Positions 1 to 64,000 of a DNA stretch of 64,000 bases are shown piece after piece. The position numbers were made by a program, and so were the translations under genes. The DNA is from Parasporobacterium sp. GTDB lineage: Bacteria > Bacillota > Clostridia > Lachnospirales > Lachnospiraceae. The notes beneath the pieces are model-generated. The model was not told the origin of the DNA. It was given only the letters and a program-made list of their open reading frames with translations, and searched no databases. The stretch spans positions 87,352 to 151,351 of the forward strand of contig JAFUBX010000031.1 in assembly GCA_017459985.1 (NCBI GenBank), in the 5' to 3' direction. Position 1 is the first letter of the stretch. Each line of letters opens with the position of its first letter.

Positions 1-389
1 TACATTGCAAAATGAGACATGGTCCGCCCGGTGCGCAGATTGTTTTCTTTTTTCACCACCTGGCGGAGAATATCCGTGGTGGAAAGCATTCCTTTCAGGA
101 TGAAGTTAGCTGCTCCTTCGTTGATCAGCTGCACTGCCCGGATGGCACTTTCTTCATGTCCGGAGGTCTTCTCAATCCGGAATGTATCTGCCGGGATTTG
201 AAGTTCTCCCATAATCCGTCGGATCTCAGCTTCATCTCCGATCAAGATACTGTCCGCAAGCCCTCTTTTTTTAGCTTCATAGGCGCAGCCTATTACATGC
301 TCTCCTTCCGCAGCAGGAACTGCCATGACCCTTTTTTCTTTCAGACTGCATCCTCTTTCCAGCAGTTCTCCTAATGATTTGATTTCCAT
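1..389 (-). CDS. Phosphate butyryl/acetyltransferase-family protein (5' part only)
   Basis: This reads leftward off the window edge, so only the first 129 codons are visible. The translation begins MEIKSLGELLERG. It contains stretches such as AVPAAEGEHVIGCAYEAKKR and FILKGMLSTTDILRQ, which are typical of the phosphotransbutyrylase/phosphotransacetylase family that swaps CoA and phosphate on short acyl groups. In that family the acyl phosphate then feeds a kinase to make ATP. The ATG at 389-387 follows a GGAAGGAA ribosome binding site. The next gene upstream is a 3-hydroxyacyl-CoA dehydrogenase-like protein 27 bp away, so both may serve the end of a CoA-linked pathway. A bifunctional enoyl-CoA hydratase/phosphotransacetylase annotation is possible. 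The active site is outside the window. Confidence 0.75.
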   Translation of the reverse strand, partial: MEIKSLGELLERGCSLKEKRVMAVPAAEGEHVIGCAYEAKKRGLADSILIGDEAEIRRIMGELQIPADTFRIEKTSGHEESAIRAVQLINEGAANFILKGMLSTTDILRQVVKKENNLRTGRTMSHFAM

Positions 390-416
390 AGCTTATGCTA
401 TTCCTTCCTTCTCTGC

Positions 417-1379
417 TCAGAATTTTTCATGTAACTTCAGAATCTCAAAGAGCATATCATCTCTCCATTTTTCGATGGACGGAATATCTCTTCCCCAGGA
501 TTCGGGGCGATGAGACAGCTCTTCTTCCATACCTTCCCCAAATACTTTGTCCCATCCCTCCGGAAAGATTGTCCAAGAAGCCAGATCTGCCACCCTCTTA
601 TTGGGGGTTCCCGGAACCCAGTGAAATTTGGTTGTAAAATTAGAAATACCATCCGGGGCGGCATTCAGATGCAGTGACAGTGCCTGTCCCATAATCCCCC
701 AGCGGATACCAACGCTGTAGGTTAGGGCTTTGTCCACATCCTCCACCGAACAGACTCCGTTCATAACCAGATGAACGATTTCTCTGTGAATAGCACTCTG
801 CAGACGATTTGCAATAAATCCGGTCACTTCCTTGTTTAGAAGAACTGGTTCTTTTCCGATCAGCCGGTAGAATTCCATCGCTTCCTGAGCAGTCTCTTCG
901 CTGGTCTTCTGTCCTTTGGTGACTTCCACAAGAGGAATCAGATAAGATGGAAGATAAGGATGTCCTCCGATACACCGCTCCGGATGCTTTGCCTTTGCAA
1001 AGATCTCCGTAATGGATAATCCAGAAGTACTGGAGGCTATGATTGCTTCAGCAGATGCATAATCTTCAATCTGTGCGATCATTTCCTGCTTGATCTCAAG
1101 TTTTTCCGGTACTGCTTCCGTAATAAAATAAGCATCCTTTACGGCCTCTTCAACAGAGGTTGTATAGGTGATCATATTCTTTGCTGCCGTATAGCCTTCC
1201 TCATCAATTACCCTTTTTTCTTTCATGAATGTAAGCGCTGTTTCGATACGGCTCTGACACCGCTCCACATTGCTCCTTGTCTGCACAGTCACTTCTAACC
1301 CATGCAGGACACAATTCACTGCCAGTCCGGTTCCGATCAGACCGGACCCTATAAAGGCTGCTCTATGGAATGTAGTCAT
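417..1379 (-). CDS. 3-hydroxyacyl-CoA dehydrogenase family protein
   Basis: The 320-residue protein begins MTTFHRAAFIGSG and has an N-terminal Rossmann fold with GSGLIGTGLA at about residues 10-19. A catalytic-region block GHPYLPSYLIPLVEV lies near 140, and the C-terminal domain includes KEVTGFIANRLQSA. This is the layout of 3-hydroxybutyryl-CoA dehydrogenase and of its relatives L-carnitine and L-gulonate dehydrogenase. The Y-L-P-S-Y-L wording around the HP pair resembles the carnitine/gulonate type more than the classical acyl-CoA enzyme, so the substrate is uncertain. The ATG at 1379 is chosen because AAGGAG lies about eight bases upstream; an open frame continues to 1550 without such support. 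It probably reduces or oxidises a 3-hydroxy acid or its CoA ester with NAD(H). Confidence 0.8.
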   Translation of the reverse strand: MTTFHRAAFIGSGLIGTGLAVNCVLHGLEVTVQTRSNVERCQSRIETALTFMKEKRVIDEEGYTAAKNMITYTTSVEEAVKDAYFITEAVPEKLEIKQEMIAQIEDYASAEAIIASSTSGLSITEIFAKAKHPERCIGGHPYLPSYLIPLVEVTKGQKTSEETAQEAMEFYRLIGKEPVLLNKEVTGFIANRLQSAIHREIVHLVMNGVCSVEDVDKALTYSVGIRWGIMGQALSLHLNAAPDGISNFTTKFHWVPGTPNKRVADLASWTIFPEGWDKVFGEGMEEELSHRPESWGRDIPSIEKWRDDMLFEILKLHEKF

Positions 1380-1551
1380 GGCTCTCTCCTTTTTATCCTG
1401 CTTTTTGAAAGCATTTAATACTCTCGCATGGATGATTCCATACGATATGCAATATAAATCTGTTATTCTAATAATACTGGAAAACCATTTTAGGTCATGA
1501 GATGAGCGCCCAAAAAAACAAGGCGTTTTTTGGGCGAACAGACAAGACATT

Positions 1552-2913
1552 TCAGATAGATTCTTTTCTCAGATGGTGCAGACGAAGTAAGAAAGGAATG
1601 ATCATAAGCAGAGAGGCAATGCTACAGCACCAGTCAGCAACAGGAACCGCCCAGATCAGACCATAGATGCCAAACGCCGAATTAAAGATTAGCATTAATG
1701 GAATATCCAATAGGCCTTTTCGCAGCAATGACAAAATCAGCGGACGAATACGTTCTCCCATTCCCTGAAATACAGAAATCGTCTGCATACCGATCATAGT
1801 GGAAGGACAGATAAGACATATAATCCGCAGAATACGGGAACCATAGGTAACGGTCTGTGTATCCTGAATAAACAGCTGCGTAATGGGCTGTGCAAAAAAG
1901 TATAAAACAAGCAGAATAATACAGGTGGACAGAACTCCCAGTCCAAGGGAAAACTGAATGGTTTTCTTCATGCGGGTTTCATTTTTTGCAGATTTATTGT
2001 ATCCGATCAGAGGCAGAATTCCCTGGGAGAGTCCCTGTGCGTAAGCAAAAGCAATCATGTCAATCTTTTTCGCAATTCCCAGACCTGCGACAGCTGCAGT
2101 ACTGTAAGCAGCCATGGACCGGACCATGATGGTATTGGAAGCTATGGACATCAGCGACATGACAGCGCTGGTGCTCCCCACCGTACAAACATCCCGTGGA
2201 ATACGGTTTCGGAACATCGCAGAAGAAACCTTCAGGGAGATATCTGAACGTTTTTTATTTTTCAGAAAATAAATGACATAAAACAGCACTGCAATACAGT
2301 TGGAAAGCATGGTTGCGATGGCAGCTCCTACAATTCCCAGATGAAAGACAAAGATAAACACCGGATCCAGTCCCATGTTAATAATACCGCCAACAGACAT
2401 GCCAATACCGGCAATACGGGAATTCCCCTCTCCCCGGCACAGATGTGCCAGCAAAGGATTCAGCACCGTGGGAATGCCTCCCACAACGATGGTCCAGAAC
2501 ATATAAATATAGACATACTCATAGGTTTCTTCCGTCGCGCCTAATACCGGCAGCAGATAAGGACGCAGAAAGATAATCAGGATTGCGTAACACAGAGCTG
2601 CTGCCGAAGACATCAGGATACAGAAGGATGCTACATGTTTCACGTCCTCATGCTCTCCATTTCCCAGTTTCCGGGAAATCAGGCTGGCTCCGCCAATTCC
2701 GAACAGATTGGAAATTGCCATCAATACGACATAAGCCGGCATGGAGATACTGACAGCCGCTACGATCGCAGGATCGTTTAACTGGCCTACAAAGAAGGTA
2801 TCTGCCATATTATAGATAATTACGATCATCTGACTGATAATTGTCGGCACTGCCAGAGATATAACGGCCAAAGGCACCGGCTTTTCCGCCAGCGTGTAGA
2901 GTTTTTTATCCAT
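1552..2913 (-). CDS. MATE family efflux transporter
   Basis: The 453-residue integral membrane protein has about twelve hydrophobic segments in two related halves. Its N-terminal motif P-V-P-L-A-V-I-S-L-A-V-P-T is followed by NMADTFFVGQLND, which is typical of MATE drug/sodium antiporters. The start at 2913 (MDKKLYTL) has AAAGGA about nine bases upstream. An upstream TTG at 2937 is the alternative. The gene ends two bases before the longer 1550 frame of the dehydrogenase locus and may be cotranscribed with it. It sits back to back with a PucR-type regulator, from which it is separated by 402 bp. The exported compound cannot be read from sequence; export of a toxic pathway substrate or product is an inference from context. 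Confidence 0.88.
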   Translation of the reverse strand: MDKKLYTLAEKPVPLAVISLAVPTIISQMIVIIYNMADTFFVGQLNDPAIVAAVSISMPAYVVLMAISNLFGIGGASLISRKLGNGEHEDVKHVASFCILMSSAAALCYAILIIFLRPYLLPVLGATEETYEYVYIYMFWTIVVGGIPTVLNPLLAHLCRGEGNSRIAGIGMSVGGIINMGLDPVFIFVFHLGIVGAAIATMLSNCIAVLFYVIYFLKNKKRSDISLKVSSAMFRNRIPRDVCTVGSTSAVMSLMSIASNTIMVRSMAAYSTAAVAGLGIAKKIDMIAFAYAQGLSQGILPLIGYNKSAKNETRMKKTIQFSLGLGVLSTCIILLVLYFFAQPITQLFIQDTQTVTYGSRILRIICLICPSTMIGMQTISVFQGMGERIRPLILSLLRKGLLDIPLMLIFNSAFGIYGLIWAVPVADWCCSIASLLMIIPFLLRLHHLRKESI

Positions 2914-2998
2914 AAATCTGTCCTTTCGGATAGCCAATAGAAAATCAGCCCCCTGATTAGAGAAACCTATTTCCCGTTCTTGTGAATATAAGCACGCT

Positions 2999-3017
2999 GT
3001 GTTATGCTGGATAACAC
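2999..3017. promoter_or_regulatory. Inverted repeat in MATE/PucR intergenic region
   Basis: GTGTTAT and ATAACAC form a perfect seven-base inverted repeat around GCTGG. It lies in the 402-bp gap between the divergent MATE gene and PucR-type regulator gene, about 86 bp upstream of the MATE start. It is a plausible operator for the adjacent regulator, but no second identical copy was seen. A TTGACA hexamer at 3048-3053 on the plus strand lacks a good -10 at the right distance. The rest of the gap shows no gene. Confidence 0.3.
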
Positions 3018-3240
3018 TTATATGACAGGCGATGCTGCTTCTTTAGTTTGACATATACATTCTCATTCTGATTGTTTAAATCCACAACATCTGATATATT
3101 TCTGCATCGGAGAGTTTCATTCATTTAAAGAGCGTTCCTATACTGCATATTTTCGTCGTCTACAGGAACATTGTAAATAGATTTTCATGACGTTTCCATG
3201 TTGCATAACGAAATTATAAGGTCGGATTATCCATATACGA

Positions 3241-3256
3241 TTGTGAATTTTCACAA
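3241..3256. promoter_or_regulatory. Palindrome TTGTGAATTTTCACAA upstream of PucR gene
   Basis: Seven-base arms TTGTGAA and TTCACAA are separated by two bases, about 60 bp before the regulator start at 3316. It resembles a shortened TGTGA-N-TCACA site of the Crp/Fnr class, but the spacer is two bases too short for that family. Autoregulation by the downstream PucR-type protein is an equally good guess. Confidence 0.3.
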
Positions 3257-3315
3257 ATCATGTTATGTTACTTGGAAGAAGATCGTTCCGACCATCCAGA
3301 AATGAAGGAAAGAAT

Positions 3316-4959
3316 ATGAATATCCAACAGTTAACTGACCATTGCGTTCTTCCCATACACATGTTGCAATGCCCTCAAAAGGATGAAGAAATCCTCTATG
3401 TCATCGGGGAAGACAGTCCTTTTCAGGAATACAGCCTCTGCCTGTGCAATGCGGCAAGTGTCCGTCCGGACAAGGCGGCTGTGACAGAATGCATAAATTT
3501 ACTGTTTTACGGGGCGACTGCAGAACAGATCTCATCCCTTCTCTTTCCTTCTTATGTTGGAAAAAATATTTTTATTCTAGAAAAAGCCATCACCTTCGAA
3601 GAGTTACAGGAAGCCATTCATCAGACTTTTCGCTGCGCTGCACACTATACGCAAGCCTGCAGCCAGCTGACTGCCAGCATGTTCTCCAACAATGGAATTC
3701 AGAGTCTGATTGATACGGCTTTTCAAATTTTAGACAATCCGATCTTTCTGACCGACACCCTGAACAAATATATCGCCTATGCCTATGACAAAGCATCACT
3801 GGAGATGAATCCTTCCTTCTGCAATTTTGTAAAGGATGATATGGAAACCGGCTTTATCAGTGCAGGGGGAGAACGGTTTATAAAAAAAGAAAACCTGGAA
3901 CAGAGCCTGGCTGAAAGTCATGGCCCAATGGTTATGGAACACCGCAACTTTAAAGTAGAAACCATCTACAACAGTTTGCATCTGTACAACGTATCTGCAG
4001 GCATGATATGGATGGCTGCTGTCAAGCATCCCTTTGGGAAAGTCGACAAGCAGATCTTTCTCTTTTTAAGCGAGTTGGTGGCACAGGAACTTCGAAAGGA
4101 TATTACCCGTTCTTTGAATTATTATGATGAAAAATCGCTTTTTCTGATTGATGTTCTCAGCAGCAATTATTTCGATGAAATATTGTTCAATAAAAGAAAA
4201 GCCGCGTTCAACCTGCAGGGAGATATCCGTTTTCTGATTGGAAGTTCCTGTTCATATGAAAGCACCATGAGTTCCGCTGCATTGAATCAATATATGTTGA
4301 AGCTGCGCCGCATACTGCCTGACTGGCCGATTGCCATATTTAACAACCGAGTGGTCTTTTTGGGCAAGATGCCAATGCGCAAAGGCCTGGAAGAGGAATT
4401 GCTAAAAGAACTGGGGTATATTGCCCGTCTGAACCGATTGCAGATGGGATTGAGCAATCCCTTTACAGATATGAAGAATATCCTCTATTATTACAAGCAG
4501 GCAGCGATTGTTGCAGACTACTACAATGACCATCCTGCTCCGGATATCCCTGGCTGTGTTCTGTTCAAGGACTCGGTGACAGATATTCTGATCAGCAGTT
4601 ATTCCCGCCTGAATATCATCACCGACTTGATCCAGCCGGAAATCCGTCAAATTCATGAATATGACCTGCAGAACCATACGGATTATATTCCGACGCTGCA
4701 GGCCTATTTCAAGTTTATGGGAAAACCAAAGGTTGTGGCAGAGCATCTGCATATTCATCAGAATACCCTGCTGTACCGGCTGAATCGAATGAAAGAATCC
4801 TTCCGGCTAGATCTGCATAACGGATCCAAAGCATTTCAGTACCAGCTGTCCCTTTACGTTCTGGAAAAAACGGGAGAATCCGCCGGCAGTATTACTTTTT
4901 CTGGGTCTTTTCTGAAATCATTCCAAGCAGATTCAGAATCCTCAGAGACATCTGTATGA
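3316..4959 (+). CDS. PucR-type (CdaR-like) transcriptional regulator
   Basis: The 547-residue protein ends in a PucR-type helix-turn-helix. HLHIHQNTLLYRLNRMKE near residues 480-500 is the signature of this family, in which a purine- or sugar-acid-type signal is sensed by N-terminal domains. The middle region (MFSNNGIQSLIDTAFQIL and following) is shared with the neighbouring minus-strand regulator, so the two are paralogues. The ATG at 3316 is chosen because GAAGGAAAG is just upstream. The frame is open back to 3265. Its last 68 bases overlap the last 68 bases of the converging gene 4892-6475. Position between the MATE gene and the Opp operon suggests it controls one or both. The ligand is unknown. 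Confidence 0.85.
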   Translation: MNIQQLTDHCVLPIHMLQCPQKDEEILYVIGEDSPFQEYSLCLCNAASVRPDKAAVTECINLLFYGATAEQISSLLFPSYVGKNIFILEKAITFEELQEAIHQTFRCAAHYTQACSQLTASMFSNNGIQSLIDTAFQILDNPIFLTDTLNKYIAYAYDKASLEMNPSFCNFVKDDMETGFISAGGERFIKKENLEQSLAESHGPMVMEHRNFKVETIYNSLHLYNVSAGMIWMAAVKHPFGKVDKQIFLFLSELVAQELRKDITRSLNYYDEKSLFLIDVLSSNYFDEILFNKRKAAFNLQGDIRFLIGSSCSYESTMSSAALNQYMLKLRRILPDWPIAIFNNRVVFLGKMPMRKGLEEELLKELGYIARLNRLQMGLSNPFTDMKNILYYYKQAAIVADYYNDHPAPDIPGCVLFKDSVTDILISSYSRLNIITDLIQPEIRQIHEYDLQNHTDYIPTLQAYFKFMGKPKVVAEHLHIHQNTLLYRLNRMKESFRLDLHNGSKAFQYQLSLYVLEKTGESAGSITFSGSFLKSFQADSESSETSV

Positions 4960-6475
4960 TAAACAATCCCCGGCCAGTGGTAAAATCCACCTGCACCAGC
5001 TCCCGGATCTTTCCCAGCCGGTAAACGAGTGTATTTTTGTGAATGAACATCTTGGCAGCAGTCTGCTGCGCACTGAAGGCATTCTCCGAATACATCCACA
5101 ATGTGTACAGAAAATTGGTATCATTGCGAAGATCATAATCCCTGAGATCCAGAATCGAAGAATTTACAAAATCCAACAGATCCCCATGAAGGTCCACCCG
5201 TTCCAGCAGCGCAACATCTGAAACATCATCGTAGAAAAAAAGAGAGTTCTCGGAAAAATACTTCTGTCCCACCAGGGCGGCACGAACAGCCAGACGATAA
5301 TGCCTGTCCAGAGTTGCTATACGGGTAAATTTGCTGCTGATACCGGCAATCAGCTGATTGTTATCAACCATTTTCTGAATCTGCTCCATCAAGTATCCCT
5401 CCACATCTTTGCCTTCCGGAAAATTCAGCAGTACTACTAGGCGGTTTTCAATAATGGCATAAATATGATCCCGCAGAGCGCTGTCCAGCTGCGAGGCAAC
5501 AAGGCTCATGGTCTGCGCCTGTCCTTTGATTCCTCTCTGCTGGATCACCAGTATCCGCAGATGATCTTTGACAGCATAATTAACAGTTTCCAGCCGTCGC
5601 TTCATCAGCTCTTCATCCTGATACCGGTTTGTCAGCAGATCTGTCAGAAAGTAAGAGGCATATTCATTCCGGTTGATCTGATAACTGGCATCCTTCTGCA
5701 GTTCCTGACAGACCAGATTGCGAAAGGCTATGAACAGCTGCTTGTCCACCTCTGAGAATGACATGGTGCGCTCCAGCATCAGGATATTTCCGATCAGGAC
5801 ATTACGCAGCCAGATACCGATCGCCATTGCATTACAGTCAAAATTATCATGATAAAACATGTAAGGTTCATTCCGTTTGCGAATATTCTCATTCAGCCGT
5901 TTTTCTTTGATGTAGGCAATTCCTTTTTCACTCAGGAATTTATTGTCCTTTTTCAGATGATTATAGAGGCTGCTCCCCTTTTCCGCATCCTCCAGTCGAA
6001 AAGCTCTTGCCAGATTCTTATAGGAAGTATCCGTAATGAAAATCGGTTTTTTGAAGATGGAATAGGCGACATTTGCCAGATTTTGCAGGCCCATATTAGA
6101 AAACAGGGCGGATGTCATTTCCTTGACACTAACATTATATTTCTGCTCTTTCAGAAAGGGATCCACCAGGCAGTTGAACACTTCGATGTGATCTTCCTGC
6201 CCTTCTACCAGGACAATGTTATGGGCACCCTTCACATGATCCAGACGGACCTCCAGGTCCGTACAGCCCCAGATTACAAAAGAAAGAACCGGCCCTTTGG
6301 GAATCCTCATCTTCTGAAAGACAGGCATTGGGCAATAATGGAGAAAATCCGGTGCAATATCTGTCACGGGTTCGTGCAGATATTTAACGCCAAGGATTTC
6401 CTCCTCCGCGTTGGCTTCATCATAAATCACAAATCGAAAACGGTTCAGATAGCGAAGCAGTTGATGAAAATGCAT
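4892..6475 (-). CDS. PucR-type (CdaR-like) transcriptional regulator, paralogue
   Basis: The 527-residue protein has the same plan as its neighbour. The central block MTSALFSNMGLQNLANVAYS and a C-terminal PucR helix-turn-helix (MFIHKNTLVYRLGKIREL) can be aligned with it. The ATG at 6475 follows AGGGGGATC at good spacing. The gene lies immediately after the OppF-type gene (74 bp) and in the same direction as the long operon 18436-6550. It may be cotranscribed with the operon or read from its own promoter. The C-terminus overlaps the converging regulator gene by 68 bp. It is likely to be the pathway-specific regulator of the Opp/CoA operon, but the effector is not visible. Confidence 0.85.
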   Translation of the reverse strand: MHFHQLLRYLNRFRFVIYDEANAEEEILGVKYLHEPVTDIAPDFLHYCPMPVFQKMRIPKGPVLSFVIWGCTDLEVRLDHVKGAHNIVLVEGQEDHIEVFNCLVDPFLKEQKYNVSVKEMTSALFSNMGLQNLANVAYSIFKKPIFITDTSYKNLARAFRLEDAEKGSSLYNHLKKDNKFLSEKGIAYIKEKRLNENIRKRNEPYMFYHDNFDCNAMAIGIWLRNVLIGNILMLERTMSFSEVDKQLFIAFRNLVCQELQKDASYQINRNEYASYFLTDLLTNRYQDEELMKRRLETVNYAVKDHLRILVIQQRGIKGQAQTMSLVASQLDSALRDHIYAIIENRLVVLLNFPEGKDVEGYLMEQIQKMVDNNQLIAGISSKFTRIATLDRHYRLAVRAALVGQKYFSENSLFFYDDVSDVALLERVDLHGDLLDFVNSSILDLRDYDLRNDTNFLYTLWMYSENAFSAQQTAAKMFIHKNTLVYRLGKIRELVQVDFTTGRGLFIIQMSLRILNLLGMISEKTQKK

Positions 6476-6549
6476 AAAAAGATCCCCCTGTTCTGTTGTG
6501 ATTTTATCTTATCACTCCAAAAAGGGGGAAACAATAGAGAACTGAAAGA

Positions 6550-7512
6550 TTACTTTCCAAACTGACAGCAGGCGACAAAATGATTCGGAGATATTTCCCG
6601 TAATTCCTGCATGTTCTCTGTACATGCTTTTGTCACATAGGGGCATCTCTTTGCGAACCGGCATCCCTGAGGCGGATTAATGGGAGATGTTACTTCCCCT
6701 TTCAGCAGCTGGGGCTCCACTCCATGATAGGACAGTTCCGGAACCGGGATAGCATCCAGCAGCGCTTTCGTATATGGATGGGTCGGATGCTCGAAGAGCT
6801 CGTCGGAAGGGGCTCTCTCCACCACGGTTCCCAGATACAGTACCATGATCTCATCCGAGATATGCTTGACAACAGACAGATCATGGGTAATGAACATATA
6901 CGTCAGATGCAGTTCATCCTGAAAATCCATCATCATATTCAGGATTTGAGCCTGAATGGACACATCCAGGGCCGAAACCGGTTCGTCGCAGACGATGAAT
7001 TCCGGTTTCAGGGCCAGGGCTCTTGCGATACCGATCCGCTGGCGTCTGCCCCCATCCAGCTCGTGGGGATAGGTGTTCATATAGATCAGATCCAGCCCAA
7101 CCATCTCCATCAGTTCGATTACACGGGCATCCAGATCTTTCCGGGATTTGTAGATCTTCTGAATTTTCAGAGGTTCTGCGATAATCTCGGAAACGGTCTT
7201 TTTCGGATCGATGGAAGAATAGGGATCCTGGAAGATCATCTGCATCTGTCGGCGGCTTTCCTTGAATTCTCTGTGGCTCTGATGGGTAATATCCTTCCCG
7301 TTATACCGTACATGCCCTTCTGTTGCCGGATTCATTCCCAATACCGCTCTGCCAAGAGTCGATTTGCCGCAGCCGGATTCTCCAACGACTCCAAGGGTAG
7401 TACCCTTTCGGATCTCGAAGGAAACATCATCCACCGCATGAAGCTTGCCTCTGGGGGTATCAAAATATTTTTTCAGATGTTCTACTTTAACCAGTACACG
7501 TTCATCACTCAT
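6550..7512 (-). CDS. Opp/Dpp ABC transporter ATP-binding protein (OppF type)
   Basis: This 320-residue ATPase supplies energy for oligopeptide-type import. Walker A is GESGCGKST at about 45, Walker B is FIVCDEP, followed by the D-loop SALD and the THD switch histidine. The ABC signature reads LDGGRRQR instead of the usual SGGQRQR. The C-terminal oligopeptide-transporter extension contains the Cys-rich GCRFAKRCPY. The start follows AGGAGG and lies two bases after the OppD stop. It is the last gene of the operon 18436-6550. The altered signature is, to my knowledge, seen in some clostridial OppF proteins, so it need not mean loss of function. Confidence 0.92.
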   Translation of the reverse strand: MSDERVLVKVEHLKKYFDTPRGKLHAVDDVSFEIRKGTTLGVVGESGCGKSTLGRAVLGMNPATEGHVRYNGKDITHQSHREFKESRRQMQMIFQDPYSSIDPKKTVSEIIAEPLKIQKIYKSRKDLDARVIELMEMVGLDLIYMNTYPHELDGGRRQRIGIARALALKPEFIVCDEPVSALDVSIQAQILNMMMDFQDELHLTYMFITHDLSVVKHISDEIMVLYLGTVVERAPSDELFEHPTHPYTKALLDAIPVPELSYHGVEPQLLKGEVTSPINPPQGCRFAKRCPYVTKACTENMQELREISPNHFVACCQFGK

Positions 7513-7513
7513 G

Positions 7514-8494
7514 TCATGCTTCCTCCTTTCGAACGCAGCGATGACATTTGATCAGATGATCGTTCACAATCACTGCCTCCGGTTCTTCTGTCTTGCAGAT
7601 ATCCATGCAGTAAGGACATCTGGGATGGAACTTACATCCCTCCGGAAGGGAAGCCGGATTTGGCATAAGTCCCTCGATTGGTGTCAGACGCTTGGTTTTT
7701 CTGGTGATCTTGGGAATCGATCCAAACAGACCTACAACATACGGATGATGAGGATTAGTGCTGTCAAAGATCTGTTCGATGGCTCCGCTTTCGATGATTT
7801 CTCCGGAATACATCACGGCCACTTTATCGCAGAAATTTGCCACCAGCCCCAGATCATGCGTGATCAGGATGACCGCTGTGCCCAGCTCCCTCTGCAGAGA
7901 GCGCATCATACTGATCACCTGTGCCTGAATGGTCACATCCAGTGCCGTCGTCGGTTCATCAGCAATGAGCAGTTCCGGATTGCAGGCAAGAGCAATGGCA
8001 ATCATGATACGCTGCTTCATACCACCGGAGAAATTAAACGGATATTCCACTTTGCGCTCGGCGGGAATGCCAACCAGATTCAGTATTTCATCCACCCGTT
8101 GCTCCACAAATTCTTTTCCTTTTTCCTTGTTATGGATCTTAACCACGCGGCCAATCTGGTCACCAACGGTATAAACCGGATTCAGGCTGGTCATGGGATC
8201 CTGGAAGATCATGGAAATGTGTTCTCCCCGGATCTTCTGCATTTCTTTTTCTGATGCCCTGAGGACATTCACGCCATTAAACAGGATCTCACCATCTGTC
8301 TGTGCCGTATATCTGGGAAGCAGATTCAGGATTCCCAAAGCAGTCGTGGTCTTGCCCGCTCCCGTTTCTCCGACGATTCCAAGGATCTCTCCTTTGTCCA
8401 GTTCCAGATTCACATGGTTTACGGCATGGGCAATCACGCCATCCGTTGTATATCTCACGCTGAGGTCTTTGATTTCAAGCAATTTTTCTCCCAT
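7514..8494 (-). CDS. Opp/Dpp ABC transporter ATP-binding protein (OppD type)
   Basis: The 326-residue ATPase partners with the OppF-type protein. It shows Walker [10 protein letters not shown], signature FSGGMKQR, Walker [13 protein letters not shown] and the ITHD switch. The C-terminal extension ([19 protein letters not shown]) is Cys-rich, as in OppD/DppD proteins that bind near the membrane subunits. AAAGGAAAC precedes the ATG at 8494. The gap to the upstream permease gene is 12 bp, and to the downstream OppF gene 1 bp, which fits one transcript and paired translation. Confidence 0.93.
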
Positions 8495-8506
8495 GATGTT
8501 TCCTTT

Positions 8507-9382
8507 CTAGGCTTTGCCCTTTAATTTTGGATCGAAAGCATCCCGCAGGCAATCGCCAAAGGTATTGACCGACAGGGCTGTCAGGATGATGGCAATTCCC
8601 GGGAAAATGACCATATGCGGGTTTTTCAGCATATAGTCCGTTCCGCTGGAGAGCATTAATCCCCATTCCGGACGCGGTGGTTTGACCCCCAGTCCGATAA
8701 AACTCAGCGTCGCTCCCATGAGAATATTCGTTGCAACCGTAGAAGTGATCTGAATAATGATAATACTGGCAATATTGGGAACCATGTGGCTGAAAATGAC
8801 ACTTGCCGTACTGGCACCCTGGGATTTGGCAGCTTCAATATATTCATTTCCCATAACGCCCAGCGCATTGCTTCGGATCATTCGAGTATGGATGGGAATG
8901 CCCGCCACAGACAACGCCACGATCAATTGCCAGGTGCCTGCTCCCAGGCCGGAACAGATGGCCAGGGATATGACCAGGGCAGGAACGGAATTGAGTACGT
9001 CCATGACCCTCATGATCACCATATCCACAACGCCTCCAAAATAGGAAGCCACGCAGGCCAGGATGAGTCCTGCTGCCACAGAGATAATAGTGGCACCAAA
9101 TCCCATCAGAAGAGCCATCCGTGCTCCATGAATGATCCGGGCAAAGATATCCCGGCCGAATTCATCCGTACCGAACCAATGCTGAGCACATGGTGCCATC
9201 AGTCTCTCTGCGCCATTCTGCTTGATAACTATATTGTTGTAATTTGCAATCAGGTCCGCAAAAATAGCAGCCATGCAGATCAGCAGCAGCACTGACAGAG
9301 AGATCATCGCCAGTTTGTTCTTGCGCAGTCTTCCCCAGACTTCTGCAAATTGTCCTCTTTTTTTCATTGTTTGCACGTTCAT
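8507..9382 (-). CDS. Opp/Dpp ABC transporter permease (OppC type)
   Basis: The 291-residue inner-membrane permease has an N-terminal anchoring helix (MISLSVLLLICMAAIFADLI) and five further hydrophobic segments. The EAA-type loop EYIEAAKSQGASTASVIFSH contacts the ATPases. The sequence HWFGTDEFGRDIFARIIHGA is diagnostic of DppC/OppC. The start MNVQTMKKRG at 9382 is supported by GGAGG eight bases upstream. A longer open frame overlaps the OppB gene and is not needed. It lies 11 bp after the OppB-type stop and forms the import channel with that subunit. Confidence 0.93.
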   Translation of the reverse strand: MNVQTMKKRGQFAEVWGRLRKNKLAMISLSVLLLICMAAIFADLIANYNNIVIKQNGAERLMAPCAQHWFGTDEFGRDIFARIIHGARMALLMGFGATIISVAAGLILACVASYFGGVVDMVIMRVMDVLNSVPALVISLAICSGLGAGTWQLIVALSVAGIPIHTRMIRSNALGVMGNEYIEAAKSQGASTASVIFSHMVPNIASIIIIQITSTVATNILMGATLSFIGLGVKPPRPEWGLMLSSGTDYMLKNPHMVIFPGIAIILTALSVNTFGDCLRDAFDPKLKGKA

Positions 9383-9393
9383 ATTCCTGCCTC

Positions 9394-10347
9394 CTACGCT
9401 GCTACCTTGTTCTTTTTGGCTTTCACAAACCGGCCTTTTACCCTGGGATCCACAAACATGTAAGCCAGGTCTACAATCAGCATTACGACGATATAGATCG
9501 CGCACAGCACGGTTGTACAGGCAAGTATCACTGGAACATCCATGGCGTTGATTGCATCAAGCACTTTCGTGCCAAGGCCCGGCAGCGCGAATACCCGTTC
9601 CACGACAACTGCACTGCCAATTGTCATGGCAAACCGGTTACCGGTCATAGTGATCAGGGGCATCATGGCATTTTTCAGAGCTTCGCGGTAAATGACTACC
9701 GATTCCTTCTCTCCTTTGCTTCTGGCAGTTCTTATATAATCCTGGCGGATACAATCCAGCATGGAACTTCGGGTGATCCGGACATGGCCAGCCAGTCCGG
9801 GAAGAGCCAGTGTAATCACCGGGAGCACCCAATGCAGCACCGTTCCTGTGCCAAACATCGGAAATACCCGCATTTTCATGGCAAATACCAGCATAAAGAT
9901 CATCGCGATCCAGAAATTCGGAATCGCCGAAAGCATTTTTGAAAATACATTGATAACATTGTCAATCCACGAATACTGGTGAACGGCACAAAGAATTCCC
10001 AACACGGTTCCTATGATAACGATCAGAACTGTCGTAACCAGGGAAAGCACGGCACTGGTCGGAATACGAAATCCGATCTCATTCCAGACACTGTTCCGGG
10101 TGCTGTAGGAAGTCCCGAAATCCCCTGTGAATGCATGACCGATCCATTTGACATACTGTACCAGCATCGGCTGATCAAGTCCAAGTTCATGTTCCAGTGC
10201 ATCGTACTGCTCCTGCGTATATTCCTGTGGCAGCATATTCAGAACAGGGTCTGTTTTTGAAATGCTGACCATCATGAAAATAAAGAGGGCTGCAAGCAGC
10301 AATGTTACAGGCATAAGGATTATTCGTTTGATAATATATTTCGCCAT
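9394..10347 (-). CDS. Opp/Dpp ABC transporter permease (OppB type)
   Basis: The 317-residue permease begins with the MAKYIIKRIILMPVTLLLAA helix typical of OppB/DppB. It continues with QYVKWIGHAFTGDFGTSY, a family hallmark, and the EAA loop DYIRTARSKGEKESVV. Six transmembrane segments are visible. It pairs with the OppC-type protein to make the translocation pore. A strong stem-loop lies in the 83-bp gap separating it from the upstream substrate-binding protein gene, which may make the binding protein more abundant than the membrane parts. Confidence 0.93.
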   Translation of the reverse strand: MAKYIIKRIILMPVTLLLAALFIFMMVSISKTDPVLNMLPQEYTQEQYDALEHELGLDQPMLVQYVKWIGHAFTGDFGTSYSTRNSVWNEIGFRIPTSAVLSLVTTVLIVIIGTVLGILCAVHQYSWIDNVINVFSKMLSAIPNFWIAMIFMLVFAMKMRVFPMFGTGTVLHWVLPVITLALPGLAGHVRITRSSMLDCIRQDYIRTARSKGEKESVVIYREALKNAMMPLITMTGNRFAMTIGSAVVVERVFALPGLGTKVLDAINAMDVPVILACTTVLCAIYIVVMLIVDLAYMFVDPRVKGRFVKAKKNKVAA

Positions 10348-10375
10348 CGTTTAACCTGTTACCTTTCTTTGACAG

Positions 10376-10413
10376 ATTTCGGAGACTTCCTGCATGCAGG
10401 AGGTCTCCGAAAT
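10376..10413 (-). promoter_or_regulatory. Intercistronic stem-loop after the binding-protein gene
   Basis: Eleven-base perfect arms (ATTTCGGAGAC and GTCTCCGAAAT) enclose a second self-complementary core, TCCTGCATGCAGGA, giving one long hairpin. There is no U-run after it on the transcript. It therefore looks less like a terminator than an RNA-stabilising or partial-stop element after the binding-protein gene. Such elements are known to raise binding-protein over permease levels in ABC operons. Confidence 0.65.
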
Positions 10414-10430
10414 GGACAGCCGCTTAACTG

Positions 10431-11984
10431 TTATTCGGCAATATAAGCATCGAAGAATATTGCATAACGATAACCGTTTTCGATATAAGTTCCCTGCAGT
10501 CTGTTTGTGAAAGCACCCCAGTTCGGTTTGAACAGTCCGCCGATAAATGCATAGGCTTTTACGATTTCGGAAGTGCACTGTTTGTAATATTCGTTCATCT
10601 CATCAATGGTAATTGCCTGGTTTGCCTGCTCATAGAGTTCCTGTACCTTAATGGCTGCCGGATCTTCCGGATCCAGCATAAAGGTTCTCATAGCACCGCT
10701 CTGTGCAATCATGGTACCGAATCCAAAGGAAGGAGCTGCCTGCGTAAATGCTGCGCCATTCTCCCAGATATCCCAGTTGCCCTGTGCACCGTTGGCCATG
10801 GCACCACCGATATCATATTCATTGATATTGACATTGATTCCGTAGGTGGTGAGCTGTCCTGCAACTGCAGTATCAAATTTCACGGTGGAAGGTGCAGTGA
10901 TGGTATTGAGTGTGATATCTTCCGGTTTCACACCGGCTTCTTCCAGAAGAGCCAGAGCCTTATCCGGATCGTAATAGATGGTTCCTTCATCCACATCAAC
11001 AGTACAGCCTTTATGCCATGGGCTGGTCAGAGTCTCTGCATCTCCGCCATAAACGATCAGATTGACTTCGTCCCAATTGATCAGATGGCTGATAGCCTCA
11101 CGAACTCTCTGATCGGCCAGTGCGGGGCAGGTAGCGCTGGTACCGTTCAGCCATACACAGTAATTGCTCTTCGGTCCGTCAATGACATAGACTTCATCAT
11201 ACATCTCCAGGTTGTCTACCTGATCCAGGTTTGCCGGTTCATAGTAGTCAATATCGCCGGTGATCAGAGACATCATGGCTGTATTATCATCGTTGATTGC
11301 CAGTACTTCGATGGTTTCAATGTGCGGATACTTTTCCGGATCCCAGTAATTTGTATTGGCTTTTAATACCATCTTCTCGCCGGACACATAATCTGCAATA
11401 TAGTACGGACCAGAGCCGACAGCGCCTTCCAGGGAGTTGTCACCAAATTCATCCAAAGCGTCAGGATCAACGATACTCATGAAAGAGATGGCAAACTTGC
11501 TGGTAAAATCTGCGTAAGGAGCATTGAAGGTAATAGTTAGTTCATAGTCACCGGTAGCTTCGATGCTTTCAATCTTATCAAAATAGGATGGATAGTACTG
11601 TGCGGTGTATTCAAAGCACCGTTTGACTGCATCTGCAGTGACCGGTCTTCCGCTGACAAACGTGGCATTTTCTACCAGATTAAGCACAATGCTCATACCA
11701 TCCTCTGCCCAGGCCCAGTCCCGTGCCAGAGCGCCACGGATATTGTTCCAATCTCCATCCACATAGGTGAACAGGGTGTCATAAATGTGGAAGTTCAGCC
11801 AGTTATTGGAACTGCTCATGAATGCAACCGGTGTTACATAGTCATCTCCGGTGACTACCCGGATCAGTGTACCTTCCTGCAGGCCTTCCGGTTCTCCTTC
11901 CACTGCCAGGGCAGTACCCGCCAGGCAAACGATCAGCATAGCTACCGTCAAAATGATAACAATAAGTTTCTGCAAAGATTTCAT
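10431..11984 (-). CDS. Oligopeptide-type ABC transporter substrate-binding protein
   Basis: The 517-residue secreted protein of the SBP_bac_5 (OppA/DppA/NikA) family has an N-terminal signal (MKSLQKLIVIILTVAMLIV) ending near AGTALA. The mature protein shows the family pattern YDTLFTYVDGDW, then SGRPVTADAVKRCFEY and VGSGPYYIADYVSGEK. A Cys at residue 20 lies in LIVCLAG, which is a poor lipobox, so whether it is lipid-anchored is unclear. AAGGAGAC precedes the ATG. It follows the flavodoxin-like gene by 27 bp. It captures the extracellular substrate for the OppBCDF importer; the substrate need not be a peptide. Confidence 0.92.
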   Translation of the reverse strand: MKSLQKLIVIILTVAMLIVCLAGTALAVEGEPEGLQEGTLIRVVTGDDYVTPVAFMSSSNNWLNFHIYDTLFTYVDGDWNNIRGALARDWAWAEDGMSIVLNLVENATFVSGRPVTADAVKRCFEYTAQYYPSYFDKIESIEATGDYELTITFNAPYADFTSKFAISFMSIVDPDALDEFGDNSLEGAVGSGPYYIADYVSGEKMVLKANTNYWDPEKYPHIETIEVLAINDDNTAMMSLITGDIDYYEPANLDQVDNLEMYDEVYVIDGPKSNYCVWLNGTSATCPALADQRVREAISHLINWDEVNLIVYGGDAETLTSPWHKGCTVDVDEGTIYYDPDKALALLEEAGVKPEDITLNTITAPSTVKFDTAVAGQLTTYGINVNINEYDIGGAMANGAQGNWDIWENGAAFTQAAPSFGFGTMIAQSGAMRTFMLDPEDPAAIKVQELYEQANQAITIDEMNEYYKQCTSEIVKAYAFIGGLFKPNWGAFTNRLQGTYIENGYRYAIFFDAYIAE

Positions 11985-12011
11985 TTTCTGTCTCCTTTTC
12001 TTTTGTACTCT

Positions 12012-13010
12012 TTACTGAGCTTGTTTCCCGTGTTGTTCCATTAATGCCTTCCGTGTTGCTTCCTTTTTCGCCGCACGATAAGGTGATTTCACATCATAAG
12101 TTGTCCAATCTTTGTATTTCTGCATTTTTTCCGGGATCTGATCTTTTTTTGGAAGAAGTTCCTTCACCACTTCATCGATTTCCTCCAGATGGGCAGCCAG
12201 ACCTTCCGGTGTGAAATGGTTTTCTCTTCTATGGGCATCATCCTCCGGCCAGACTGTTTTCACGATACCCTTCTCATCCACTTCATAATGACCATAGATT
12301 CCACATACCGGGCAGGTGATCTCATTGGTTCCCGGATGGGTCAACAACAGGTTCAGATGACAGCTGGGGCAGGTACCTTCCTGATTCCCCCTCCACCTGT
12401 GATCCCCGGTTAGAACAGCTTCGGCCACATGACGTCCAAGCTGATGTGCCCGCTCGATCAGATCCTCCCGGAGTACGATCGCTCCCTGCGCCGCAACCTT
12501 TGTCACATTCATCATGTCGACGTGATCGCTACCGGCAGAAAAATCCGCCATCAACAGACAGGGAAGTCCGAAAGCTGTCCAGTGCTCCGCCACAGCCCCT
12601 CCGACAGAAATGGCAGCTGTTGGCCGACGTTTGACTCTGCCTTCATACCAGGGCGGAATCTGCTTCAGCTGTGCCACATCCATCTTAGGTCCGAAGAGAC
12701 GGTCCCGCATGGCAAAGAACAGACTATTGGGGGTGCAAGAGTAAACCGAAGCGCCAAACAATACGCCGTCAGAATCCAGATAGTGGTTAATCAGGAACTC
12801 TGCATCATCCTTATAGATACATTTGTCCGGACCCAGCCGTGACATCATGCAGCTGGGCTGTCCGCATGACGAGCAGTTGTGAAGCTCAAAATCATTCAGA
12901 CGGATAAACTCCACTTCCGCACCCAGTTCCTGAGCACCTGCCAGAGCTTCCTTCAGCAGTATCTCTGTATTGCCGTTTCGCCTGCCTGCGCAAAATGCTG
13001 TAATTTTCAT
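12012..13010 (-). CDS. Flavodoxin-fold NAD(P)H/FMN reductase-like protein with zinc ribbon
   Basis: The first 190 residues of this 332-residue protein have the flavodoxin/NADPH-dependent FMN reductase fold. ITAFCAGRRNGNTEILLKEA is the phosphate-binding start, and a Cys-rich loop NCSSCGQPSCMM follows near 45. A four-Cys zinc-ribbon-like pair (CPSCHLN and CPVCG) sits near 215-235 and the tail is charged. It probably transfers electrons with FMN. The close packing with CocE hydrolase (33 bp) and binding protein (27 bp) places it in the same pathway. The zinc ribbon is an uncommon addition to this fold. The substrate is unknown. Confidence 0.78.
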   Translation of the reverse strand: MKITAFCAGRRNGNTEILLKEALAGAQELGAEVEFIRLNDFELHNCSSCGQPSCMMSRLGPDKCIYKDDAEFLINHYLDSDGVLFGASVYSCTPNSLFFAMRDRLFGPKMDVAQLKQIPPWYEGRVKRRPTAAISVGGAVAEHWTAFGLPCLLMADFSAGSDHVDMMNVTKVAAQGAIVLREDLIERAHQLGRHVAEAVLTGDHRWRGNQEGTCPSCHLNLLLTHPGTNEITCPVCGIYGHYEVDEKGIVKTVWPEDDAHRRENHFTPEGLAAHLEEIDEVVKELLPKKDQIPEKMQKYKDWTTYDVKSPYRAAKKEATRKALMEQHGKQAQ

Positions 13011-13043
13011 AAGGTATCCCTTTCTTTTCTCATGGTTTTCGAT

Positions 13044-14807
13044 TTATCTGTATACATAGTCTCCTACCTTCCACTTTGGCGGAATGACCGGAATCTGCAG
13101 GAAGGATTCGTACGCTCCCCCGGTGTGAAGAACATGGATGCCGTTGCCGTTGTCGGTGTTAAATCCCATCTTGGCATCTTCGTACCATTCGCTTTTGATA
13201 AAATGCCCAGCGATTTCGATACGAATCTTTTCTCCTTTGTGAAAGAGTCTGCTGTGTGGCCAGATCTCCACATCCACCGGATAGATCTGTCCCTCTTCCA
13301 TAGGCTCATCTTTGCGGTGTGCCTGCACCGGTTGAAAATCGGTACTCCATACAGGATCCAGTTCTCTTCTCTTCGTCCGCATATATCCCCATGCTCCGCG
13401 GTAAGGTTCATTCATGCAGTAGATTGGAACATATTCTCCTTCTGCCGAATACTTTTTGATCCAGACGAACAGATCCATGTTGTCATATCCTTTGCACTCC
13501 ACATACAGTCGAAGTTTCATATAGCCGGTGATTTCAGTATCCTCCGGGAACTGATATTCAAAATAGGTTCCTTCACCATTTTCTGGATCATATTCCACCT
13601 GGGCTTCGTAACTGACCGGTTCTGCAGAACCTCCATGGTTGGAAGCATCCAGATAGATCTTCTCGTAGCGTGTTCTGGCAAATGGGAATTCTTTTTCCAC
13701 CCGCTTCGGGCAGATATCATAATCATAAGCATCCATGACATCGATACGAATGCGCGGAGTCAGTTCCCATCCATTATGGATACCCTTCAGATACCTGTCG
13801 AAATAGCGTTTCAGATCCTGGATATTGTCCGGATTGTAGGAATCTGGCCATTCCATCTCCCTGTGTGCTCGGAGCCATTTCCGCGGGCTACGGATTCGCC
13901 GGAAGGCTTCCAGTGATCCCCGCAGGTGGAAATGACACCAGCCGGAACAGACATATACCGGAATCCGGATATTCTTCCATTTCGGAATCTTATCTTCCCA
14001 GTACGCATCCATAAATGGATGTTCCACACTAGACATTGTTGGGGCATCTTCTACATAGTTCTTGGCTGCAATGCCTACAATGATTGCCTCGTTGAAATTA
14101 GGAGAATCGATCCCACCCAGGCGCATTGATTCCCGGTACAGATCGCCACTGGATTCCCAGGCTGCGATGCAGGTCAGATGCGGTGGCTGCTCAGCCGCAA
14201 TCCTCCATTGGGTCATTCCCACGCCGGAATTTCCGAACATCCCAATATAACCACTGCACCAGGGCTGCTGTGCTGCCCATTCAATAAAGTCATAGCCGTC
14301 TCTGCCGTCCTGGGTTCCGAAGTTTGCCACATTACCTTCACTGTTTCCCACACCACGGGGATCTACATTAGCAATTGCATAGCCGTTGTAACACCAGAAA
14401 CCCGGATCGGCGGATTCAAACTTGGACATATGAGAGACTGTTTTCGGCGGTACTCCCATCAGTTTCCATTCGCCGATGCCTTCTGCCGGACGTTTTCCGA
14501 AAGGGCTCCAGGAGATGATCAGGGGTACCGGCTCATCTCTGTGTTTAGGCAGATAGATATCTGCATAGATCCGTACTCCATCACGAAGAGTGATCTCCTG
14601 ATCCTGCATACAGATCACGCCGGGAGCGGCTTCGTATTCTCTTTGATTGATGGGATTGCAGAAATTAAAATGATGTGCCCGTTCACCCTTTGCTCTTGCC
14701 TCTTCCATCTGCGCCAGCGTTTTTCCGGGATTACCTTTCCGGTACGCCACTTCGATCTGCTCGCCCTGGAATTCCTCTGTAATATGTATAATGTTTTTCT
14801 CTGCCAT
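13044..14807 (-). CDS. CocE/NonD-family hydrolase (X-Pro dipeptidyl-peptidase-like)
   Basis: The 587-residue alpha/beta hydrolase has a C-terminal jelly-roll, the layout of CocE acyl esterases and X-Pro dipeptidyl peptidases. Visible landmarks are VNVDPRGVGNSEGN-type wording (IANVDPRGVGNSEGN), the nucleophile elbow GMFGNSGVGMTQW with the likely catalytic Ser, and a late HSRLFHKGEKIRIEI block of the beta domain. No signal peptide is present, so it acts in the cytoplasm on imported material. It starts two bases after the flavoprotein stop. Cleavage of an ester or amide bond of the transported compound is the likely role. The family cannot tell peptide from ester substrates. Confidence 0.85.
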   Translation of the reverse strand: MAEKNIIHITEEFQGEQIEVAYRKGNPGKTLAQMEEARAKGERAHHFNFCNPINQREYEAAPGVICMQDQEITLRDGVRIYADIYLPKHRDEPVPLIISWSPFGKRPAEGIGEWKLMGVPPKTVSHMSKFESADPGFWCYNGYAIANVDPRGVGNSEGNVANFGTQDGRDGYDFIEWAAQQPWCSGYIGMFGNSGVGMTQWRIAAEQPPHLTCIAAWESSGDLYRESMRLGGIDSPNFNEAIIVGIAAKNYVEDAPTMSSVEHPFMDAYWEDKIPKWKNIRIPVYVCSGWCHFHLRGSLEAFRRIRSPRKWLRAHREMEWPDSYNPDNIQDLKRYFDRYLKGIHNGWELTPRIRIDVMDAYDYDICPKRVEKEFPFARTRYEKIYLDASNHGGSAEPVSYEAQVEYDPENGEGTYFEYQFPEDTEITGYMKLRLYVECKGYDNMDLFVWIKKYSAEGEYVPIYCMNEPYRGAWGYMRTKRRELDPVWSTDFQPVQAHRKDEPMEEGQIYPVDVEIWPHSRLFHKGEKIRIEIAGHFIKSEWYEDAKMGFNTDNGNGIHVLHTGGAYESFLQIPVIPPKWKVGDYVYR

Positions 14808-14809
14808 AA

Positions 14810-16297
14810 TTATTGCTCTTTTTCCTCCCCTGCAGCTTCCAGTTCTGCAAAATATTCCAGAATATGTTCCACCGCCAATCGTCCGCCATTGATGGCAAAT
14901 CCCATAGTATTTCCCGGAAGATGATACAAATAGGTTCCGGCATAGATATCACATGCATCGGTACCAATGGCATACAATCCCTGAATTACTTCGTGGTCTT
15001 CCGTGATCACTTCGAATTTATAATTGATCTTGATGCCTCCCAGAGAGCCATAGCCTCCGAGGATCATCTTGAGTCCGTAGAATATCCTGCCCTGTACCGG
15101 ACGCAGGTATCTGCGTTCTTTACAGTACAGATCATCAAAATGGTTATCGCAGGAAGTATTGTATTCATCCACAGTCTTTCGAAGCTGCTGCGGATCGAGA
15201 CCCATCAGTTCTGCCAGTTCTTCAATACTCTCTGCCATGAACAGAGACTCCGGATACATCTCCTGCGCTTTCAGAAATGCTTCGTGAAAACCTTCTGCCG
15301 GATTGAAACGGAAAACGCCGCTGGGATAGTCCACACCGTTTCGCCGATAATCCTCTACGATAGAATCGCACAGAATGTTATAGAGGGTATGACCTTTCTG
15401 CAGCATTGCCACGTTTTTGGAAATCGCTCCGTTTTCAAGGATAGATTCATCCATGACACGCATAGATTCGCTGTTTACCAGCAGACAGCTTGGCTGGCGA
15501 AATACATGCAGTCCGGTAAATCCGCTCTTAGGTCCGGAGATCAGGCTGCTGAGTCCGCTTTCCATATCCATCCGACTCTTCCCGGCTCCTACTTCCCAGG
15601 CCATTTTGATTCCATCACCGTCCAGTCCCGGAACCCGGGTATGGGAAATGTCCTTTCCATAGGTTAGGCCGATATACTGTTTAATCATTTCCGGATTGTC
15701 ACCGAATCCGCCGGTGGCAATAATGACTGCATCCGCAGTGACCTCATATTCCTCGTCTTCACTTCTGGCAATCAGTCCGCATACATAATCGTCTTCCCGG
15801 ATCAGTTTTATCGCCGGGGTGGACATGTAAAACTGCACACCCAGTTCCTGGGCCCGCTCGTACATGACCTTTGTCATGGCAGAGGCAGCCCTGGGCCCTG
15901 GTTTGCCGCCTCCTTCCGGAAGCACCACATGCCAGGTCTGCATGGAGGTTGGATACCATTTGGCAGGTTCTGCAAACTCCACGCCCATATCTTCCAGCCA
16001 GTCTATGGTTTCACCCGATTTCCAGAAATAATCATGGATCAGATGAGCATCCGCCTGCCAATGCACATAGTCCATAAACATTTTGAAAGCTTCTTCTTTG
16101 GTAATCGGAACCATGCGTTCTTTCTGAATCCGGCTTTCCACACCAAATGGGCCCATTCCCATGTTGGCAGTACCACCGGCAACCGCTGATTTTTCAAATA
16201 CAACCGCTTCCAGTCCATGCTCTCCTGCAGTAATAGCTGCTGCCAGTCCGGCAGGACCTGCTCCGATGATTGCTATGTCAGCTGATATCTGTTTCAT
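14810..16297 (-). CDS. FAD-dependent oxidoreductase (fumarate reductase/ketosteroid dehydrogenase-like)
   Basis: The 495-residue flavoprotein of the FAD_binding_2 family has the N-terminal dinucleotide fold IAIIGAGPAGLAAAITAGEHG in its first 30 residues. It continues with AVAGGTANMGMGPFG, and ends with GTYLYHLPGNTMGFAINGGR near the C-terminus, where FAD is completed. It lacks a signal peptide and heme motifs, unlike the periplasmic fumarate reductases. The ATG at 16297 is preferred to a GTG at 16303 because GAGGAG is five bases upstream of it. Placed between the HMG-CoA-lyase-like gene and the hydrolase gene, it probably reduces or oxidises a C=C bond of the pathway intermediate. Confidence 0.85.
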   Translation of the reverse strand: MKQISADIAIIGAGPAGLAAAITAGEHGLEAVVFEKSAVAGGTANMGMGPFGVESRIQKERMVPITKEEAFKMFMDYVHWQADAHLIHDYFWKSGETIDWLEDMGVEFAEPAKWYPTSMQTWHVVLPEGGGKPGPRAASAMTKVMYERAQELGVQFYMSTPAIKLIREDDYVCGLIARSEDEEYEVTADAVIIATGGFGDNPEMIKQYIGLTYGKDISHTRVPGLDGDGIKMAWEVGAGKSRMDMESGLSSLISGPKSGFTGLHVFRQPSCLLVNSESMRVMDESILENGAISKNVAMLQKGHTLYNILCDSIVEDYRRNGVDYPSGVFRFNPAEGFHEAFLKAQEMYPESLFMAESIEELAELMGLDPQQLRKTVDEYNTSCDNHFDDLYCKERRYLRPVQGRIFYGLKMILGGYGSLGGIKINYKFEVITEDHEVIQGLYAIGTDACDIYAGTYLYHLPGNTMGFAINGGRLAVEHILEYFAELEAAGEEKEQ

Positions 16298-16319
16298 ATA
16301 CACTCCTCTGTATGATTTC

Positions 16320-17222
16320 TTATCTGTTACTGCAACATTGCAGATTTGCCATATAGCTGATGATCTCTGTACCGATTTCCTGCCCCATTTTCAGCGACAG
16401 GCTGACCAGAGTCTCTACATCATACCCGGTATCCACACCCATCATCTGGAACATGTTTACCAGATCCTCCGTCGCAATATTGCCTTTGGCATTTTCGATA
16501 AACGGACAGCCGCCCATGCCTCCTAAGGCCGTATCAAACTCCCGGATGCCTTCCTCATAAGCCACATAGGCATTGGCAAGTCCCATGCCCCGGGTATTGT
16601 GGAAATGACATCCAAAGATATCTGCGGGGAAGCGGGAAAGCAGTTGTTTCAAAACTGCCCGGGTATGATCCGGCGTGCTGATTCCTGCGCTGTCGGGAAG
16701 CCCGATGTCATTCACACCCATCTGCACCAGTTCATCGATCATATAAATCACCCGGTCAATGGATACTTCATCTCCGAAGGGACTTCCGAATACACAAGGC
16801 AGTCCTACATGAATATTAACATCCGATCCCTGCAGATCAGAAACAAGGGTTTTTAATTCCGCAAAAGCCTGTTCAACCGAACGTCTGGCATTCCGAACGC
16901 TGTGTTCATCACTGACGGAAACCCCCATGATGACATTTTTGATGCCGCAGGATAATGCTCGCTCCGCACCTTTTTTATTAGATCCGCCGCCATAGATTTC
17001 ACAGCCCTGCTCCTTCGCATAGGGAAGGACACCTTTGACGACTTCTTCAGCCTCTACAAACTGCGGTACAAAATCCGTCCGTACGAAACTGATCAGGTCC
17101 ATTTTTCTGGCTCCTGCATCAATGATTTCCTTTGCCAGCTCGATTTTCTTATCTGTAGGGATAAAGGTCTTGTAGTTTTGCCATCCATCCCTGGTTACAC
17201 TCTCTCTGATCGTAATTTTCAT
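16320..17222 (-). CDS. Hydroxymethylglutaryl-CoA lyase-like protein
   Basis: The 300-residue TIM-barrel protein of the HMGL family (pyruvate carboxyltransferase superfamily) has the RDGWQ motif near residue 11, where metal and substrate bind. HFHNTRGMGLAN stands in for the HxHDxxG metal site, and GGMGGCPF contains the catalytic Cys loop. These match HMG-CoA lyase, which splits HMG-CoA into acetyl-CoA and acetoacetate; related enzymes cleave other 3-hydroxyacyl-CoAs. It overlaps the CoA-transferase stop by four bases (ATGA), so translation is coupled. GGAGGAG precedes the start. The pairing suggests that the transferase makes the CoA ester that this lyase cleaves. Confidence 0.87.
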   Translation of the reverse strand: MKITIRESVTRDGWQNYKTFIPTDKKIELAKEIIDAGARKMDLISFVRTDFVPQFVEAEEVVKGVLPYAKEQGCEIYGGGSNKKGAERALSCGIKNVIMGVSVSDEHSVRNARRSVEQAFAELKTLVSDLQGSDVNIHVGLPCVFGSPFGDEVSIDRVIYMIDELVQMGVNDIGLPDSAGISTPDHTRAVLKQLLSRFPADIFGCHFHNTRGMGLANAYVAYEEGIREFDTALGGMGGCPFIENAKGNIATEDLVNMFQMMGVDTGYDVETLVSLSLKMGQEIGTEIISYMANLQCCSNR

Positions 17223-18436
17223 TCTGCTCCTCCTATCGCTCCAATCTCAGTGAAATGACGGATTTCATCTTCACTGAAGCCGATGCTCTTAAATATTTCG
17301 GTATTGTTTGATCCCAGAGGTGGGCAGGCGTTTCTGTACGCCACCGGGTATTCCGACATCTTGATCGGATTACCGGTAATCATCAAATCTCCGGCTGTAG
17401 GATGCGGAACCGTCGGGAACATTTCTCTCACATCACGGATATGTGCATCCTTGTATACCTCCTCATAGGTGAATATCGGAGCTGCAGGTACACCCATTTT
17501 CAGCAGGCTGTTTACCACCCACATACCGTTTTTATCCTTGATCCACTCATTGATGATTTCCTTCAGCGGATCCCCTGCCCTGGCGCTGTCCAGGCGTGCA
17601 AACGGGGTATTAAACCTTGGGTCATCCTTTAATTCCGGCATGTTCATCAGGTCACACAGTTTGGTAAAATGACTGTTCGTGATAGAACAACTGATTACGA
17701 TATCCCTGTCAGCTGCACGGAAGCTGTCTGCCGGACCACCGGGAACATCCAACCGGTTTCCGGTACGTACCGGTTTGGCATCTCCGAAAACGGCCTTCGG
17801 AAGTGTTGTTGCACTGGCTGCCACTGCGCAATCCAGCAATGCCACGTCGATCTGCTGTCCCCTGCCGGTCTTTTCCCTGTTATAAAGAGAAGCAAGTACG
17901 CCAATGCAAAGGTTCAATCCGCACAGCACATCTACAAACGGAATACCGGGTCTTGTCGGAGGCTGCTCCGGAAATCCGGTAACGCTCATGGGACCGCCCA
18001 TGGCTTCTGCCACAAGATCCAGTCCCGGATAATTCTTATAAGGGCCGGACTGGCCAAATCCGCTGGCGGAAGCATAAATGATTTTATCATTCAACTTTTT
18101 GCAGTCTTCATACCCAAATCCCAGTTTCGCCATAACGCCGGGACGATAGTTTTCGATAAGCACATCTGCACTTTTTACCAGTTCTGAAAAAACCTTTTTT
18201 CCTTCTTCCGATTTCATGTCAATACCGACACTCTTCTTGTTACGGTTCATCGTCTGGAAATACAGGCTCTCTCCATTTACATTGGGAGGGCCGGTACGTG
18301 TTCTGGCCGGATCCTTGTGATTCTCAATCTTGATCACTTCCGCTCCCATATCAGCCAGGATCAGTGAGCACTGTGGTCCTGCCATTGCCTGCGTGTAGTC
18401 TATGACCCGAAGTCCTTCAAATATTCCTTGTCCCAT
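17219..18436 (-). CDS. CaiB/BaiF family (class III) CoA-transferase
   Basis: The 405-residue class III CoA-transferase starts GLRVIDYTQAMAGPQCSLIL and continues with NRNKKSVGIDMKSEEGK and VLIENYRPGVMAKLGFGYED. The Asp in SGPYKNYPGLDLVAEAMGG is the expected catalytic residue, which carries the acyl anhydride. The ATG at 18436 follows GGAGG by six bases. A longer frame to 18472 lacks a site. It is the first gene of the eleven-gene operon and its stop overlaps the start of the lyase gene. It probably activates a free acid with CoA from succinyl- or acetyl-CoA. The family also includes bile-acid and carnitine CoA-transferases, but no other bai or cai genes are nearby. Confidence 0.9.
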   Translation of the reverse strand: MGQGIFEGLRVIDYTQAMAGPQCSLILADMGAEVIKIENHKDPARTRTGPPNVNGESLYFQTMNRNKKSVGIDMKSEEGKKVFSELVKSADVLIENYRPGVMAKLGFGYEDCKKLNDKIIYASASGFGQSGPYKNYPGLDLVAEAMGGPMSVTGFPEQPPTRPGIPFVDVLCGLNLCIGVLASLYNREKTGRGQQIDVALLDCAVAASATTLPKAVFGDAKPVRTGNRLDVPGGPADSFRAADRDIVISCSITNSHFTKLCDLMNMPELKDDPRFNTPFARLDSARAGDPLKEIINEWIKDKNGMWVVNSLLKMGVPAAPIFTYEEVYKDAHIRDVREMFPTVPHPTAGDLMITGNPIKMSEYPVAYRNACPPLGSNNTEIFKSIGFSEDEIRHFTEIGAIGGAE

Positions 18437-18663
18437 ATTTTCCTCCATATTGAAAATACTGTTAAATCGCATCTTTTCTCATTTGCTCTGAGTTTAGCAA
18501 TTCCTGTCCAGACCGTCATTGGAAGAAAAGCCAAAGAGACCCTGCCATTTTTGTATCGAAAAACGAAGGCCGGAATCTGCTTTCTTTCCTGTTACCGGAA
18601 ACGCTGTGTTACAATAGGAGCAGGAAAACATGACCAACATAGCAGGTAAAGGAGCAAGAACTC

Positions 18664-20814
18664 ATGAGTAGGATCCATTTAACAATCGATGGAATACCGG
18701 TAACCACAGCAGAGAATGAAACCGTCCTCCAGGCTGCTCTTTCCAATGGTATATACATCCCTCATATATGCACACATCCGGATCTGCCAGTGCAGGCAAA
18801 TTGCAAATTGTGTCTTGTGGAAATCGATGGAATGGAAGCACCTGTATGTTCCTGTGAAACTCCCGTACAGGAAGGCATGCGGGTGACTACGAAATCTTCT
18901 GCATTATCCCATTGGCGGAATCTCGCAATGGAACTGATGCTTGCGGGTCATCCTAAGGACTGCACCGGCTGCAAGATGTATCTGAAATGCGAGCTTCAGG
19001 CGATGATTCAGTATCTTGGAACCGTCCACTCCAGGATGCGGACAGTGCGCAAAGAAACCACAGCCATTAATATTGAAAATCCTCTCATCATAAGAGAAAT
19101 GGAGCGCTGCATTCAATGCGGACGCTGTGTCCGGGCATGTAATGAAATGCGCAAAGTCAATGTTCTTCAATATAAGAAACAGGGAACAGAAACCTACATC
19201 GGAACACAGGAAGACATGCCTCTGGGAGAAGCCGGATGCCGGTTCTGCGGTGCCTGCGTAGAGGTTTGCCCTACCGGCGCACTGCAGGATGTGGAAGATA
19301 TTTTCCGCACAGATCTGCCCAGAGAACAGGCTCTGGTTCCCTGCCAGGCAGAATGTCCTGCCCACATTGATATTCCGGCATATATCCGGGCCATTCAGGA
19401 AGGAGATCCGGATAAAGCGGTCGGCATTATCCGGGAAAAAGTTCCATTCCCACTGGCTCTGGGACTGGTATGCAACAATCGGTGTGAGACTGGATGCAAA
19501 CGAAAAGGGTTGAACGATCCCCTGTCCATCCGGAATCTGAAACGTTATGCGGCAGAAAATGACCAGACCCATTCCTGGAAAGAAGCGTATTTAAAACGGC
19601 TTCCGGATACAGGAAAAAAGATTGCAGTCATTGGTGCCGGTGCCTGCGGCCTGACAGCCGCCTATTACCTGAATAAAAAAGGGCATGCAGTCACCGTTTT
19701 CGAATCCAAGCAGATTCCCGGCGGTCATATGACCAGCGGCATGCCTGCCTATCGGATCTCTACGGATGCAGTATTGTCAGAAATCCAGGTGATTGAAGAA
19801 TCCGGCGTGAAGATCCTCTGTAATCGTCATGTTTCCAATGCCCCGGAGGTGAAGAAGGATTTTGATGCCGTGCTGGTCGCCATTGGTACCAGTATCGGAA
19901 AGAAACTGCTGTATCTGCCCGGAGCTTCTGACTATCCGCAGATCTACTCAGCGCTGGAACTTCTGCAGGCACAGCGGCTTGGAAAAGACATAGATCTGGG
20001 AGATACCGTATGTATCGTCGGTGGTGGAAATGTCGCTTTTGATGCTGCCGGAACCTGTATCCGCATGGGGAAAAAGGTACAGGTCGTATGTCTGGAAAAA
20101 GACGCATCCCAGGCTTCTATAGAAGAGCGGGATGCGGCTCTGGAAGAAGGCGCCATTCTCTACGATTCCCACGCTACAGAAGCCATCTGCGGAAACGAAG
20201 GTCATGTCACCGGACTAAAGGTGCACAAAGTGAACGGGTTCTATTTCGACACCCAGACCCATGCGTTGGTGGAAGATCCCATCCCGGACAGTACCCATAT
20301 CATCTCCTGTGACAGCATCATCTTCGCTGCCGGCCAGGTGACCGGGCTTACAGAAGCCTTTGGTCTTCAGATCAATCGGTTTGGCTATCCCATTAATCCG
20401 ACAACAGAGAAAAGTGAGTTTATAACCTCGGTCGAAGGCGTATTTGCTGCCGGAGACGTGATTACCGGTACCCGGTTTCTGATTGATGCCATTGCCTCCG
20501 GGCGCGAGGCTGCATCCCTGATAGATCAGTATCTGGGCGGCGACGGCAATATTCAGGAGGTGCTGGTTGCAAGAACCAGGGATCCGCAGATTGGATCTCT
20601 GGAGCGGTTTTTCAGAATCCCCAGAAATGAGTTGAAAAACCGCAGTGCACAAGAACGAAAATGTGATTTTGATGCATCTTCCATTGGATTTGGTTGTACG
20701 GAAGCCAGCTGCGAATCTTCCAGATGCCTGCAATGCGATCTGCGAAAAGATATCCAGCGTGTGAAGGTCTGGACCGAATACAATAAAAAGCAGGAGGAAA
20801 GCCATGGATTGTAA
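18664..20814 (+). CDS. Fused ferredoxin/GltD-like NAD(P)-FAD oxidoreductase
   Basis: The 716-residue iron-sulfur flavoprotein begins with a NuoG-like 2Fe-2S domain (Cys 36, 47, 50 and 62/64). A HPKDCTGCKMYLKC cluster site follows near 98, then two 4Fe-4S motifs (CIQCGRCVRAC and CRFCGACVEVC, near 155-205). The second half is glutamate-synthase small-subunit-like: CQAECPAHIDIPAY, FAD site AVIGAGACGLTAAYYL, NAD(P) site IVGGGNVAFDAAG, and GVFAAGDVITGTR. A Cys cluster CTEASCESSRCLQC ends it. AAAGGAG precedes the start. It is divergent from the CoA-transferase operon and overlaps the next gene by 11 bp. It probably links pyridine nucleotide to ferredoxin or to the operon flavoproteins. Confidence 0.85.
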   Translation: MSRIHLTIDGIPVTTAENETVLQAALSNGIYIPHICTHPDLPVQANCKLCLVEIDGMEAPVCSCETPVQEGMRVTTKSSALSHWRNLAMELMLAGHPKDCTGCKMYLKCELQAMIQYLGTVHSRMRTVRKETTAINIENPLIIREMERCIQCGRCVRACNEMRKVNVLQYKKQGTETYIGTQEDMPLGEAGCRFCGACVEVCPTGALQDVEDIFRTDLPREQALVPCQAECPAHIDIPAYIRAIQEGDPDKAVGIIREKVPFPLALGLVCNNRCETGCKRKGLNDPLSIRNLKRYAAENDQTHSWKEAYLKRLPDTGKKIAVIGAGACGLTAAYYLNKKGHAVTVFESKQIPGGHMTSGMPAYRISTDAVLSEIQVIEESGVKILCNRHVSNAPEVKKDFDAVLVAIGTSIGKKLLYLPGASDYPQIYSALELLQAQRLGKDIDLGDTVCIVGGGNVAFDAAGTCIRMGKKVQVVCLEKDASQASIEERDAALEEGAILYDSHATEAICGNEGHVTGLKVHKVNGFYFDTQTHALVEDPIPDSTHIISCDSIIFAAGQVTGLTEAFGLQINRFGYPINPTTEKSEFITSVEGVFAAGDVITGTRFLIDAIASGREAASLIDQYLGGDGNIQEVLVARTRDPQIGSLERFFRIPRNELKNRSAQERKCDFDASSIGFGCTEASCESSRCLQCDLRKDIQRVKVWTEYNKKQEESHGL

Positions 20815-21445
20815 ACATAACGCAGAACTGCTTCCCGGATGTGAAAGCATAAATCCCTTACCGGAGGGAACCTGTCCGGTAGACTGGGCGAAAAAATCCG
20901 TCGATACTGCCCGCCTGGAAAACTGCGGAAAAAGTCTATTGTGCCGTGATGGCCTGACCCAGATTGGGTTGATCATCGATGATATTGTCAGCGGCGGGGG
21001 CAAACAGGAAGATCTTGCTTTGCTGCGGGAATTGTGCGATTATATCCTGAAAATCGGCGGATGCGGGATTGCATGTAAAGCAGCAGAAAATGTGCTGTAC
21101 TCCTTAAACTGTTATTCCGAAACCTGGGATCAGCACTGCAGGCGCAAGCGCTGTGAAGCTCTGGTATGCAAAGCATATTATCACGTGTACTGTATGCCGG
21201 AGAAATGCAACGGTTGTACAGCATGCATTCCGGTGTGCCCGAAACAGGCGATCTCCGGCGGCGGAGAGTTGACCTGTTTTATTGACGAGGAGCGTTGCAG
21301 TAACTGTGGACAATGTATTGGCATCTGCCCGCAGCAGGCCATAGGAAAATATGGCGCTGTAAAGCCCCGGGTCCCTCAGGGACCGGTTGCCGTAGGAAGC
21401 TCCGCGCAGACACCACAGGCAGGCAACAGAAGAAGGCGCAGATAG
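20804..21445 (+). CDS. Truncated NuoF-like iron-sulfur protein with ferredoxin domain
   Basis: The 213-residue protein carries only the C-terminal part of a NuoF/HymB subunit. ENCGKSLLCRDG is followed by the helical cluster-binding domain and GCGIACKAAENVLYSL. Two 4Fe-4S motifs come next (CNGCTACIPVCPKQAI and CSNCGQCIGICPQQAI). The FMN/NADH-binding domain that precedes this in normal NuoF is absent. The usual CGxCxxC ligand pattern reads CGKSLLC, so one Cys is replaced by Ser. It overlaps the GltD-like fusion by 11 bp and is surely its partner, with electrons passing between clusters. A poly-Arg tail (NRRRRR) ends it. Confidence 0.8.
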   Translation: MDCKHNAELLPGCESINPLPEGTCPVDWAKKSVDTARLENCGKSLLCRDGLTQIGLIIDDIVSGGGKQEDLALLRELCDYILKIGGCGIACKAAENVLYSLNCYSETWDQHCRRKRCEALVCKAYYHVYCMPEKCNGCTACIPVCPKQAISGGGELTCFIDEERCSNCGQCIGICPQQAIGKYGAVKPRVPQGPVAVGSSAQTPQAGNRRRRR

Positions 21446-21492
21446 CAAGCAGGATTCCTGTGCTGCCATTATATTAAAAAAAGTATTTACAG

Positions 21493-22152
21493 TCAGGTTG
21501 CGTAAGGTTTCAGATCCTCTGCCAGGATCAGCTGCGCCTGTGTCGCATGCTGGATTTCTTCGATGGTATAGACCGGATTATACTCTTTCAGTACGATTCC
21601 ATCCTCACATATTTCCATGACGCCCATCTCTGTGATCACCATATCCACACAATGAACAGCCGTATAAGGTAAGGTGCATCGTTTGAGAATCTTCGGCTGC
21701 CCATGGTTGGTGTGTTCCATGACCACGATCACCTTTTTTGCGCCAACAACCAGATCCATGGCTCCGCCCATTCCAAACACTCTTTGTCCGGGAATTATCC
21801 AGTTGGAAAGGCTCCCGGTCTCATCCACTTCCAGGGATCCCAGGATGGTAACATCCAAATGCCCTCCCCGCATCAGCCCAAAGGAGGAAATGGAATCTGT
21901 AAAACATCCGTCCGCTGTCAACGCCGCCGGATTGGCTCCGGCATCATAAACATAGTGCGGATCCCTGTTTTCTTCTGTGACCGGTCCGCATCCGATCAGT
22001 CCGTTTTCCGCCTGCAGCGTAACCGTCACGCCTTCCGGCAGATATTCCGGGACCAGTGTCGGCATACCAATTCCCAGATTGACCACATCTCCATCCTTCA
22101 GCTCCAGAGCCGCCCGTTTTGCGATATAGTGCTTCAATTCTGATTTGTTCAT
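21493..22152 (-). CDS. CoA-transferase subunit B (acetoacetate/3-oxoacid type)
   Basis: The 219-residue beta subunit of a class I CoA-transferase contains VVNLGIGMPTLVPEYLPEGV and the catalytic-Glu block LQAENGLIGCGPV, which matches the SENG motif of the family. The ATG at 22152 is supported by GGGAGGAAG and overlaps the alpha-subunit stop by four bases. Acetoacetate is the product expected from an HMG-CoA lyase, so recycling it to acetoacetyl-CoA would be a logical role here. Butyrate- or propionate-type acceptors are possible. Confidence 0.87.
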   Translation of the reverse strand: MNKSELKHYIAKRAALELKDGDVVNLGIGMPTLVPEYLPEGVTVTLQAENGLIGCGPVTEENRDPHYVYDAGANPAALTADGCFTDSISSFGLMRGGHLDVTILGSLEVDETGSLSNWIIPGQRVFGMGGAMDLVVGAKKVIVVMEHTNHGQPKILKRCTLPYTAVHCVDMVITEMGVMEICEDGIVLKEYNPVYTIEEIQHATQAQLILAEDLKPYAT

Positions 22153-22838
22153 GATTCTTCCTCCCACGCAACAACATAGTCTACATAGACCCCCGGGGTC
22201 ATGATATTTTCCTGTGCTACTTCTCCCACAGGGACGATCCGGTTTGCTTCTGCAATCACCAGATCCGCTGCAGTCACCATCACGGTACTGAAGGTTCTGG
22301 TGGATCCCCGGTACCAGATGTTTCCGTTTTTATCGATTTTGGTTCCATTAATCAATGCCACATCCGCCCGCAATGGAGCCATTAATAAATACTCTTTTCC
22401 CTGAATCACCTGTTTACCGATGGTGAATTCATTCTTTTCCACTTCTGTTCCGACGCCGGTTGGTGTCAGTACCCCACCCAGTCCGGCTCCTGCACTCCGG
22501 ATCATCTCGGCAAAAGATCCCTGCGGCAGCAACACCAGTTCCATCTTTCCCTGGTTGACCAGTTCGGACACCTCAGGATTCAGTCCCACATGGGTCGCGA
22601 TCAGTTTTCGGACTTTCCCTGCATGGATCAATTGTGCAATCCCAAGATAAGGTTCGGCTTCTCCTTTGCGTACCTGTCCGCCATCATTGGCCAGCAGGGT
22701 AAAGCCTCCTTTTTCACTGCGAAGCAATTCCCGGATCACCGCTTTTGCGCTGGACTCTCCCATATAACCGCCGATAAAGATGGTCGCTCCATCCGGAATC
22801 TTTGCTGCTGCCTCTTTGGCTGATATCAGCTTGTTCAT
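22149..22838 (-). CDS. CoA-transferase subunit A (acetoacetate/3-oxoacid type)
   Basis: The 229-residue alpha subunit begins MNKLISAKEAAAKIPDGATI, followed by a glycine-rich CoA-binding segment (IFIGGYMGESSA). The later block GAGLGGVLTPTGVGTEVE is conserved in AtoD/ScoA-type subunits. GGAGG lies seven bases before the ATG. It is translationally coupled to the beta subunit through the ATGA overlap and follows the SDR gene by 57 bp. The two subunits together move CoA between short-chain acids. Confidence 0.88.
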   Translation of the reverse strand: MNKLISAKEAAAKIPDGATIFIGGYMGESSAKAVIRELLRSEKGGFTLLANDGGQVRKGEAEPYLGIAQLIHAGKVRKLIATHVGLNPEVSELVNQGKMELVLLPQGSFAEMIRSAGAGLGGVLTPTGVGTEVEKNEFTIGKQVIQGKEYLLMAPLRADVALINGTKIDKNGNIWYRGSTRTFSTVMVTAADLVIAEANRIVPVGEVAQENIMTPGVYVDYVVAWEEES

Positions 22839-22895
22839 TATGGCCTCCTTCTATTTCCTCTTCTGTTGTTTTTAAAGTATACCCATCCTTTCCGC

Positions 22896-23672
22896 TTACA
22901 GACTCACAGCAGTGGTACCTCCATCCAGATGAAGTTCCGTTCCCGTCATATAAGCCGCCTCTTCTGAAGCCAGAAAATGCACAGCGTCCGCTACTTCCTC
23001 CGGCCTGCACATCCGTTTCATCGGAATAGACTTTGCAAAGCTGCCTTCAATTTCTGCCTCTGTAAGCGCAGGATTCTTTTTCTTCTGATTTTCAAAGATC
23101 ATGGGAGAGCGTACAATTCCCGGAAGGATGCAGTTCACGCGCACATGATGCTCTGCAGATTCCAGTGCGGCAACTTTTGTCAGCATGATCACAGCACTTT
23201 TGGAAGCTGCATAATCCCCGCTTCCCGCCACACACATTTTGCCTTTGTGGGATGCCGTATTGATGATGCAGCCATTTTCCTGCTCATACATGACCCGAAG
23301 TACATATTTCATTCCCAAAAGAATGCCGCTTACATTGACTTCCATCAGTTTCCGAAAATGCTGCAGCTCCATATCCGCAATCCGGCTTCTGGCCCCTGTA
23401 ATCCCGGCATTATTAAAGAACACATCGATCTTTCCAAAGTGTTCCCTGCATTGTTCCACATATCCGGCCACCTGCTCTTCTACAGTTACATCTGCAGGCA
23501 AAAGTAATGTCCGTTCTGTAAAGCCCTCTTCTGCAGCTGCCCGTTCCAGCTTTTCCGCGTCCAGATCCACCAGGGCCAGGCAGGCGCCTTCCTGGTAGAA
23601 TCTTTGTGCAATGGCTCTTCCCAGAGTCCCCGCTGCCCCTGTAATCAGGATTGTCTTTCCTGCAAAACCCAT
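22896..23672 (-). CDS. SDR family NAD(P)-dependent oxidoreductase
   Basis: The 258-residue short-chain dehydrogenase has the nucleotide-binding TGAAGTLGRAIA near residue 11, the structural NNAGITG motif near 85 and the catalytic triad region with S in NTASHKG and YAASK near 155. The C-terminal VHFLASEEAAYMTGTELHLD is typical. LVDLD after strand two points to NAD rather than NADP. The start at 23672 (MGFAGK) is chosen from family length; an ATG ten codons upstream is also possible, and neither has a strong ribosome site. It heads a three-gene operon with the CoA-transferase subunits and probably acts on a hydroxyl or keto group of an intermediate. Confidence 0.87.
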   Translation of the reverse strand: MGFAGKTILITGAAGTLGRAIAQRFYQEGACLALVDLDAEKLERAAAEEGFTERTLLLPADVTVEEQVAGYVEQCREHFGKIDVFFNNAGITGARSRIADMELQHFRKLMEVNVSGILLGMKYVLRVMYEQENGCIINTASHKGKMCVAGSGDYAASKSAVIMLTKVAALESAEHHVRVNCILPGIVRSPMIFENQKKKNPALTEAEIEGSFAKSIPMKRMCRPEEVADAVHFLASEEAAYMTGTELHLDGGTTAVSL

Positions 23673-24049
23673 CTTCTCACCATTCCGTTCCAATTCTTCC
23701 ATCTCCGCTTTTCAACAGTGCAAATAACCTATGTACTACCGAAGAGTATGACACATCGATTTCCTTCCGTCATGAGATAATAAACCAAAAGATCGGGGGA
23801 TTATTGTTCAGAAAAACAATGCTTGTCGCATAAGAATACCTGTATCTTTATTCATGCAGGAATTGAAATCCCAGCTTCACCAATTTGTTCAATAACATTG
23901 CTCTGCCTCCTCAAATCATTTTTTGAGCAAAAGAAAACCGCCTAAGATATTTTGACTTCCTGCTTCCTTCTAAAAACGCCTATGGATGCGTTTTGCAGAT
24001 ACCGGTATAACGAAAAAAGCCACCTCAACGATGACTTCTTTACTATTAA
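23673..24049. other. Intergenic stretch with small inverted repeats
   Basis: There is no convincing gene in these 377 bases. An inverted repeat AAAACGC/GCGTTTT at 23973-23994 and a CTCAAA/TTTGAG pair near 23918-23935 are visible. On the minus strand a good AGGAGG precedes a 16-codon frame (MLLNKLVKLGFQFLHE, near 23850-23900), which is too short to call. The promoter of the SDR operon should lie here, but I could not pick it with confidence. Confidence 0.4.
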
Positions 24050-24160
24050 TCATACTGTGCTTGAACCAATGTTGTAACGATTTTGTACGGCTTCATACGA
24101 GATGTCATTCTCACGCATTTGGATGACGCCTATGATAGTGTTGTAGTCCTGCATTTTCAT
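24050..24160 (-). pseudogene. N-terminal fragment of an IS21-like transposase
   Basis: A 36-codon frame starts at 24160 after GGAGG (a second ATG at 24154 is better spaced) and ends in TGA at 24050. It encodes MKMQDYNTIIGVIQMREN, then ISYEAVQNRYNIGSSTV, a DNA-binding helix-turn-helix start as in IstA-type transposases. The frame stops where the rest of the transposase should begin, so it is a remnant. The IS21 assignment is from memory of similar N-termini and from the repeat array next to it. A hairpin TTTCCGTAG/CTACGGAAA at 24167-24196 lies just upstream and may be part of the element promoter. Confidence 0.5.
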
Positions 24161-24219
24161 GCCTCCTTTCCGTAGATTATTTTTTGACTACGGAAAAAAC
24201 TATAACACTATTTTTTTCA

Positions 24220-24310
24220 CACGCCGTTCAAAGCGGAATGCCACGCCGTTTGTTCCGAAAGGCTCACGCCGCCGGAAGCGGAATGGACACGCCGGTCAGG
24301 CGAAATTTGC
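24220..24310. repeat. Four tandem 22-23 bp CACGCCG repeats (IS end)
   Basis: CACGCCG occurs at 24220, 24242, 24265 and 24288, spaced 22, 23 and 23 bases. Units one and three continue with a related AAGCGGAATG segment. Multiple short terminal repeats next to the transposase start are characteristic of IS21-type ends, where transposase binds. The array abuts the truncated gene remnant at 24296-24410, so it probably marks the point where the element entered that gene. Confidence 0.6.
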
Positions 24311-24410
24311 AGTTAATGGAGCAAACACAATCCCTTCAAGTATTTCCACCGTCGAATACCCCCACAGTAAAAAAGACAGCATATTGACAGCGCGGGCTTT
24401 CTGTTCATAG
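24296..24410 (-). pseudogene. 3' remnant of a paralogue of the gene at 26614-27642
   Basis: This piece encodes YEQKARAVNMLSFLLWGY and then STVEILEGIVFAPLT. It is identical in protein sequence to the C-terminal part of the gene 26614-27642, although about eight of roughly 97 bases differ. The differences are silent, so the two copies diverged while both were under selection. After the shared part the frame runs into the CACGCCG repeats and stops at 24296. The upstream part of the copy is missing. It is a dead fragment, most likely cut by insertion of the IS21-like element. Confidence 0.7.
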
Positions 24411-24503
24411 CTTTGATTTATTAATCCATTGACAGCAACTAAATCCAAACTATAATTTATATTATAACTCGGAAACTCAGATACTGGGTTCCCAGCTTCG
24501 GCT

Positions 24504-24710
24504 GTGTTCTCGGAGAGATCCGGGTTATTTCCCTTTATGGATTATATAAATAATATTGAAAACTATAATACTAGATTCCGCTCTACGATGGATTGGAAGT
24601 CATCCGATGCTTCTATGTCGCGGAAAGAATTGCAGGTTGTATTGACTTTGTTAGTACATTATGAAAAAAAACATAGTTGTTGCAAGAAGGAAGTAACAAT
24701 ATTTGAGTAA
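24504..24710 (+). pseudogene. Possible C-terminal fragment of an IS3-type integrase
   Basis: The 68-codon frame contains FMDYINNIENYNTRFRSTMD followed by a W-K-S-S segment and KEL. This resembles the YN-x-R ... W-x-S-P ending of IS3/IS150-type transposases. The rest of the integrase core is absent. It lies in a stretch full of element debris. The match is by eye and weak; it could be a chance frame. Confidence 0.25.
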
Positions 24711-24755
24711 ACTGGAGTCTCATTCAACCGAATCAATCCAGAGATATGTATTGAG

Positions 24756-24866
24756 ATGAAGAAAAAAACACCTTTGCGGATAAAAGTTATAGCAATCACC
24801 ATTTATACCGTAATTGCCCTGCTGATTGTCTTTCTGATTATTCTTTTTATCAGATGGATTACTTGA
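24756..24866 (+). CDS. Possible 36-residue single-span membrane peptide
   Basis: ATG at 24756 opens a 36-codon frame: a basic start MKKKTPLRIK, then one long hydrophobic helix (VIAITIYTVIALLIVFLIIL) and a short tail RWIT. That composition is that of small membrane proteins or type I toxin-like peptides. No strong ribosome site precedes it and no antisense RNA promoter was identified. It may also be the left-over start of a larger membrane protein. Confidence 0.3.
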   Translation: MKKKTPLRIKVIAITIYTVIALLIVFLIILFIRWIT

Positions 24867-25255
24867 GAAAGATGGTGTATAGGATTTTTTGCACATTATA
24901 CATTTTTACTAATCTTCCTTATAACAGATAATTTGAATAATTATCCAAATTGATCCATCGTTCTACATAGACTGACAGTTTATATGTCTGATGATAGATT
25001 GTTTTAGAAACGGCAGCGTCCCCTCCACTACGACGAGTTGGTATAGGCGTAGTTGCAGTAGCGCCAGAAGAGTCACAAACCTCTCCGGTTGCAGACGTTG
25101 CCGTGTTTTCAACAAATAATTAGATTTTCTTTTTTCTTCCGTAGACAAAATCATCTTTATACTCTAAACTACCTGTGAAGAAGTCATCGAGTGGCAATGA
25201 GCTGGGTGATAGGAAGCCCAGAGCATGAACGAACTGGTGGCTTCTTTTTCATTAA

Positions 25256-25286
25256 TGATTATTCAAAAATGGCGCATTATTCAACA
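25256..25286. repeat. 31-bp imperfect direct repeat, copy A
   Basis: This 31-base segment (core CAAAAATGG and CATTATTCAAC) recurs at 25443-25473 with about five mismatches. On the minus strand it would encode LNNAPFLNNH followed by a stop; the second copy gives LNNVPFLDND followed by a stop. Both may therefore be ends of decayed gene copies. No intact gene in the window carries this ending. Confidence 0.45.
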
Positions 25287-25442
25287 TAAGTATAGAAAAA
25301 GAGGGAACTGGCCGAAGCACAGGCTCAAATCGAAAAGATTCCAGCATTGTGACTGATACGGCATCCTCGCCCTCCTTTAAAAATAAGGTACCATTGTCAG
25401 AAGATACTGGCAAGTCAAAATGGTCAATGTTTTTAACTTTAA

Positions 25443-25473
25443 TCATTATCCAAAAATGGTACATTATTCAACG
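25443..25473. repeat. 31-bp imperfect direct repeat, copy B
   Basis: Second copy of the segment at 25256-25286, offset by 187 bases in the same orientation. The whole stretch 24867-25508 holds only small frames on both strands and no recognisable gene; it looks like degraded mobile or duplicated DNA. Confidence 0.45.
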
Positions 25474-25508
25474 CAATTGGTTTAATTTAGGCAATTTATT
25501 TTTATTCG

Positions 25509-26444
25509 TCAAAAAATCTTCCAACAGTTATCTTTTAGAAATGCTGTGATGATCCCTTCGTCTTCTCCTTCATAATAGGCTACAAGAAGATTTTTAAATT
25601 CAGCAACATGTACTTCGGGGATCACCAGAAATCCTTGTCCATGCGCGATCAGAAAATGATTTGCAAAGATGACAGCTGCCCGTTTATTTCCATCGATGAA
25701 AACCTGTGTTTTCATCGTATACAGACATAAACAGATTGCTTTATCGATATCCGCCATATCAGACTGAAGGATTTCTTCTATTCTCTCCCTGACCTCAAAT
25801 TCTTTTGGAAGGGGCGGAATATAAGACGAACCTCCGATTGTTACCGGTACGCCGCGGATCCTTCCGCCATCCGTGAAAAAGCCTTCATTCACCAGCCGAG
25901 CAATATGACAGAGAACATAGTAATCACTCTTTGCCTGTATCACATCCTGGTCCAGTATGAATTCCCATGCGTGTTTCAGATTCAGAATCTTCTGTACATC
26001 CGAAGCGGTCATGCCGTTTACTTTACCATTTTCTATGATTTCCTCTGTCTGCGGGAAAGAAGTGGCAACACCTTCCAGGACTGCCTGATCATAGATGTTT
26101 GCTTTCATATTGGCTCTGGCAAAATCCAGGTTCCGGATCACACGAGGCTCAAGCTCGCTTTCCTGATAGCCCAGCTCCGCCAGTTTTTTATCCAGTTTTC
26201 TTAAGCTCTTCCGGATCTCACGTGCTTCCCGTGTGTTTCGAAGGAGCAGTTGGTAGAGTTCATCCGAATACGTTCCAACATAGGTGGATGTGACCTTGCT
26301 TCCAACCCGCTTCCTTATATATAGATATTTCTGTCCGCTTACATCTTTGATTTCAGGTGTACCCTCATAAGGGATCAGCGATAATCTTGCATTCAGATCA
26401 GCTCTTTCACGAAGAGCAGACTGAATCTCATCAAATGCAGACAC
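25509..26444 (-). CDS. Fic domain protein (predicted AMP transferase)
   Basis: The 311-residue protein has a C-terminal Fic domain. The core reads QVFIDGNKRAAVIFANH near residues 245-261, so the first His of the canonical HxFxDGNGR is Gln and the second Gly is Lys. DGNKR variants occur in the Fic/Doc family. QAVLEGVATSFPQTEE near 130 sits where the inhibitory helix of class II Fic proteins lies. The GTG at 26444 is chosen because AAAGGAGG is eight bases upstream; the frame is open to 26453. Fic proteins attach AMP or other groups to hydroxyl side chains. With the His replaced, activity is doubtful. The promoter carries four operator half-sites. Confidence 0.85.
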   Translation of the reverse strand: MSAFDEIQSALRERADLNARLSLIPYEGTPEIKDVSGQKYLYIRKRVGSKVTSTYVGTYSDELYQLLLRNTREAREIRKSLRKLDKKLAELGYQESELEPRVIRNLDFARANMKANIYDQAVLEGVATSFPQTEEIIENGKVNGMTASDVQKILNLKHAWEFILDQDVIQAKSDYYVLCHIARLVNEGFFTDGGRIRGVPVTIGGSSYIPPLPKEFEVRERIEEILQSDMADIDKAICLCLYTMKTQVFIDGNKRAAVIFANHFLIAHGQGFLVIPEVHVAEFKNLLVAYYEGEDEGIITAFLKDNCWKIF

Positions 26445-26459
26445 GAAAAGCACCTCCTT

Positions 26460-26558
26460 TAGGGAACATTCTTTTTCTTATTTTCTTGATTTGTTCCCTA
26501 AATGTCAAGCAAAATTTTAGGGAACATTTTATCTTGATCTTATCTGATATGTTCCCTA
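26460..26558 (-). promoter_or_regulatory. Fic promoter with four TAGGGAACA operator half-sites
   Basis: TAGGGAACA or its complement TGTTCCCTA occurs at 26460-26468, 26492-26500, 26518-26526 and 26550-26558, making two inverted pairs. A TTGACA -35 box on the minus strand is at 26503-26508. One half-site falls between -35 and the -10 region and another overlaps the Fic ribosome site. That is the arrangement of a tightly repressed promoter. The repressor is not identified in this window. Confidence 0.7.
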
Positions 26559-26613
26559 TTACTATTAGTGAATGCCCCTATTCTCATAAACTCACTCCAT
26601 AAAGGCATTCCTT

Positions 26614-27642
26614 TTATATGATCTTCCGCAGATCCTTTTTCGTTAATGGAGCAAACACAATCCCTTCAAGTATCTCTACTGTCGAATACCCCCAAAGTAA
26701 GAAGGACAGCATATTGACAGCGCGGGCTTTCTGCTCATAAAGCGCGGAAGTGGTAAGGTCCAGTTCCTTTTTAATGACGGCATCTGGCTGTGCAAGGAGC
26801 ATCAGCCGAAGGATCTGGTAAAGCCTCTCTCCCCCGCCTTCATACCGCCTGACACCGTTTACGGCATCTTCCAGGATCTTCAGCAGAAACAATCCGTCTG
26901 TATCCTTCTGGATCCCAAGGTCTGAGATCCCCCCGTTCCTGTACCGGCGTACAAAGCGGTGGATCAGGAAAGGATAGATCTTGATCAGGAGCATCGTATT
27001 GTGATACGCCGTGCTGTTCCGGTTCCCGTCATAAAGCCACTGGCAGGAAGTCAGTTCCGTCACCACCCTGTCGATATCAGGACCCACCTGCTCGTTCAGA
27101 TAAAGGATCGCCGGCTTATAATACTCTTTGAACAGATAAGCGGAAATATCGGACGCTGCATCGTCCATGAGATGCACAGCCCGAATTGCTTTGGCAAGCG
27201 AATATCCGATGACCGGAGTCTTTTCCAGCCAGGAAAGTCCGTCCTCGATGCATTCCAGTATCTCATCGGATTCACTGATCCGGATGATACGGGTATCCTC
27301 GATCCTGGGTGGGATCCCGGATTTCTTATACAGATCTCCCATCGTGACAGCGGCTTCCTTGAAAGAATCCTCGATCATCAGGCTTTTTTCCGGGTTCAGC
27401 CCGATCTCGTTCCTTGTATCCCTTGCCCACTTCTGTGTGGAATAAGTCAGCAGTGCATACACCGTGTTCGTGCAGTCCGGTTTCTCCCGTATGATCTCAT
27501 TCAGCACCCTGGTCACGCTCTTTTTCCGTTTGGAGAGCGTCGGAACATATCTGATCTGGTCTTCTTCCAGATCAGGCGTTTCATATCGGTCAAAAGACAT
27601 GGAATATACTAATGTCGAGATTTTTTTATCACAGTTTGTCAA
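26614..27642 (-). CDS. Conserved protein of unknown function
   Basis: I do not recognise this 342-residue protein. It is mostly helical with charged segments (SKRKKSVTRVLNEIIREK near 45) and no signal peptide, membrane helix or nucleotide motif. KALYEQ-like and LLWGYSTVEI near the C-terminus are duplicated in the remnant at 24296-24410, so the family has at least two copies here. A TTG at 27642 is proposed as start because GGAGAGG is nine bases upstream. An ATG at 27696 lacks a site, and an ATG 14 codons further in is another option. It lies 169 bp upstream of the Fic gene in the same direction. Confidence 0.6.
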   Translation of the reverse strand: MTNCDKKISTLVYSMSFDRYETPDLEEDQIRYVPTLSKRKKSVTRVLNEIIREKPDCTNTVYALLTYSTQKWARDTRNEIGLNPEKSLMIEDSFKEAAVTMGDLYKKSGIPPRIEDTRIIRISESDEILECIEDGLSWLEKTPVIGYSLAKAIRAVHLMDDAASDISAYLFKEYYKPAILYLNEQVGPDIDRVVTELTSCQWLYDGNRNSTAYHNTMLLIKIYPFLIHRFVRRYRNGGISDLGIQKDTDGLFLLKILEDAVNGVRRYEGGGERLYQILRLMLLAQPDAVIKKELDLTTSALYEQKARAVNMLSFLLWGYSTVEILEGIVFAPLTKKDLRKII

Positions 27643-27821
27643 AACAATCGTCCTCTCCGCCCTAAGCTGAATATGTATAATATTTATTATATGCACTATT
27701 ATCGATAAAATATGATTATATTCACTATTTTAGAGTACAATTTTGAACGTTGCTTTGTCAACCAGACAATAAAACAATTATTGCACAGGAAACAATTCCA
27801 TGTTTTCTCAATATATACTTC

Positions 27822-29375
27822 CTAATGCGGCTCAGCATTTCCATCCAATTCTAATGATGGTGTCCACAACAGGAACAACACATGGTATGTCTCGATCACT
27901 TTCTGGATATAATCTGGATCCTGCAGATCACGAAACCCGGATTCTTTCAGACGGTTGATATGATAGACTACGTTGTTCCTGTGCATGAACAGCCTTCTGG
28001 CAGTTTCAATATAAGAACAACCGGAGGATAAGTATTCATAAAGGATCACTGGAAGATTTGAACCAGACTTTTCGGTCTGCTTTATAAGAGAGAGGATTTC
28101 CGGCAGGCAGAACCAGGTATAGTCAAACATCTTGGCAGAAATATCATAGGCATGATATTGTGCAATATCCTGGTATTCGTAGATCCTGTCAGAATCTGTC
28201 AATGGGAGCATATGATAGTGTTCTGCAAACCTGCTGTGTTTCAACCGGGAACCAATATTTCTGGCAGCCTTTGCCTGTACAAAAGCCGCTTTCAGATCTG
28301 TGATCATCGTAAATACCCGACTGATCCCGAAAACAAGAGACAGTTCTTCTGAAAGCCGCTCCAGTTTCCTCATGATCTGTTCTTTGCTCTTCGTTTCTGT
28401 AAGCAGTGTGATCACCTGCCCCTGATAAACAATGGGCATGGCTGAAGGAAAGATCATATGGATCTTACCGCAGATCAGATCATCCGGATAAGGGGCATCT
28501 TTCGTATCTGCGCTGAAAAGCAAATACTCCGAGGCATAGGGGATCCCGATAGCCATACAACGGGTTTTGGCATCTGTCTCCAGAGCATCCCCGGCCAAAA
28601 GATCCCTGACAAGGCTCTCGTAAACACTACCTCTTGTAATCTCCGGATCCTGTAGGAGACACTGTCGGATGTAAGGAATAAACAGATGTAACATGGAAAG
28701 GATGCTCCCTTTGTAATGCTCCTTCCGGTTCAGGCAATAAAGGTACATGCTCACGATTCCGTTGGTGGGAATGCGATACAGGATCCTTTCATATGGGCAG
28801 TCTTTATCCGGTGGACAGATCATGTACGAATACGCGTCATGGTTATAAGTCTCATGTTCCCCTGTCATGAGCGTTAGCAGTTCTTTACTGTCGATGGAAT
28901 CCTCTCCCTCTGATGCAACCACTTTGAGACTCGGATCGATCACCTTCATGGGATTTCCTACCATCGGATAGATCTCTGCAAGCAGCTGCCCAATATGAGC
29001 CCCATTTACAATGGATCCATTCAGACCATTTTCCAGCATGATCAGATCAATGACAAACTCCTGCATCCGGTTCAGCACAATGGCAAGTTCTGTCGTTGTT
29101 TGGATGTAGATGGATGCCCCGTCCTCATATTCCTCATCGTGTTCGTAAACATAGATCAGGCAGTCGTGCCTGCCTGTTTCCTGTGCTTTTCGAAAAGTAT
29201 TGAAGCGGACCATATCATAAGAATCGGTCAAATATATCATATTCGGGCGATAATACTGCTCATTTTCCGGGAGCAGATGAAATGTCTTGTATTCATTTGA
29301 CAATACATCCTGGTCTTTCACAACAAAGGAATACTCTTCCAGTTTTTCAAACAGCATATCCAGTGTAAATATCAT
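27822..29375 (-). CDS. PucR-type (CdaR-like) transcriptional regulator
   Basis: The 517-residue regulator begins MIFTLDMLFEKLEEY and ends in a PucR helix-turn-helix (ARRLFMHRNNVVYHINRLKE near 475-495). The middle part (RKLERLSEELSLVFGISRVF) fits the GGDEF-like CdaR domain. AAAGGAG lies about ten bases before the ATG at 29375; the open frame reaches 29507 without support. It is divergent from the secreted beta-helix protein gene, and an eight-base palindrome in between is a candidate site. It is the third PucR-type gene in 30 kb and the second one close to a MATE exporter. Confidence 0.85.
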   Translation of the reverse strand: MIFTLDMLFEKLEEYSFVVKDQDVLSNEYKTFHLLPENEQYYRPNMIYLTDSYDMVRFNTFRKAQETGRHDCLIYVYEHDEEYEDGASIYIQTTTELAIVLNRMQEFVIDLIMLENGLNGSIVNGAHIGQLLAEIYPMVGNPMKVIDPSLKVVASEGEDSIDSKELLTLMTGEHETYNHDAYSYMICPPDKDCPYERILYRIPTNGIVSMYLYCLNRKEHYKGSILSMLHLFIPYIRQCLLQDPEITRGSVYESLVRDLLAGDALETDAKTRCMAIGIPYASEYLLFSADTKDAPYPDDLICGKIHMIFPSAMPIVYQGQVITLLTETKSKEQIMRKLERLSEELSLVFGISRVFTMITDLKAAFVQAKAARNIGSRLKHSRFAEHYHMLPLTDSDRIYEYQDIAQYHAYDISAKMFDYTWFCLPEILSLIKQTEKSGSNLPVILYEYLSSGCSYIETARRLFMHRNNVVYHINRLKESGFRDLQDPDYIQKVIETYHVLFLLWTPSLELDGNAEPH

Positions 29376-29405
29376 CAGAAAGCTCTCCTTTCGTTCATCA
29401 CAGTT

Positions 29406-29426
29406 TATTGTACCATAAGTACAATA
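29406..29426. promoter_or_regulatory. Palindrome TATTGTAC-N5-GTACAATA, candidate operator
   Basis: Perfect eight-base arms separated by CATAA lie 30 bp upstream of the PucR-type gene start and about 127 bp upstream of the secreted protein gene. This position suits a site for the regulator on its own promoter and the divergent one. Nearby TTGT-containing half-site fragments (29427 and 29451) may extend it. Confidence 0.45.
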
Positions 29427-29552
29427 TTGTCGGCAAATCAGGACACGCGTATTGTATTTCCGATAAAATGAAGTTTTCCCGATACCTGCTAAGATAAAAG
29501 GGAGCAAGCTGGCAGCATTAATTGAAGCATTTACAAGACAGGAGGTTTAGAG

Positions 29553-31595
29553 ATGAGAAAGAGATTTTGGATGTTATTACCGGTAATGGCCATTTCCCTG
29601 GCTTTGTCCGGAACTGTAATTGCTGCGGAAGCGGTTCCCGCTGCTGCAGTTGTTGAAGAAGGCAGCGGGTTTTACGGGCTGTCAAGTTTTTCTGGATTTG
29701 ACGGAATGCCTTATGATCCGGCTGTATACGTGGAAGATGGAATGCTGGCAGAACTTACCTCTCCTGCAGTGGCTGCTGTGTCAGAAGGCAACTATGATAA
29801 TGCCGTGATGGAAGGTGCTGTGATCCAGTCAGAAGAAGACGAATTTTCCGCCGTGATCATTAATGGTTCTGATTACACGATCCGCGATACTTCCATCCTT
29901 CTGGATTCGATGTCTGACGGGACTCGGGTCAATGATTTCTGTGGGCTCGGCACCGCGGTTTTAAATACCAACGGTGGCACCCTGGTCATGGAGAATACCG
30001 ATATTACAACCTCCGGTGTAGGAAAGACAGCTGTATTTTCTGATAACGGGGCAAATACCATTCTGAAAAACTGCGTACTGGTTTCGAATGGCGGGACACT
30101 TTACCCAGGCTATTATTCCAATGCAAGCCAGAATATGATGGTGGCACCTCCCTGGGTGCTGGGACTGGATGACACAGTTGCAAACGTCCGTACCACCAGT
30201 ATGATGGGTGCTTACACAACACAGACATTTGTTGACAGCTCTGTCTATTCATCTGGCTGGGGCGCACTCTCCACAGACGGAGATGCCTGGACAGATTACA
30301 GCCTGATGCAGCACCTGATCGCTGTCAATACCAAGGCTGAGGTTGAAAATTCCGGTTACATCGCCTATGTACAGGCAGATGATATGGCTGATTTTTATGG
30401 CGTTGATTTCCATGCAGGCACCTATGCTATCATCATGACCGGCGGGGAAGCCAATTTTATGAGCTATACAGGCGGGCAGGAAATCGATGTGGTCCAATAC
30501 AGCGAAACCAGCGAGATGGATCCGCGCTACATGTTTGAAGATCCGGATTATGCTTCCATCGGTGGCGTTCCTGTACAGGACAGCGGTGATGTGGTAACAT
30601 CCGTAGTAAGTGAGCAGACAGAAGAAGGCACTGTGATCCCTTCTGTCGTGAGCTCCGATGCATTCGGGTTTATGTTCCACAACAATTTTGGCGGCGGATG
30701 GAATGTCCTCAATATTCTCGACGGCACGCAGGTAACTTCCGAGAATGCAACCTTCCTTGTGAAAAAGGTCAATGCGGACATTACCGTCGACCATGCACAG
30801 ATTACCAGCAACGATGGAGTCCTGCTCCAGATCATTGATAACGACGATGATTATGTCGGTCCCGACATGGGATTGGAATGGGGACTTGATGACCCGGAGA
30901 TTGGAAGAGTGATTGGCAGCACAAATATCGAAGCCATGTTTGCAGGCGAACCATGCATCTTCCCGACCTTCAGTGAGCGGCTTGTAGAACCGGCTGGCTG
31001 GTCCTATGAATGGACAGAAAAAGACATGACCGTGACAGCTGCATCGCTGAATACCACCGGAGACTCCGGCTGGCTTGTCAATCTGAATCTCAGCAATACG
31101 GAAGTCGCTGGAGATATCTGGAATTCTTCCGGATATGTCACGGAAAATGGTGGTTCCTCCCTGATCGTAAACCTTGGAGAGAATGCACTGCTGAGCGGAA
31201 TCATTTCCTCCGGGGCATTCCGTCATACCATCCAAAACGATGAGTCTCTGTATGTTGCAGATGACCAGATCGATGCTGGTGGATATTATGAAGTCCTGGT
31301 CGGAAATGCTTACGCAGAAGCAAACGGCACTGGTCCAGACTGGAAGAATGCAGGCTATCTGGGTCATGTGGATAATACCCCGTATGCTAACGGTTATAAT
31401 AAGGTTGTGGTGAATCTGGAAGACAATGCCCTCTGGACCGTAACCGGGACCTGCCTGCTGGATGAACTGTATATCGGAGCAGACGCTTCCGTCATCGCTA
31501 CACAGGGCACGCTGACCTTGTCTGTAGACGGGAAAGATACTGTTCTGGAGCCGGGACAGCAGTACATCGGAGAGATCGTTCTTTCCATAGAGTAA
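29553..31595 (+). CDS. Secreted beta-helix-like protein of unknown function
   Basis: The 680-residue protein has a clear signal peptide (MRKRFWMLLPVMAISLALSG, cleavage near VIAAEA). The body consists of short repeating beta segments such as NTNGGTLVMENTDITTSGVG and NTILKNCVLVSNGG. NITVDHAQITSNDGVLLQI-like stretches follow, the pattern of parallel beta-helix proteins. It is acidic and has no LPxTG, membrane anchor or catalytic motif that I can see. GGAGG precedes the start. The C-terminus reads DGKDTVLEPGQQYIGEIVL. It may be a surface, adhesion or polysaccharide-related protein. The next gene, a MATE exporter, follows within 15 bp. Confidence 0.75.
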   Translation: MRKRFWMLLPVMAISLALSGTVIAAEAVPAAAVVEEGSGFYGLSSFSGFDGMPYDPAVYVEDGMLAELTSPAVAAVSEGNYDNAVMEGAVIQSEEDEFSAVIINGSDYTIRDTSILLDSMSDGTRVNDFCGLGTAVLNTNGGTLVMENTDITTSGVGKTAVFSDNGANTILKNCVLVSNGGTLYPGYYSNASQNMMVAPPWVLGLDDTVANVRTTSMMGAYTTQTFVDSSVYSSGWGALSTDGDAWTDYSLMQHLIAVNTKAEVENSGYIAYVQADDMADFYGVDFHAGTYAIIMTGGEANFMSYTGGQEIDVVQYSETSEMDPRYMFEDPDYASIGGVPVQDSGDVVTSVVSEQTEEGTVIPSVVSSDAFGFMFHNNFGGGWNVLNILDGTQVTSENATFLVKKVNADITVDHAQITSNDGVLLQIIDNDDDYVGPDMGLEWGLDDPEIGRVIGSTNIEAMFAGEPCIFPTFSERLVEPAGWSYEWTEKDMTVTAASLNTTGDSGWLVNLNLSNTEVAGDIWNSSGYVTENGGSSLIVNLGENALLSGIISSGAFRHTIQNDESLYVADDQIDAGGYYEVLVGNAYAEANGTGPDWKNAGYLGHVDNTPYANGYNKVVVNLEDNALWTVTGTCLLDELYIGADASVIATQGTLTLSVDGKDTVLEPGQQYIGEIVLSIE

Positions 31596-31610
31596 TGGTA
31601 CTTGAAGCAA

Positions 31611-32999
31611 ATGGATCAACCAGGCAGTAAACAGATTATTTCTGATATGTCGACAGGATCAATTGTAAAGCAGTTGATCCTGTTTTCTCTGCCCCTGGCA
31701 GGTGTAAATTTGTTGCAGACATTCTGCCAGGCGGCAGAAATGCTGATCATCGGCCGGTATAACGGAGCGTCCGGCATGTCCGGACTGAATATCTGTTATA
31801 TCGTATATGGTCTTCTGACCATGAGCGCGGTCGGGTTTTCTTTTGGAGGACCGATCCTCATCGCACAGCAAAGCGGACGCAGGAAATACCATCTGATTAG
31901 GAAAACTGTCCGTTCCCTGTTTTTCCTTGCAGTCGCTGTATCGACAGCATTCGGATTTGCAGGTTTTCTCTGCCGAGATCTGCTTCTTCAATTGGTCCAT
32001 ACCCCTTCTCCCGTCTATACAGATGCCAGATTTTATCTTTCCATTTCCTGCCTTACATTGCTGTTTTTTACCGTAAACAGTATATTGTATGCCGTGTTCC
32101 GGGGACTTGGAAATTCAAAGATGCCGCTGCTTCTGGTTCTATTCCAGTCAGCTGTGAATATCCTGTTGGATCTGATTCTTGTCGGACAATTTCATTATGG
32201 TCTGAAAGGGGCGGCATTTGCCATGCTCGTTTCGCAGTTTGCAGCAGGGATCCTGGGCTCATTGTTGTTTCTGCAGCTATACAAGCCGTTTTCTTTCCAG
32301 AAATATGGCTTAGAAGAATCATCAGAGAACATGCTTTCTTCCATCCTCAGAATATCTCTTCCCATTATCCTGTTTGGGATACTGATGTCAGTGTCTGCCC
32401 TGTTCATCAATTCCAACGTGAACACCTATGGGGCATCTGCATCCGCTGCAGACGGGATTGGGAATCAGCTGAAGAATCTTGTCAGCGCTATATCCACTGG
32501 ACTCTATCAGGGTGCTACCATCATGGTCGCCCAGAGTTTCGGTAAAAAAGATTTTCAGAGGATCCGGCAGGTCTTTGGCAGAACGATCCTTGTCGGCCTT
32601 TCGTTCTGTTCATTTCTCGTCGCTGTAGTAGTTATATTGCCGGAACAGGTCTTTGGATTGTTTACCTCGGATCCTTCTGTGATCAGTTATGCAGGAAACT
32701 GTCTTTTAATATTTGCGGTTTCATTTGCCGGGCTGTTTCTTGCAACCGGCCCCTTTGCGCTTCTGGAAGGAGTTGGAAATACCCGGTTGGAATCTGTGTC
32801 TGGGATCATTGAGAATTTTGCCGTCCGCATCCTGCTTGGTTACCTGTTGGGAAAGGCCTTCGGCCTATATGGATATTGGCTTGGCGGTGCACTGGCATCC
32901 TTTGTCATGCCGGCAGTCGGTTATGTATATTACCGAAGCGGGCGATGGAAAACGCGGAATGTAAGCTATCCAGACAACACGCATAATTCAAACGAATAG
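31611..32999 (+). CDS. MATE family efflux transporter
   Basis: The 462-residue membrane protein has about twelve hydrophobic segments. SIVKQLILFSLPLAGVNLLQ opens it and QAAEMLIIGRYNGASGM follows, the MATE pattern. NALYA-type wording (NSILYAVFRGLGNSKMPLL) and the second-half LFINSNVNTYGASA support two related bundles. The ATG at 31611 is preferred to a TTG at 31602; neither has a strong ribosome site, which suggests coupling to the beta-helix gene just upstream. A good terminator follows. The exported compound is unknown. Confidence 0.88.
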   Translation: MDQPGSKQIISDMSTGSIVKQLILFSLPLAGVNLLQTFCQAAEMLIIGRYNGASGMSGLNICYIVYGLLTMSAVGFSFGGPILIAQQSGRRKYHLIRKTVRSLFFLAVAVSTAFGFAGFLCRDLLLQLVHTPSPVYTDARFYLSISCLTLLFFTVNSILYAVFRGLGNSKMPLLLVLFQSAVNILLDLILVGQFHYGLKGAAFAMLVSQFAAGILGSLLFLQLYKPFSFQKYGLEESSENMLSSILRISLPIILFGILMSVSALFINSNVNTYGASASAADGIGNQLKNLVSAISTGLYQGATIMVAQSFGKKDFQRIRQVFGRTILVGLSFCSFLVAVVVILPEQVFGLFTSDPSVISYAGNCLLIFAVSFAGLFLATGPFALLEGVGNTRLESVSGIIENFAVRILLGYLLGKAFGLYGYWLGGALASFVMPAVGYVYYRSGRWKTRNVSYPDNTHNSNE

Positions 33000-33033
33000 C
33001 AGAGGAAGCTGACCAGCCCCCTCTGCTTTTTTA
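32998..33033 (+). terminator. Intrinsic terminator after the MATE gene
   Basis: AGCAGAGG pairs with CCTCTGCT across a 14-base loop, followed by a run of Ts at 33028-33032. It closes the beta-helix/MATE transcript and separates it from the converging replication module. Confidence 0.85.
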
Positions 33034-35253
33034 TTACCTGCACATCAGGTAGATCCTGTTGGCAAGCAATGTATTTCGGATCCCGGTATCCCTGGTCCGT
33101 ATGCACTGCTCTATCGCCTCCCGGTGTCCTGTCAGGATGACTTTTTTCCGTGCCCTTGTCACTGCCGTATACAGAAGGTTCCTGTTATACAGCGGGCACT
33201 GGTAATCCATCAGCAAGGGGATGATCACGGTATCGTATTCACTTCCCTGTGACTTATGGATCGTCAGGGCATAGGCAAGCTCGATGTCGTCCATGTCCTT
33301 GCGCTTATAGCATACCGTCAGCCCGCTCTCAAAGGCGATCCGGAAAACGGTATCTTCTTTTCCGCCATCATCCGTTTCCGAAGTGATCGAAAGCAGATAT
33401 CCTGTCTCGCCGTTGGAAACTGTTTCCGTGTTCCTTGTCTGGATCACCTTATCCCCGGCATAAAATCTTGTGCCATGGCACAGATATCCGGAAGAGGAAG
33501 AGCCGATAATCATCTGCTGGATCTTCCTGTTCAGCTTGCAGGCGCTTACCTCCCCCCACCGGCGGAGCGGCGTAAGGACGACCGTCTGATCCAGGCCTGT
33601 CTCCCTGGCTTCCCGGAAGAAGGCGGACAGGACCGTATCCTGTGCATTCTCTTTCCATGCAGGGAAGAACCGGAAATCAGCCCCATACTTCAGCCTGCCG
33701 TCCCCCTGGTTGATCCGGATGGCATTTTTGATGATCAGGCTGTCTTCATTCTGCCGCATGATCTCCTTCAGCCACACCGTTTTCACTTTCCGTGACCGGA
33801 TCAGTTCTGCAAGTACTGCCCCTGCGCCTACAGAAGCAAGCTGGTTCACGTCCCCCAGAAGGACCAGGGCCGAATTCCCGGTCAGGGAAGACAGCAGCGC
33901 CTGCATGACGAAAAGGTCCACCATGGAAGCCTCGTCTACGATGACCAGCCCCTCGTTCAGCGGTTTCTGGTAATACAGAAAGCCGTTCCCGGTCTGCAGC
34001 TTTAATGCGGAATGGATGGTAAAGGCTTTCTCTCCGGTCGCTTCCGTAAGGCGCCTGGCGGCTTTCCCGGTCGGTGCAAGGAGCGTCACGGACAGGTTCC
34101 GGTGCGCCTTCCGGTACGATCCGATCAGCGCTTTTGCGATGGTCGTTTTCCCGGTGCCGGCGCTCCCTGTGATCACAAGAAGGCTGTTCTCACAGGCGGC
34201 TTCTGCCGCTTCCTTCTGCCCTTCCGTCAGGCAGGTTGCCGGATGGCACTTCTGCCAGTCCTGCAATGCCTCCTGCCATTTCCGGTCCGGATGAGCTTTC
34301 TTAACTAGCTTTGCGGCCGCCTCTGCAACGGCATATTCCGCCTGGTCGTACTCCGGAAGGTAGACGGCATCCAGTTCCCCGGGAAACCGAAGGACCAGGT
34401 CCTCCTTGCCTGCCGTATGAAGGGCGTTACTAACCGCCTCAATTGCAGGAAGGGACAGTGGGTCTGCTTCCTTCAAAAGCTTCATCGTTTCCCTGATGAG
34501 CAGATCTTTTCCGAGGTACACATGCCCGTCCCGGCTGCACAGGGACCTTGCGGCAGCCTTGAGCGCCGCCGTCAGGCGTTCCTTCGAAGTAGGCTCTATG
34601 CCGAGCAGCCTGGCAGCCCTGTCCGCACCGGAAAAGCCGATCCCGGCTGCCTGCATCAGGCAGTACGGATCACGCATGACCTCCAGGGCGCTTTCTTCTC
34701 CCAGGGCCTTATAGGCCTCCATGATCTTTTCCGGGCCGATCCCGGCAGGGCTTAAGAGCGCCTGGAGTTTCTGGTAGCCGATCCTGAGGCCTGCAGACTG
34801 CCGGATCTTTTCCAGCTGGGCCTTTTTGATCCCTTTGACGGAGAGCAGCTTTTCCGGTGCCTGCGTCAGGACATTCAGCGCATCCTCCCCGAAGGCTTCC
34901 AGGATCCTTTCCGCCGTCTTCTTCCCAACGCCCCTGACCGCGCCGGACCGCAGGTAATCTCCGATCTCTTCCAGGGTCTTCGGCATCCGCACCGTATATG
35001 TACGGACCGCGAACTGCTCCCCGTACTTTGTCTGCTTCCAGTTTCCCACCAGGTCCACCGGCACATCCTTCTGCGTGGGGAGGCACGTCCCGGATGCCAT
35101 GAAATAGCAGGTCTTTCCTTTCCGGTTCCGTTCCACCACGGCCTTCGGAAGCCCCTGGAAGGACCGGGACGTATATAAGGATACGCCCCAGCCGCTTCCC
35201 GGGACCTTCGTGATGACCCTGCTGAACGAAACATTCTGCAATGTCATCTCCAT
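33034..35253 (-). CDS. RecD-like (RecD2/TraA type) DNA helicase
   Basis: The 739-residue superfamily 1 helicase has an N-terminal OB-like region, then helix-hairpin-helix repeats (VRGVGKKTAERILEAFGED and LLSVKGIKKAQLEKI). The motor has Walker A ITGSAGTGKTTIAKAL near 355, motif II LVIVDEASMVD, motif III LVLLGDVNQLASVGAGA and the C-terminal LTIHKSQGSEYDTVI. This is the RecD2 arrangement. It would unwind DNA 5' to 3' using ATP. AAAGGAG precedes the ATG by eight bases. It lies three bases after the YqaJ nuclease gene and is the last gene of the erf operon, next to a terminator of the opposite strand. Confidence 0.9.
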   Translation of the reverse strand: MEMTLQNVSFSRVITKVPGSGWGVSLYTSRSFQGLPKAVVERNRKGKTCYFMASGTCLPTQKDVPVDLVGNWKQTKYGEQFAVRTYTVRMPKTLEEIGDYLRSGAVRGVGKKTAERILEAFGEDALNVLTQAPEKLLSVKGIKKAQLEKIRQSAGLRIGYQKLQALLSPAGIGPEKIMEAYKALGEESALEVMRDPYCLMQAAGIGFSGADRAARLLGIEPTSKERLTAALKAAARSLCSRDGHVYLGKDLLIRETMKLLKEADPLSLPAIEAVSNALHTAGKEDLVLRFPGELDAVYLPEYDQAEYAVAEAAAKLVKKAHPDRKWQEALQDWQKCHPATCLTEGQKEAAEAACENSLLVITGSAGTGKTTIAKALIGSYRKAHRNLSVTLLAPTGKAARRLTEATGEKAFTIHSALKLQTGNGFLYYQKPLNEGLVIVDEASMVDLFVMQALLSSLTGNSALVLLGDVNQLASVGAGAVLAELIRSRKVKTVWLKEIMRQNEDSLIIKNAIRINQGDGRLKYGADFRFFPAWKENAQDTVLSAFFREARETGLDQTVVLTPLRRWGEVSACKLNRKIQQMIIGSSSSGYLCHGTRFYAGDKVIQTRNTETVSNGETGYLLSITSETDDGGKEDTVFRIAFESGLTVCYKRKDMDDIELAYALTIHKSQGSEYDTVIIPLLMDYQCPLYNRNLLYTAVTRARKKVILTGHREAIEQCIRTRDTGIRNTLLANRIYLMCR

Positions 35254-35256
35254 AGG

Positions 35257-36330
35257 TTATTCTCCTTTCGCCTTCCTGCATTTCTTCACCCTGACAGTGG
35301 TCTGTTCAAAGGCGGAGACTTTCCTGCACTCCCGGTAGGCTTCGGGATGGGTCATCTTTAGCTTTTCGGAATCCACCGTTGTCCTTGAGGCCACTTTGTT
35401 CACGACTTCATAATATGTCTTTCCGTCGATCGGCCTGACGGCAAGCGGAGCGCCCCTGCTGAGCCGGCAGATCTCTGCCAGCACGGCGTTCAGCTGCTCT
35501 TCCAGTTCCTTCGCTTTCGATTCTGCCTCCTTCTTCTGCAGGGTCAGCTCCTGGTAGGCTGCAAGGACTTCATCTGCTTCCTCCGGCAGGTCCTCCTGTT
35601 CCGTTTCCGGGTCAAAGACCTCTTTCTGGACCCTCTTCAGGTCCTCTTTTTTCATATGCCTTTCTTCCGGCGGGTCCTGTGGCACCACATGCCGGTTCCA
35701 GAAACGGATCTCCATGCCCAGCATCTGCTCTTCAAATAAAAGGTCGCGGTATACCGTGACAGGGATCACCTTGCTGCTGTCAAAGCCGTAGCAGACCAGC
35801 ACGATGAACCGGCTGAGCCCGGTAACGGCCATATAATGGCGCACCTGGTACTCATACTGGGACGGGAGTTTCCCATCCACCCCCAGGATGCCGGCACGGA
35901 AGTGCTCGTTCACATTTATCTCGTCCGTGGTCTTGATCTCGATCCCGACCAGCTCCTTCTCCGGCGTTTCCGCGATGTAATCCATATCGCCCGCCAGGAA
36001 CGGGATCTCGGGGTGCCCCAGCATATAGCTTACGTTCTCCACCTGGTAGCCGGTCACCTTCTGGTACCAGCCTGCGATCAGCGGTTCCAGGGACAGTCCG
36101 CACTGGAATTTGAACCATTTGGAAGTATCTTCCTTTGCTTCCTGCAAAGGCATGGTCTTGTCCAGGTATACGGACAGTTCATTTCCCCAGAGGCAGACGC
36201 CGGCCAGTTTCCCCGCGTCGGTGCCGTTCAGGTATCCTTTCCTGATCTCCAGCCATTTCTCCTTCGGGATGGCTGTATTGTCGCAGATCACCCTGCATCC
36301 GTTTTCCTTTACCAATCTGTCCTGTATCAT
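35257..36330 (-). CDS. YqaJ-like phage recombinase/exonuclease
   Basis: The 357-residue protein has a nuclease core of the YqaJ/lambda-exonuclease type. GTDAGKLAGVCLWGN and QCGLSLEPLIAGWYQKVTGY come first, then the metal-binding PFLAGDMDYI and VGIEIKTTDE. QYEYQVRHYMAVTG completes the site. A coiled-coil-like charged region follows (about 240-290). In phages such a nuclease chews one strand and hands it to an annealing protein. Here the ERF annealing gene is four genes upstream in the same operon, so the pair is probably a recombination system. Confidence 0.88.
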   Translation of the reverse strand: MIQDRLVKENGCRVICDNTAIPKEKWLEIRKGYLNGTDAGKLAGVCLWGNELSVYLDKTMPLQEAKEDTSKWFKFQCGLSLEPLIAGWYQKVTGYQVENVSYMLGHPEIPFLAGDMDYIAETPEKELVGIEIKTTDEINVNEHFRAGILGVDGKLPSQYEYQVRHYMAVTGLSRFIVLVCYGFDSSKVIPVTVYRDLLFEEQMLGMEIRFWNRHVVPQDPPEERHMKKEDLKRVQKEVFDPETEQEDLPEEADEVLAAYQELTLQKKEAESKAKELEEQLNAVLAEICRLSRGAPLAVRPIDGKTYYEVVNKVASRTTVDSEKLKMTHPEAYRECRKVSAFEQTTVRVKKCRKAKGE

Positions 36331-36346
36331 AGTTTTCTCCTTTCCC

Positions 36347-36550
36347 TTAATCGCGCAGGTCTATGCCGAACAGGTATCCAAGCACTGCGATCAGCGCATA
36401 GACCCCGGCAAAGAACCCGCAGAACAATACAAGGAACATGACGTTCCTGCAAAAGCTGCCAATCAAAAAGCCCGCAGTGCCTGCGAGCCTGGTTGCCAGT
36501 TTCTTATACTTCCCGGACCGGTCATCGGCCCATGGAGTGGTACTCCGCAT
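36347..36550 (-). CDS. Small membrane protein of the recombination operon
   Basis: The 67-residue protein has two close hydrophobic stretches (AGFLIGSFC and the long VMFLVLFCGFFAGVYALIAV) and a charged N-terminus. The ATG at 36550 is chosen because AAAGGGGG is eight bases upstream; a second ATG nine bases earlier lacks spacing. It overlaps the end of the preceding 90-residue gene by 29 bp. Function unknown; it may anchor a component at the membrane. Confidence 0.55.
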   Translation of the reverse strand: MRSTTPWADDRSGKYKKLATRLAGTAGFLIGSFCRNVMFLVLFCGFFAGVYALIAVLGYLFGIDLRD

Positions 36551-36794
36551 GGGAAGCACCCCCTTTCTTTTCCATCCCTTTCACCGCTTCGATATGGCGC
36601 ATGACGCTGGCCAGAAGGTCTGCAGACAGATCCGAAACAGAGGTGCCCGCGAACTGTGCCTGGAACGTCCCTGCTTTCTCCAGCAGAAGGTCCCAGTTCT
36701 CGTCAATGTCCTTCATGTCATACGCCTGCAAAAGCAGTTCCCAGGTCCCTGTAAATACCATCTGTTCCAGTGGTATCTGTTCTGTCTGTACCAT
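36522..36794 (-). CDS. Small acidic protein, unknown function
   Basis: The 90-residue protein begins MVQTEQIPLEQMVFTGTW and is helical and acidic with no known motif. AAAGGAAAAAG lies before the ATG. It sits 17 bp after the primase stop in the erf operon and its end overlaps the small membrane-protein gene. It is unrecognised; position suggests a role in replication or its control. Confidence 0.55.
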   Translation of the reverse strand: MVQTEQIPLEQMVFTGTWELLLQAYDMKDIDENWDLLLEKAGTFQAQFAGTSVSDLSADLLASVMRHIEAVKGMEKKGGASHAEYHSMGR

Positions 36795-36811
36795 GATCTT
36801 TTTCCTTTCTT

Positions 36812-37936
36812 TCAGAGCATGCCGCGGCGTTTCTTCTCCAACAGGAAATCATCGATCCCCTTATAGGTCCCGGGCCATGTGAGCACAGTGGTTTCCAGGC
36901 CGGAACTCTGGCAGATCCCGGCGATCCGGGCAAGTGCCCGCTCCACGTTCCGGTTGGTCTGCCAGTCCATGTCCACACAGACATACACGCTTTCGGTCCC
37001 CCTCCGTTTCAGGTCCTCCAGTCCGCTTTTCAGCTGGGCGGTATTGCACACCCCGGTAAGCCCCAGGAACGGGACCCTGCTGAAGGCAGATGCGATATCC
37101 GCTTTCAGGACCCCTTCCGTCAGGCAGACCTTCCTGACCGAGGCTCCTTGATGGAACCCTGCATGGTGGATGTTCTCGCAGCCGGAAACGGATGTCCCCG
37201 TTTTCTTATCCCCGGAGTAGAACCAGGCATATTTTCGGTACACTTCTTTTTCTTTTTCGGATGCTGTCTCCGGCAGGCTGTCATAGCGGATCTGGAGCCC
37301 GGAGATCTGTCCCCGGAGGGTCCTTACCGGCAGTAAAATGCCGGGGGTTCGGTAAACCATTCGTTTCTTTGTTGTTCCATAAAAACCGGGGATCCGGTCC
37401 AGGTCGACACCCCTTTCCTCCAGTGCGGCAGCGATCCTTCCCAGGCCGTGCTGCGGTGTGGAGCGGTACCCCAGCCGGTCGATCACGTCATCCGAAAGCC
37501 CTCTTCTGTGAAGGGCTTCCCTGTGTACGTCCGACAGCGGCAGGACCGCAAGGAGGCTTTGGTAGGCCGCGTTTCTTTTTTTCAGGTCCGCCGCACTTCT
37601 CTTCTCCGGCAGGTCCGCAAGCACCGATTTTCGGACGCTTACTTCTTTCCTGGTCTTCTCGTCCGTATCATGGTAAATGCGGAACAGTTCCCTTGCCGCT
37701 TCTTTCTGGCTGATCTCACGGCACATGGCATACAGTTTTATCATGCCGCCGCCTTCTCCGCATGCCGGACAGTGCCAGGCATCCTTTTTCAGGTTGATAT
37801 TGAGCTTGCGCTTTCGCTGGCAGAACGGGCAGGCGGTATAAAAGCTCTCCCGGTCCGCTGCCCCGGTCCCCTGGGACAGTCCCAGAAGATCCGTTACGAA
37901 CCCGATCCCGAACGGCATCTGATGGCCTGTTTCCAT
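36812..37936 (-). CDS. CHC2 zinc-finger/Toprim DNA primase-like protein
   Basis: The 374-residue protein has an N-terminal zinc finger (CPFCQRKRKLNINLKKDAWH, then CPACGEGGG, near residues 38-63), as in DnaG-type primases. A Toprim-like half follows: VCLTEGVLKADIASAF supplies the Glu and YVCVDMDWQTNRNVERAL the DxD. No helicase domain follows, and the middle is short compared with bacterial DnaG, so it is a plasmid/phage-style primase. It is second in the erf operon, 18 bp after the annealing protein. Confidence 0.85.
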   Translation of the reverse strand: METGHQMPFGIGFVTDLLGLSQGTGAADRESFYTACPFCQRKRKLNINLKKDAWHCPACGEGGGMIKLYAMCREISQKEAARELFRIYHDTDEKTRKEVSVRKSVLADLPEKRSAADLKKRNAAYQSLLAVLPLSDVHREALHRRGLSDDVIDRLGYRSTPQHGLGRIAAALEERGVDLDRIPGFYGTTKKRMVYRTPGILLPVRTLRGQISGLQIRYDSLPETASEKEKEVYRKYAWFYSGDKKTGTSVSGCENIHHAGFHQGASVRKVCLTEGVLKADIASAFSRVPFLGLTGVCNTAQLKSGLEDLKRRGTESVYVCVDMDWQTNRNVERALARIAGICQSSGLETTVLTWPGTYKGIDDFLLEKKRRGML

Positions 37937-37954
37937 AAATGCTCCTTTCCTTCG

Positions 37955-38722
37955 TTACATGACCCTGCTTTTCAGGATCATATTGGCAGCCAGGGCTTCC
38001 GGGGAATCCGGGCGTACCCTGATATACCATCCCAGTTCCTCCCCGCTCCGCGGTTCTGATGCGATCTGGCCCATGGTCTTCCCATTGTTGCGGCCAAACG
38101 TACAGGTATAATTAAGGGCAGACGGAAGGTCTGCAAAGAAAGGACCCATCGCCACCTGCTGCTGCGGATAAGGCTGCAGCGCCTGTCCTTCACTGGCTGC
38201 CGGATAACCTGCCAGAGTCTGTTCCGGCTGCGGGATCTGCATCGCCGCATACTGCACATCCTGCCGGCTTACGTTCTGCGGCAGAACGGTCTCAAAGCTT
38301 TCCGCATCCGCATCCTTCATTTCCTCTGTCGGGATGCAGAAGGTCTGAAAGCACGCATACTTATATGCCGCGGACATCGCCTTGTTGACAGACTTATCCC
38401 CGGAATCCATGCCTTCCCCTTCCATCACGACTTCGATCCGGCTCCCGTCTTCCACGGCGACAAACCGGTAGCGCATCCTTACATTGCTGAAGGTTATAAC
38501 GCCGCCTTTCGACGTCACCCGGTCTGTCCGCTGGACAGAAAGCACTTCCGGGATCATCACGACACGGTTCCGGATCAGTGCCGGCTGCAGTGCGTTCATG
38601 ACTGCATCGATGCTTCTGTACCTGAAATTCTGGGTCTTGTTCTCAGACTCCTTTCCGATCGCCCCGATCTCTTTCATGACCTGGACGATCCGTTCATAGA
38701 TCAGTTCCTTATTCTGTTCCAT
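37955..38722 (-). CDS. ERF-family single-strand annealing protein
   Basis: The 255-residue protein has an N-terminal ERF domain, with LIYERIVQVMKEIGAIGK and FRYRSIDAVMNALQPALIRN in the first 55 residues. A later SGDKSVNKAMSAAYKYACFQ block is diagnostic. A Gln/Pro-rich linker (about 165-200) leads to a C-terminal TCTFGRNNGKTMGQI segment like that attached to some exonucleases. The ATG at 38722 follows AAAGGAAAGAAG. It is the first gene after the leader RNA with its terminator. It should anneal complementary single strands, together with YqaJ nuclease. Confidence 0.88.
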   Translation of the reverse strand: MEQNKELIYERIVQVMKEIGAIGKESENKTQNFRYRSIDAVMNALQPALIRNRVVMIPEVLSVQRTDRVTSKGGVITFSNVRMRYRFVAVEDGSRIEVVMEGEGMDSGDKSVNKAMSAAYKYACFQTFCIPTEEMKDADAESFETVLPQNVSRQDVQYAAMQIPQPEQTLAGYPAASEGQALQPYPQQQVAMGPFFADLPSALNYTCTFGRNNGKTMGQIASEPRSGEELGWYIRVRPDSPEALAANMILKSRVM

Positions 38723-38778
38723 CTCTTCTTTCCTTTCCCCCTGCACAGGCAGATGCTGCGTCTTATGGGAATGCAAAA

Positions 38779-38941
38779 CAAAAAGACCTGCCCCAAGGCA
38801 GATCCGTTCTTCTTTCATGCTGACGATCAGCATACTCTATCTAAAACACGGCATACAAATAAGACCGTGGTTATTTTCCTTTTCAAACGGGAAATACAAG
38901 CCCCGAAAGGGGTGTAAGTAAATGGGAATGGATGATTGAAT
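38779..38941 (-). ncRNA. Structured leader RNA upstream of erf, copy 1
   Basis: From the predicted start near 38941 the transcript forms hairpin 1 (CCCC/GGGG around TTTC, 38901-38912) and hairpin 2 (CACGG/CCGTG, 38845-38872). Hairpin 3 is ATGCTGA/TCAGCAT (38816-38834), and an intrinsic terminator follows (GATCTGCC with GGCAGGTC, 38785-38804, then five Us). The terminator lies 57 nt before the ERF start. The same order, spacing and sequence blocks recur upstream of ssb (46468-46646), although stem sequences differ. It probably controls readthrough into the recombination genes. Confidence 0.7.
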
Positions 38942-38947
38942 GCTTGG

Positions 38948-38975
38948 ATTATAACAGAGAAAAATGGGAAGTCAA
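38948..38975 (-). promoter_or_regulatory. Near-consensus promoter of the erf operon
   Basis: On the minus strand TTGACT (38975-38970), 16 bases and TATAAT (38953-38948) form a strong housekeeping promoter. It feeds the erf leader. The upstream ssb leader has the same -10, spacer length and position. Confidence 0.75.
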
Positions 38976-39013
38976 GAAAGCCTTATTTGAAAAGCTAAGA
39001 GAATCCTGCTTTA

Positions 39014-39043
39014 TTGACCGGTTCAACTTTTATGTGTTAGTAT
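39014..39043 (+). promoter_or_regulatory. Possible promoter of the acetyltransferase/flavodoxin pair
   Basis: TTGACC at 39014-39019 and TAGTAT at 39038-39043 are separated by 18 bases, about 70 bp before the acetyltransferase start. The fit is moderate. Confidence 0.35.
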
Positions 39044-39111
39044 TTTAGCATAATCGATTCTGAATTATTTGAAGAGATATTAATATTAACCTTTACCGAG
39101 GAAAATAATCG

Positions 39112-39546
39112 ATGATAAGAAATATTCAGATTGAGGATGCACAAGACCTGGAACATATCTGTAAAAAGTCTTTAGGCTATGAAACGACCAGTGAGCTGCT
39201 AAAGCGACGAATAGAGGAGCTATCCAACAATTCAAATTACCGTTTTCTAGTGTACGAAGATGACATAGAACATCAGGTACTGGGTTTTATCCAGGCTGAA
39301 CGGTATAATCTTCTTTATGGAGGTAATGGATGGAATATCATTGCTCTTGCAGTTTTACCGGCTGCGCAGCAGAACGGCATTGGGAAACAACTACTTGCCG
39401 CGATGGAAGATCAGGCAGAGAAAGAAGGATATACGTTCATTCGACTGAACTGTAATACTATCCGCGAGAATGCACATATGTTTTATCAGAGCATGGGTTA
39501 TTCCTGCGACAAAATTCAAAAACGATTTATCAAGATGATTGAATGA
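39112..39546 (+). CDS. GNAT family N-acetyltransferase
   Basis: The 144-residue protein covers a single GNAT domain. IRNIQIEDAQDLEHICKKSL opens it, ALAVLPAAQQNGIGKQLL near 82-99 holds the acetyl-CoA-binding Q-x-x-G-x-G motif, and NAHMFYQSMGY near 125 is the usual end. It transfers an acetyl group to an amine; the acceptor is unknown. GAGGAAAATA precedes the ATG. It is AT-richer than the flanking recombination genes and runs opposite to them, so it looks like inserted cargo. Its stop overlaps the longer frame of the next gene. Confidence 0.85.
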   Translation: MIRNIQIEDAQDLEHICKKSLGYETTSELLKRRIEELSNNSNYRFLVYEDDIEHQVLGFIQAERYNLLYGGNGWNIIALAVLPAAQQNGIGKQLLAAMEDQAEKEGYTFIRLNCNTIRENAHMFYQSMGYSCDKIQKRFIKMIE

Positions 39547-39584
39547 TTAACAAAAAGCAAAAACTACAAACAGGAGAAAATGAG

Positions 39585-40091
39585 ATGAAACTAGCAGTAA
39601 TATATGATTCTAAAACCGGTAATACAAAACAGGCTGCGGAATGGATTATAAAAGGAATGAATGGTGTAGCTGATGTTGAGGCAAAAGCATTTTCTATTCA
39701 TGAAGTTGATCAGGAATTTGTAAAAGAAGTTAAAGGAATTGTGATTGGCTCTCCTTCTTATGCTGCATTGATGACTCCGGATCTTCATGCGTGGCTATTA
39801 CCGGCAGTTGATAAACTTGGCATGGCCGGAAAACTGGGTGGAGCCTTTTCAACGGAACAATATACACAAGGTTGTGGAGATCTTGTTATTCAATCCATTT
39901 TGGCTCGAATGTTAGCTGGCGGTATGGTTTGTTATTCCGGCGGAGCTGGATGTGGGCTTCCATATCTTCATTTGGGCCCTGTCGGAGTAAACTCAAACAT
40001 GGAGAAGCATAATGCGATGGAACATTATAAAGATAATTTCATCGTATACGGAAAACGATTTGCTGAAAAAGCAATAGAGCTGTTTAGATAA
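39585..40091 (+). CDS. Flavodoxin-family protein
   Basis: The 168-residue protein starts MKLAVIYDSKTGNTKQAAEW, the FMN phosphate-binding loop of flavodoxins. GIVIGSPSYAALMTPDLHAW, the WrbA-like aromatic loop, follows near 60. Length fits a single-domain flavodoxin. The ATG at 39585 is chosen for AGGAGAAAA just upstream; the frame is open from 39543. It carries electrons in place of ferredoxin. It follows the acetyltransferase by 38 bp and is closed by a terminator. Confidence 0.85.
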   Translation: MKLAVIYDSKTGNTKQAAEWIIKGMNGVADVEAKAFSIHEVDQEFVKEVKGIVIGSPSYAALMTPDLHAWLLPAVDKLGMAGKLGGAFSTEQYTQGCGDLVIQSILARMLAGGMVCYSGGAGCGLPYLHLGPVGVNSNMEKHNAMEHYKDNFIVYGKRFAEKAIELFR

Positions 40092-40126
40092 TAGGTCTGA
40101 ATTAGAGAATAGAATAATAATTATCA

Positions 40127-40157
40127 AAACATCTGTTAGAGATAACAGGTGTTTTTA
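40127..40157 (+). terminator. Intrinsic terminator after the flavodoxin gene
   Basis: ACATCTGTTA and TAACAGGTGT form a ten-base stem (one wobble pair) around GAGA, followed by TTTTT from 40152. The remaining sequence to 40325 shows no gene. Confidence 0.85.
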
Positions 40158-40325
40158 TTATGCCAAAGGCTCACACCAGAAGTCATGGTATCTTGGAATA
40201 AAGCATATATAGAATTTGAGGCAGACTATCATGAGCTTATATTGCAAGACATGCAAGATAACCCAGGTTGATAACACTACTCTCTCATTGGAGTCTTTAA
40301 ACCCATCCCAAAACTTAGCGTTTAC

Positions 40326-40354
40326 AGAAAAACAGGCTGCACAAAGCAGCCTGT
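40326..40354 (-). terminator. Intrinsic terminator of the ssb-moxR-vWA operon
   Basis: Nine-base perfect arms ACAGGCTGC/GCAGCCTGT with a five-base loop precede a U-run on the minus strand (AAAA at 40328-40331). It lies 26 bp after the DUF5688-like stop. Confidence 0.88.
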
Positions 40355-40379
40355 AATAGTTAGTCCTGATATCAATACC

Positions 40380-41219
40380 TCACCAGATAGATACAATTCC
40401 TGTCCCATCATACAGATAAGCATGGTCGCTCAGCATGTCCCTTTGTTCAACGACATCCGTATTCACGTCGCAGATCATCTGTTTGATGAAAGCAGTATCT
40501 CCTACCGCCTTTATGGCAAGCAGTTCATGGACCGAACTCGGGATCAGGAAGATCTCTTCGGCATGAAGTAATGTCCTTGCTTTTTCCAGGGCATCCCGGT
40601 CCATTAGGGAACCCGCCCCGTAGTGCCGGGCATGGTTGGAAATCAGGACCATCGTTGCTTCTCCAGGCATTTCTCCCATGTCTCCAAAGAACTCGGAAAG
40701 GACCGCGCTCATGGGAAGGACCTCGCTGTTTTCCCTGGTGTTCTGTTTTGCCTTCTCCATCACCAGCTCGGCAGAAAGATCCAGGTCCTTAAGGATCTGC
40801 CTTGTGATCATGACCGAATAAGACTCGTCACAGGCTGCCGGATAAATATAAAGGTCCGTCTCTTCCACCTGTTCGGAAACGGTCTGCTCCAGATATTCCC
40901 GGTTCCAGTCCCCCCGGCATAGACGCACCTGCACATGCTCCAGGATGAACGCTGCATCCAGGAATCGTTTCGGATCTACTTTTGACAGGTCCGTGTCCTT
41001 CAGATGCTCCAATAGGGCATCCACGATACCGGAAATACCGGTATTCTGCCTTTCCAGCTGTTCCAGCATGCTGTCATAGACGATCGGTGCGATCATGTCA
41101 TCCTGCTGCTTTATCACAAGCCCTTGCAGTTTCTCGTTCAGCTTGACGCATTCCACCGCTTCCACTGCAAATCCTCTGTTTAACAGTTCCTCATAAACGT
41201 CATTCATTAATGTTGTCAT
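40380..41219 (-). CDS. DUF5688-like protein of unknown function
   Basis: The 279-residue protein has no signal peptide, membrane segment or catalytic motif that I recognise. The N-terminus is acidic and helical; PMSAVLSEFFGDMGEMPGE and EIFLIPSSVHELLAIKAVGD in the last third resemble what I recall of DUF5688 proteins, which are common in Lachnospiraceae mobile DNA. It follows the phosphatase gene by 61 bp, including a hairpin with a GAAA loop at 41255-41270, and it is the last gene of the operon before a strong terminator. The family name is from memory and its function is not known to me. Confidence 0.6.
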   Translation of the reverse strand: MTTLMNDVYEELLNRGFAVEAVECVKLNEKLQGLVIKQQDDMIAPIVYDSMLEQLERQNTGISGIVDALLEHLKDTDLSKVDPKRFLDAAFILEHVQVRLCRGDWNREYLEQTVSEQVEETDLYIYPAACDESYSVMITRQILKDLDLSAELVMEKAKQNTRENSEVLPMSAVLSEFFGDMGEMPGEATMVLISNHARHYGAGSLMDRDALEKARTLLHAEEIFLIPSSVHELLAIKAVGDTAFIKQMICDVNTDVVEQRDMLSDHAYLYDGTGIVSIW

Positions 41220-41254
41220 ATTCGTTTTCTCCTTTTTCCAATTGGATTCTTTTC

Positions 41255-41270
41255 AGCAGGTTTCCCTGCT
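41255..41270 (-). promoter_or_regulatory. Intercistronic hairpin with GAAA loop
   Basis: AGCAGG/CCTGCT closes a GAAA tetraloop in the transcript, between the phosphatase stop and the ribosome site of the DUF5688-like gene. There is no U-run, so RNA processing or stability is more likely than termination. Confidence 0.4.
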
Positions 41271-41280
41271 CTTTTTGTTC

Positions 41281-41979
41281 TCATGCGATCCCGAGCCTTT
41301 GCAGGATCTTTCCGGTCCCGAAATGGAACCGGTCATCCTTCAAAAACTGCACGATCTCGCTTCTTTCTTTTTCTGCTTTAAGGGAGCTGTCCCCTGTCAG
41401 CTGCAGGTAGTCCCTGACCGCCTGCTCATACACACGGAACACAAGGCTGTCAAAGGTCTCCTGATCCAGGTTCCAGCGGCTTCCCATTCCGACAAAGTCC
41501 ATTTTCCCGTCCAGGGTCATTCGCATTCCCTTCCAGGTCCTGCCGATTCCGTTGATGCCGTTCAGGACTTTGACCGAGGTCCCTCCATGCTCTTCCCAGT
41601 CGATCAGGTTTGCCGAATGGTCGTCCAGCAGAAGGTCGTTCCGGTCCAAGTTCCTTCCGAGCCTTTCCATGGCATATTCCGCCTTGCTCATGCCTTCCGG
41701 CACGTAAAACCTGCGGGAGCGTGGAAAGCAGTGTTTTCCATACTGCAGATCCAGCGCACGGTCTTTTCCTTTCCGGGCATCTTTTCCCAAACAGACCGAG
41801 CAGATATAAAGAGGCGCCCTTTCCGCAAGATCCCTGACCAGTGTTTTCATCTGCGGGTATGCGGCAAGGGATTCGTAATACTCCTGCGTATAAAGCCTCC
41901 AGCGGTCCTTTTCTGGCAGCCGTTTCCACGGGAACAGCGTTCCGTCACAGTCAAAAAATAGATTCTTCTTTCTGTTCAT
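41281..41979 (-). CDS. HAD-superfamily phosphatase, 5'(3')-nucleotidase-like
   Basis: The 232-residue protein has HAD motif I as FFDCDGTLFPW at residues 8-18 and motif IV as DLLLDDHSANLIDWE near 128-142. The short cap and the NLIDWEEHGGTSVKVLNG sequence are like 5'(3')-deoxyribonucleotidases, which hydrolyse nucleoside monophosphates. In a replication module it could tune nucleotide pools, as related phage enzymes are thought to do. It starts 28 bp after the vWA gene stop, just past a terminator-like hairpin. Confidence 0.7.
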   Translation of the reverse strand: MNRKKNLFFDCDGTLFPWKRLPEKDRWRLYTQEYYESLAAYPQMKTLVRDLAERAPLYICSVCLGKDARKGKDRALDLQYGKHCFPRSRRFYVPEGMSKAEYAMERLGRNLDRNDLLLDDHSANLIDWEEHGGTSVKVLNGINGIGRTWKGMRMTLDGKMDFVGMGSRWNLDQETFDSLVFRVYEQAVRDYLQLTGDSSLKAEKERSEIVQFLKDDRFHFGTGKILQRLGIA

Positions 41980-41993
41980 GTCCGTTCTCCTGT

Positions 41994-42018
41994 AAAAAAA
42001 AGACGGGTCAGACCCATC
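41994..42018 (-). terminator. Intrinsic terminator overlapping the end of the vWA gene
   Basis: In the transcript GATGGGT pairs with ACCCGTC around CTG, followed by eight Us. The stop codon of the vWA gene lies in the loop. Since the phosphatase gene follows in the same direction only 15 bp later, it is either an attenuator or has a second promoter beyond it. Confidence 0.7.
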
Positions 42019-44008
42019 TTCTCAGACAATACTTCTTAACGAGCTTCGTCAGTTCTTTCGGGAGCAGTTCCAGGTCCTTTACATCCATGGTCCTTTCTTT
42101 CCCGTAGATCCTGACGATGTCGTCATAGCATCCGTTCAGTGCCGCAGCAAAAACGCGGATCCCTTCCTTCTCGATCTCCCGGACCGTCTCCATGGTCTTT
42201 AAGACCGCAGAATGGCCGTTGAACCCTCTGGCAGCCGGAAGCCCGTCGGAGATCACCACCAGGATCTTCTGCGGCTCAGCCCGTCGTTTCAGGGCGTTTG
42301 CGACAAACCGCAGGGCACAGGCATCATGGTTGTTGTTATAGGCCCTGATATCTGCCAGCCGGTAGCGGTCCTGGTCATCGAACGCATCAAATTCCGCATA
42401 CTTATGGATGATCACGTCCAGTTCCTGTTCCCTGTCGGCGGTATCCCCGTAGATGCAGTGCGGTACGGAAAGGCTCCGGAAAATGGCTTCCAGAGCGATC
42501 GCCGTCTTCTTCGCCGTAAGGATCTTATTCCCCTCCATCGACCCGCTTTCGTCGATCCGGATGCCGAAGGCTGCCCTGGGGCTTCCTTCCGGGACCAGTT
42601 CCTTTGTATAGAACCTTCCGTCACTTCGGTAAGCCTGGCGCGTGTCCATCTTCTTCCCAAGGATCTGTCCGGACAGCCTGCCTTCCAGCTGGCGGTCCTT
42701 CCACGCACTGTCTAGCATCCTGACCGTCCGGTCAACCACCGGCTGTACCGAGCGCATCTGCTCCTTATAGGAAGATCTCATGTCTGCCGTGACGAGGACT
42801 TTCCGGCGGACCGAAAGGATCCTGTCCGCAAAGTTGTCCAGCTCCTCCTCTTCCCTGGCGCTTTTCAGCACTTCCAGTTCATCCTGCGCATAACGTTGTG
42901 CGTCCATGGCATCCGGCAGGTCGGATCCGCAGTCCGCATGGAAATACGGGCTTTTGATCTGTTCCTTTCCCACAGCGGTACTGTCCATCCTTCCGGACCG
43001 TCTGGCCTTCTCATCCTGCTTTTCTTTCTGGCTCTTCAAAATGCGAAAGCCCAGTTCTTCTTCCATCCGGGAAGGATCTGCTTCCAGGGTTCCTTCCGGA
43101 CGGTCCAATTCCTGTGGCTGATCAGATCCCTCTTCGGGACCTGCCTGCCGTTTTTCTTTTTCCTCTTCCAGCTGTTCCTGATACTCCGCTTTTATGAGCG
43201 GCAGGATGATGGCTACGATCTTCTTGAACGTTTCCATCCGCATCCGGCTGTCATTCATGCCGCGGATCTTTTTCATCAGTTCCATGATCCTTGCATGATA
43301 GGGAAATGCTTCCCGGAACTCTTTCGGATACCGTTTCTCCAGCCGTTTCGTGCTGTGTTCTTTCTGCACCTGCAGTAGGCATAACGCCTCTACATTCTCA
43401 TACAGAGATCCGGTCCCGAATCCCTCCATCATGATCTGCCACGTCTGGTCTGCCGCCGTTTTTCGGGTAAATTTAAGGCAGATCGCCGGAAGCCCCGCAA
43501 AGGTACGGAGCAGCCGGTATTCGACGTAATCATCCTCCACGATGTTGCGGAACCCGTCGACGGCTTCAAAAGCAAACGCCCGGAACTGGGGCGATCCTTC
43601 TGCAAGGATCTTTTCCACGTCCGGACAGCCCCTGCAGATGCCCTTTTCGAGATCCTCCAGGAACTTCTCCTGCTCGTCCGTATCCGTGAACAGGATATGC
43701 CCGCATTCATGGGCCAGGAGCCCTATGATGGCAAACAGCTTTTCATTCCGTGTCTCCCGGTTCCGGATGAACGGTGCCAGCACATTGACCAGCACCTTCT
43801 GCCCGTCCGTGCAGCCGGTCGTCTCATTATCCTGTGCGACCACCATCAGTTCGATTTTTCCGCCTTTCGAGGCCGATACGACCGCTTTCAGGATCTGGTT
43901 CAGGTATCTTTGGAAGTCCGCCCTCGTAAAAAACTCCTGGTCGGACATCCTTTCCAGTTCTGCGGCTTTTCTCTGCAGCACCACTTTTGGCAGTTCCGTG
44001 TCTTTCAT
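42008..44008 (-). CDS. vWA-domain protein with HExxH metallopeptidase motif (CobT-like)
   Basis: The 666-residue protein has two recognisable parts. Near residue 110 GLLAHECGHILFTD is an HExxH zinc-protease motif, with FRNIVEDDYVEYRLL about 45 residues on as the likely third ligand region. The C-terminal vWA domain has the MIDAS motif IRIDESGSMEGNK near 490 and VVISDGLPAARG. A long charged linker (about 270-345) separates them. The gene overlaps the MoxR-type ATPase by four bases (ATGA), the classical MoxR-vWA pairing in which the ATPase remodels a target through the vWA partner. Homology to the cobalt-chelatase subunit CobT is only in domain plan. Confidence 0.82.
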   Translation of the reverse strand: MKDTELPKVVLQRKAAELERMSDQEFFTRADFQRYLNQILKAVVSASKGGKIELMVVAQDNETTGCTDGQKVLVNVLAPFIRNRETRNEKLFAIIGLLAHECGHILFTDTDEQEKFLEDLEKGICRGCPDVEKILAEGSPQFRAFAFEAVDGFRNIVEDDYVEYRLLRTFAGLPAICLKFTRKTAADQTWQIMMEGFGTGSLYENVEALCLLQVQKEHSTKRLEKRYPKEFREAFPYHARIMELMKKIRGMNDSRMRMETFKKIVAIILPLIKAEYQEQLEEEKEKRQAGPEEGSDQPQELDRPEGTLEADPSRMEEELGFRILKSQKEKQDEKARRSGRMDSTAVGKEQIKSPYFHADCGSDLPDAMDAQRYAQDELEVLKSAREEEELDNFADRILSVRRKVLVTADMRSSYKEQMRSVQPVVDRTVRMLDSAWKDRQLEGRLSGQILGKKMDTRQAYRSDGRFYTKELVPEGSPRAAFGIRIDESGSMEGNKILTAKKTAIALEAIFRSLSVPHCIYGDTADREQELDVIIHKYAEFDAFDDQDRYRLADIRAYNNNHDACALRFVANALKRRAEPQKILVVISDGLPAARGFNGHSAVLKTMETVREIEKEGIRVFAAALNGCYDDIVRIYGKERTMDVKDLELLPKELTKLVKKYCLRRWV

Positions 44009-45681
44009 AGCTCCACCTCCTCCGGCGGAAACTGTGTTTCGACACAGCGCATGATCGCAGGATATTCGCCCGCATCAAACGTCCAGTTCCTGATGATGCT
44101 CTTCTGGGCTACCTTCCAGGCATTCCCGCCGCAGGCAGCTGCCGTTGCCCACCTTATGAGGCTCCTTATGCCGACCACCCCGTCATCGAGGCAGTTTGCC
44201 CTGCAATGGTCCGCGACTTTATGCAGCACGTCGACCATTTTCCTGACTTCGTCTTCCTCCCGGTATCCGGATTCCGCCATGATTCGCTCTATGAGCACAT
44301 GGTCTTCCGGCAGGGAAAACCCGACCGGCATCAGGCGGTCCTTCACCGCCTTGTTCATCGGCCTGCATCCCTCGTAATTTCCGTTGATCGTAAAAAACAG
44401 CACCGCTTCCGGGTGCCGCTTCACGAACCGTCCGGTATTCAGCTGCAGGATGCCCGTCTTATCGAGCAGGGGATTCAGATACCCTAAAGCCCCCTGCTTC
44501 AGGATCAGGTCCGCTTCCGATACTTCGCACCACCAGCCTTTCTCCAGAGCCTGTGTGAGCGGCCCTTCCGTATAGGCAAAGCCGCCGTTTCCGTCCGGCA
44601 CGATCTGCTGGCAGATGTCGTACTTGTCCGTATCGGGGTCCATGCTCTGGTGAAGGAGCGGCTTGTTTGCCAGATAGGCCTGGATCTTGACCGCCTCCGT
44701 TTTGCCTGAACCGGCTTCCCCGACGAACAGGAAATTCCGTTCCGGTGTCGGAAGGGCCGTTGATTTTTGGATCAGCTGCCCGATCCAGTGGTTGTCCTGT
44801 GTGATCTGGTAGGTTTCCGGGATCACAGGGACCAGCAGTTCTTCTTCCGGCGTGAGGCGCCGGTCACTGATGGCATAGATGCCCCTTAACGAGGCGATAT
44901 TCTGCTTCTTTACACGGGAGGTTCTTTTCAGGGAATCCGGGATCACCGCCCCGGTAACAGTCCCGATGATAAAATCCGGCGTAAGTCTTTTCAGGTCTTC
45001 ACCTGTGAGCAGTTCGATCCTGTCCAGACAGGTCCTGATCCCGGATCCCGGATGGTTCTTCTCACAGGCATCCGCATACGTCACACGCGAATACAGATTA
45101 TTCGAAAACCGGAAGGCTTCCTCCAGGCAGCGCCTGGCTTCTTCTTCCGAAGAAGAATCTTTCAGGCTTATCGCCTGTGCTTCCATATAGCTGTCAAAGG
45201 ATTGTTCCGCTTCCCCTGCCGGATCCTGTTTCCCGGCAGATACGATGACTGCCATGAAAAACAATGCCTCATTTCCAAGCAGCGGGATCTCTTTCCGCTC
45301 CCCGTCTGCCTGTAGACGGCATGCCTTGAACCTTCCGGAACTCGGCTGATACAGGACCTGCAGGAGGTCTTTGCCGCTTCCTTCCTTATCCGCTACATCT
45401 GTTAATCCTTCCCCACCAAGCACGGGAAACTCGATGACGCACGCACCGTCAGAGGCCGTCATCACCCCGCCTGTGATCCGTTCTTCTTTCAGAAGGAAGA
45501 TCCTCTGGAGCGCTTCAAGCACGGTCCCCGACAGGGCCATACTCGTCGATGTATTCCCATAGCCCGGGGTATAAACGGACGATGCCTCTATCATTGGCGC
45601 ATGGTCCATCCGGTCGAACGGTGCCAGGTACTTTTCTTTCTGCCATCGCCATGACGACGGCCCGAATAATAATTGTTTCAT
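44005..45681 (-). CDS. MoxR-like AAA+ ATPase with long N-terminal extension
   Basis: The 558-residue protein has an AAA+ core in its second half: Walker A VGEAGSGKTEAVK near 325, a Walker B-like GWWCEVSEADLI, a pre-sensor FFTINGNYEG and an arginine-bearing CRPMNKAVKDRLMPVGF. This is MoxR/CbbQ-like. About 300 N-terminal residues are unfamiliar. The ATG at 45681 follows GGAGG by about ten bases; the frame is open to 45714. Its stop overlaps the vWA gene start. It should act as an ATP-driven remodeller with that partner, within an ssb-led operon. Confidence 0.82.
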   Translation of the reverse strand: MKQLLFGPSSWRWQKEKYLAPFDRMDHAPMIEASSVYTPGYGNTSTSMALSGTVLEALQRIFLLKEERITGGVMTASDGACVIEFPVLGGEGLTDVADKEGSGKDLLQVLYQPSSGRFKACRLQADGERKEIPLLGNEALFFMAVIVSAGKQDPAGEAEQSFDSYMEAQAISLKDSSSEEEARRCLEEAFRFSNNLYSRVTYADACEKNHPGSGIRTCLDRIELLTGEDLKRLTPDFIIGTVTGAVIPDSLKRTSRVKKQNIASLRGIYAISDRRLTPEEELLVPVIPETYQITQDNHWIGQLIQKSTALPTPERNFLFVGEAGSGKTEAVKIQAYLANKPLLHQSMDPDTDKYDICQQIVPDGNGGFAYTEGPLTQALEKGWWCEVSEADLILKQGALGYLNPLLDKTGILQLNTGRFVKRHPEAVLFFTINGNYEGCRPMNKAVKDRLMPVGFSLPEDHVLIERIMAESGYREEDEVRKMVDVLHKVADHCRANCLDDGVVGIRSLIRWATAAACGGNAWKVAQKSIIRNWTFDAGEYPAIMRCVETQFPPEEVEL

Positions 45682-45702
45682 GTCACTCTTTCCTCCTTGG
45701 AA

Positions 45703-45751
45703 ATGGCATTTCATAAAAGCGTGCTATACAGCACGCCTCATGAACCGCCAT
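45703..45751 (-). promoter_or_regulatory. Long hairpin before the AAA+ gene
   Basis: Three nested stems (ATGGC/GCCAT, TTCAT/ATGAA and GCGTGCT/AGCACGC) form one interrupted hairpin that ends 21 nt before the AAA+ start codon. It may affect mRNA stability or translation. It has no U-run. Confidence 0.5.
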
Positions 45752-45772
45752 GTTTTCTTTTCCTTTTGCATC

Positions 45773-45805
45773 AAAAAAGCCCAGAACCATCTTCGATCCT
45801 GAGCT
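45773..45805 (-). terminator. Intrinsic terminator after ssb
   Basis: An eleven-pair stem in the transcript (AGCTCAGGATC with the wobble-containing GATGGTTCTGGGCT side, loop GAAG) is followed by six Us. It lies 30 bp after the ssb stop and before the AAA+ gene, so it would limit transcription into the rest of the operon. Confidence 0.75.
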
Positions 45806-45834
45806 TGCATCATGAATGCCGTTTGCATTTTCTT

Positions 45835-46413
45835 TTAGTGGATAAACCCCTTTTCATTGGGATTCAGGAATGTGACCGGTACCTGTCCCTGTGAAGGCAG
45901 GAACCCCTGCTGGGGCACAAATCCTGCCTGCGGAGGCTGCTGATACCCGGGCTGCCCCGGATAGTATCCCGGCTGGGCTGCCTGCGGATAGGACTGCTGT
46001 CCCTGCGGCAGCTCATTCTGCATGGGCTTCTGGTACCCTTGCTGTCCCTGTGTAGGAACCTGCCCCTGTCCTTCGTGGCTTTCCTTCTTGCTTTCACAGA
46101 ATGTGAACTCTTCGACGATCACCTCTGTCCTGTAGACCTTTGTGCCGTCCTCTTTTTCATAGGATCCTGACTGCAGGGATCCTTCGACAGCGATCTTCGT
46201 TCCTTTCCGGACGTGATCCCTGATGCACTCCGCTGTTTTGCCGAATGCGGTGCAGCCAATAAAATCGGCTTTCTTCTCTTCCTCCTTCCTCGTCTTCCGG
46301 TCAACCGCCAGACGGAATCTGGCGATGCATAAAGGATTGTCGCCCTGTGAGTACTTCACCTCCGGGTCTGCTGCTAATCTCCCGATCAGGAAGATACTGT
46401 TGTTAACTGACAT
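45835..46413 (-). CDS. ssb: Single-stranded DNA-binding protein
   Basis: The 192-residue protein has an N-terminal OB fold: NSIFLIGRLAADPEVKYS, CIARFRLAVDR, ADFIGCTAFGKTAECI and GTKIAVEGSLQSGSYEKEDG. This is classical SSB. The C-terminal half is Gln/Gly/Pro-rich and disordered. The tail ends in LNPNEKGFIH instead of the acidic DDDIPF peptide through which host SSBs recruit partners, so it is an element-type SSB. AAGGAA precedes the ATG at 46413; the longer frame to 46524 runs through the leader. It follows the second structured leader RNA. Confidence 0.93.
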   Translation of the reverse strand: MSVNNSIFLIGRLAADPEVKYSQGDNPLCIARFRLAVDRKTRKEEEKKADFIGCTAFGKTAECIRDHVRKGTKIAVEGSLQSGSYEKEDGTKVYRTEVIVEEFTFCESKKESHEGQGQVPTQGQQGYQKPMQNELPQGQQSYPQAAQPGYYPGQPGYQQPPQAGFVPQQGFLPSQGQVPVTFLNPNEKGFIH

Positions 46414-46467
46414 AAGTTCCTTCTTTCTCCTACACTTCGCAGTAGGCGCAAAAATAGTTAGTAACAC

Positions 46468-46646
46468 AAAAAACACCTGCCGATTGGCAAGTATCTGGTT
46501 GCATTTTTCATGATGCCTGATCAAGCGGCATCATGTACGTTCAATCACATGGCAGCAAAAAAAGCCATGCTGCGTTTTCTTTTTTCAAACGAGAATTACA
46601 TGCCCTGAACAGGGCCGTAAATGAATGGGAATGGGTGAAAAATAAT
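46468..46646 (-). ncRNA. Structured leader RNA upstream of ssb, copy 2
   Basis: Same plan as the erf leader: hairpin 1 GCCCTG/CAGGGC (46602-46615), hairpin 2 CATGGC/GCCATG (46548-46569), hairpin 3 CATGATGCC/GGCATCATG (46509-46535). A terminator follows (46474-46493, CACUUGCC-type stem) with six Us at 46473-46468, 55 nt before ssb. The blocks CCATTCCCATT and TCGTTTGAAAA before and after hairpin 1 are nearly identical in both leaders, while stem sequences differ but still pair. That supports a conserved RNA fold. Confidence 0.7.
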
Positions 46647-46652
46647 ACTGGA

Positions 46653-46680
46653 ATTATAGCAAATGGATATTAATTGTCAA
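46653..46680 (-). promoter_or_regulatory. Consensus promoter of the ssb operon
   Basis: TTGACA (46680-46675), 16 bases and TATAAT (46658-46653) on the minus strand match the housekeeping consensus exactly. The spacing equals that of the erf promoter at 38948-38975. Confidence 0.82.
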
Positions 46681-46820
46681 TAAACTGTTGCAGCTCATAC
46701 AAACTGATTAAAACTCATCACCTTGATTGTTAGTTAGTAGATTAATATATGTATACTGTACTTCAACAATACTGACGAGTATTATAACAGCCTTAAAAAG
46801 ACGTCCGTAATATCCGGATC

Positions 46821-46973
46821 TCAACTTTCCTGCAAGATCTCCACTAACCTAAAAACAACATTGCGACGGACATTTGCGTCAGCTTCCCAAGATTCATCAT
46901 CCACCAGTTCTTCCAACAATTGTGTGATCGTGTATTCTGCATTGTCTTCCTTTGTAGCTCTTTCACCATCCAT
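46821..46973 (-). CDS. 50-residue acidic protein, displaced from its operon by an insertion
   Basis: ATG at 46973 opens MDGERATKEDNAEYTITQLL and ends with VRRNVVFRLVEILQES. Function unknown; acidic and helical. Its ribosome site AAAGGAAAAG and start codon lie inside the 26-bp repeat flanking the insertion sequence. Removing the element and one repeat copy puts this ATG one base after the stop of the URO-D-family gene at 48057, so it was the last gene of that operon. It is now separated from the operon by the 1056-bp element, which runs in the opposite direction. Confidence 0.6.
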   Translation of the reverse strand: MDGERATKEDNAEYTITQLLEELVDDESWEADANVRRNVVFRLVEILQES

Positions 46974-46995
46974 TTTAAGCTTTTCCTTTTGCAAG
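46970..46995. repeat. 26-bp target-site duplication, left copy
   Basis: This 26-base sequence is identical to 48052-48077. The two copies flank the insertion sequence directly and do not extend further on either side. The left copy keeps the ribosome site and start codon of the 50-residue gene. Confidence 0.9.
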
Positions 46996-48051
46996 TGTAA
47001 GGTGATAAAACATATGTTACAGAAATAGATAATAAAAGAGAGTCTCTATGATACAATAGGGTTCGACCAAAAATCCAACGTATCAGAAAGGAGAGCTCTC
47101 TTTGAAAGAGATTATAACAGAAGAAATGCGATACCGCCAGCGCTTATGTGAATACGCATTGAAACATGGCGTAAGCAAGGCAGCAAGAAGATACCATACC
47201 TACCGGCAATTCGTTTACCGGCAGCTGGAAAGATATGACGGAACAGCAAAAAGCCTGGCCCTGCGCTCCCGTAAGCCGCTCCACAGCCCTAATGCACATA
47301 CGGAAGAAGAACTCAGGCTGATCCGGAAGATGTTGAAACGGAATGGGAAATACGGACTGGCTGAAGTATATGTCAGATGCCGGAACAGAGGATACCTGAG
47401 ATGTTTCGAAAGTATGTGCCGGGTGATCCGCCGGAAAGGGTACCGGAAGCCGGTCCGGCACCGGAAGCACTATACAAGATATGAGCATCTGGAAGGAAGG
47501 TTCCCCGGGGACAAAGTACAGGTAGATATCAAGTACATCCCGGACAGCTGTATCCGTTTCCCGACTTACGGGGATAAATACTATCAGATCACCGGGATCG
47601 ATGAATACAGCCGCAGAAGGATCCTGAAAGTCGTCAATGAGAAAAGCACCTATGAAACGGCGAAGTATTTAAAAGAACTGGAGATGCGCATGGGATTCAG
47701 GATCCGGACCGTACAGGTCGATAATGGCAGTGAGTTTGTGCACGATGAAGAAAGGACGGACCGTGCCACGTCCTTTGAAGAAGCCGCCAGGGATCTGGGG
47801 ATCGAACTGAGGAGGACAAGGCCGTATTCCCCATGGCAGAACGGAAAAGTTGAGCGCAGCCACCGGGAGGATGGGAAGATCCTGTACGACAGGCAGGTGT
47901 TCTTCAGCAGACAGGAGATGCTCCGCCAGGTTGCGAAGCATGAAAGGCGCTATAATAAAACGGCAAAGAGGGTACTTGGTTTCAAAAGTCCGAATCAGAT
48001 GGTATCAGAGTATTTCTCGAATAGCTGTAACATATGTGTTGACACATAAGA
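46996..48051 (+). mobile_element. Insertion sequence, 1056 bp, long target duplication (IS1202-like?)
   Basis: The ends form an imperfect inverted repeat that contains the perfect block ACATATGTTACAG on both sides and reads TGT at the left tip and, reversed, TCT at the right. One transposase gene fills it. It is flanked by an exact 26-bp direct repeat. Most DDE-type elements duplicate 2-15 bp. Duplications of about 24-29 bp are known for the IS1202 family, so that family, or an IS481-like relative, is the best guess. The element looks intact. Confidence 0.85.
47102..48049 (+). CDS. DDE transposase (IS481/IS1202-like integrase core)
   Basis: The 315-residue protein has a short N-terminal helix-turn-helix (ALKHGVSKAARRYHTYRQFV) and an rve-type integrase core. 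DKVQVDIKYIPD near 140 gives the first Asp, TVQVDNGSEFV near 203 the second and PYSPWQNGKVERSHREDGKI near 242 the Glu. AAAGGAG lies eight bases before the TTG start at 47102. It cuts and joins the ends of the surrounding element. It is shorter than the IS1202 founder transposase as I remember it. Confidence 0.88.
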   Translation: MKEIITEEMRYRQRLCEYALKHGVSKAARRYHTYRQFVYRQLERYDGTAKSLALRSRKPLHSPNAHTEEELRLIRKMLKRNGKYGLAEVYVRCRNRGYLRCFESMCRVIRRKGYRKPVRHRKHYTRYEHLEGRFPGDKVQVDIKYIPDSCIRFPTYGDKYYQITGIDEYSRRRILKVVNEKSTYETAKYLKELEMRMGFRIRTVQVDNGSEFVHDEERTDRATSFEEAARDLGIELRRTRPYSPWQNGKVERSHREDGKILYDRQVFFSRQEMLRQVAKHERRYNKTAKRVLGFKSPNQMVSEYFSNSCNICVDT

Positions 48052-48077
48052 CCATTTTAAGCTTTTCCTTTTGCAAG
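48052..48077. repeat. 26-bp target-site duplication, right copy
   Basis: Identical to 46970-46995. This copy keeps the last codons and the TAA stop of the URO-D-family gene, so the insertion did not truncate it. Confidence 0.9.
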
Positions 48078-49304
48078 ATTATTAACAAAATCCCATACTT
48101 CCTGTATTGTATACGGATCGGCATCAGAAGGGGATAACAGGGGCATATCCTGATAAAAAACAAAACCTCCTCCGGGAGCCAACTCATCAAACATTCGTTT
48201 TAGATGATCGAAGCATCGTTTCTTATCATATACGATCGGTGAAAGCATGGAGGTTTTAATACCGGCAGCAAGGCTTTGTGTTCCACCCAATTTTCTTTTT
48301 GCCTCTATAGGATCATCGGAATCAAGCTGGATCAGGATACTTCCTGGAGGAAAGTCTTTAAATCTCTCAATGGTATGAAGAAAACTGCCTTCACCTTTGA
48401 GAAAGATCTTAAGTCCTTGTTCCGCAAAGGGGAGCATTCTGTTTTTGAATCCTTGAAACCAGTACTTTTCATATTGTTCTGTGTTAAGAAAAGGAGCTAC
48501 ATGATACCCTGCTAAAGCAAACGGCAAGGGATATTCTGAATAATCTCTGTCCGGCCATTTCATCTCCGGTTTATATGCCTCTATTGCTGCAATCGCCCGA
48601 TCTATTTTTTCCGGATTGTCCACAAGATCATAAAAAACATTTTCCATACCTCTGTATTTGTCAAATAGATCATCTAATGTTGAAAAATACATTGGCATAG
48701 TATCTCTGAGATTATATGATTCGTCTATTTTGGGATCCACGCTGGTGCCTACAAGCAAAATCTGATACTCAAACAAAGCTGTTTTGGCTACCAGGTTTGT
48801 GAATTCATTGAGTTTGACGATTTCCTGCGCAGCAGTTTTCAGTGCCCTGTAGGCATTCTTTTTCGTTCCCTGGAATGCTTTCAGATATTTTTTTGGATAA
48901 TATGCATTTATAAAATACGAAAAATGATCGATGAGCACATCAAAGTCGTCATCACTGATAAAATTGTGAAGTGCCTGGTTATGTTGTACAGTACATTTAT
49001 CATCGCATAGAAAAAACACTTCAGATCCCAATGCCTGGTATGCGGTATATGGCATATACATTCCAGGGTTGAATGTAAGATCGAATTCTATATCATTCAT
49101 AAATCTTGTATATGCCCTGGCATTTGCTGCCGGATCTTCAATTACTTCTTCAAGAGTTACTCCTGCATACCCGTATGGCCAGCTAATGTAATCAAAACCA
49201 ACAGGAACTTTATCCGGTTCTTTGAAAGAAACTGCGTCCAGAAGGTTTTTAACCCGCTGCCTGTATAGATGAATTCCTTCTTTGTCTGGATAAGTTCGAT
49301 TCAT
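48057..49304 (-). CDS. Uroporphyrinogen decarboxylase-family protein lacking the zinc motif
   Basis: The 415-residue protein has the TIM-barrel plan of the URO-D/MtaA superfamily, whose members are decarboxylases or cobalamin-dependent methyltransferases. The start is MNRTYPDKEGIHLYRQRV; ENVFYDLVDNPEKIDRAIAA is a typical family helix. Where methyltransferase members have H-x-C-G for zinc, this one reads LKGEGSFLHTIERF, so that site is missing. The last codons are preserved inside the 26-bp repeat at the insertion sequence. It closes the operon that begins with the binding protein at 57110, 44 bp after the OppF gene. Substrate unknown. Confidence 0.75.
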   Translation of the reverse strand: MNRTYPDKEGIHLYRQRVKNLLDAVSFKEPDKVPVGFDYISWPYGYAGVTLEEVIEDPAANARAYTRFMNDIEFDLTFNPGMYMPYTAYQALGSEVFFLCDDKCTVQHNQALHNFISDDDFDVLIDHFSYFINAYYPKKYLKAFQGTKKNAYRALKTAAQEIVKLNEFTNLVAKTALFEYQILLVGTSVDPKIDESYNLRDTMPMYFSTLDDLFDKYRGMENVFYDLVDNPEKIDRAIAAIEAYKPEMKWPDRDYSEYPLPFALAGYHVAPFLNTEQYEKYWFQGFKNRMLPFAEQGLKIFLKGEGSFLHTIERFKDFPPGSILIQLDSDDPIEAKRKLGGTQSLAAGIKTSMLSPIVYDKKRCFDHLKRMFDELAPGGGFVFYQDMPLLSPSDADPYTIQEVWDFVNNLAKGKA

Positions 49305-49348
49305 ATTGTATCCTTTTTTGTATATTTTGTTTTAGCTTATACTGACAA

Positions 49349-50347
49349 TTATTTTGGAAGCCGTCCTTCCTGCGAAGCGTAGCAGGCAACCAGATGCTGA
49401 TGGCCCATATCCACTAACTGAGGAGCGTCAGTCCGGCATATATCAGTCGCAAAAGGACATCTTGGATGAAAAGGACACCCTTTTGGCGGATTGATAGGGC
49501 TAGGTATTTCTCCATCCATAAAGATCACATCTCTTTTATCTTCTAGGAACGGATCCGGGATTGGAACTGCTGTAAGCAATGCTTTCGTATATGGGTGAAG
49601 TGGGTTTTTATATAATTCATCCGCTTCTGATAATTCAACAACCCTTCCCAGGTAGAAAACTGCTATTCTGTCACTGATATGCTTGACAACAGACAGATCG
49701 TGAGAAATAAATATATAGGTGATCTTTAATCTTTCTTTTATATCAGCCAGTAAATTCACGATTCTGGCCTGAAGAGAAACATCCAGTGCGGATACCGCCT
49801 CATCAAAAACAATGAGTTTCGGATCTGATGCCAAACTTCTGGCTATTGCGACTCGTTGTCTCTGCCCACCGGAAAACTCATGAGGATATCTGTTTGCCAT
49901 AGAAGGATCCAGGTTTACTATTTCAAACAATTCAGCAATTCTCTTTTCATATTCTTTCTTATTTCTGACCAGATGATTTATTATTAATGGTTCTCCAACG
50001 GTTGATCCTACTGTTTTTCTCGGATCCAACGACTCATATGGATCCTGGAAAACATAAACCATTTTTGATCTTAATTGGCGGAGTTTTCGTTCGGGCATAT
50101 CCGTAATATTCTGACCCATAAATTCGATGCTTCCACCCGTTGGCTTGTAAAGTCTAAGTATAGCGCGTCCAAATGTAGTTTTACCACATCCTGATTCTCC
50201 CACTATACCAATAGTTTCCCCTTCCATGATCGACAGGCTTACATCATCGACGGCATGTACTATTTTTCGCTTATTTCCAAAAACACCGCCATTAGTGTTA
50301 AAATACATTCGTAAGTCATCTATTTTCATTATTATCTGCTGATCCAT
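49349..50347 (-). CDS. Opp/Dpp ABC transporter ATP-binding protein (OppF type), second system
   Basis: The 332-residue ATPase has Walker [12 protein letters not shown], canonical signature [14 protein letters not shown], Walker [13 protein letters not shown] and a SHD switch. The C-terminal extension contains [22 protein letters not shown] precedes the ATG at 50347, two bases after the OppD stop; the open frame to 50374 is not needed. Unlike the OppF of the first system its signature is standard. It powers the importer of this operon. Confidence 0.92.
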
Positions 50348-50349
50348 GA

Positions 50350-51345
50350 TTATTTCTCCGCACAAAGATAGCATGCTGCCATATGTTCTTCACAAACCAC
50401 TTTTAATTCAGGACTCTTTTTCTGCCCGCATTCTTTATCTGCAAATTCACAACGTTCATAAAAGGAGCAATGTTGCGGCAGGTTCAGAAGATCGGGGGGA
50501 TAACCGGGAATCGTGTACAATCTTTTATCAGACGCTGATTGATCCAGCCTGGGGACGCAGGCTAATAGTCCTTTTGTATACGGATGCCGTGGATCACCAA
50601 ATATTTGTTTTGTGGTTCCCGTTTCAACGATCTTTCCTGCATACAATACATAGATTCTGTCAGAATACCGTGCGATCAGTCCCAGATTATGCGTTACGAT
50701 GATCAAAGAAGTTTTTTGTAGACCTTTTACTAAATTTCTCAGTTCTGTAAGCACTTGAGCCTGAGTGGTTACATCAAGAGCCGTGGTAAATTCATCTGCT
50801 ATTATAATTCTGGGACTGCAGCTAATGGCCATCGCGATCATAACTCTTTGGCGCATTCCTCCCGAAAAGTTGTGAGGATAATCGTTAAAACGTGCTGCCG
50901 CATTCGGTATTTTCACCAGATCTAATAGCTCGATGGCTTTTGCTTTTGCAGATGCTTTGTCCAGGTTTAAATGAAGACGAAGCATTTCTGTCAGCTGGTC
51001 TCCAATTTTCATGGTCGGATTGAGGCTTGTCATAGGTTCCTGAAAGATCATGGAGATCTTTCCTCCTCGGATTTTGCACATTTTAGAACTCTTATAATCA
51101 TAATCCAGTAAATTTTCACCTTCAAAACTAACGATTCCGCTGATCGTATGATGTTTTCCTTTGCCGGAATCTCCGAGAAGCTGCATTACAGAGAGCATGA
51201 TCGTAGATTTTCCACTTCCTGATTCGCCGACAAATCCCACGATTTCTCCTTCATTGATATAAAAAGATACACCGCCGACAGCCTTTACCTTTCCGTAATC
51301 AGTATTGAATTCTGTAACCAGGTTTTCAACTTTTAATAATTCCAT
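50350..51345 (-). CDS. Opp/Dpp ABC transporter ATP-binding protein (OppD type), second system
   Basis: The 331-residue ATPase has Walker A GESGSGKSTI, signature FSGGMRQRVMIA, Walker B IIIADEFTTALD (Phe in place of the usual Pro) and a VTHN switch in which the usual Asp after His is Asn. The Cys-rich tail (CSFYERCEFADKECGQ) is typical. It lies 15 bp after the OppC gene and pairs with the OppF type protein. Confidence 0.92.
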   Translation of the reverse strand: MELLKVENLVTEFNTDYGKVKAVGGVSFYINEGEIVGFVGESGSGKSTIMLSVMQLLGDSGKGKHHTISGIVSFEGENLLDYDYKSSKMCKIRGGKISMIFQEPMTSLNPTMKIGDQLTEMLRLHLNLDKASAKAKAIELLDLVKIPNAAARFNDYPHNFSGGMRQRVMIAMAISCSPRIIIADEFTTALDVTTQAQVLTELRNLVKGLQKTSLIIVTHNLGLIARYSDRIYVLYAGKIVETGTTKQIFGDPRHPYTKGLLACVPRLDQSASDKRLYTIPGYPPDLLNLPQHCSFYERCEFADKECGQKKSPELKVVCEEHMAACYLCAEK

Positions 51346-51360
51346 AAGAAGCCGCCTTCA

Positions 51361-52242
51361 CTATTTTCTATTACGTATTCTCGGATCAAGAGCATCCCTT
51401 AATGCATCGCCAAATGTATTAAATGCATAAACCAGGATAAAAATGGCAATACCCGGAGCAATCGTAAGCAGAGGCCGGGTAGTCAACACTGCTGCACCAT
51501 CCTGAACCATAGAACCCCAAGATGGTGTTGGGGGTGTTATACCAATACCCAGAAAACTGAGCCCTGCTTCCATTAGAATAGCCGATCCCATTTGCATCGT
51601 TATTGTGACAATAAGAACCGGTATACAATTGGGCAGGATGTGTAAAAACATGATGCGAAAATTTCCGGCGCCATGCATTTTTTCTGCTAGAATATAATCA
51701 CTTTGTTTAACTTTCAGTACCTGACCACGCATTACTCTGGCATACAAGGATGTTAATGACACTCCAATAGCAATAACGATATTAACCAGCCCGCCTCCCG
51801 ACAGGCCGGCAATAGCCAGAGCCAGAACTGTCATGGGAATGCTTTGCAAAGTATCGACAAAACGCATGATGATCACTCCGACAACTTTTGTAAAATAACC
51901 GGCCAAAAGTCCCAGTATGATTCCGGAGATCGCAGCAATAAGAACGGAAACGATCGCTACAACGAGAGCGGATTGACTCCCATATATTATTCTGCTGAGA
52001 ACATCCCTTCCAAGAGCATCTGTCCCCAGCAAATGCTCCCAACTTGGAACCGCTTTAATATTTGTCAAATCCATCGTATAAGGATCATATGGAGCGACCC
52101 ATTTTGCAAAGACAGCGCAGATTATGGTAAGCAGAATAACTGCCGCAGAAATGACAGCTATTTTCCGCTTAAAGAGAGCTTTAAATACTCTTCTTGATTC
52201 AGAGATGTGCAGGATTGGCTGTTTCTTGTTTCTATTTGCCAT
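51361..52242 (-). CDS. Opp/Dpp ABC transporter permease (OppC type), second system
   Basis: The 293-residue permease contains the diagnostic HLLGTDALGRDVLSRIIYGS and the EAA loop SDYILAEKMHGAGNFRIMFL. One anchoring helix near residue 30 and five more follow. It starts two bases after the OppB stop. The sequence is clearly different from the first-system OppC, so the two importers are not recent duplicates. Confidence 0.92.
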   Translation of the reverse strand: MANRNKKQPILHISESRRVFKALFKRKIAVISAAVILLTIICAVFAKWVAPYDPYTMDLTNIKAVPSWEHLLGTDALGRDVLSRIIYGSQSALVVAIVSVLIAAISGIILGLLAGYFTKVVGVIIMRFVDTLQSIPMTVLALAIAGLSGGGLVNIVIAIGVSLTSLYARVMRGQVLKVKQSDYILAEKMHGAGNFRIMFLHILPNCIPVLIVTITMQMGSAILMEAGLSFLGIGITPPTPSWGSMVQDGAAVLTTRPLLTIAPGIAIFILVYAFNTFGDALRDALDPRIRNRK

Positions 52243-52244
52243 AA

Positions 52245-53207
52245 TTATACCCCGGTCTCTCTGATCCTCGGATCGAGGATCACATATAAAATGTCTACGA
52301 TGAGATTGGCAATGATCACGGTTACGCCGGTCATAAGAACAACCCCCTGTATAACCGCATAGTCAGATTGAATAACCGCCTGCGTGATCAGTCGTCCTAT
52401 TCCATTGATAGCAAAAACAGTTTCCACAAATACAGAACCACCTACAATATAACCAAAGCTTATCCCTTTGAGGGAAACAATAGGTACCAATGCATTTTTA
52501 AGGATATGTTTTTTTACAATAGTCTTTTCATTCAACCCCTTTTCCCATGCGGTCCGAATATAATCCTGACCTGTAACCTCAAGCATACTGGATCTTGTCT
52601 GCCTGGTATCACCGGCTATATCAAAAATGGTAAGACAGATAAGTGGCATGATCGTTTGTTTGACTGACATGCCAAAATCAGTAAACGGATCTGTAAAACC
52701 GCTCAAAGGAAGCCACCCTAGTTTATATCCAAAGAAATACATAAGGAGCTCTGCCACCCAGAAAGTTGGCAGACAGATACCTATATTAGCTAACCCGGTC
52801 AAAAGATGATCCTGCCATCGTCCTCTTCTTAATGCGGCTACGGTTCCGGCTAGCATGCCTATGATCGTTGCAAATATAAATGCCAGAATGCCCAAATACA
52901 AAGTCTTTGGCAATCGTTGTGCAATTAGAGATGTCACGGAAGTTTTAAAAAAGAAAGATGTTCCAAGGTCCCCCTGGACAGCATCTTTTAGCCAATTAAA
53001 ATACTGTTGCCAGATCGGTAAGTCCAACCCCCATTCATGGCGTGCTATTTCTACATCCTCCGGAGTGAGGTGATCCAGAGAACCTTGTGATACATATAAC
53101 AACATGGGGTCGGAGGGAAGAGTTCTTACCAGTATAAAAATCACCATTGACAAAATGATTAGCACAATAAGACCTTCTCCCAGTCTTTTTAATATGTATT
53201 TAATCAT
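52245..53207 (-). CDS. Opp/Dpp ABC transporter permease (OppB type), second system
   Basis: The 320-residue permease begins MIKYILKRLGEGLIVLIILS and contains WLKDAVQGDLGTSFFFK and the EAA loop GQDYIRTAWEKGLNEKTIV. The ATG at 53207 is preferred to a TTG two codons earlier because GGGGG lies six bases before it. A strong hairpin at 53244-53272 separates it from the ferredoxin gene and may lower expression of the transporter relative to the enzymes and binding protein upstream. Confidence 0.92.
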   Translation of the reverse strand: MIKYILKRLGEGLIVLIILSMVIFILVRTLPSDPMLLYVSQGSLDHLTPEDVEIARHEWGLDLPIWQQYFNWLKDAVQGDLGTSFFFKTSVTSLIAQRLPKTLYLGILAFIFATIIGMLAGTVAALRRGRWQDHLLTGLANIGICLPTFWVAELLMYFFGYKLGWLPLSGFTDPFTDFGMSVKQTIMPLICLTIFDIAGDTRQTRSSMLEVTGQDYIRTAWEKGLNEKTIVKKHILKNALVPIVSLKGISFGYIVGGSVFVETVFAINGIGRLITQAVIQSDYAVIQGVVLMTGVTVIIANLIVDILYVILDPRIRETGV

Positions 53208-53243
53208 CTTCAACCCCCAAAAGAGTAATTCATTTTAGAATAA

Positions 53244-53272
53244 AGCCGGGAAAGGCAAACCCTTTCCCGGCT
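53244..53272 (-). promoter_or_regulatory. Strong intercistronic stem-loop (partial terminator?)
   Basis: AGCCGGGAAAGG and CCTTTCCCGGCT form a perfect twelve-base stem with a five-base loop. The transcript continues with UUAUUCU, only a weak U-run. It resembles the stem-loop of the first Opp operon in placement between soluble genes and permeases. Confidence 0.7.
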
Positions 53273-53283
53273 TCTGAACAGCT

Positions 53284-53490
53284 TTACCAGAAACAGGCAG
53301 TCAGACGAATATCTATAGCTCTTTTCGGACATTCCATCCAGCAAATACCACATAGCCAGCATTCATCTTCATAAACAACTTTGGGCATACCGGTTTCCTT
53401 GTCAATAACATAGATATCCTGTGGACATAAATCATAACACTTCTTGCATCCTATACATTTCTTGTAATCTATTTTAATTGGTCCCATCAT
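53284..53490 (-). CDS. Ferredoxin-like protein, adenylylsulfate-reductase beta-like
   Basis: The 68-residue protein has two 4Fe-4S motifs, CIGCKKCYDLCPQ and CWLCGICWMECPK, about 25 residues apart. The Trp-flanked second cluster and the short loop between clusters are like the core of AprB. The longer C-terminal tail that AprB uses to embrace AprA is missing. Its ATG overlaps the flavoprotein stop by four bases, so the two proteins are probably made and act together, the ferredoxin passing electrons to or from FAD. Confidence 0.83.
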   Translation of the reverse strand: MMGPIKIDYKKCIGCKKCYDLCPQDIYVIDKETGMPKVVYEDECWLCGICWMECPKRAIDIRLTACFW

Positions 53491-55268
53491 TTTCGTTCAC
53501 TCTCCTTTTTTAATTCGTCCCAATACAAATCTGCACATTCTATTTCTGCATCATCAGGAGAATTCACGTATTTTTCTTTCAACTCCGGGACATGCCTGAT
53601 TTCAAGCACCGGTTTCCCGTTTTCCATTCTTTGGTAAGTCAGCATATCATCCCGAGCTGGGTCTCTTTCCCACGTACCTTGCCAGGTGTAATTTCCCCGT
53701 GTTTCAGGACGCGAAAAGCATGCATCAATATGCACCTGTTGCATATCCATAATGTTTCTTGTTTCAAGACAACGCATAAGGTGATGCGGATTCGAACCAT
53801 CCATATTGTCATAAAACTCTCTTCTCAGAGAATTCAGGCGTTGCTGGCCGACTTTCAGTTTATTAGCCTGTTTATACTGACTGATGTAAACAGTGCTGAT
53901 ATAACGGACAGATGCTTCAAGTTCGATGGGATTGCATCCGTCAGGAGTAGAAGCATACCTGTCTACGATCGCCTTTGCAGCCGTTATCTGATTCATATCT
54001 ACATTGCCCTGTTTATCAAGATGGGCATTTTTGATATATTCAGGCATGGCTTCTCCAACGATCATTCCAGATGTAACAGCCGGACCGCAAGATGAAAGTG
54101 CGGCAGCTATATCTCCAACAGCGAATAACCCTTTTAGTGTATTTGATTCAAATGTTTCATCAACAACAATACCACATGCAGTTGCAAAATTATGTAAGTG
54201 CATTGGCTGGATTTCATAACGGTGTTCTGCGGGATTAAAGCCACGGTCTTCGGAAAGCTTAAGCGAAACCATTCTTTCGTCTGCGGTCGCAACTTCGATC
54301 CGCTTCTGATAATCCTCATTCAAATGTGTTTGGCTCAAAAATACAGGTGTTTTGCCTGCCTCTTCAAGTTCTGCATAAAGTCTGGCTGTGGCAATAGGAG
54401 GATACTGATTACCTTCATAATCTGTCCAGCGTCCATTTACCCCATCACGATGGAATACCTGACCGATAGGCATAAGAATGTCATCTCTCAAACGGTAAAA
54501 CCAGCAATTGCCGATGTCCATATTAACCAACTCGGCTCCCGCTCGATATGCAGCAGCCAGTCCGTCACCTGAAAGAGCACCCGGGGCACCGTGATAACGA
54601 TACTTATATTTATAAAACATTGGTGTTTCCGAATCATAAGTGCGGGCAAGGGGACCGGCGGCCATAATAACAACTTTAGCCATAATTACTATAAAGCTTC
54701 CTTCCCGTGTGTCATAGCAGGTTGCTCCGATGACTCTGCCATTTTCCGTAAGCAGATCGATGAGCATGATTCTGTTTAGGACTTTTACCCCCGCTTTCAG
54801 GCATGCGTTATACATGTCACGTTTAATATTGCGCCAATGGACAGCAATCTGATTTTCATCGCCGCCAAAGAACATATTCGGGATGAAGAGGACTTTTCCA
54901 TCCGGCCCTTTTTCCCAGCGCATTTCACATCCCATATCTTCCATCTGTTTCAGCGCCCAGTAAGCTTTTTCAAATGTTACCCAACCTATGTTCGGATCAC
55001 AGAATTTTCCTTCTCCGTAAAACATATGATGACGCTTCTGCCAATCTGCGACATGCAATTTCAAAGGAACACCAGGTCTTGGAAAATTAAGGTTTGTGTC
55101 AATACCCTGTGCACAATGTCCGCTTCTGGCGGTATGGTTTTTTTCGATCATGATAACATCAAGACCGTTTTTTGCTGCTTTCCATGCCGCAGGGCATCCG
55201 GCAGTTCCTCCTCCGACCACAAGTACATCGGTCTCATATAATCTGTCGGCTATAGATTGTAAATTCAT
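53487..55268 (-). CDS. Apr-like FAD-dependent oxidoreductase (fumarate reductase flavoprotein family)
   Basis: The 593-residue flavoprotein has the FAD motif DVLVVGGGTAGCPAAWKAA near residue 13. It continues with NHTARSGHCAQGIDTNLNF and GDGLAAAYRAGAELVNMDIG, and the C-terminal FAVGDIAAALSSCGPAVTSG closes the FAD site. The wording and the ferredoxin partner resemble adenylylsulfate reductase alpha (AprA) more than fumarate reductase, though AprA is usually longer. No ATP sulfurylase or sulfite reductase is nearby, so sulfate respiration is not implied. GAGGAG precedes the ATG at 55268. It probably oxidises or reduces the imported compound. Confidence 0.83.
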   Translation of the reverse strand: MNLQSIADRLYETDVLVVGGGTAGCPAAWKAAKNGLDVIMIEKNHTARSGHCAQGIDTNLNFPRPGVPLKLHVADWQKRHHMFYGEGKFCDPNIGWVTFEKAYWALKQMEDMGCEMRWEKGPDGKVLFIPNMFFGGDENQIAVHWRNIKRDMYNACLKAGVKVLNRIMLIDLLTENGRVIGATCYDTREGSFIVIMAKVVIMAAGPLARTYDSETPMFYKYKYRYHGAPGALSGDGLAAAYRAGAELVNMDIGNCWFYRLRDDILMPIGQVFHRDGVNGRWTDYEGNQYPPIATARLYAELEEAGKTPVFLSQTHLNEDYQKRIEVATADERMVSLKLSEDRGFNPAEHRYEIQPMHLHNFATACGIVVDETFESNTLKGLFAVGDIAAALSSCGPAVTSGMIVGEAMPEYIKNAHLDKQGNVDMNQITAAKAIVDRYASTPDGCNPIELEASVRYISTVYISQYKQANKLKVGQQRLNSLRREFYDNMDGSNPHHLMRCLETRNIMDMQQVHIDACFSRPETRGNYTWQGTWERDPARDDMLTYQRMENGKPVLEIRHVPELKEKYVNSPDDAEIECADLYWDELKKESERK

Positions 55269-55279
55269 GTTTTCGCTCC

Positions 55280-55519
55280 TCATTCTTTTCTTTCGTAGTA
55301 TTCCTGTATCGCCTGTTTGAATTCTGCATCATTTGACATCATGACTTCGTGTTCAAATTCATGATCTCTGTATCTTACAGTTTTCTGATATTCCGGAACT
55401 ACTATATCTGCAGCGGCACAATAGCTGATGTCAAGTTCTTCTGCTTTTTGTCGGATTAGTTTTAATATCGGAAATTCGAATTTCGACTCATAATCTCCAG
55501 GTTTCAATTCCAGTTTCAA
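55280..55519 (-). CDS. 79-residue acidic protein of the Apr/Opp operon
   Basis: Unrecognised small protein beginning MKLELKPGDYESKFEFPILK and ending in a charged helix (FKQAIQEYYERKE). The TTG start at 55519 has AGGAGG nine bases upstream. It lies 11 bp before the flavoprotein and 34 bp after the binding-protein gene. Tight packing suggests a subunit or accessory of the flavoprotein-ferredoxin complex. There are no Cys clusters; one Cys is present. Confidence 0.65.
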   Translation of the reverse strand: MKLELKPGDYESKFEFPILKLIRQKAEELDISYCAAADIVVPEYQKTVRYRDHEFEHEVMMSNDAEFKQAIQEYYERKE

Positions 55520-55553
55520 TTTATTAATCCTCCTTTCTGTCCAGGCAATTTGA

Positions 55554-57110
55554 TTATCTGTCTAACCAACATTTTCCCGGAGTCCAGTATCCTGTGGTCA
55601 ATCCACCCCATCCATCATCGTGGACATATGCTGCTCTCGCACCAATGACACCGCTTGATGTAATCGTTGGAAGCACTGTACAGTTCTCATAACAATATTC
55701 AGCGAGTTCTTTTATGTATTCTCCTTGTTCATCTCCCAGTTCACAGAACTGTCCTTTATTAATTATTGCTTCCATTTCATCCGGCTTATCCAGGCTGACA
55801 ACAATACCGTTCTTTCCTAAAAACTTATAGGAGGTTGCCATGTAATTAGGTCCATTTGGAACCAGAAGATCAAGCAGCCCTTCAAATCCGCCCAGGACAA
55901 ATCCGAATTTATCTGACGGTGGTACTATTTTTAATTCTGCTTCTATTCCTACAGCTTTCAGATATTGCGAAATTGCCACAAATGTATTTTCATCAGATGT
56001 GTTTTCAACGATCAGTTGCGTGGAAAAGCCGTCAGGATAACCTGCTTCGGCAAGCAGTTCTTTAGCCTTGTCCGGATCGTATCCGCGAACAAGCTCGGGA
56101 TTATAATACTTTGAATCCTGTCCGATTATCTGATCAGTTGCGAACCATGTGCCCATGCCCATAGATGCTATGGCATCTTTATCAATTGCATAATCAACAG
56201 CCTGGCGAACGAGTTTGTTTGCAAATGGGGAATCTTCGTTTGCAGAATCAAAGAATAATGCTGCCGGCTCGTTACCTACTGCATAATCAATAAGGTCATA
56301 TCCGGCTCCCAAAAGTTCTGCTTTGATGTCTGCCTCGCCGAAAGAAGTCCATTGTACAATATCGCAATCACCTGACATAAGCATTAACTTGGCTGTATTA
56401 TCGTCGCTGATAAACTGAAATTCTATTGCATCAAGATATGGACCTTCGCCCCAGTAGTTTTCATTTTTTATATAACTCCAACCTACGCCTACCTCTAGCT
56501 TGTCAAGGATAAACGGGCCCGTAGATACAATATTGCTGCCTGCCCATTCATCCCCACCGTTTTCCTCATAAGCTGAAGGTGAAATGAATCCCAGAAACGG
56601 CTCTGCAAATCCGGACAGCGCATTGTTCTGATAAAACATCAGATCGATTTTAACAGTATATTCGTCTACGGCTTCAATGTTTGTCCAGGCATAACACATA
56701 TCCACCATGCCATTTTCTTTCCATTTCTGGATATTCCATATGACTGCTTCGGCATTGAATGGAGTTCCGTCTGTAAATGACACATCTTCCCTGAGCTTTA
56801 TTGTAAGACTTGTCTTGTCTTCCGAAAATTCCCACGATTCTGCCAGACAGGGATACAGATTACTTTCTGCATCCATTGTGACCAGTGTGTCAAAACATGG
56901 AACAGCCACTCTAGCAGCGGTAATAGAAGATGCCATGATCCATGGCTGGCCAATTGGCCCGGATCCATCAGAGTCTGTGGTTACCACTTTCAAAGTCCCG
57001 CCATATTTGATATCAGTATCTGTTTCATCTGCGATACTTCCAAATGGACAGGTTGTGACTATTACAATCAGCGAAATGATTAAACTAAGCAATAATTTGT
57101 TTTTCTTCAT
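55554..57110 (-). CDS. Oligopeptide-type ABC transporter substrate-binding protein, second system
   Basis: The 518-residue SBP_bac_5 protein has signal MKKNKLLLSLIISLIVIVTT; the following Cys is preceded by Thr-Thr, a poor lipobox. The mature part has YGGTLKVVTTDSDGSGPIG, then LREDVSFTDGTPFNAEAVIW and STGPFILDKLEVGVGWSYIK. First gene of the operon, with a good promoter (57165-57193). It delivers the substrate to OppBCDF. The ligand could be a peptide, a metal-chelate, heme or another polar compound, since this family is broad. Confidence 0.9.
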   Translation of the reverse strand: MKKNKLLLSLIISLIVIVTTCPFGSIADETDTDIKYGGTLKVVTTDSDGSGPIGQPWIMASSITAARVAVPCFDTLVTMDAESNLYPCLAESWEFSEDKTSLTIKLREDVSFTDGTPFNAEAVIWNIQKWKENGMVDMCYAWTNIEAVDEYTVKIDLMFYQNNALSGFAEPFLGFISPSAYEENGGDEWAGSNIVSTGPFILDKLEVGVGWSYIKNENYWGEGPYLDAIEFQFISDDNTAKLMLMSGDCDIVQWTSFGEADIKAELLGAGYDLIDYAVGNEPAALFFDSANEDSPFANKLVRQAVDYAIDKDAIASMGMGTWFATDQIIGQDSKYYNPELVRGYDPDKAKELLAEAGYPDGFSTQLIVENTSDENTFVAISQYLKAVGIEAELKIVPPSDKFGFVLGGFEGLLDLLVPNGPNYMATSYKFLGKNGIVVSLDKPDEMEAIINKGQFCELGDEQGEYIKELAEYCYENCTVLPTITSSGVIGARAAYVHDDGWGGLTTGYWTPGKCWLDR

Positions 57111-57164
57111 TTGTTTCCCTCCCCCATTGTTATTCTGTGCTTATTTGTATTACCTTGTTTTGTT

Positions 57165-57193
57165 ATAATAAAATGCATAAAGCGAAACGTCAA
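57165..57193 (-). promoter_or_regulatory. Promoter of the second Opp operon
   Basis: On the minus strand TTGACG (57193-57188), 17 bases and TATTAT (57170-57165) lie about 55 bp before the binding-protein start. A second, weaker candidate (TTGACA at 57259-57254, 18 bases, TATAAA) lies upstream. Repeated TTTGGCAAA/TTTGCAAA-like words around 57240-57275 may bind the divergent XRE regulator. Confidence 0.7.
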
Positions 57194-57310
57194 TAAAGAA
57201 TTGTTAATTAATTTATTTTTTAATTATCTTTTATAGTTTGGCAAATACTTTTTTGTCAAATTTGCAAAAAAGCAGATAGTATAACGATCTAATTATTGTT
57301 GTTTATACAC

Positions 57311-57339
57311 TTGATAAGTGCAATGGCAGCTGTTAAAAT
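57311..57339 (+). promoter_or_regulatory. Promoter of the XRE regulator gene
   Basis: TTGATA at 57311-57316, 17 bases, and TAAAAT at 57334-57339, 46 bp before the start codon. The palindrome CACTT-GAT-AAGTG overlaps the -35 box and could be an operator. Confidence 0.6.
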
Positions 57340-57384
57340 AATTAAATATTTAATCATTGTGCGAGCAAGGAGGACCTTTATAAC

Positions 57385-58452
57385 ATGGACAAGATTAGTA
57401 TTTCACCTGAGATTGGTATTGCAATAAAAGAATATCGAACAAAGAAAAAAATACGTGCAAAGGAACTTGCTGAGCATATCGGAAAAACACCTGCTTATAT
57501 TTCAAAGTTGGAAAATGGTGATTTTAAAACTATCAAGCAGGATTCTTTTCAAAAAATAGTAGCTTTTATTTCAGGCGGGGATTCGGAAGGCTATCAGAGA
57601 TTTATCGACCATTATCTTTCTCACGCTTCAAATGATGAGCTGAGGCAACAGCTGGAAATTATGAATTATGATATGATCCAACGCGAACTGCCAATACCGT
57701 CTGATCTTGTAGCTCTAATTAACAGTGAAATTCATGAACTTGGGATATCATCTGAGGATCTGGTTAATTATATCAATCAAAATGATGATTATGATAATGC
57801 GTTCTTTAAAAAATATAAACTGGTCAAATCTGATATCCCTTTAAATGAATTTTATCCGATTCCGGCAGCTACGGCTGAAAACTCTCAGCAGGATGATGAG
57901 TTTATGACTATTATTCTGTATCATCTCACACCCCGATATGTAGCTTCTATCCTAAGCGGAAGACGGACGTCCTGTCCACATTTTGTAATTTATGCAATCG
58001 TATATAATATTCTGAAACTAAAAAATCCAGAATGCAAAAATACAGAAGAACGATGGCAGCTGAAAACAGAAGCATCCCAGATTCTGATTGATAAAAAACT
58101 GTATGCATTGTTCGACAAATCGCGTTATTTTGCTAATCATACTGATAAAGAACAACGCAGATCTTTTTTGAATAGTCAGGATATCCTTTTTGCGGAGCTA
58201 ATGGAATTTCTTTATTCAAAGTTGGAGGAGTTATCTGAAAAGCATATAAATTATGTTAACGAAAAGCTGTCGGCAGTTTGTTCTAATTTTGAAAAAGATA
58301 TTAGTTTTGCACTTAGTTTTGCCGCTTTGGATATAAGAAAAATCTCAGATCTATCTGTACCAAAGAGACGCGAATTTCTGGAAACTGTCAATTCATTAAT
58401 AGAGGAGTTTTCTGCTATCCCACATTCTTTCGAAGACATAGAAATGTATTGA
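57385..58452 (+). CDS. XRE-family transcriptional regulator with large C-terminal domain
   Basis: The 355-residue protein has an N-terminal helix-turn-helix: IGIAIKEYRTKKKIRAKELA and HIGKTPAYISKLENGDF in the first 50 residues. The remaining 300 residues are helical, acidic and not recognised; they may sense the substrate. AAGGAGG precedes the ATG. It is divergent from the Opp/Apr operon and upstream of the second URO-D-family gene by 27 bp, so it likely regulates both. Confidence 0.85.
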   Translation: MDKISISPEIGIAIKEYRTKKKIRAKELAEHIGKTPAYISKLENGDFKTIKQDSFQKIVAFISGGDSEGYQRFIDHYLSHASNDELRQQLEIMNYDMIQRELPIPSDLVALINSEIHELGISSEDLVNYINQNDDYDNAFFKKYKLVKSDIPLNEFYPIPAATAENSQQDDEFMTIILYHLTPRYVASILSGRRTSCPHFVIYAIVYNILKLKNPECKNTEERWQLKTEASQILIDKKLYALFDKSRYFANHTDKEQRRSFLNSQDILFAELMEFLYSKLEELSEKHINYVNEKLSAVCSNFEKDISFALSFAALDIRKISDLSVPKRREFLETVNSLIEEFSAIPHSFEDIEMY

Positions 58453-58479
58453 CCTGATATTATTGTTGAAGGAGGATAT

Positions 58480-59544
58480 ATGAAACGAATCAAATACTCT
58501 GAACAGGAGATGGTTTATTCAAAGGAATATCCGAGTATCTTTCCCGGGGAATCCGGATGGCCGTGTTTTCATTCGCCAGTATCCCCACGGCAGAACTATC
58601 AGATTCTTCTTTCTGATGATAAACCTTTGTGGATGCCTCTTTGTACGGAATTATTGTTTTTTTCTCCCTCTATTATTCCCGAAAATATTGCTCGTGCCAA
58701 TGTAATGGAATCCGAAGAATTTGATCCTTCAAAATACGGGGGGAAAGATTTCTTCGGAGTAATTTGGGAATACCGCCCTGAATCTATGGGCTCCATGGTA
58801 AGACCTGGCAATCCAGTATTGACAGATGTATCTGAATGGAAAGAACAAATCCATTTTCCTGATCTCAATTCTTATGACTGGGCAGGATGTGCAGAACGAA
58901 ATGCCGATTATCTGAATGACGGACGATTGAAAACAATGGTAGTTTATACCGGTTTTTTTGAGCGGCTGGTTTCTTTTATGGATATGTCCGAAGCCTTGAT
59001 CACGATGATTGATGAGGATGCCGCCCCAGATTTGAATGACTTGTTTTCCAACCTTGCCGATTTCTATATAAAGTATATCAACCTTTGTAAAAAATGGTTT
59101 CAAGTTGATCATATCGTTCTACATGATGACTGGGGAGCCCAAAGAGGACCTTTGTTTTCACCTGGAATCTGTCAAGCCAGAATCATTCCGCATTTAAAAA
59201 AAGTTGTGGCAGCAACGCATAAACTTGGTCTGAGTTTTGAGCTACATTCATGTGGTAAAATTGATTCCATGGTTCCATTAATGATTGATGCCGGCGTTGA
59301 TGCATGGAGTGGACAGTCAATGAATGATAAAGATACACTCTATAAATTATATGGTGATAAAATACATCTTGGAATATCACCGCCATTACTTCCTGCAAAT
59401 GCATCTGCTGACGAATATGCAAAAGCAGCCATAGAGTTTGTTAGGAAATATCCTTCAGGGACTGTATATGTTGCTCCCCAGTTTGGAATGCAGCAAAAAA
59501 TGAATGTCGAAATCTACAGGCAATCCCGAATATTATTCAATTAA
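58480..59544 (+). CDS. Uroporphyrinogen decarboxylase-family protein with HxC zinc motif
   Basis: The 354-residue TIM-barrel protein of the URO-D/MtaA superfamily has LSFELHSCGKIDSMVPLMID near 245-265. The H-S-C-G motif is the zinc site of methyltransferases that move methyl groups between corrinoid proteins and thiols. FQVDHIVLHDDWGAQRGPLF near 205-225 is another family block. AAGGAGG is just before the ATG. No corrinoid-binding protein is in the window. Together with the zinc-less relative at 48057 it brackets the second import system and probably demethylates or decarboxylates the imported substrate. Confidence 0.82.
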   Translation: MKRIKYSEQEMVYSKEYPSIFPGESGWPCFHSPVSPRQNYQILLSDDKPLWMPLCTELLFFSPSIIPENIARANVMESEEFDPSKYGGKDFFGVIWEYRPESMGSMVRPGNPVLTDVSEWKEQIHFPDLNSYDWAGCAERNADYLNDGRLKTMVVYTGFFERLVSFMDMSEALITMIDEDAAPDLNDLFSNLADFYIKYINLCKKWFQVDHIVLHDDWGAQRGPLFSPGICQARIIPHLKKVVAATHKLGLSFELHSCGKIDSMVPLMIDAGVDAWSGQSMNDKDTLYKLYGDKIHLGISPPLLPANASADEYAKAAIEFVRKYPSGTVYVAPQFGMQQKMNVEIYRQSRILFN

Positions 59545-59798
59545 GTGTTTACAGTTCATTTACATATAGTATATCCAGCATATGAACTAACAAACAATGC
59601 TCTGTTTTAGTCAAAACTCAGGAGAAATGACAGAAGTTAACAAACACAATGGAAATAAGGATTCTTTATTGATCAAAACTCATGGTCATAAATGGCGCTA
59701 AAAAATGGCAGTTTACAAATATGTAAGAGTATCAATCATATATAGAAAAAGAGACAACTAGTCAATGAGCACCGAGTTTATCCTGCTCGGTAATGTAA

Positions 59799-60002
59799 CT
59801 ACGTCATCTCTTATTAGTACCGATACAGGATCTTAAATTAGCAGAAGGGAAAAAACTATTAGAAAAAACTGCTCTTAGTATCGAAGAGATTTCTTCAATA
59901 ATTGGATATAATTCCAGCGACCATTTTGCAAGAATGTTTCGAAAAGAGAATGGTATTTCACCACATGAGTATCGAAAGCAGAATAGAAAACGTTCCGATT
60001 GA
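59799..60002 (+). pseudogene. C-terminal fragment of an AraC-family regulator
   Basis: The frame reads IQDLKLAEGKKLLEKTALSI, then EEISSIIGYNSSDHFARMF and RKENGISPHEYRKQ, ending in TGA at 60000-60002. This is the second helix-turn-helix of an AraC-type regulator. There is no start codon or upstream domain: a stop lies just before the fragment. The flanks (59545-59798 and 60003-60173) show no other gene. It is a remnant of a lost regulator. Confidence 0.75.
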
Positions 60003-60173
60003 TTGATCATTCTTGTTTTAGCATGGGTTCAACCTCACAAATCTAAATTGTTATTCATCTATGGGGAATAAATCTCACAATTCTTCCAACGTCATTTCCG
60101 ATAGTTCTTTTCCCCTAGCCAACTTTTTACTTGTGACATTGATAATCAAGACTTTCTCCATTTTTCCGTTTTG

Positions 60174-60965
60174 TTATTCAATTGGCAGCTGAATCTCAGT
60201 CAGCCAGTCTTCTTCCGATTCCTGATTCCAAATGCCGTCAATGTAACATTCACGGGCAGGCCCGGCTGCTGTATATCCGTTTTGCTCTGCATACTTCATA
60301 AGGAACGCGTAGGCTTCACCGATTATTGCATATGAGCCTTTATGGTAGATGCTCAGCACCTTTGCTTCAGGCAGTACCTTGAACCGAATTTGCTCATTCT
60401 CTTTTCCGAATGCCGTTACAGCTTCATTATGACGGATGTGGATGTCTGTTTCTTTATACTCTCCATCGAGGTATTCGCAGAATTCATACGGCGGCTCTGA
60501 ACACTTCATTCCCGGGTTCAGCTTAAGGCACTCCTGACCCACTGACGGGATCCATTGCATAATGTCTGAATAAACCTTTAATATTGTTTCAGCAGTATAG
60601 ACGATTTTTTCCGGAATTACTTTTTCCGTTACCTGATACTTCATTTCGTTGTCCTCCATAATTGATCTGATTCTGGAAATACGAGATTCGATCAGATGCT
60701 CTTCTTTTGTTAACGCAATGAGTTTCTCCTGCAGGATCTCTTTCACATCCACCCCTGCAAATACAGCTTTTATTTCTTCAATGGACAGGCCGAGCTGCCT
60801 GTATGATTTGATTTTTGCAGCAGTTTCAAGCTGAGAAGTTTCATAAAACCTGTAATTACTCCATTCGTCAACGGAAGCAGGTTTCAGAAGGCCCTCTTTT
60901 TCATAGAACCTCAGAGCTTTGATTGTAAGATGTGAAAGCTTAGAAAAATCACCTATTTTAAGCAT
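60174..60965 (-). CDS. MerR-family regulator with GyrI-like effector domain
   Basis: The 263-residue protein starts MLKIGDFSKLSHLTIKALRF and continues YEKEGLLKPA, the MerR winged helix. A coiled-coil dimer helix (about 80-120) follows, then a GyrI/BltR-like ligand-binding half ending EQNGYTAAGPARECYIDGIW. AAAGGAG lies 11 bases before the ATG at 60965; the long open frame to 61073 is not supported. Such proteins sense bulky hydrophobic or cationic compounds. It neighbours the TIGR04076-like gene and probably controls the cluster to its right. Confidence 0.87.
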   Translation of the reverse strand: MLKIGDFSKLSHLTIKALRFYEKEGLLKPASVDEWSNYRFYETSQLETAAKIKSYRQLGLSIEEIKAVFAGVDVKEILQEKLIALTKEEHLIESRISRIRSIMEDNEMKYQVTEKVIPEKIVYTAETILKVYSDIMQWIPSVGQECLKLNPGMKCSEPPYEFCEYLDGEYKETDIHIRHNEAVTAFGKENEQIRFKVLPEAKVLSIYHKGSYAIIGEAYAFLMKYAEQNGYTAAGPARECYIDGIWNQESEEDWLTEIQLPIE

Positions 60966-61069
60966 TTTTGAAGAATCTCCTTTCCACATCCGATACTCTA
61001 AGCCGTACCCTAAGGGACGAGTCAAGAGATAACTTCCGATTTGATGATGTCCCGCCAAAACGGAAATGA

Positions 61070-61321
61070 TCACGCTTCAATTACTTCTCCATGAATCAAA
61101 ACACGCCCTTCGTCTTGGCATTTAGCATCAAACATTTTTGCTTTACCTGCACCATAATCAAGACTTCCCCCATTCAATAGTGTATATACTGAAGGATATA
61201 TGCTATTCCAAAGTTCATGGCATATTGGCGGACATAAATCTTCTACAATAAATTCCTGCCCTTTTGTAAAATAACCACATCTACATTTGCTTTCACTAAT
61301 AGTTAACCTAACTTTTGGCAT
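61070..61321 (-). CDS. TIGR04076-like small protein
   Basis: The 83-residue protein (MPKVRLTISESKCRCGYFTK start; LCPPICHELWNSIYPSVYTL in the middle) fits the TIGR04076 family of small Cys-containing proteins. Cys at 13, 15, about 30 and 34 could bind metal or form a thiol site. Function unknown. The 105-bp gap upstream carries a 35-bp motif shared with the methyltransferase promoter region. Confidence 0.75.
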   Translation of the reverse strand: MPKVRLTISESKCRCGYFTKGQEFIVEDLCPPICHELWNSIYPSVYTLLNGGSLDYGAGKAKMFDAKCQDEGRVLIHGEVIEA

Positions 61322-61346
61322 GTCTCATTCCCCTTCACACAACTCC

Positions 61347-61381
61347 GATTTAGCGATACCCCGACAAATATGAATTTGATT
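61347..61381 (-). promoter_or_regulatory. 35-bp motif shared with 63796-63830, copy 1
   Basis: GATTTAGCGATACCCCGACA and the following ATTTG share about 27 of 35 positions with the segment at 63796. Both copies begin about 26 bp upstream of a start codon and are in the same orientation, so they may be a common operator or RNA leader. Confidence 0.45.
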
Positions 61382-61426
61382 ATCCGTATATTCAGAATAT
61401 TTTATTATGCGTATCCTTGCCGGGCT

Positions 61427-61810
61427 TCATTTTCGCTTATCCGACGAATCCTTTGTAACCCGAAAGCGGCAATGATCTGCACCTTGTAAAACTGTTTCCA
61501 GTATTTCTACACTGAATATAGTGTCTGGCTCTAGTTGATTGAGGATATATAGAATACTTTGTCGACTACAATTGCAATGCTCCGGGTCGGAGATCTGCCC
61601 TTTCAGCACTTTCTGGCAAGTGCATTTTTCATAGCCAAGCTCATAGATATGACCCGGCTCGATAACTTTCCCAAAGTATCCGTTTCCATTCATGGCCTCG
61701 CCGTATATTTTATCGAGATTACCGCCACAAGACTGATACAGTTTGATTTGTGCTGGAAGAACATAGTCTTTCACACAGGCAACTGCCTGTTCATAGTATT
61801 TATCTTTCAT
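61427..61810 (-). CDS. Cys-rich protein of unknown function (ATC hydrolase-like?)
   Basis: The 127-residue protein begins MKDKYYEQAVACVKDYVLPA and has six or more Cys, including YEKCTCQKVL and HCNCSRQSILYIL, and DHCRFRVTK near the end. The arrangement recalls the L-2-amino-thiazoline-4-carboxylate hydrolase-like/DUF6144 group, but I am not sure. The start at 61810 is preferred because AAAGGAAC is eight bases upstream; the frame is open to 61885 and overlaps the radical SAM gene. It probably works with that radical SAM protein. Confidence 0.6.
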   Translation of the reverse strand: MKDKYYEQAVACVKDYVLPAQIKLYQSCGGNLDKIYGEAMNGNGYFGKVIEPGHIYELGYEKCTCQKVLKGQISDPEHCNCSRQSILYILNQLEPDTIFSVEILETVLQGADHCRFRVTKDSSDKRK

Positions 61811-61871
61811 AGGATTCGTTCCTTTCACAACAAATTGGAATTTGCCTGTATCATAGATTATCGGCACTAAA

Positions 61872-62936
61872 TTATCTGTGCACACAATCGCAGAGTATTG
61901 TCGGAATTCCGATTGATGTCAACATTCTGTAAATAGCACTCGCCTTATCACTATACAACAGATCCTGTGGCTGTTGATCAAAAGCATGAATCAGCGCTTC
62001 TCGGTCAGGAAGTTGATTCACCTCGTAGAATGCGCTGTAGTCCCGGTTCCCGGGGAGTTCTGAAATGCGTTTCGCCGTTTCTTTGATATCCAGCGTCCGC
62101 AAATTTCCGAGACACTCTGTTTCCACGCCGGTGTTACCAACATACAGTTCTCCGTTCTGGTGAACAGTCATATAGATTTCATCCTGGGGCTGTCTGAATA
62201 ATGTAGCGATATCCAGTCCTTCTTCCAGCTGCCCCCTGAGCATACCGATCGTACAGATTTCTTCTGCTAATTCATCTATATTTTGTTTCCACCTCTCAAG
62301 CCATGGGCGAATTCTTTGAAAGCTTTCCAAGGAACCGCGGTAAGGTTCAAAATCCGTCATGTGAACATGGGGTGTAAAGTTGGGAACTGCAAAAAATATA
62401 TAAGCGGGCTGCAACCATTGAATTACTGCGTCGATCTCCAATGCATCATCGGTAAAAAAGCGGTTAAACATCAGGGACACTCCAACCTTCGCACCACAGG
62501 ATTTCATGAACTCAGCCGCTTCAATCCCGGTCTGAAAGGCACCTTCTCGCCTGACGATCTCATCATGATGTATCGCATTCCCATGAATTGTTATACCAAA
62601 ATCATTATAGCCACAGTCAAGGTAAGCCTCAATTACGGCGTTCCGGTCTTTCCGATGCATCAGCGCAATACCGCTTGTCATTCCGTGGTGATAGTTTTTG
62701 ATATTTTTCGTGGCGGCAGCACTACTAACAATGGACGCAATCTCCGGATGATTCATCGGCTCGTTATCCAATGTAAAGCTCGCTTCAAAGGGCAGAAGCT
62801 CCGCCAGCTCGTCCAGTTTTTCAATGAACAGCAGGGCATCCTCCGACTTCATCATACTGCCGGGTCCGCCGTTCACATAGCAATGCTTGCAACGCGTATT
62901 ACAGCCCGAAAGCAAGAAATCAAAATTTATTTCCAT
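61872..62936 (-). CDS. Radical SAM protein
   Basis: The 354-residue protein has the cluster motif GCNTRCKHCYVNGGPGS (CxxxCxxC) at residues 11-27. A TIM-barrel-like body follows, with DCGYNDFGITIHGNAIHHDE and a later EIYMTVHQNGELYVGNTGVE segment of the kind seen in SPASM-like or reporter regions. The C-terminus has CDC. It cleaves SAM to start a radical reaction on an unknown substrate. It is 23 bp after a methyltransferase gene and 61 bp before the Cys-rich protein. Confidence 0.87.
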   Translation of the reverse strand: MEINFDFLLSGCNTRCKHCYVNGGPGSMMKSEDALLFIEKLDELAELLPFEASFTLDNEPMNHPEIASIVSSAAATKNIKNYHHGMTSGIALMHRKDRNAVIEAYLDCGYNDFGITIHGNAIHHDEIVRREGAFQTGIEAAEFMKSCGAKVGVSLMFNRFFTDDALEIDAVIQWLQPAYIFFAVPNFTPHVHMTDFEPYRGSLESFQRIRPWLERWKQNIDELAEEICTIGMLRGQLEEGLDIATLFRQPQDEIYMTVHQNGELYVGNTGVETECLGNLRTLDIKETAKRISELPGNRDYSAFYEVNQLPDREALIHAFDQQPQDLLYSDKASAIYRMLTSIGIPTILCDCVHR

Positions 62937-62959
62937 AAAGAACCTCTACAAACTTGAAT

Positions 62960-63769
62960 TTATCTCTTTTCCAGCACTTGGACGATATGGTCAGAGAAGC
63001 CCATTAGGTCAGGTCTTTCTGCAGTCGCGAGCAGATATTGGATCCATTCTTTGAAGGATGCTTCATTCATCGAATTTACAGATTTGCTGATGATCTGGGA
63101 GATGCCGTCCTGGGAAAATCTGCAGACTTTGTCTGCGTTGTTTTCCTGGCAGACAGCGTTGATTAGCTCGTCCACGACCATCATCGTATCCAGTATTCTT
63201 GAAGATCCCGTGTTTTCAGTCACGAGAGCGGTTTCTCTGTCATAACCGATCGTTGTAATCTCTATTGCCGGGTTCTCACTCATGAAGATTTCGTGGATCA
63301 GTCCTGCATCCTGCATGCAGAAGGCGATGAAAACCACACCGCCGGGCTTTGCAATCCGCAGCGCTTCGGCACAGGCAAGCTTCCGTTCTTCAAAATCTTT
63401 CAGACTGTATACGGGGCCCATGAGAAGAACAATATCATAGGCATCCTCGTTCAGGAAAGATAGATCTTTGGCATTTCCCTCAAATACGCTCACTTTACTG
63501 TTGCCGGCAAACAAAGACTTCATTTCTTCAACATAGCGAGGGGTGAGTTCTACTGCATCCACAAGGTAGCCTTCATCAGCCAGTGCTTTCGTGTAAGTTC
63601 CACCGCCCGCTCCGATATCAGCAATTTTAGCGTTTGGGCGAAGGAATTTGTGCAAGTAGTGCATGGTTACGATAAACTCGGTTTCGTTTGCCTTTGTATA
63701 GGTCAGACGATTCTTCTCGGGGAAACCGGTATATTGTTCGATTACTTTTTTCTCTTGCTCATGCGACAT
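62960..63769 (-). CDS. SAM-dependent methyltransferase
   Basis: The 269-residue class I methyltransferase has SAM motif I IADIGAGGGTYTKALADEGY near 44-63, motif II VFEGNAKDLSFL and post-motif DIVLLMGPVYSLKDFEER. The first 30 residues are charged. It heads the minus-strand cluster with the radical SAM gene. The target is unknown. An almost perfect AGGAAGGAAAG precedes the ATG. Confidence 0.88.
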   Translation of the reverse strand: MSHEQEKKVIEQYTGFPEKNRLTYTKANETEFIVTMHYLHKFLRPNAKIADIGAGGGTYTKALADEGYLVDAVELTPRYVEEMKSLFAGNSKVSVFEGNAKDLSFLNEDAYDIVLLMGPVYSLKDFEERKLACAEALRIAKPGGVVFIAFCMQDAGLIHEIFMSENPAIEITTIGYDRETALVTENTGSSRILDTMMVVDELINAVCQENNADKVCRFSQDGISQIISKSVNSMNEASFKEWIQYLLATAERPDLMGFSDHIVQVLEKR

Positions 63770-63795
63770 AATCTCTTTCCTTCCTGATAAATCCA

Positions 63796-63830
63796 GATTT
63801 CGCGATATCTCGACAAACGTCGATTTGTTA
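63796..63830 (-). promoter_or_regulatory. 35-bp motif shared with 61347-61381, copy 2
   Basis: Second copy of the motif, 27 bp upstream of the methyltransferase start. Its minus strand contains TTTGTCGAGATATCGCGAAA, an imperfect palindrome. A TATAAT-like word (TGATATAATCC) lies just upstream, which fits an operator or leader position. Confidence 0.45.
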
Positions 63831-63862
63831 AAATGGATTATATCATAAAAGCCCGCAGATTT

Positions 63863-64000
63863 GATATGCTCCCTTTTGGGTAGACAAGCAAAATAATAAA
63901 AAAGCTTGTTGCTCAGAAGGGAGTATTTTTATGGTTAAGAAAAAGATTGACCCCGAAGTCAAGGTTGCAGCTGTTCAGGAGTATCTGGATGGAAAATCAT
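63863..64000 (+). mobile_element. Left end of an IS3-type insertion sequence (cut by window edge)
   Basis: From 63863 the sequence TGATATGCTCCCTTTTGGGT has the form of an IS3/IS150-type terminal inverted repeat. A small ACAAGC/GCTTGT hairpin follows at 63884-63909. The transposase frame starts at 63931. The element continues past the window. Confidence 0.65.
63931..64000 (+). CDS. IS3-family transposase OrfA (5' part)
   Basis: The frame begins MVKKKIDPEVKVAAVQEYLD and runs off the window. This is the start of an OrfA helix-turn-helix protein of IS3-type elements. AGAAGGGAG lies before the ATG. Only 23 codons are visible. Confidence 0.7.
   Translation, partial: MVKKKIDPEVKVAAVQEYLDGKS

Follow-up and report, generated by a model that had tools for sequence, protein, structure and literature searches.

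Integrative elements must silence their DNA-processing genes while they sit in the chromosome and then switch several operons on together. How this might be done is the question raised by the window, the whole 64-kb stretch of Parasporobacterium DNA that we analysed, which carries two clusters of genes for DNA copying and repair, both probably derived from a mobile element. The erf operon and the ssb operon are short (~6 kb each) and contain the following genes:

37955 to 38722, minus strand: ERF single-strand annealing protein, first gene of the erf operon (Pfam ERF, E 1e-21 with the longer open reading frame; PHROG Erf-like)
36812 to 37936, minus strand: DnaG-like primase with DUF3854
35257 to 36330, minus strand: YqaJ/RecE-like exonuclease
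33034 to 35253, minus strand: RecD2-type helicase
45835 to 46413, minus strand: single-strand DNA-binding protein (SSB), first gene of the ssb operon
44005 to 45714, minus strand: CobS/MoxR-like AAA ATPase
42008 to 44008, minus strand: CobT-like protein with a VWA domain
41281 to 41979, minus strand: HAD-like protein, among the last genes of the ssb operon
40380 to 41219, minus strand: DUF5688 protein, among the last genes of the ssb operon

Because two ordinary-looking genes separate the operons, these may be parts of one element or two separate inserts. An empty-site search around the operons, made with the flavodoxin-like gene, matched two of the 14 genus genomes, one of them the window's own and the other at a contig edge.

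Each operon is headed by a promoter and a leader of ~170–190 nt, with these features:

46653 to 46680, minus strand: ssb promoter, TTGACA-N16-TATAAT, with an extended −10 (TG before the −10)
46582 to 46634, minus strand: ssb leader core (block 1, 46634 to 46617; hairpin 1, 46620 to 46596; block 2, 46595 to 46582)
46548 to 46569, minus strand: ssb leader hairpin 2
46510 to 46534, minus strand: ssb leader hairpin 3
46467 to 46496, minus strand: ssb leader intrinsic terminator, ending 53 nt ahead of the SSB start codon
38948 to 38975, minus strand: erf promoter, TTGACT-N16-TATAAT, with an extended −10 (TG before the −10)
38880 to 38931, minus strand: erf leader core (block 1, 38931 to 38914; hairpin 1, 38917 to 38895; block 2, 38893 to 38880)
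38847 to 38869, minus strand: erf leader hairpin 2
38817 to 38833, minus strand: erf leader hairpin 3
38775 to 38805, minus strand: erf leader intrinsic terminator, ending 52 nt ahead of the ERF start codon

A preliminary description of this DNA had reported promoters with a 16-base spacer ahead of both genes, and these lie where it had placed them, matching the consensus at 12 of 12 (ssb) and 11 of 12 (erf) positions; the terminator it had described before each gene is present in both leaders, although 52–53 nt rather than 55–57 nt from the gene. A scan of the window found the series of promoter, leader, terminator and gene only at the ssb and erf loci, and the same scan of the reversed window, which served as a chance control, gave no arrangement of promoter, terminator and gene. 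The two near-identical blocks said to surround hairpin 1 were likewise borne out: the leaders are 82% identical across a 57-nt core around this hairpin (blastn, E 4e-9; E 2e-8 when the twin-core match is made against the own genome), and hairpin 1 is flanked in both by CCATTCCCATT[C/T]A[C/T]TTAC and TTC[C/T]CGTTTGAAAA. With at most one mismatch, TTCYCGTTTGAAAA occurs twice in the window, compared with a mean of 0.03 in shuffled sequence, and two occurrences were reached in none of 100 shuffles. Outside the core, most of the leader sequence has diverged between the two copies.

Three hairpins were located in each leader. As a whole, the ssb leader folds better than its shuffles (z −3.0; 3 of 200 as good), the erf leader no better (z −0.86; 40 of 200 as good). 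The stems differ in their letters yet pair in both leaders, as had been described. Specifically, when helices were cut by hand, pairing was kept despite two-sided changes at 1 of 5 pairs in hairpin 2, 2 of 7 in hairpin 3 and 1 of 8 in the terminator; RNAalifold, using its own alignment, gave two-sided compensated pairs at 2 of 24. A promoter followed by a structured leader, a terminator and a gene is the anatomy of an attenuator, in which a metabolite, ion, tRNA or protein acting on the leader would set the terminator for the first gene only, terminators further down being unrelated, and the 3- or 4-way junction of leaders in related elements could serve as a binding pocket. We consider attenuation of this kind unlikely, given that none of 10 leaders has, further upstream, a stretch whose pairing with the terminator arm beats 95% of shuffles (the closest was L133, at 28 of 300 shuffles), and that what the operons have in common is DNA-processing genes rather than a pathway with an obvious ligand.

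Further predicted terminators stand within the operons:

45773 to 45806, minus strand: terminator between ssb and the ATPase gene
41994 to 42020, minus strand: terminator overlapping the end of the CobT-like gene (masked as coding in the non-coding count given below)
36465 to 36490, minus strand: terminator within the erf operon, ahead of the exonuclease gene

No promoter-like site was listed on the minus strand in the gaps of these three terminators (45806 to 45773, 42020 to 41994 and 36490 to 36465). All five ssb-led operons examined (those of the window, G035, G104, G163 and G341) have a terminator after ssb, and those of G104 and G163 are nearly identical. The non-coding stretches of 13 operons contained 15 sense compared with 3 antisense terminators (p 0.0075), the sense ones comprising 8 between genes, 3 extra leader terminators and 4 at operon ends; sense terminators were absent from these stretches in two of the 13, and with coding sequence included the count was 21 sense to 16 antisense. 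The presence of more terminators further down the operons strengthens the case for antitermination, a leader site between promoter and terminators with additional terminators downstream being the layout of put/canT/EAR-type antitermination RNA. The shared RNA switch suggested in the preliminary description is partly supported: the two leaders are real and of one design, but the 10 leaders compared lend no support to a switch that works through a competing antiterminator hairpin.

The twin-leader design recurs in distant relatives of these operons. The same operons in integrative elements, at ~20–40% protein identity, have the same leader arrangement in other sequences, twice in several of them, where the twin leaders precede the ssb operon and an exonuclease/RecD/primase operon. 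Vescimonas fastidiosa is one host of such a related element. The relatives' pattern gave 13 matches in 7 of 299 genomes, six of which had two, and its reverse gave none in the 299; within G104 the two leaders are 76% identical over 135 nt (blastn). Like those of the window, the relatives' leaders combine an extended −10 promoter, a structured leader and a terminator, often in two copies per element, but they differ in sequence and form a 3- or 4-way junction where the window has hairpins 2 and 3; in two leader types the terminator has a fixed GTGTCA/TGGCAC base. Nine of these leaders covary beyond shuffled controls in a model-fitted alignment, which leans towards its own structure and has only 71% paired cells in the basal helix; this alignment and hand-cut helices were used because, within the junction, MAFFT misaligned the leaders of the ssb type and those of the exonuclease type.

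Covariance models built from leader RNAs of the related elements (R1 and R3) matched the window weakly. Applied to the unfiltered 64 kb, R3 placed the ssb leader best of three matches (17.8 bits, E 1), with the erf leader absent, and R1 applied to 16 kb returned both window leaders among five weak matches (E 3.7 and 5.1). As in the R3 family, promoter, leader and terminator precede the ssb operon and the exonuclease/RecD/primase genes, and the window pair may belong to the relatives' RNA family. R3 does not find a third leader type (L046, L120). With R1, 148 class genomes gave no match at E 0.001 under strict filters, a result of little weight, since G418, a carrier of an L123-type leader, was among them, and the relatives' motif had no match in viral contigs.

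These comparisons bear on three further explanations. Control could lie at the level of DNA, with the shared blocks, none more than about 75 bp from its promoter, serving as repressor operators and the hairpins being incidental; the blocks are indeed near the promoters and near-identical, but pairing survives changes both in the window pair and in the relatives, and the relatives do not keep the block letters, so that we regard this as very improbable. The leaders could instead be insulators or partial terminators that lower expression or block host transcription, with constitutive read-through and the core a relic of duplication. Such a role would fit a leader that has mostly diverged except for its core, and Tn916 contains an insulating terminator (PMC11658703); however, the leader terminators follow a strong promoter that belongs to the element itself, the core has been preserved while adjacent stems change but still pair, and the design is found again in unrelated sequence, and we give this account little credence.

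One of the twin leaders stands immediately ahead of ssb, both in the window and in relatives L130, L133 and L136. This would suit a feedback loop in which the element's SSB, or a different protein that binds single strands, controls termination or translation in both operons through the leader RNA to which it binds. Certain phage proteins of this kind regulate their own messages. Nevertheless, the second twin leader heads genes other than ssb, the leaders are strongly different between elements, and SSB binding shows little sequence preference; feedback of this sort seems to us as improbable as insulation.

There are known systems with which the window can be compared. The put RNA of phage HK022 is one RNA element found at the heads of two operons, near the promoter, and in lambdoid phages two copies, putL/putR or nutL/nutR, jointly control two operons. 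Compared by description, the window leaders share the twin layout at operon heads with put but differ in sequence and host group. HK022 put is mentioned in PMC11658703, which reported RNA-based antitermination for Tn916 in 2024 and whose authors suspect similar mechanisms in other such elements. As described there, the integrative element Tn916 carries canT, like the window leaders a structured RNA, after a promoter and ahead of a terminator that blocks DNA-processing genes, with additional terminators downstream; by the same description canT is a single site, used as a 452-nt fragment, whereas the window has two leaders of ~170–190 nt for two operons. In the conAn system of plasmid pLS20, too, an RNA at the head of a mobile-element operon brings about antitermination, and terminators lie inside the operon; according to PMC8955417, however, this system depends on a small protein, ConAn1, and acts on a single operon of >30 kb, whereas the ~6-kb window operons begin with SSB and ERF and have no ConAn1-like small protein at their start. 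A search with R2, a covariance model of the window pair, over 50 kb of pLS20 (record length 65.8 kb) gave no match at E 1, and R3 had five matches (E 0.02 to 3.3); when pLS20, pMM35_02 and pCY186 were scanned strictly for a promoter followed by a terminator, nothing was found, even at the R3 match in pMM35_02.

Taken together, the arrangement suggests that both clusters may be switched on by polymerase running through stop signals by means of one shared RNA device. We favour processive antitermination by the leaders over a ligand attenuator, and put its chances at about even. A strong promoter would start each operon, and the first 170–190 nt of transcript would fold into the leader closed by its intrinsic terminator. 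The 5′ part common to both, that is the core of block 1, hairpin 1 and block 2, would act in cis, as RNA, on the polymerase that transcribed it, by itself or together with a protein of the host or of the element. That polymerase would then pass the leader terminator and the operon-internal terminators, whereas polymerases arriving from host promoters, lacking the RNA, would halt at them, and two copies of one core would bring both operons under common control. The promoters, leaders, duplicated core, leader and operon terminators, recurrence of the design and covariation in the relatives are read from sequence; that the RNA causes read-through, and does so processively, is what we infer.

Processive antitermination is favoured because in both operons the leader terminator sits between the promoter and the first gene, and because of the inner terminators, the recurrent design, the relatives' covariation, the lack of antiterminator pairing and the canT and conAn precedents. 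It is weakened by the erf leader folding no better than shuffles, the shortness of the operons, the placement of 3 of the 15 sense terminators in leaders and of 4 at operon ends, the two operons without sense terminators and the more even count once coding sequence is included; in addition, no antitermination protein was found, and the window leaders cannot be assigned clearly to the relatives' family. Sequence differences between elements would, we infer, mirror differences in a matching factor or in the contact with polymerase. Tentatively, and with somewhat less than even confidence, we propose an undescribed class in Clostridia in which at least two element-specific leader copies license polymerase for that element's DNA-processing operons as one RNA regulon, either unaided or together with an element protein that matches them; the window would hold a divergent version. 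Short twin leaders, a covariance model and instances in many elements would make the suspicion of the Tn916 authors testable by reporter.

The preliminary description knew of no named RNA family for the leaders, in agreement with Rfam 15, in which the window has no match at gathering score and, at E up to 5, weak chance-level matches far below that score; our literature search found no description of them. No homologue of the window leaders was found elsewhere in family and genus genomes, viral and genome contigs, or plasmid and phage collections (searched with the ssb leader alone). In the 299 family genomes the leader pattern matched only the window's own copies, and blastn of the leaders matched one of the 14 genus genomes, the own genome. 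A genome search with a model of the two leaders, as proposed earlier, recovered two matches in the own genome but no clear homologue elsewhere: R2 gave two weak matches in the 13 other genus genomes (E 0.54 and 0.76), both without the promoter-terminator arrangement, and nothing below E 0.79 in 40 loci besides the window, and therefore misses the relatives' leaders. Exact-pattern matches in viral contigs (1 and 3 stretches) and genome contigs (11) were judged to be chance on reading the sequences, and a third pattern match in the own genome was rejected because it reads as coding sequence. There were no close protein relatives of ERF in genome and viral contigs, or of the ATPase in viral contigs. 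PMC8040213 describes 28 candidates for structured RNAs that lie close to integrase, sortase or phage domains, and the present leaders possibly overlap with these.

The twin leader RNAs with terminators that the preliminary description placed before two operons of the window are real and were accurately described, as judged from their promoters, a shared 57-nt core, stems that pair in both, and a scan of the window that returned these two leaders only.

Leaders in the window and the operons that they head
38975-38775, minus strand: erf leader, upstream of erf; operon encoding ERF, a DnaG-like primase with DUF3854, a YqaJ/RecE-like exonuclease and a RecD2-type helicase
46680-46467, minus strand: ssb leader, upstream of ssb; operon encoding SSB, a CobS/MoxR-like ATPase, a CobT-like VWA protein, a HAD-like protein and DUF5688

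The erf and ssb promoters match the sigma-70 consensus at 11/12 and 12/12 positions, respectively, and each combines a 16-base spacer with an extended -10 element. The core (82% identity between the leaders by blastn, E 4e-9) consists in both of block 1, CCATTCCCATT[C/T]A[C/T]TTAC, then hairpin 1 and, 3′ of it, block 2, TTC[C/T]CGTTTGAAAA. Between the leaders, hairpins 2 and 3 and the terminator diverge in sequence and keep their pairing in both, with two-sided changes at 4 of 20 pairs when the helices of this window pair are cut by hand; RNAalifold finds such changes at 2 of 24 pairs between the leaders. Compared with their own shuffles, the ssb leader is better folded (z -3.0) and the erf leader no better (z -0.86). 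The scan, for a strong promoter, a terminator and a gene, gave 0 matches in the reversed window. Applied to 16 related loci (291 kb) picked after leaders or relatives had already been seen in them, it gave 14 matches in 12 loci (reversed, 0), one match among them (L044, 13649) resembling coding sequence; 10 control loci (79 kb) gave 0. We note that hairpin 3 of the erf leader contains an ATG whose reading frame (window 38833-38722) passes through the terminator and continues in frame with ERF, which from this start is 292 aa rather than 255 aa; no ribosome site for this ATG was seen by eye.

In 2-kb bins, GC content reaches 55-58% at 34-38 kb and 42-46 kb of the window and stays at 37-51% elsewhere. 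Two plus-strand genes (39112-40091) separate the operons; from their sequence we take them to encode an acetyltransferase and a flavodoxin, the latter with a relative in 1 of 13 other genomes of the genus. On the ssb side the neighbours are transporter genes. Neither an integrase gene nor a transfer gene was recognised adjoining the operons, which may be one element or two inserts. The HAD-like protein matches a PHROG deoxyribonucleotidase (E 3e-6). Separately, a short distance upstream of the ssb promoter there is a gene (47102-48049) for a transposase with an rve integrase core, and the primase (36812-37936) is matched by RTasDnaG-like (E 5e-15), a PADLOC model that derives from reverse-transcriptase defence systems.

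The claim that no named RNA family covers these leaders holds, Rfam giving no match. By blastn among 14 genomes of the genus, and by leader pattern among 299 of the family, the window leaders were found in their own genome only, and R2, a covariance model built from the two, finds none of the relatives' leaders. Across the genomes of 84,980 species, exact leader patterns occur in 11 stretches, and viral contigs hold 1 and 3 more, all judged chance once read.

Because the design recurs in other elements, its reach exceeds the two operons first claimed. Relatives of the primase, exonuclease, RecD, ATPase and VWA proteins (~20-40% identity) are clustered in other genomes, and at the start of several of their operons stand an extended -10 promoter, a leader and between one and three terminators. 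In genome G104, the leaders of the exonuclease operon and of an SSB-like gene, ~13 kb apart, are 76% identical over 135 nt. A second leader sequence type, sought by pattern, has 13 matches in 7/299 family genomes (reversed pattern, 0/299) and two copies in six of the seven; in five of these the copies are in opposite orientation on a single contig, separated by 39-51 kb. The leaders of G191, G232 and G102 are identical and so not independent. A third type stands before an LPD28 gene and a DUF5688 gene of locus L046, and L120 has part of its motif (17186-17048).

Third-type leaders in L046, 2.8 kb apart, terminator stem AGTAAGAYATCAGAAA
618-796: one copy
3434-3613: other copy

The G035 region encodes actin-like, YodL and sortase-domain proteins and, close to a tRNA gene, a tyrosine integrase, a gene content consistent with an integrative element. 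Among the relatives, one known by name is pMM35_02 of Vescimonas fastidiosa, where R3, a covariance model of the relatives' leaders, matches (E 4e-4) between an excisionase gene and exonuclease-RecD-DUF3854 genes; one leader was seen in the part searched, which excludes the 72-121 kb stretch. The same run of exonuclease, RecD and primase genes includes one annotated as the Cas9 inhibitor AcrIIA9 (L165, 11768-12616).

In nine relatives' leaders, in an alignment that was fitted to the structure, 88.2% of cells are paired against 74.0% in shuffles, and 16 pairs show two-sided changes against 8.1, values attained by 0/500 shuffles; slid structures give 29-49% paired. By helix, pairing is 95% in the terminator, 100% in stem 3 (a figure resting on few letters), 83% in stem 2 and 71% in the basal helix, which, cut by hand, has two-sided changes at 5/6 pairs and occurs as TGTGTC/GACACA, TGTGCT/AGCATA and TTATGC/GCATAA. 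Such comparisons indicate that the relatives' leaders are conserved as RNA, not as DNA alone. Outside its own alignment R3 matches L130, L131, L132, L122, L044 and L041 (E 6e-4 to 0.02), besides L133, L038 and L040, which are training or near-identical sequences from earlier steps; at E 1 neither 10 control loci nor 20 further loci, among them the third-type L046 and L120, give any match. On the unfiltered 64 kb, the ssb leader is the best of three R3 matches, with an alignment beginning at the transcription start but an E of 1; the erf leader is not among them. R1, another model of the relatives' leaders, has both window leaders among five matches on 16 kb (E 3.7 and 5.1), ranked under a non-leader match. 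We regard these matches as suggestive: the window leaders may belong to the relatives' RNA family.

Inner terminators of the window operons
45806-45773, minus strand: after ssb
42020-41994, minus strand: at the end of the CobT-like gene
36490-36465, minus strand: before the exonuclease gene

No promoter-like site on the operon strand is listed in these three gaps. A terminator lies directly 3′ of ssb in 5/5 of the ssb-led operons inspected, two being nearly identical. The non-coding stretches of 13 operons hold 15 sense terminators (8 intergenic, 3 extra in leader stretches, 4 at operon ends) against 3 antisense (p 0.0075), with 2/13 operons having none; over the whole operons the excess is weak (21 against 16). 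A leader switched by a competing antiterminator pairing is not supported: no convincing segment was found in 10 leaders (0/10 at the 5% level against shuffles; lowest 28/300). The mechanism that we favour for the window leaders, to which we would give an even chance, is processive antitermination, with the shared core acting in cis as RNA. Such leaders would resemble putL/putR and nutL/nutR, two copies of one RNA site heading two operons, in that one site is doubled at the heads of two operons. The conAn system of pLS20 is reported to use RNA and a small protein (PMC8955417); the protein is a feature absent from the window operons, since their first genes encode SSB and ERF. Twin leaders resemble each other within an element and differ from one element to another, as a matching factor would explain; no such factor was found.

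Further observations concern the relatives' loci. L053 (15512-15354) and L056 (3828-3982) hold more leaders of their RNA family, and in the sequence there another long terminator, the second, precedes the exonuclease operon. In L060 (2758-2499) a DUF3854 primase gene has its own leader, unlike the others in sequence, and two terminator-like sites. Rfam places a pemK RNA at L037 (4569-4506), in a stretch that also holds a leader-bearing element, and an azaaromatic (yjdF) riboswitch at L133 (2069-2194), near the G035 ssb operon.
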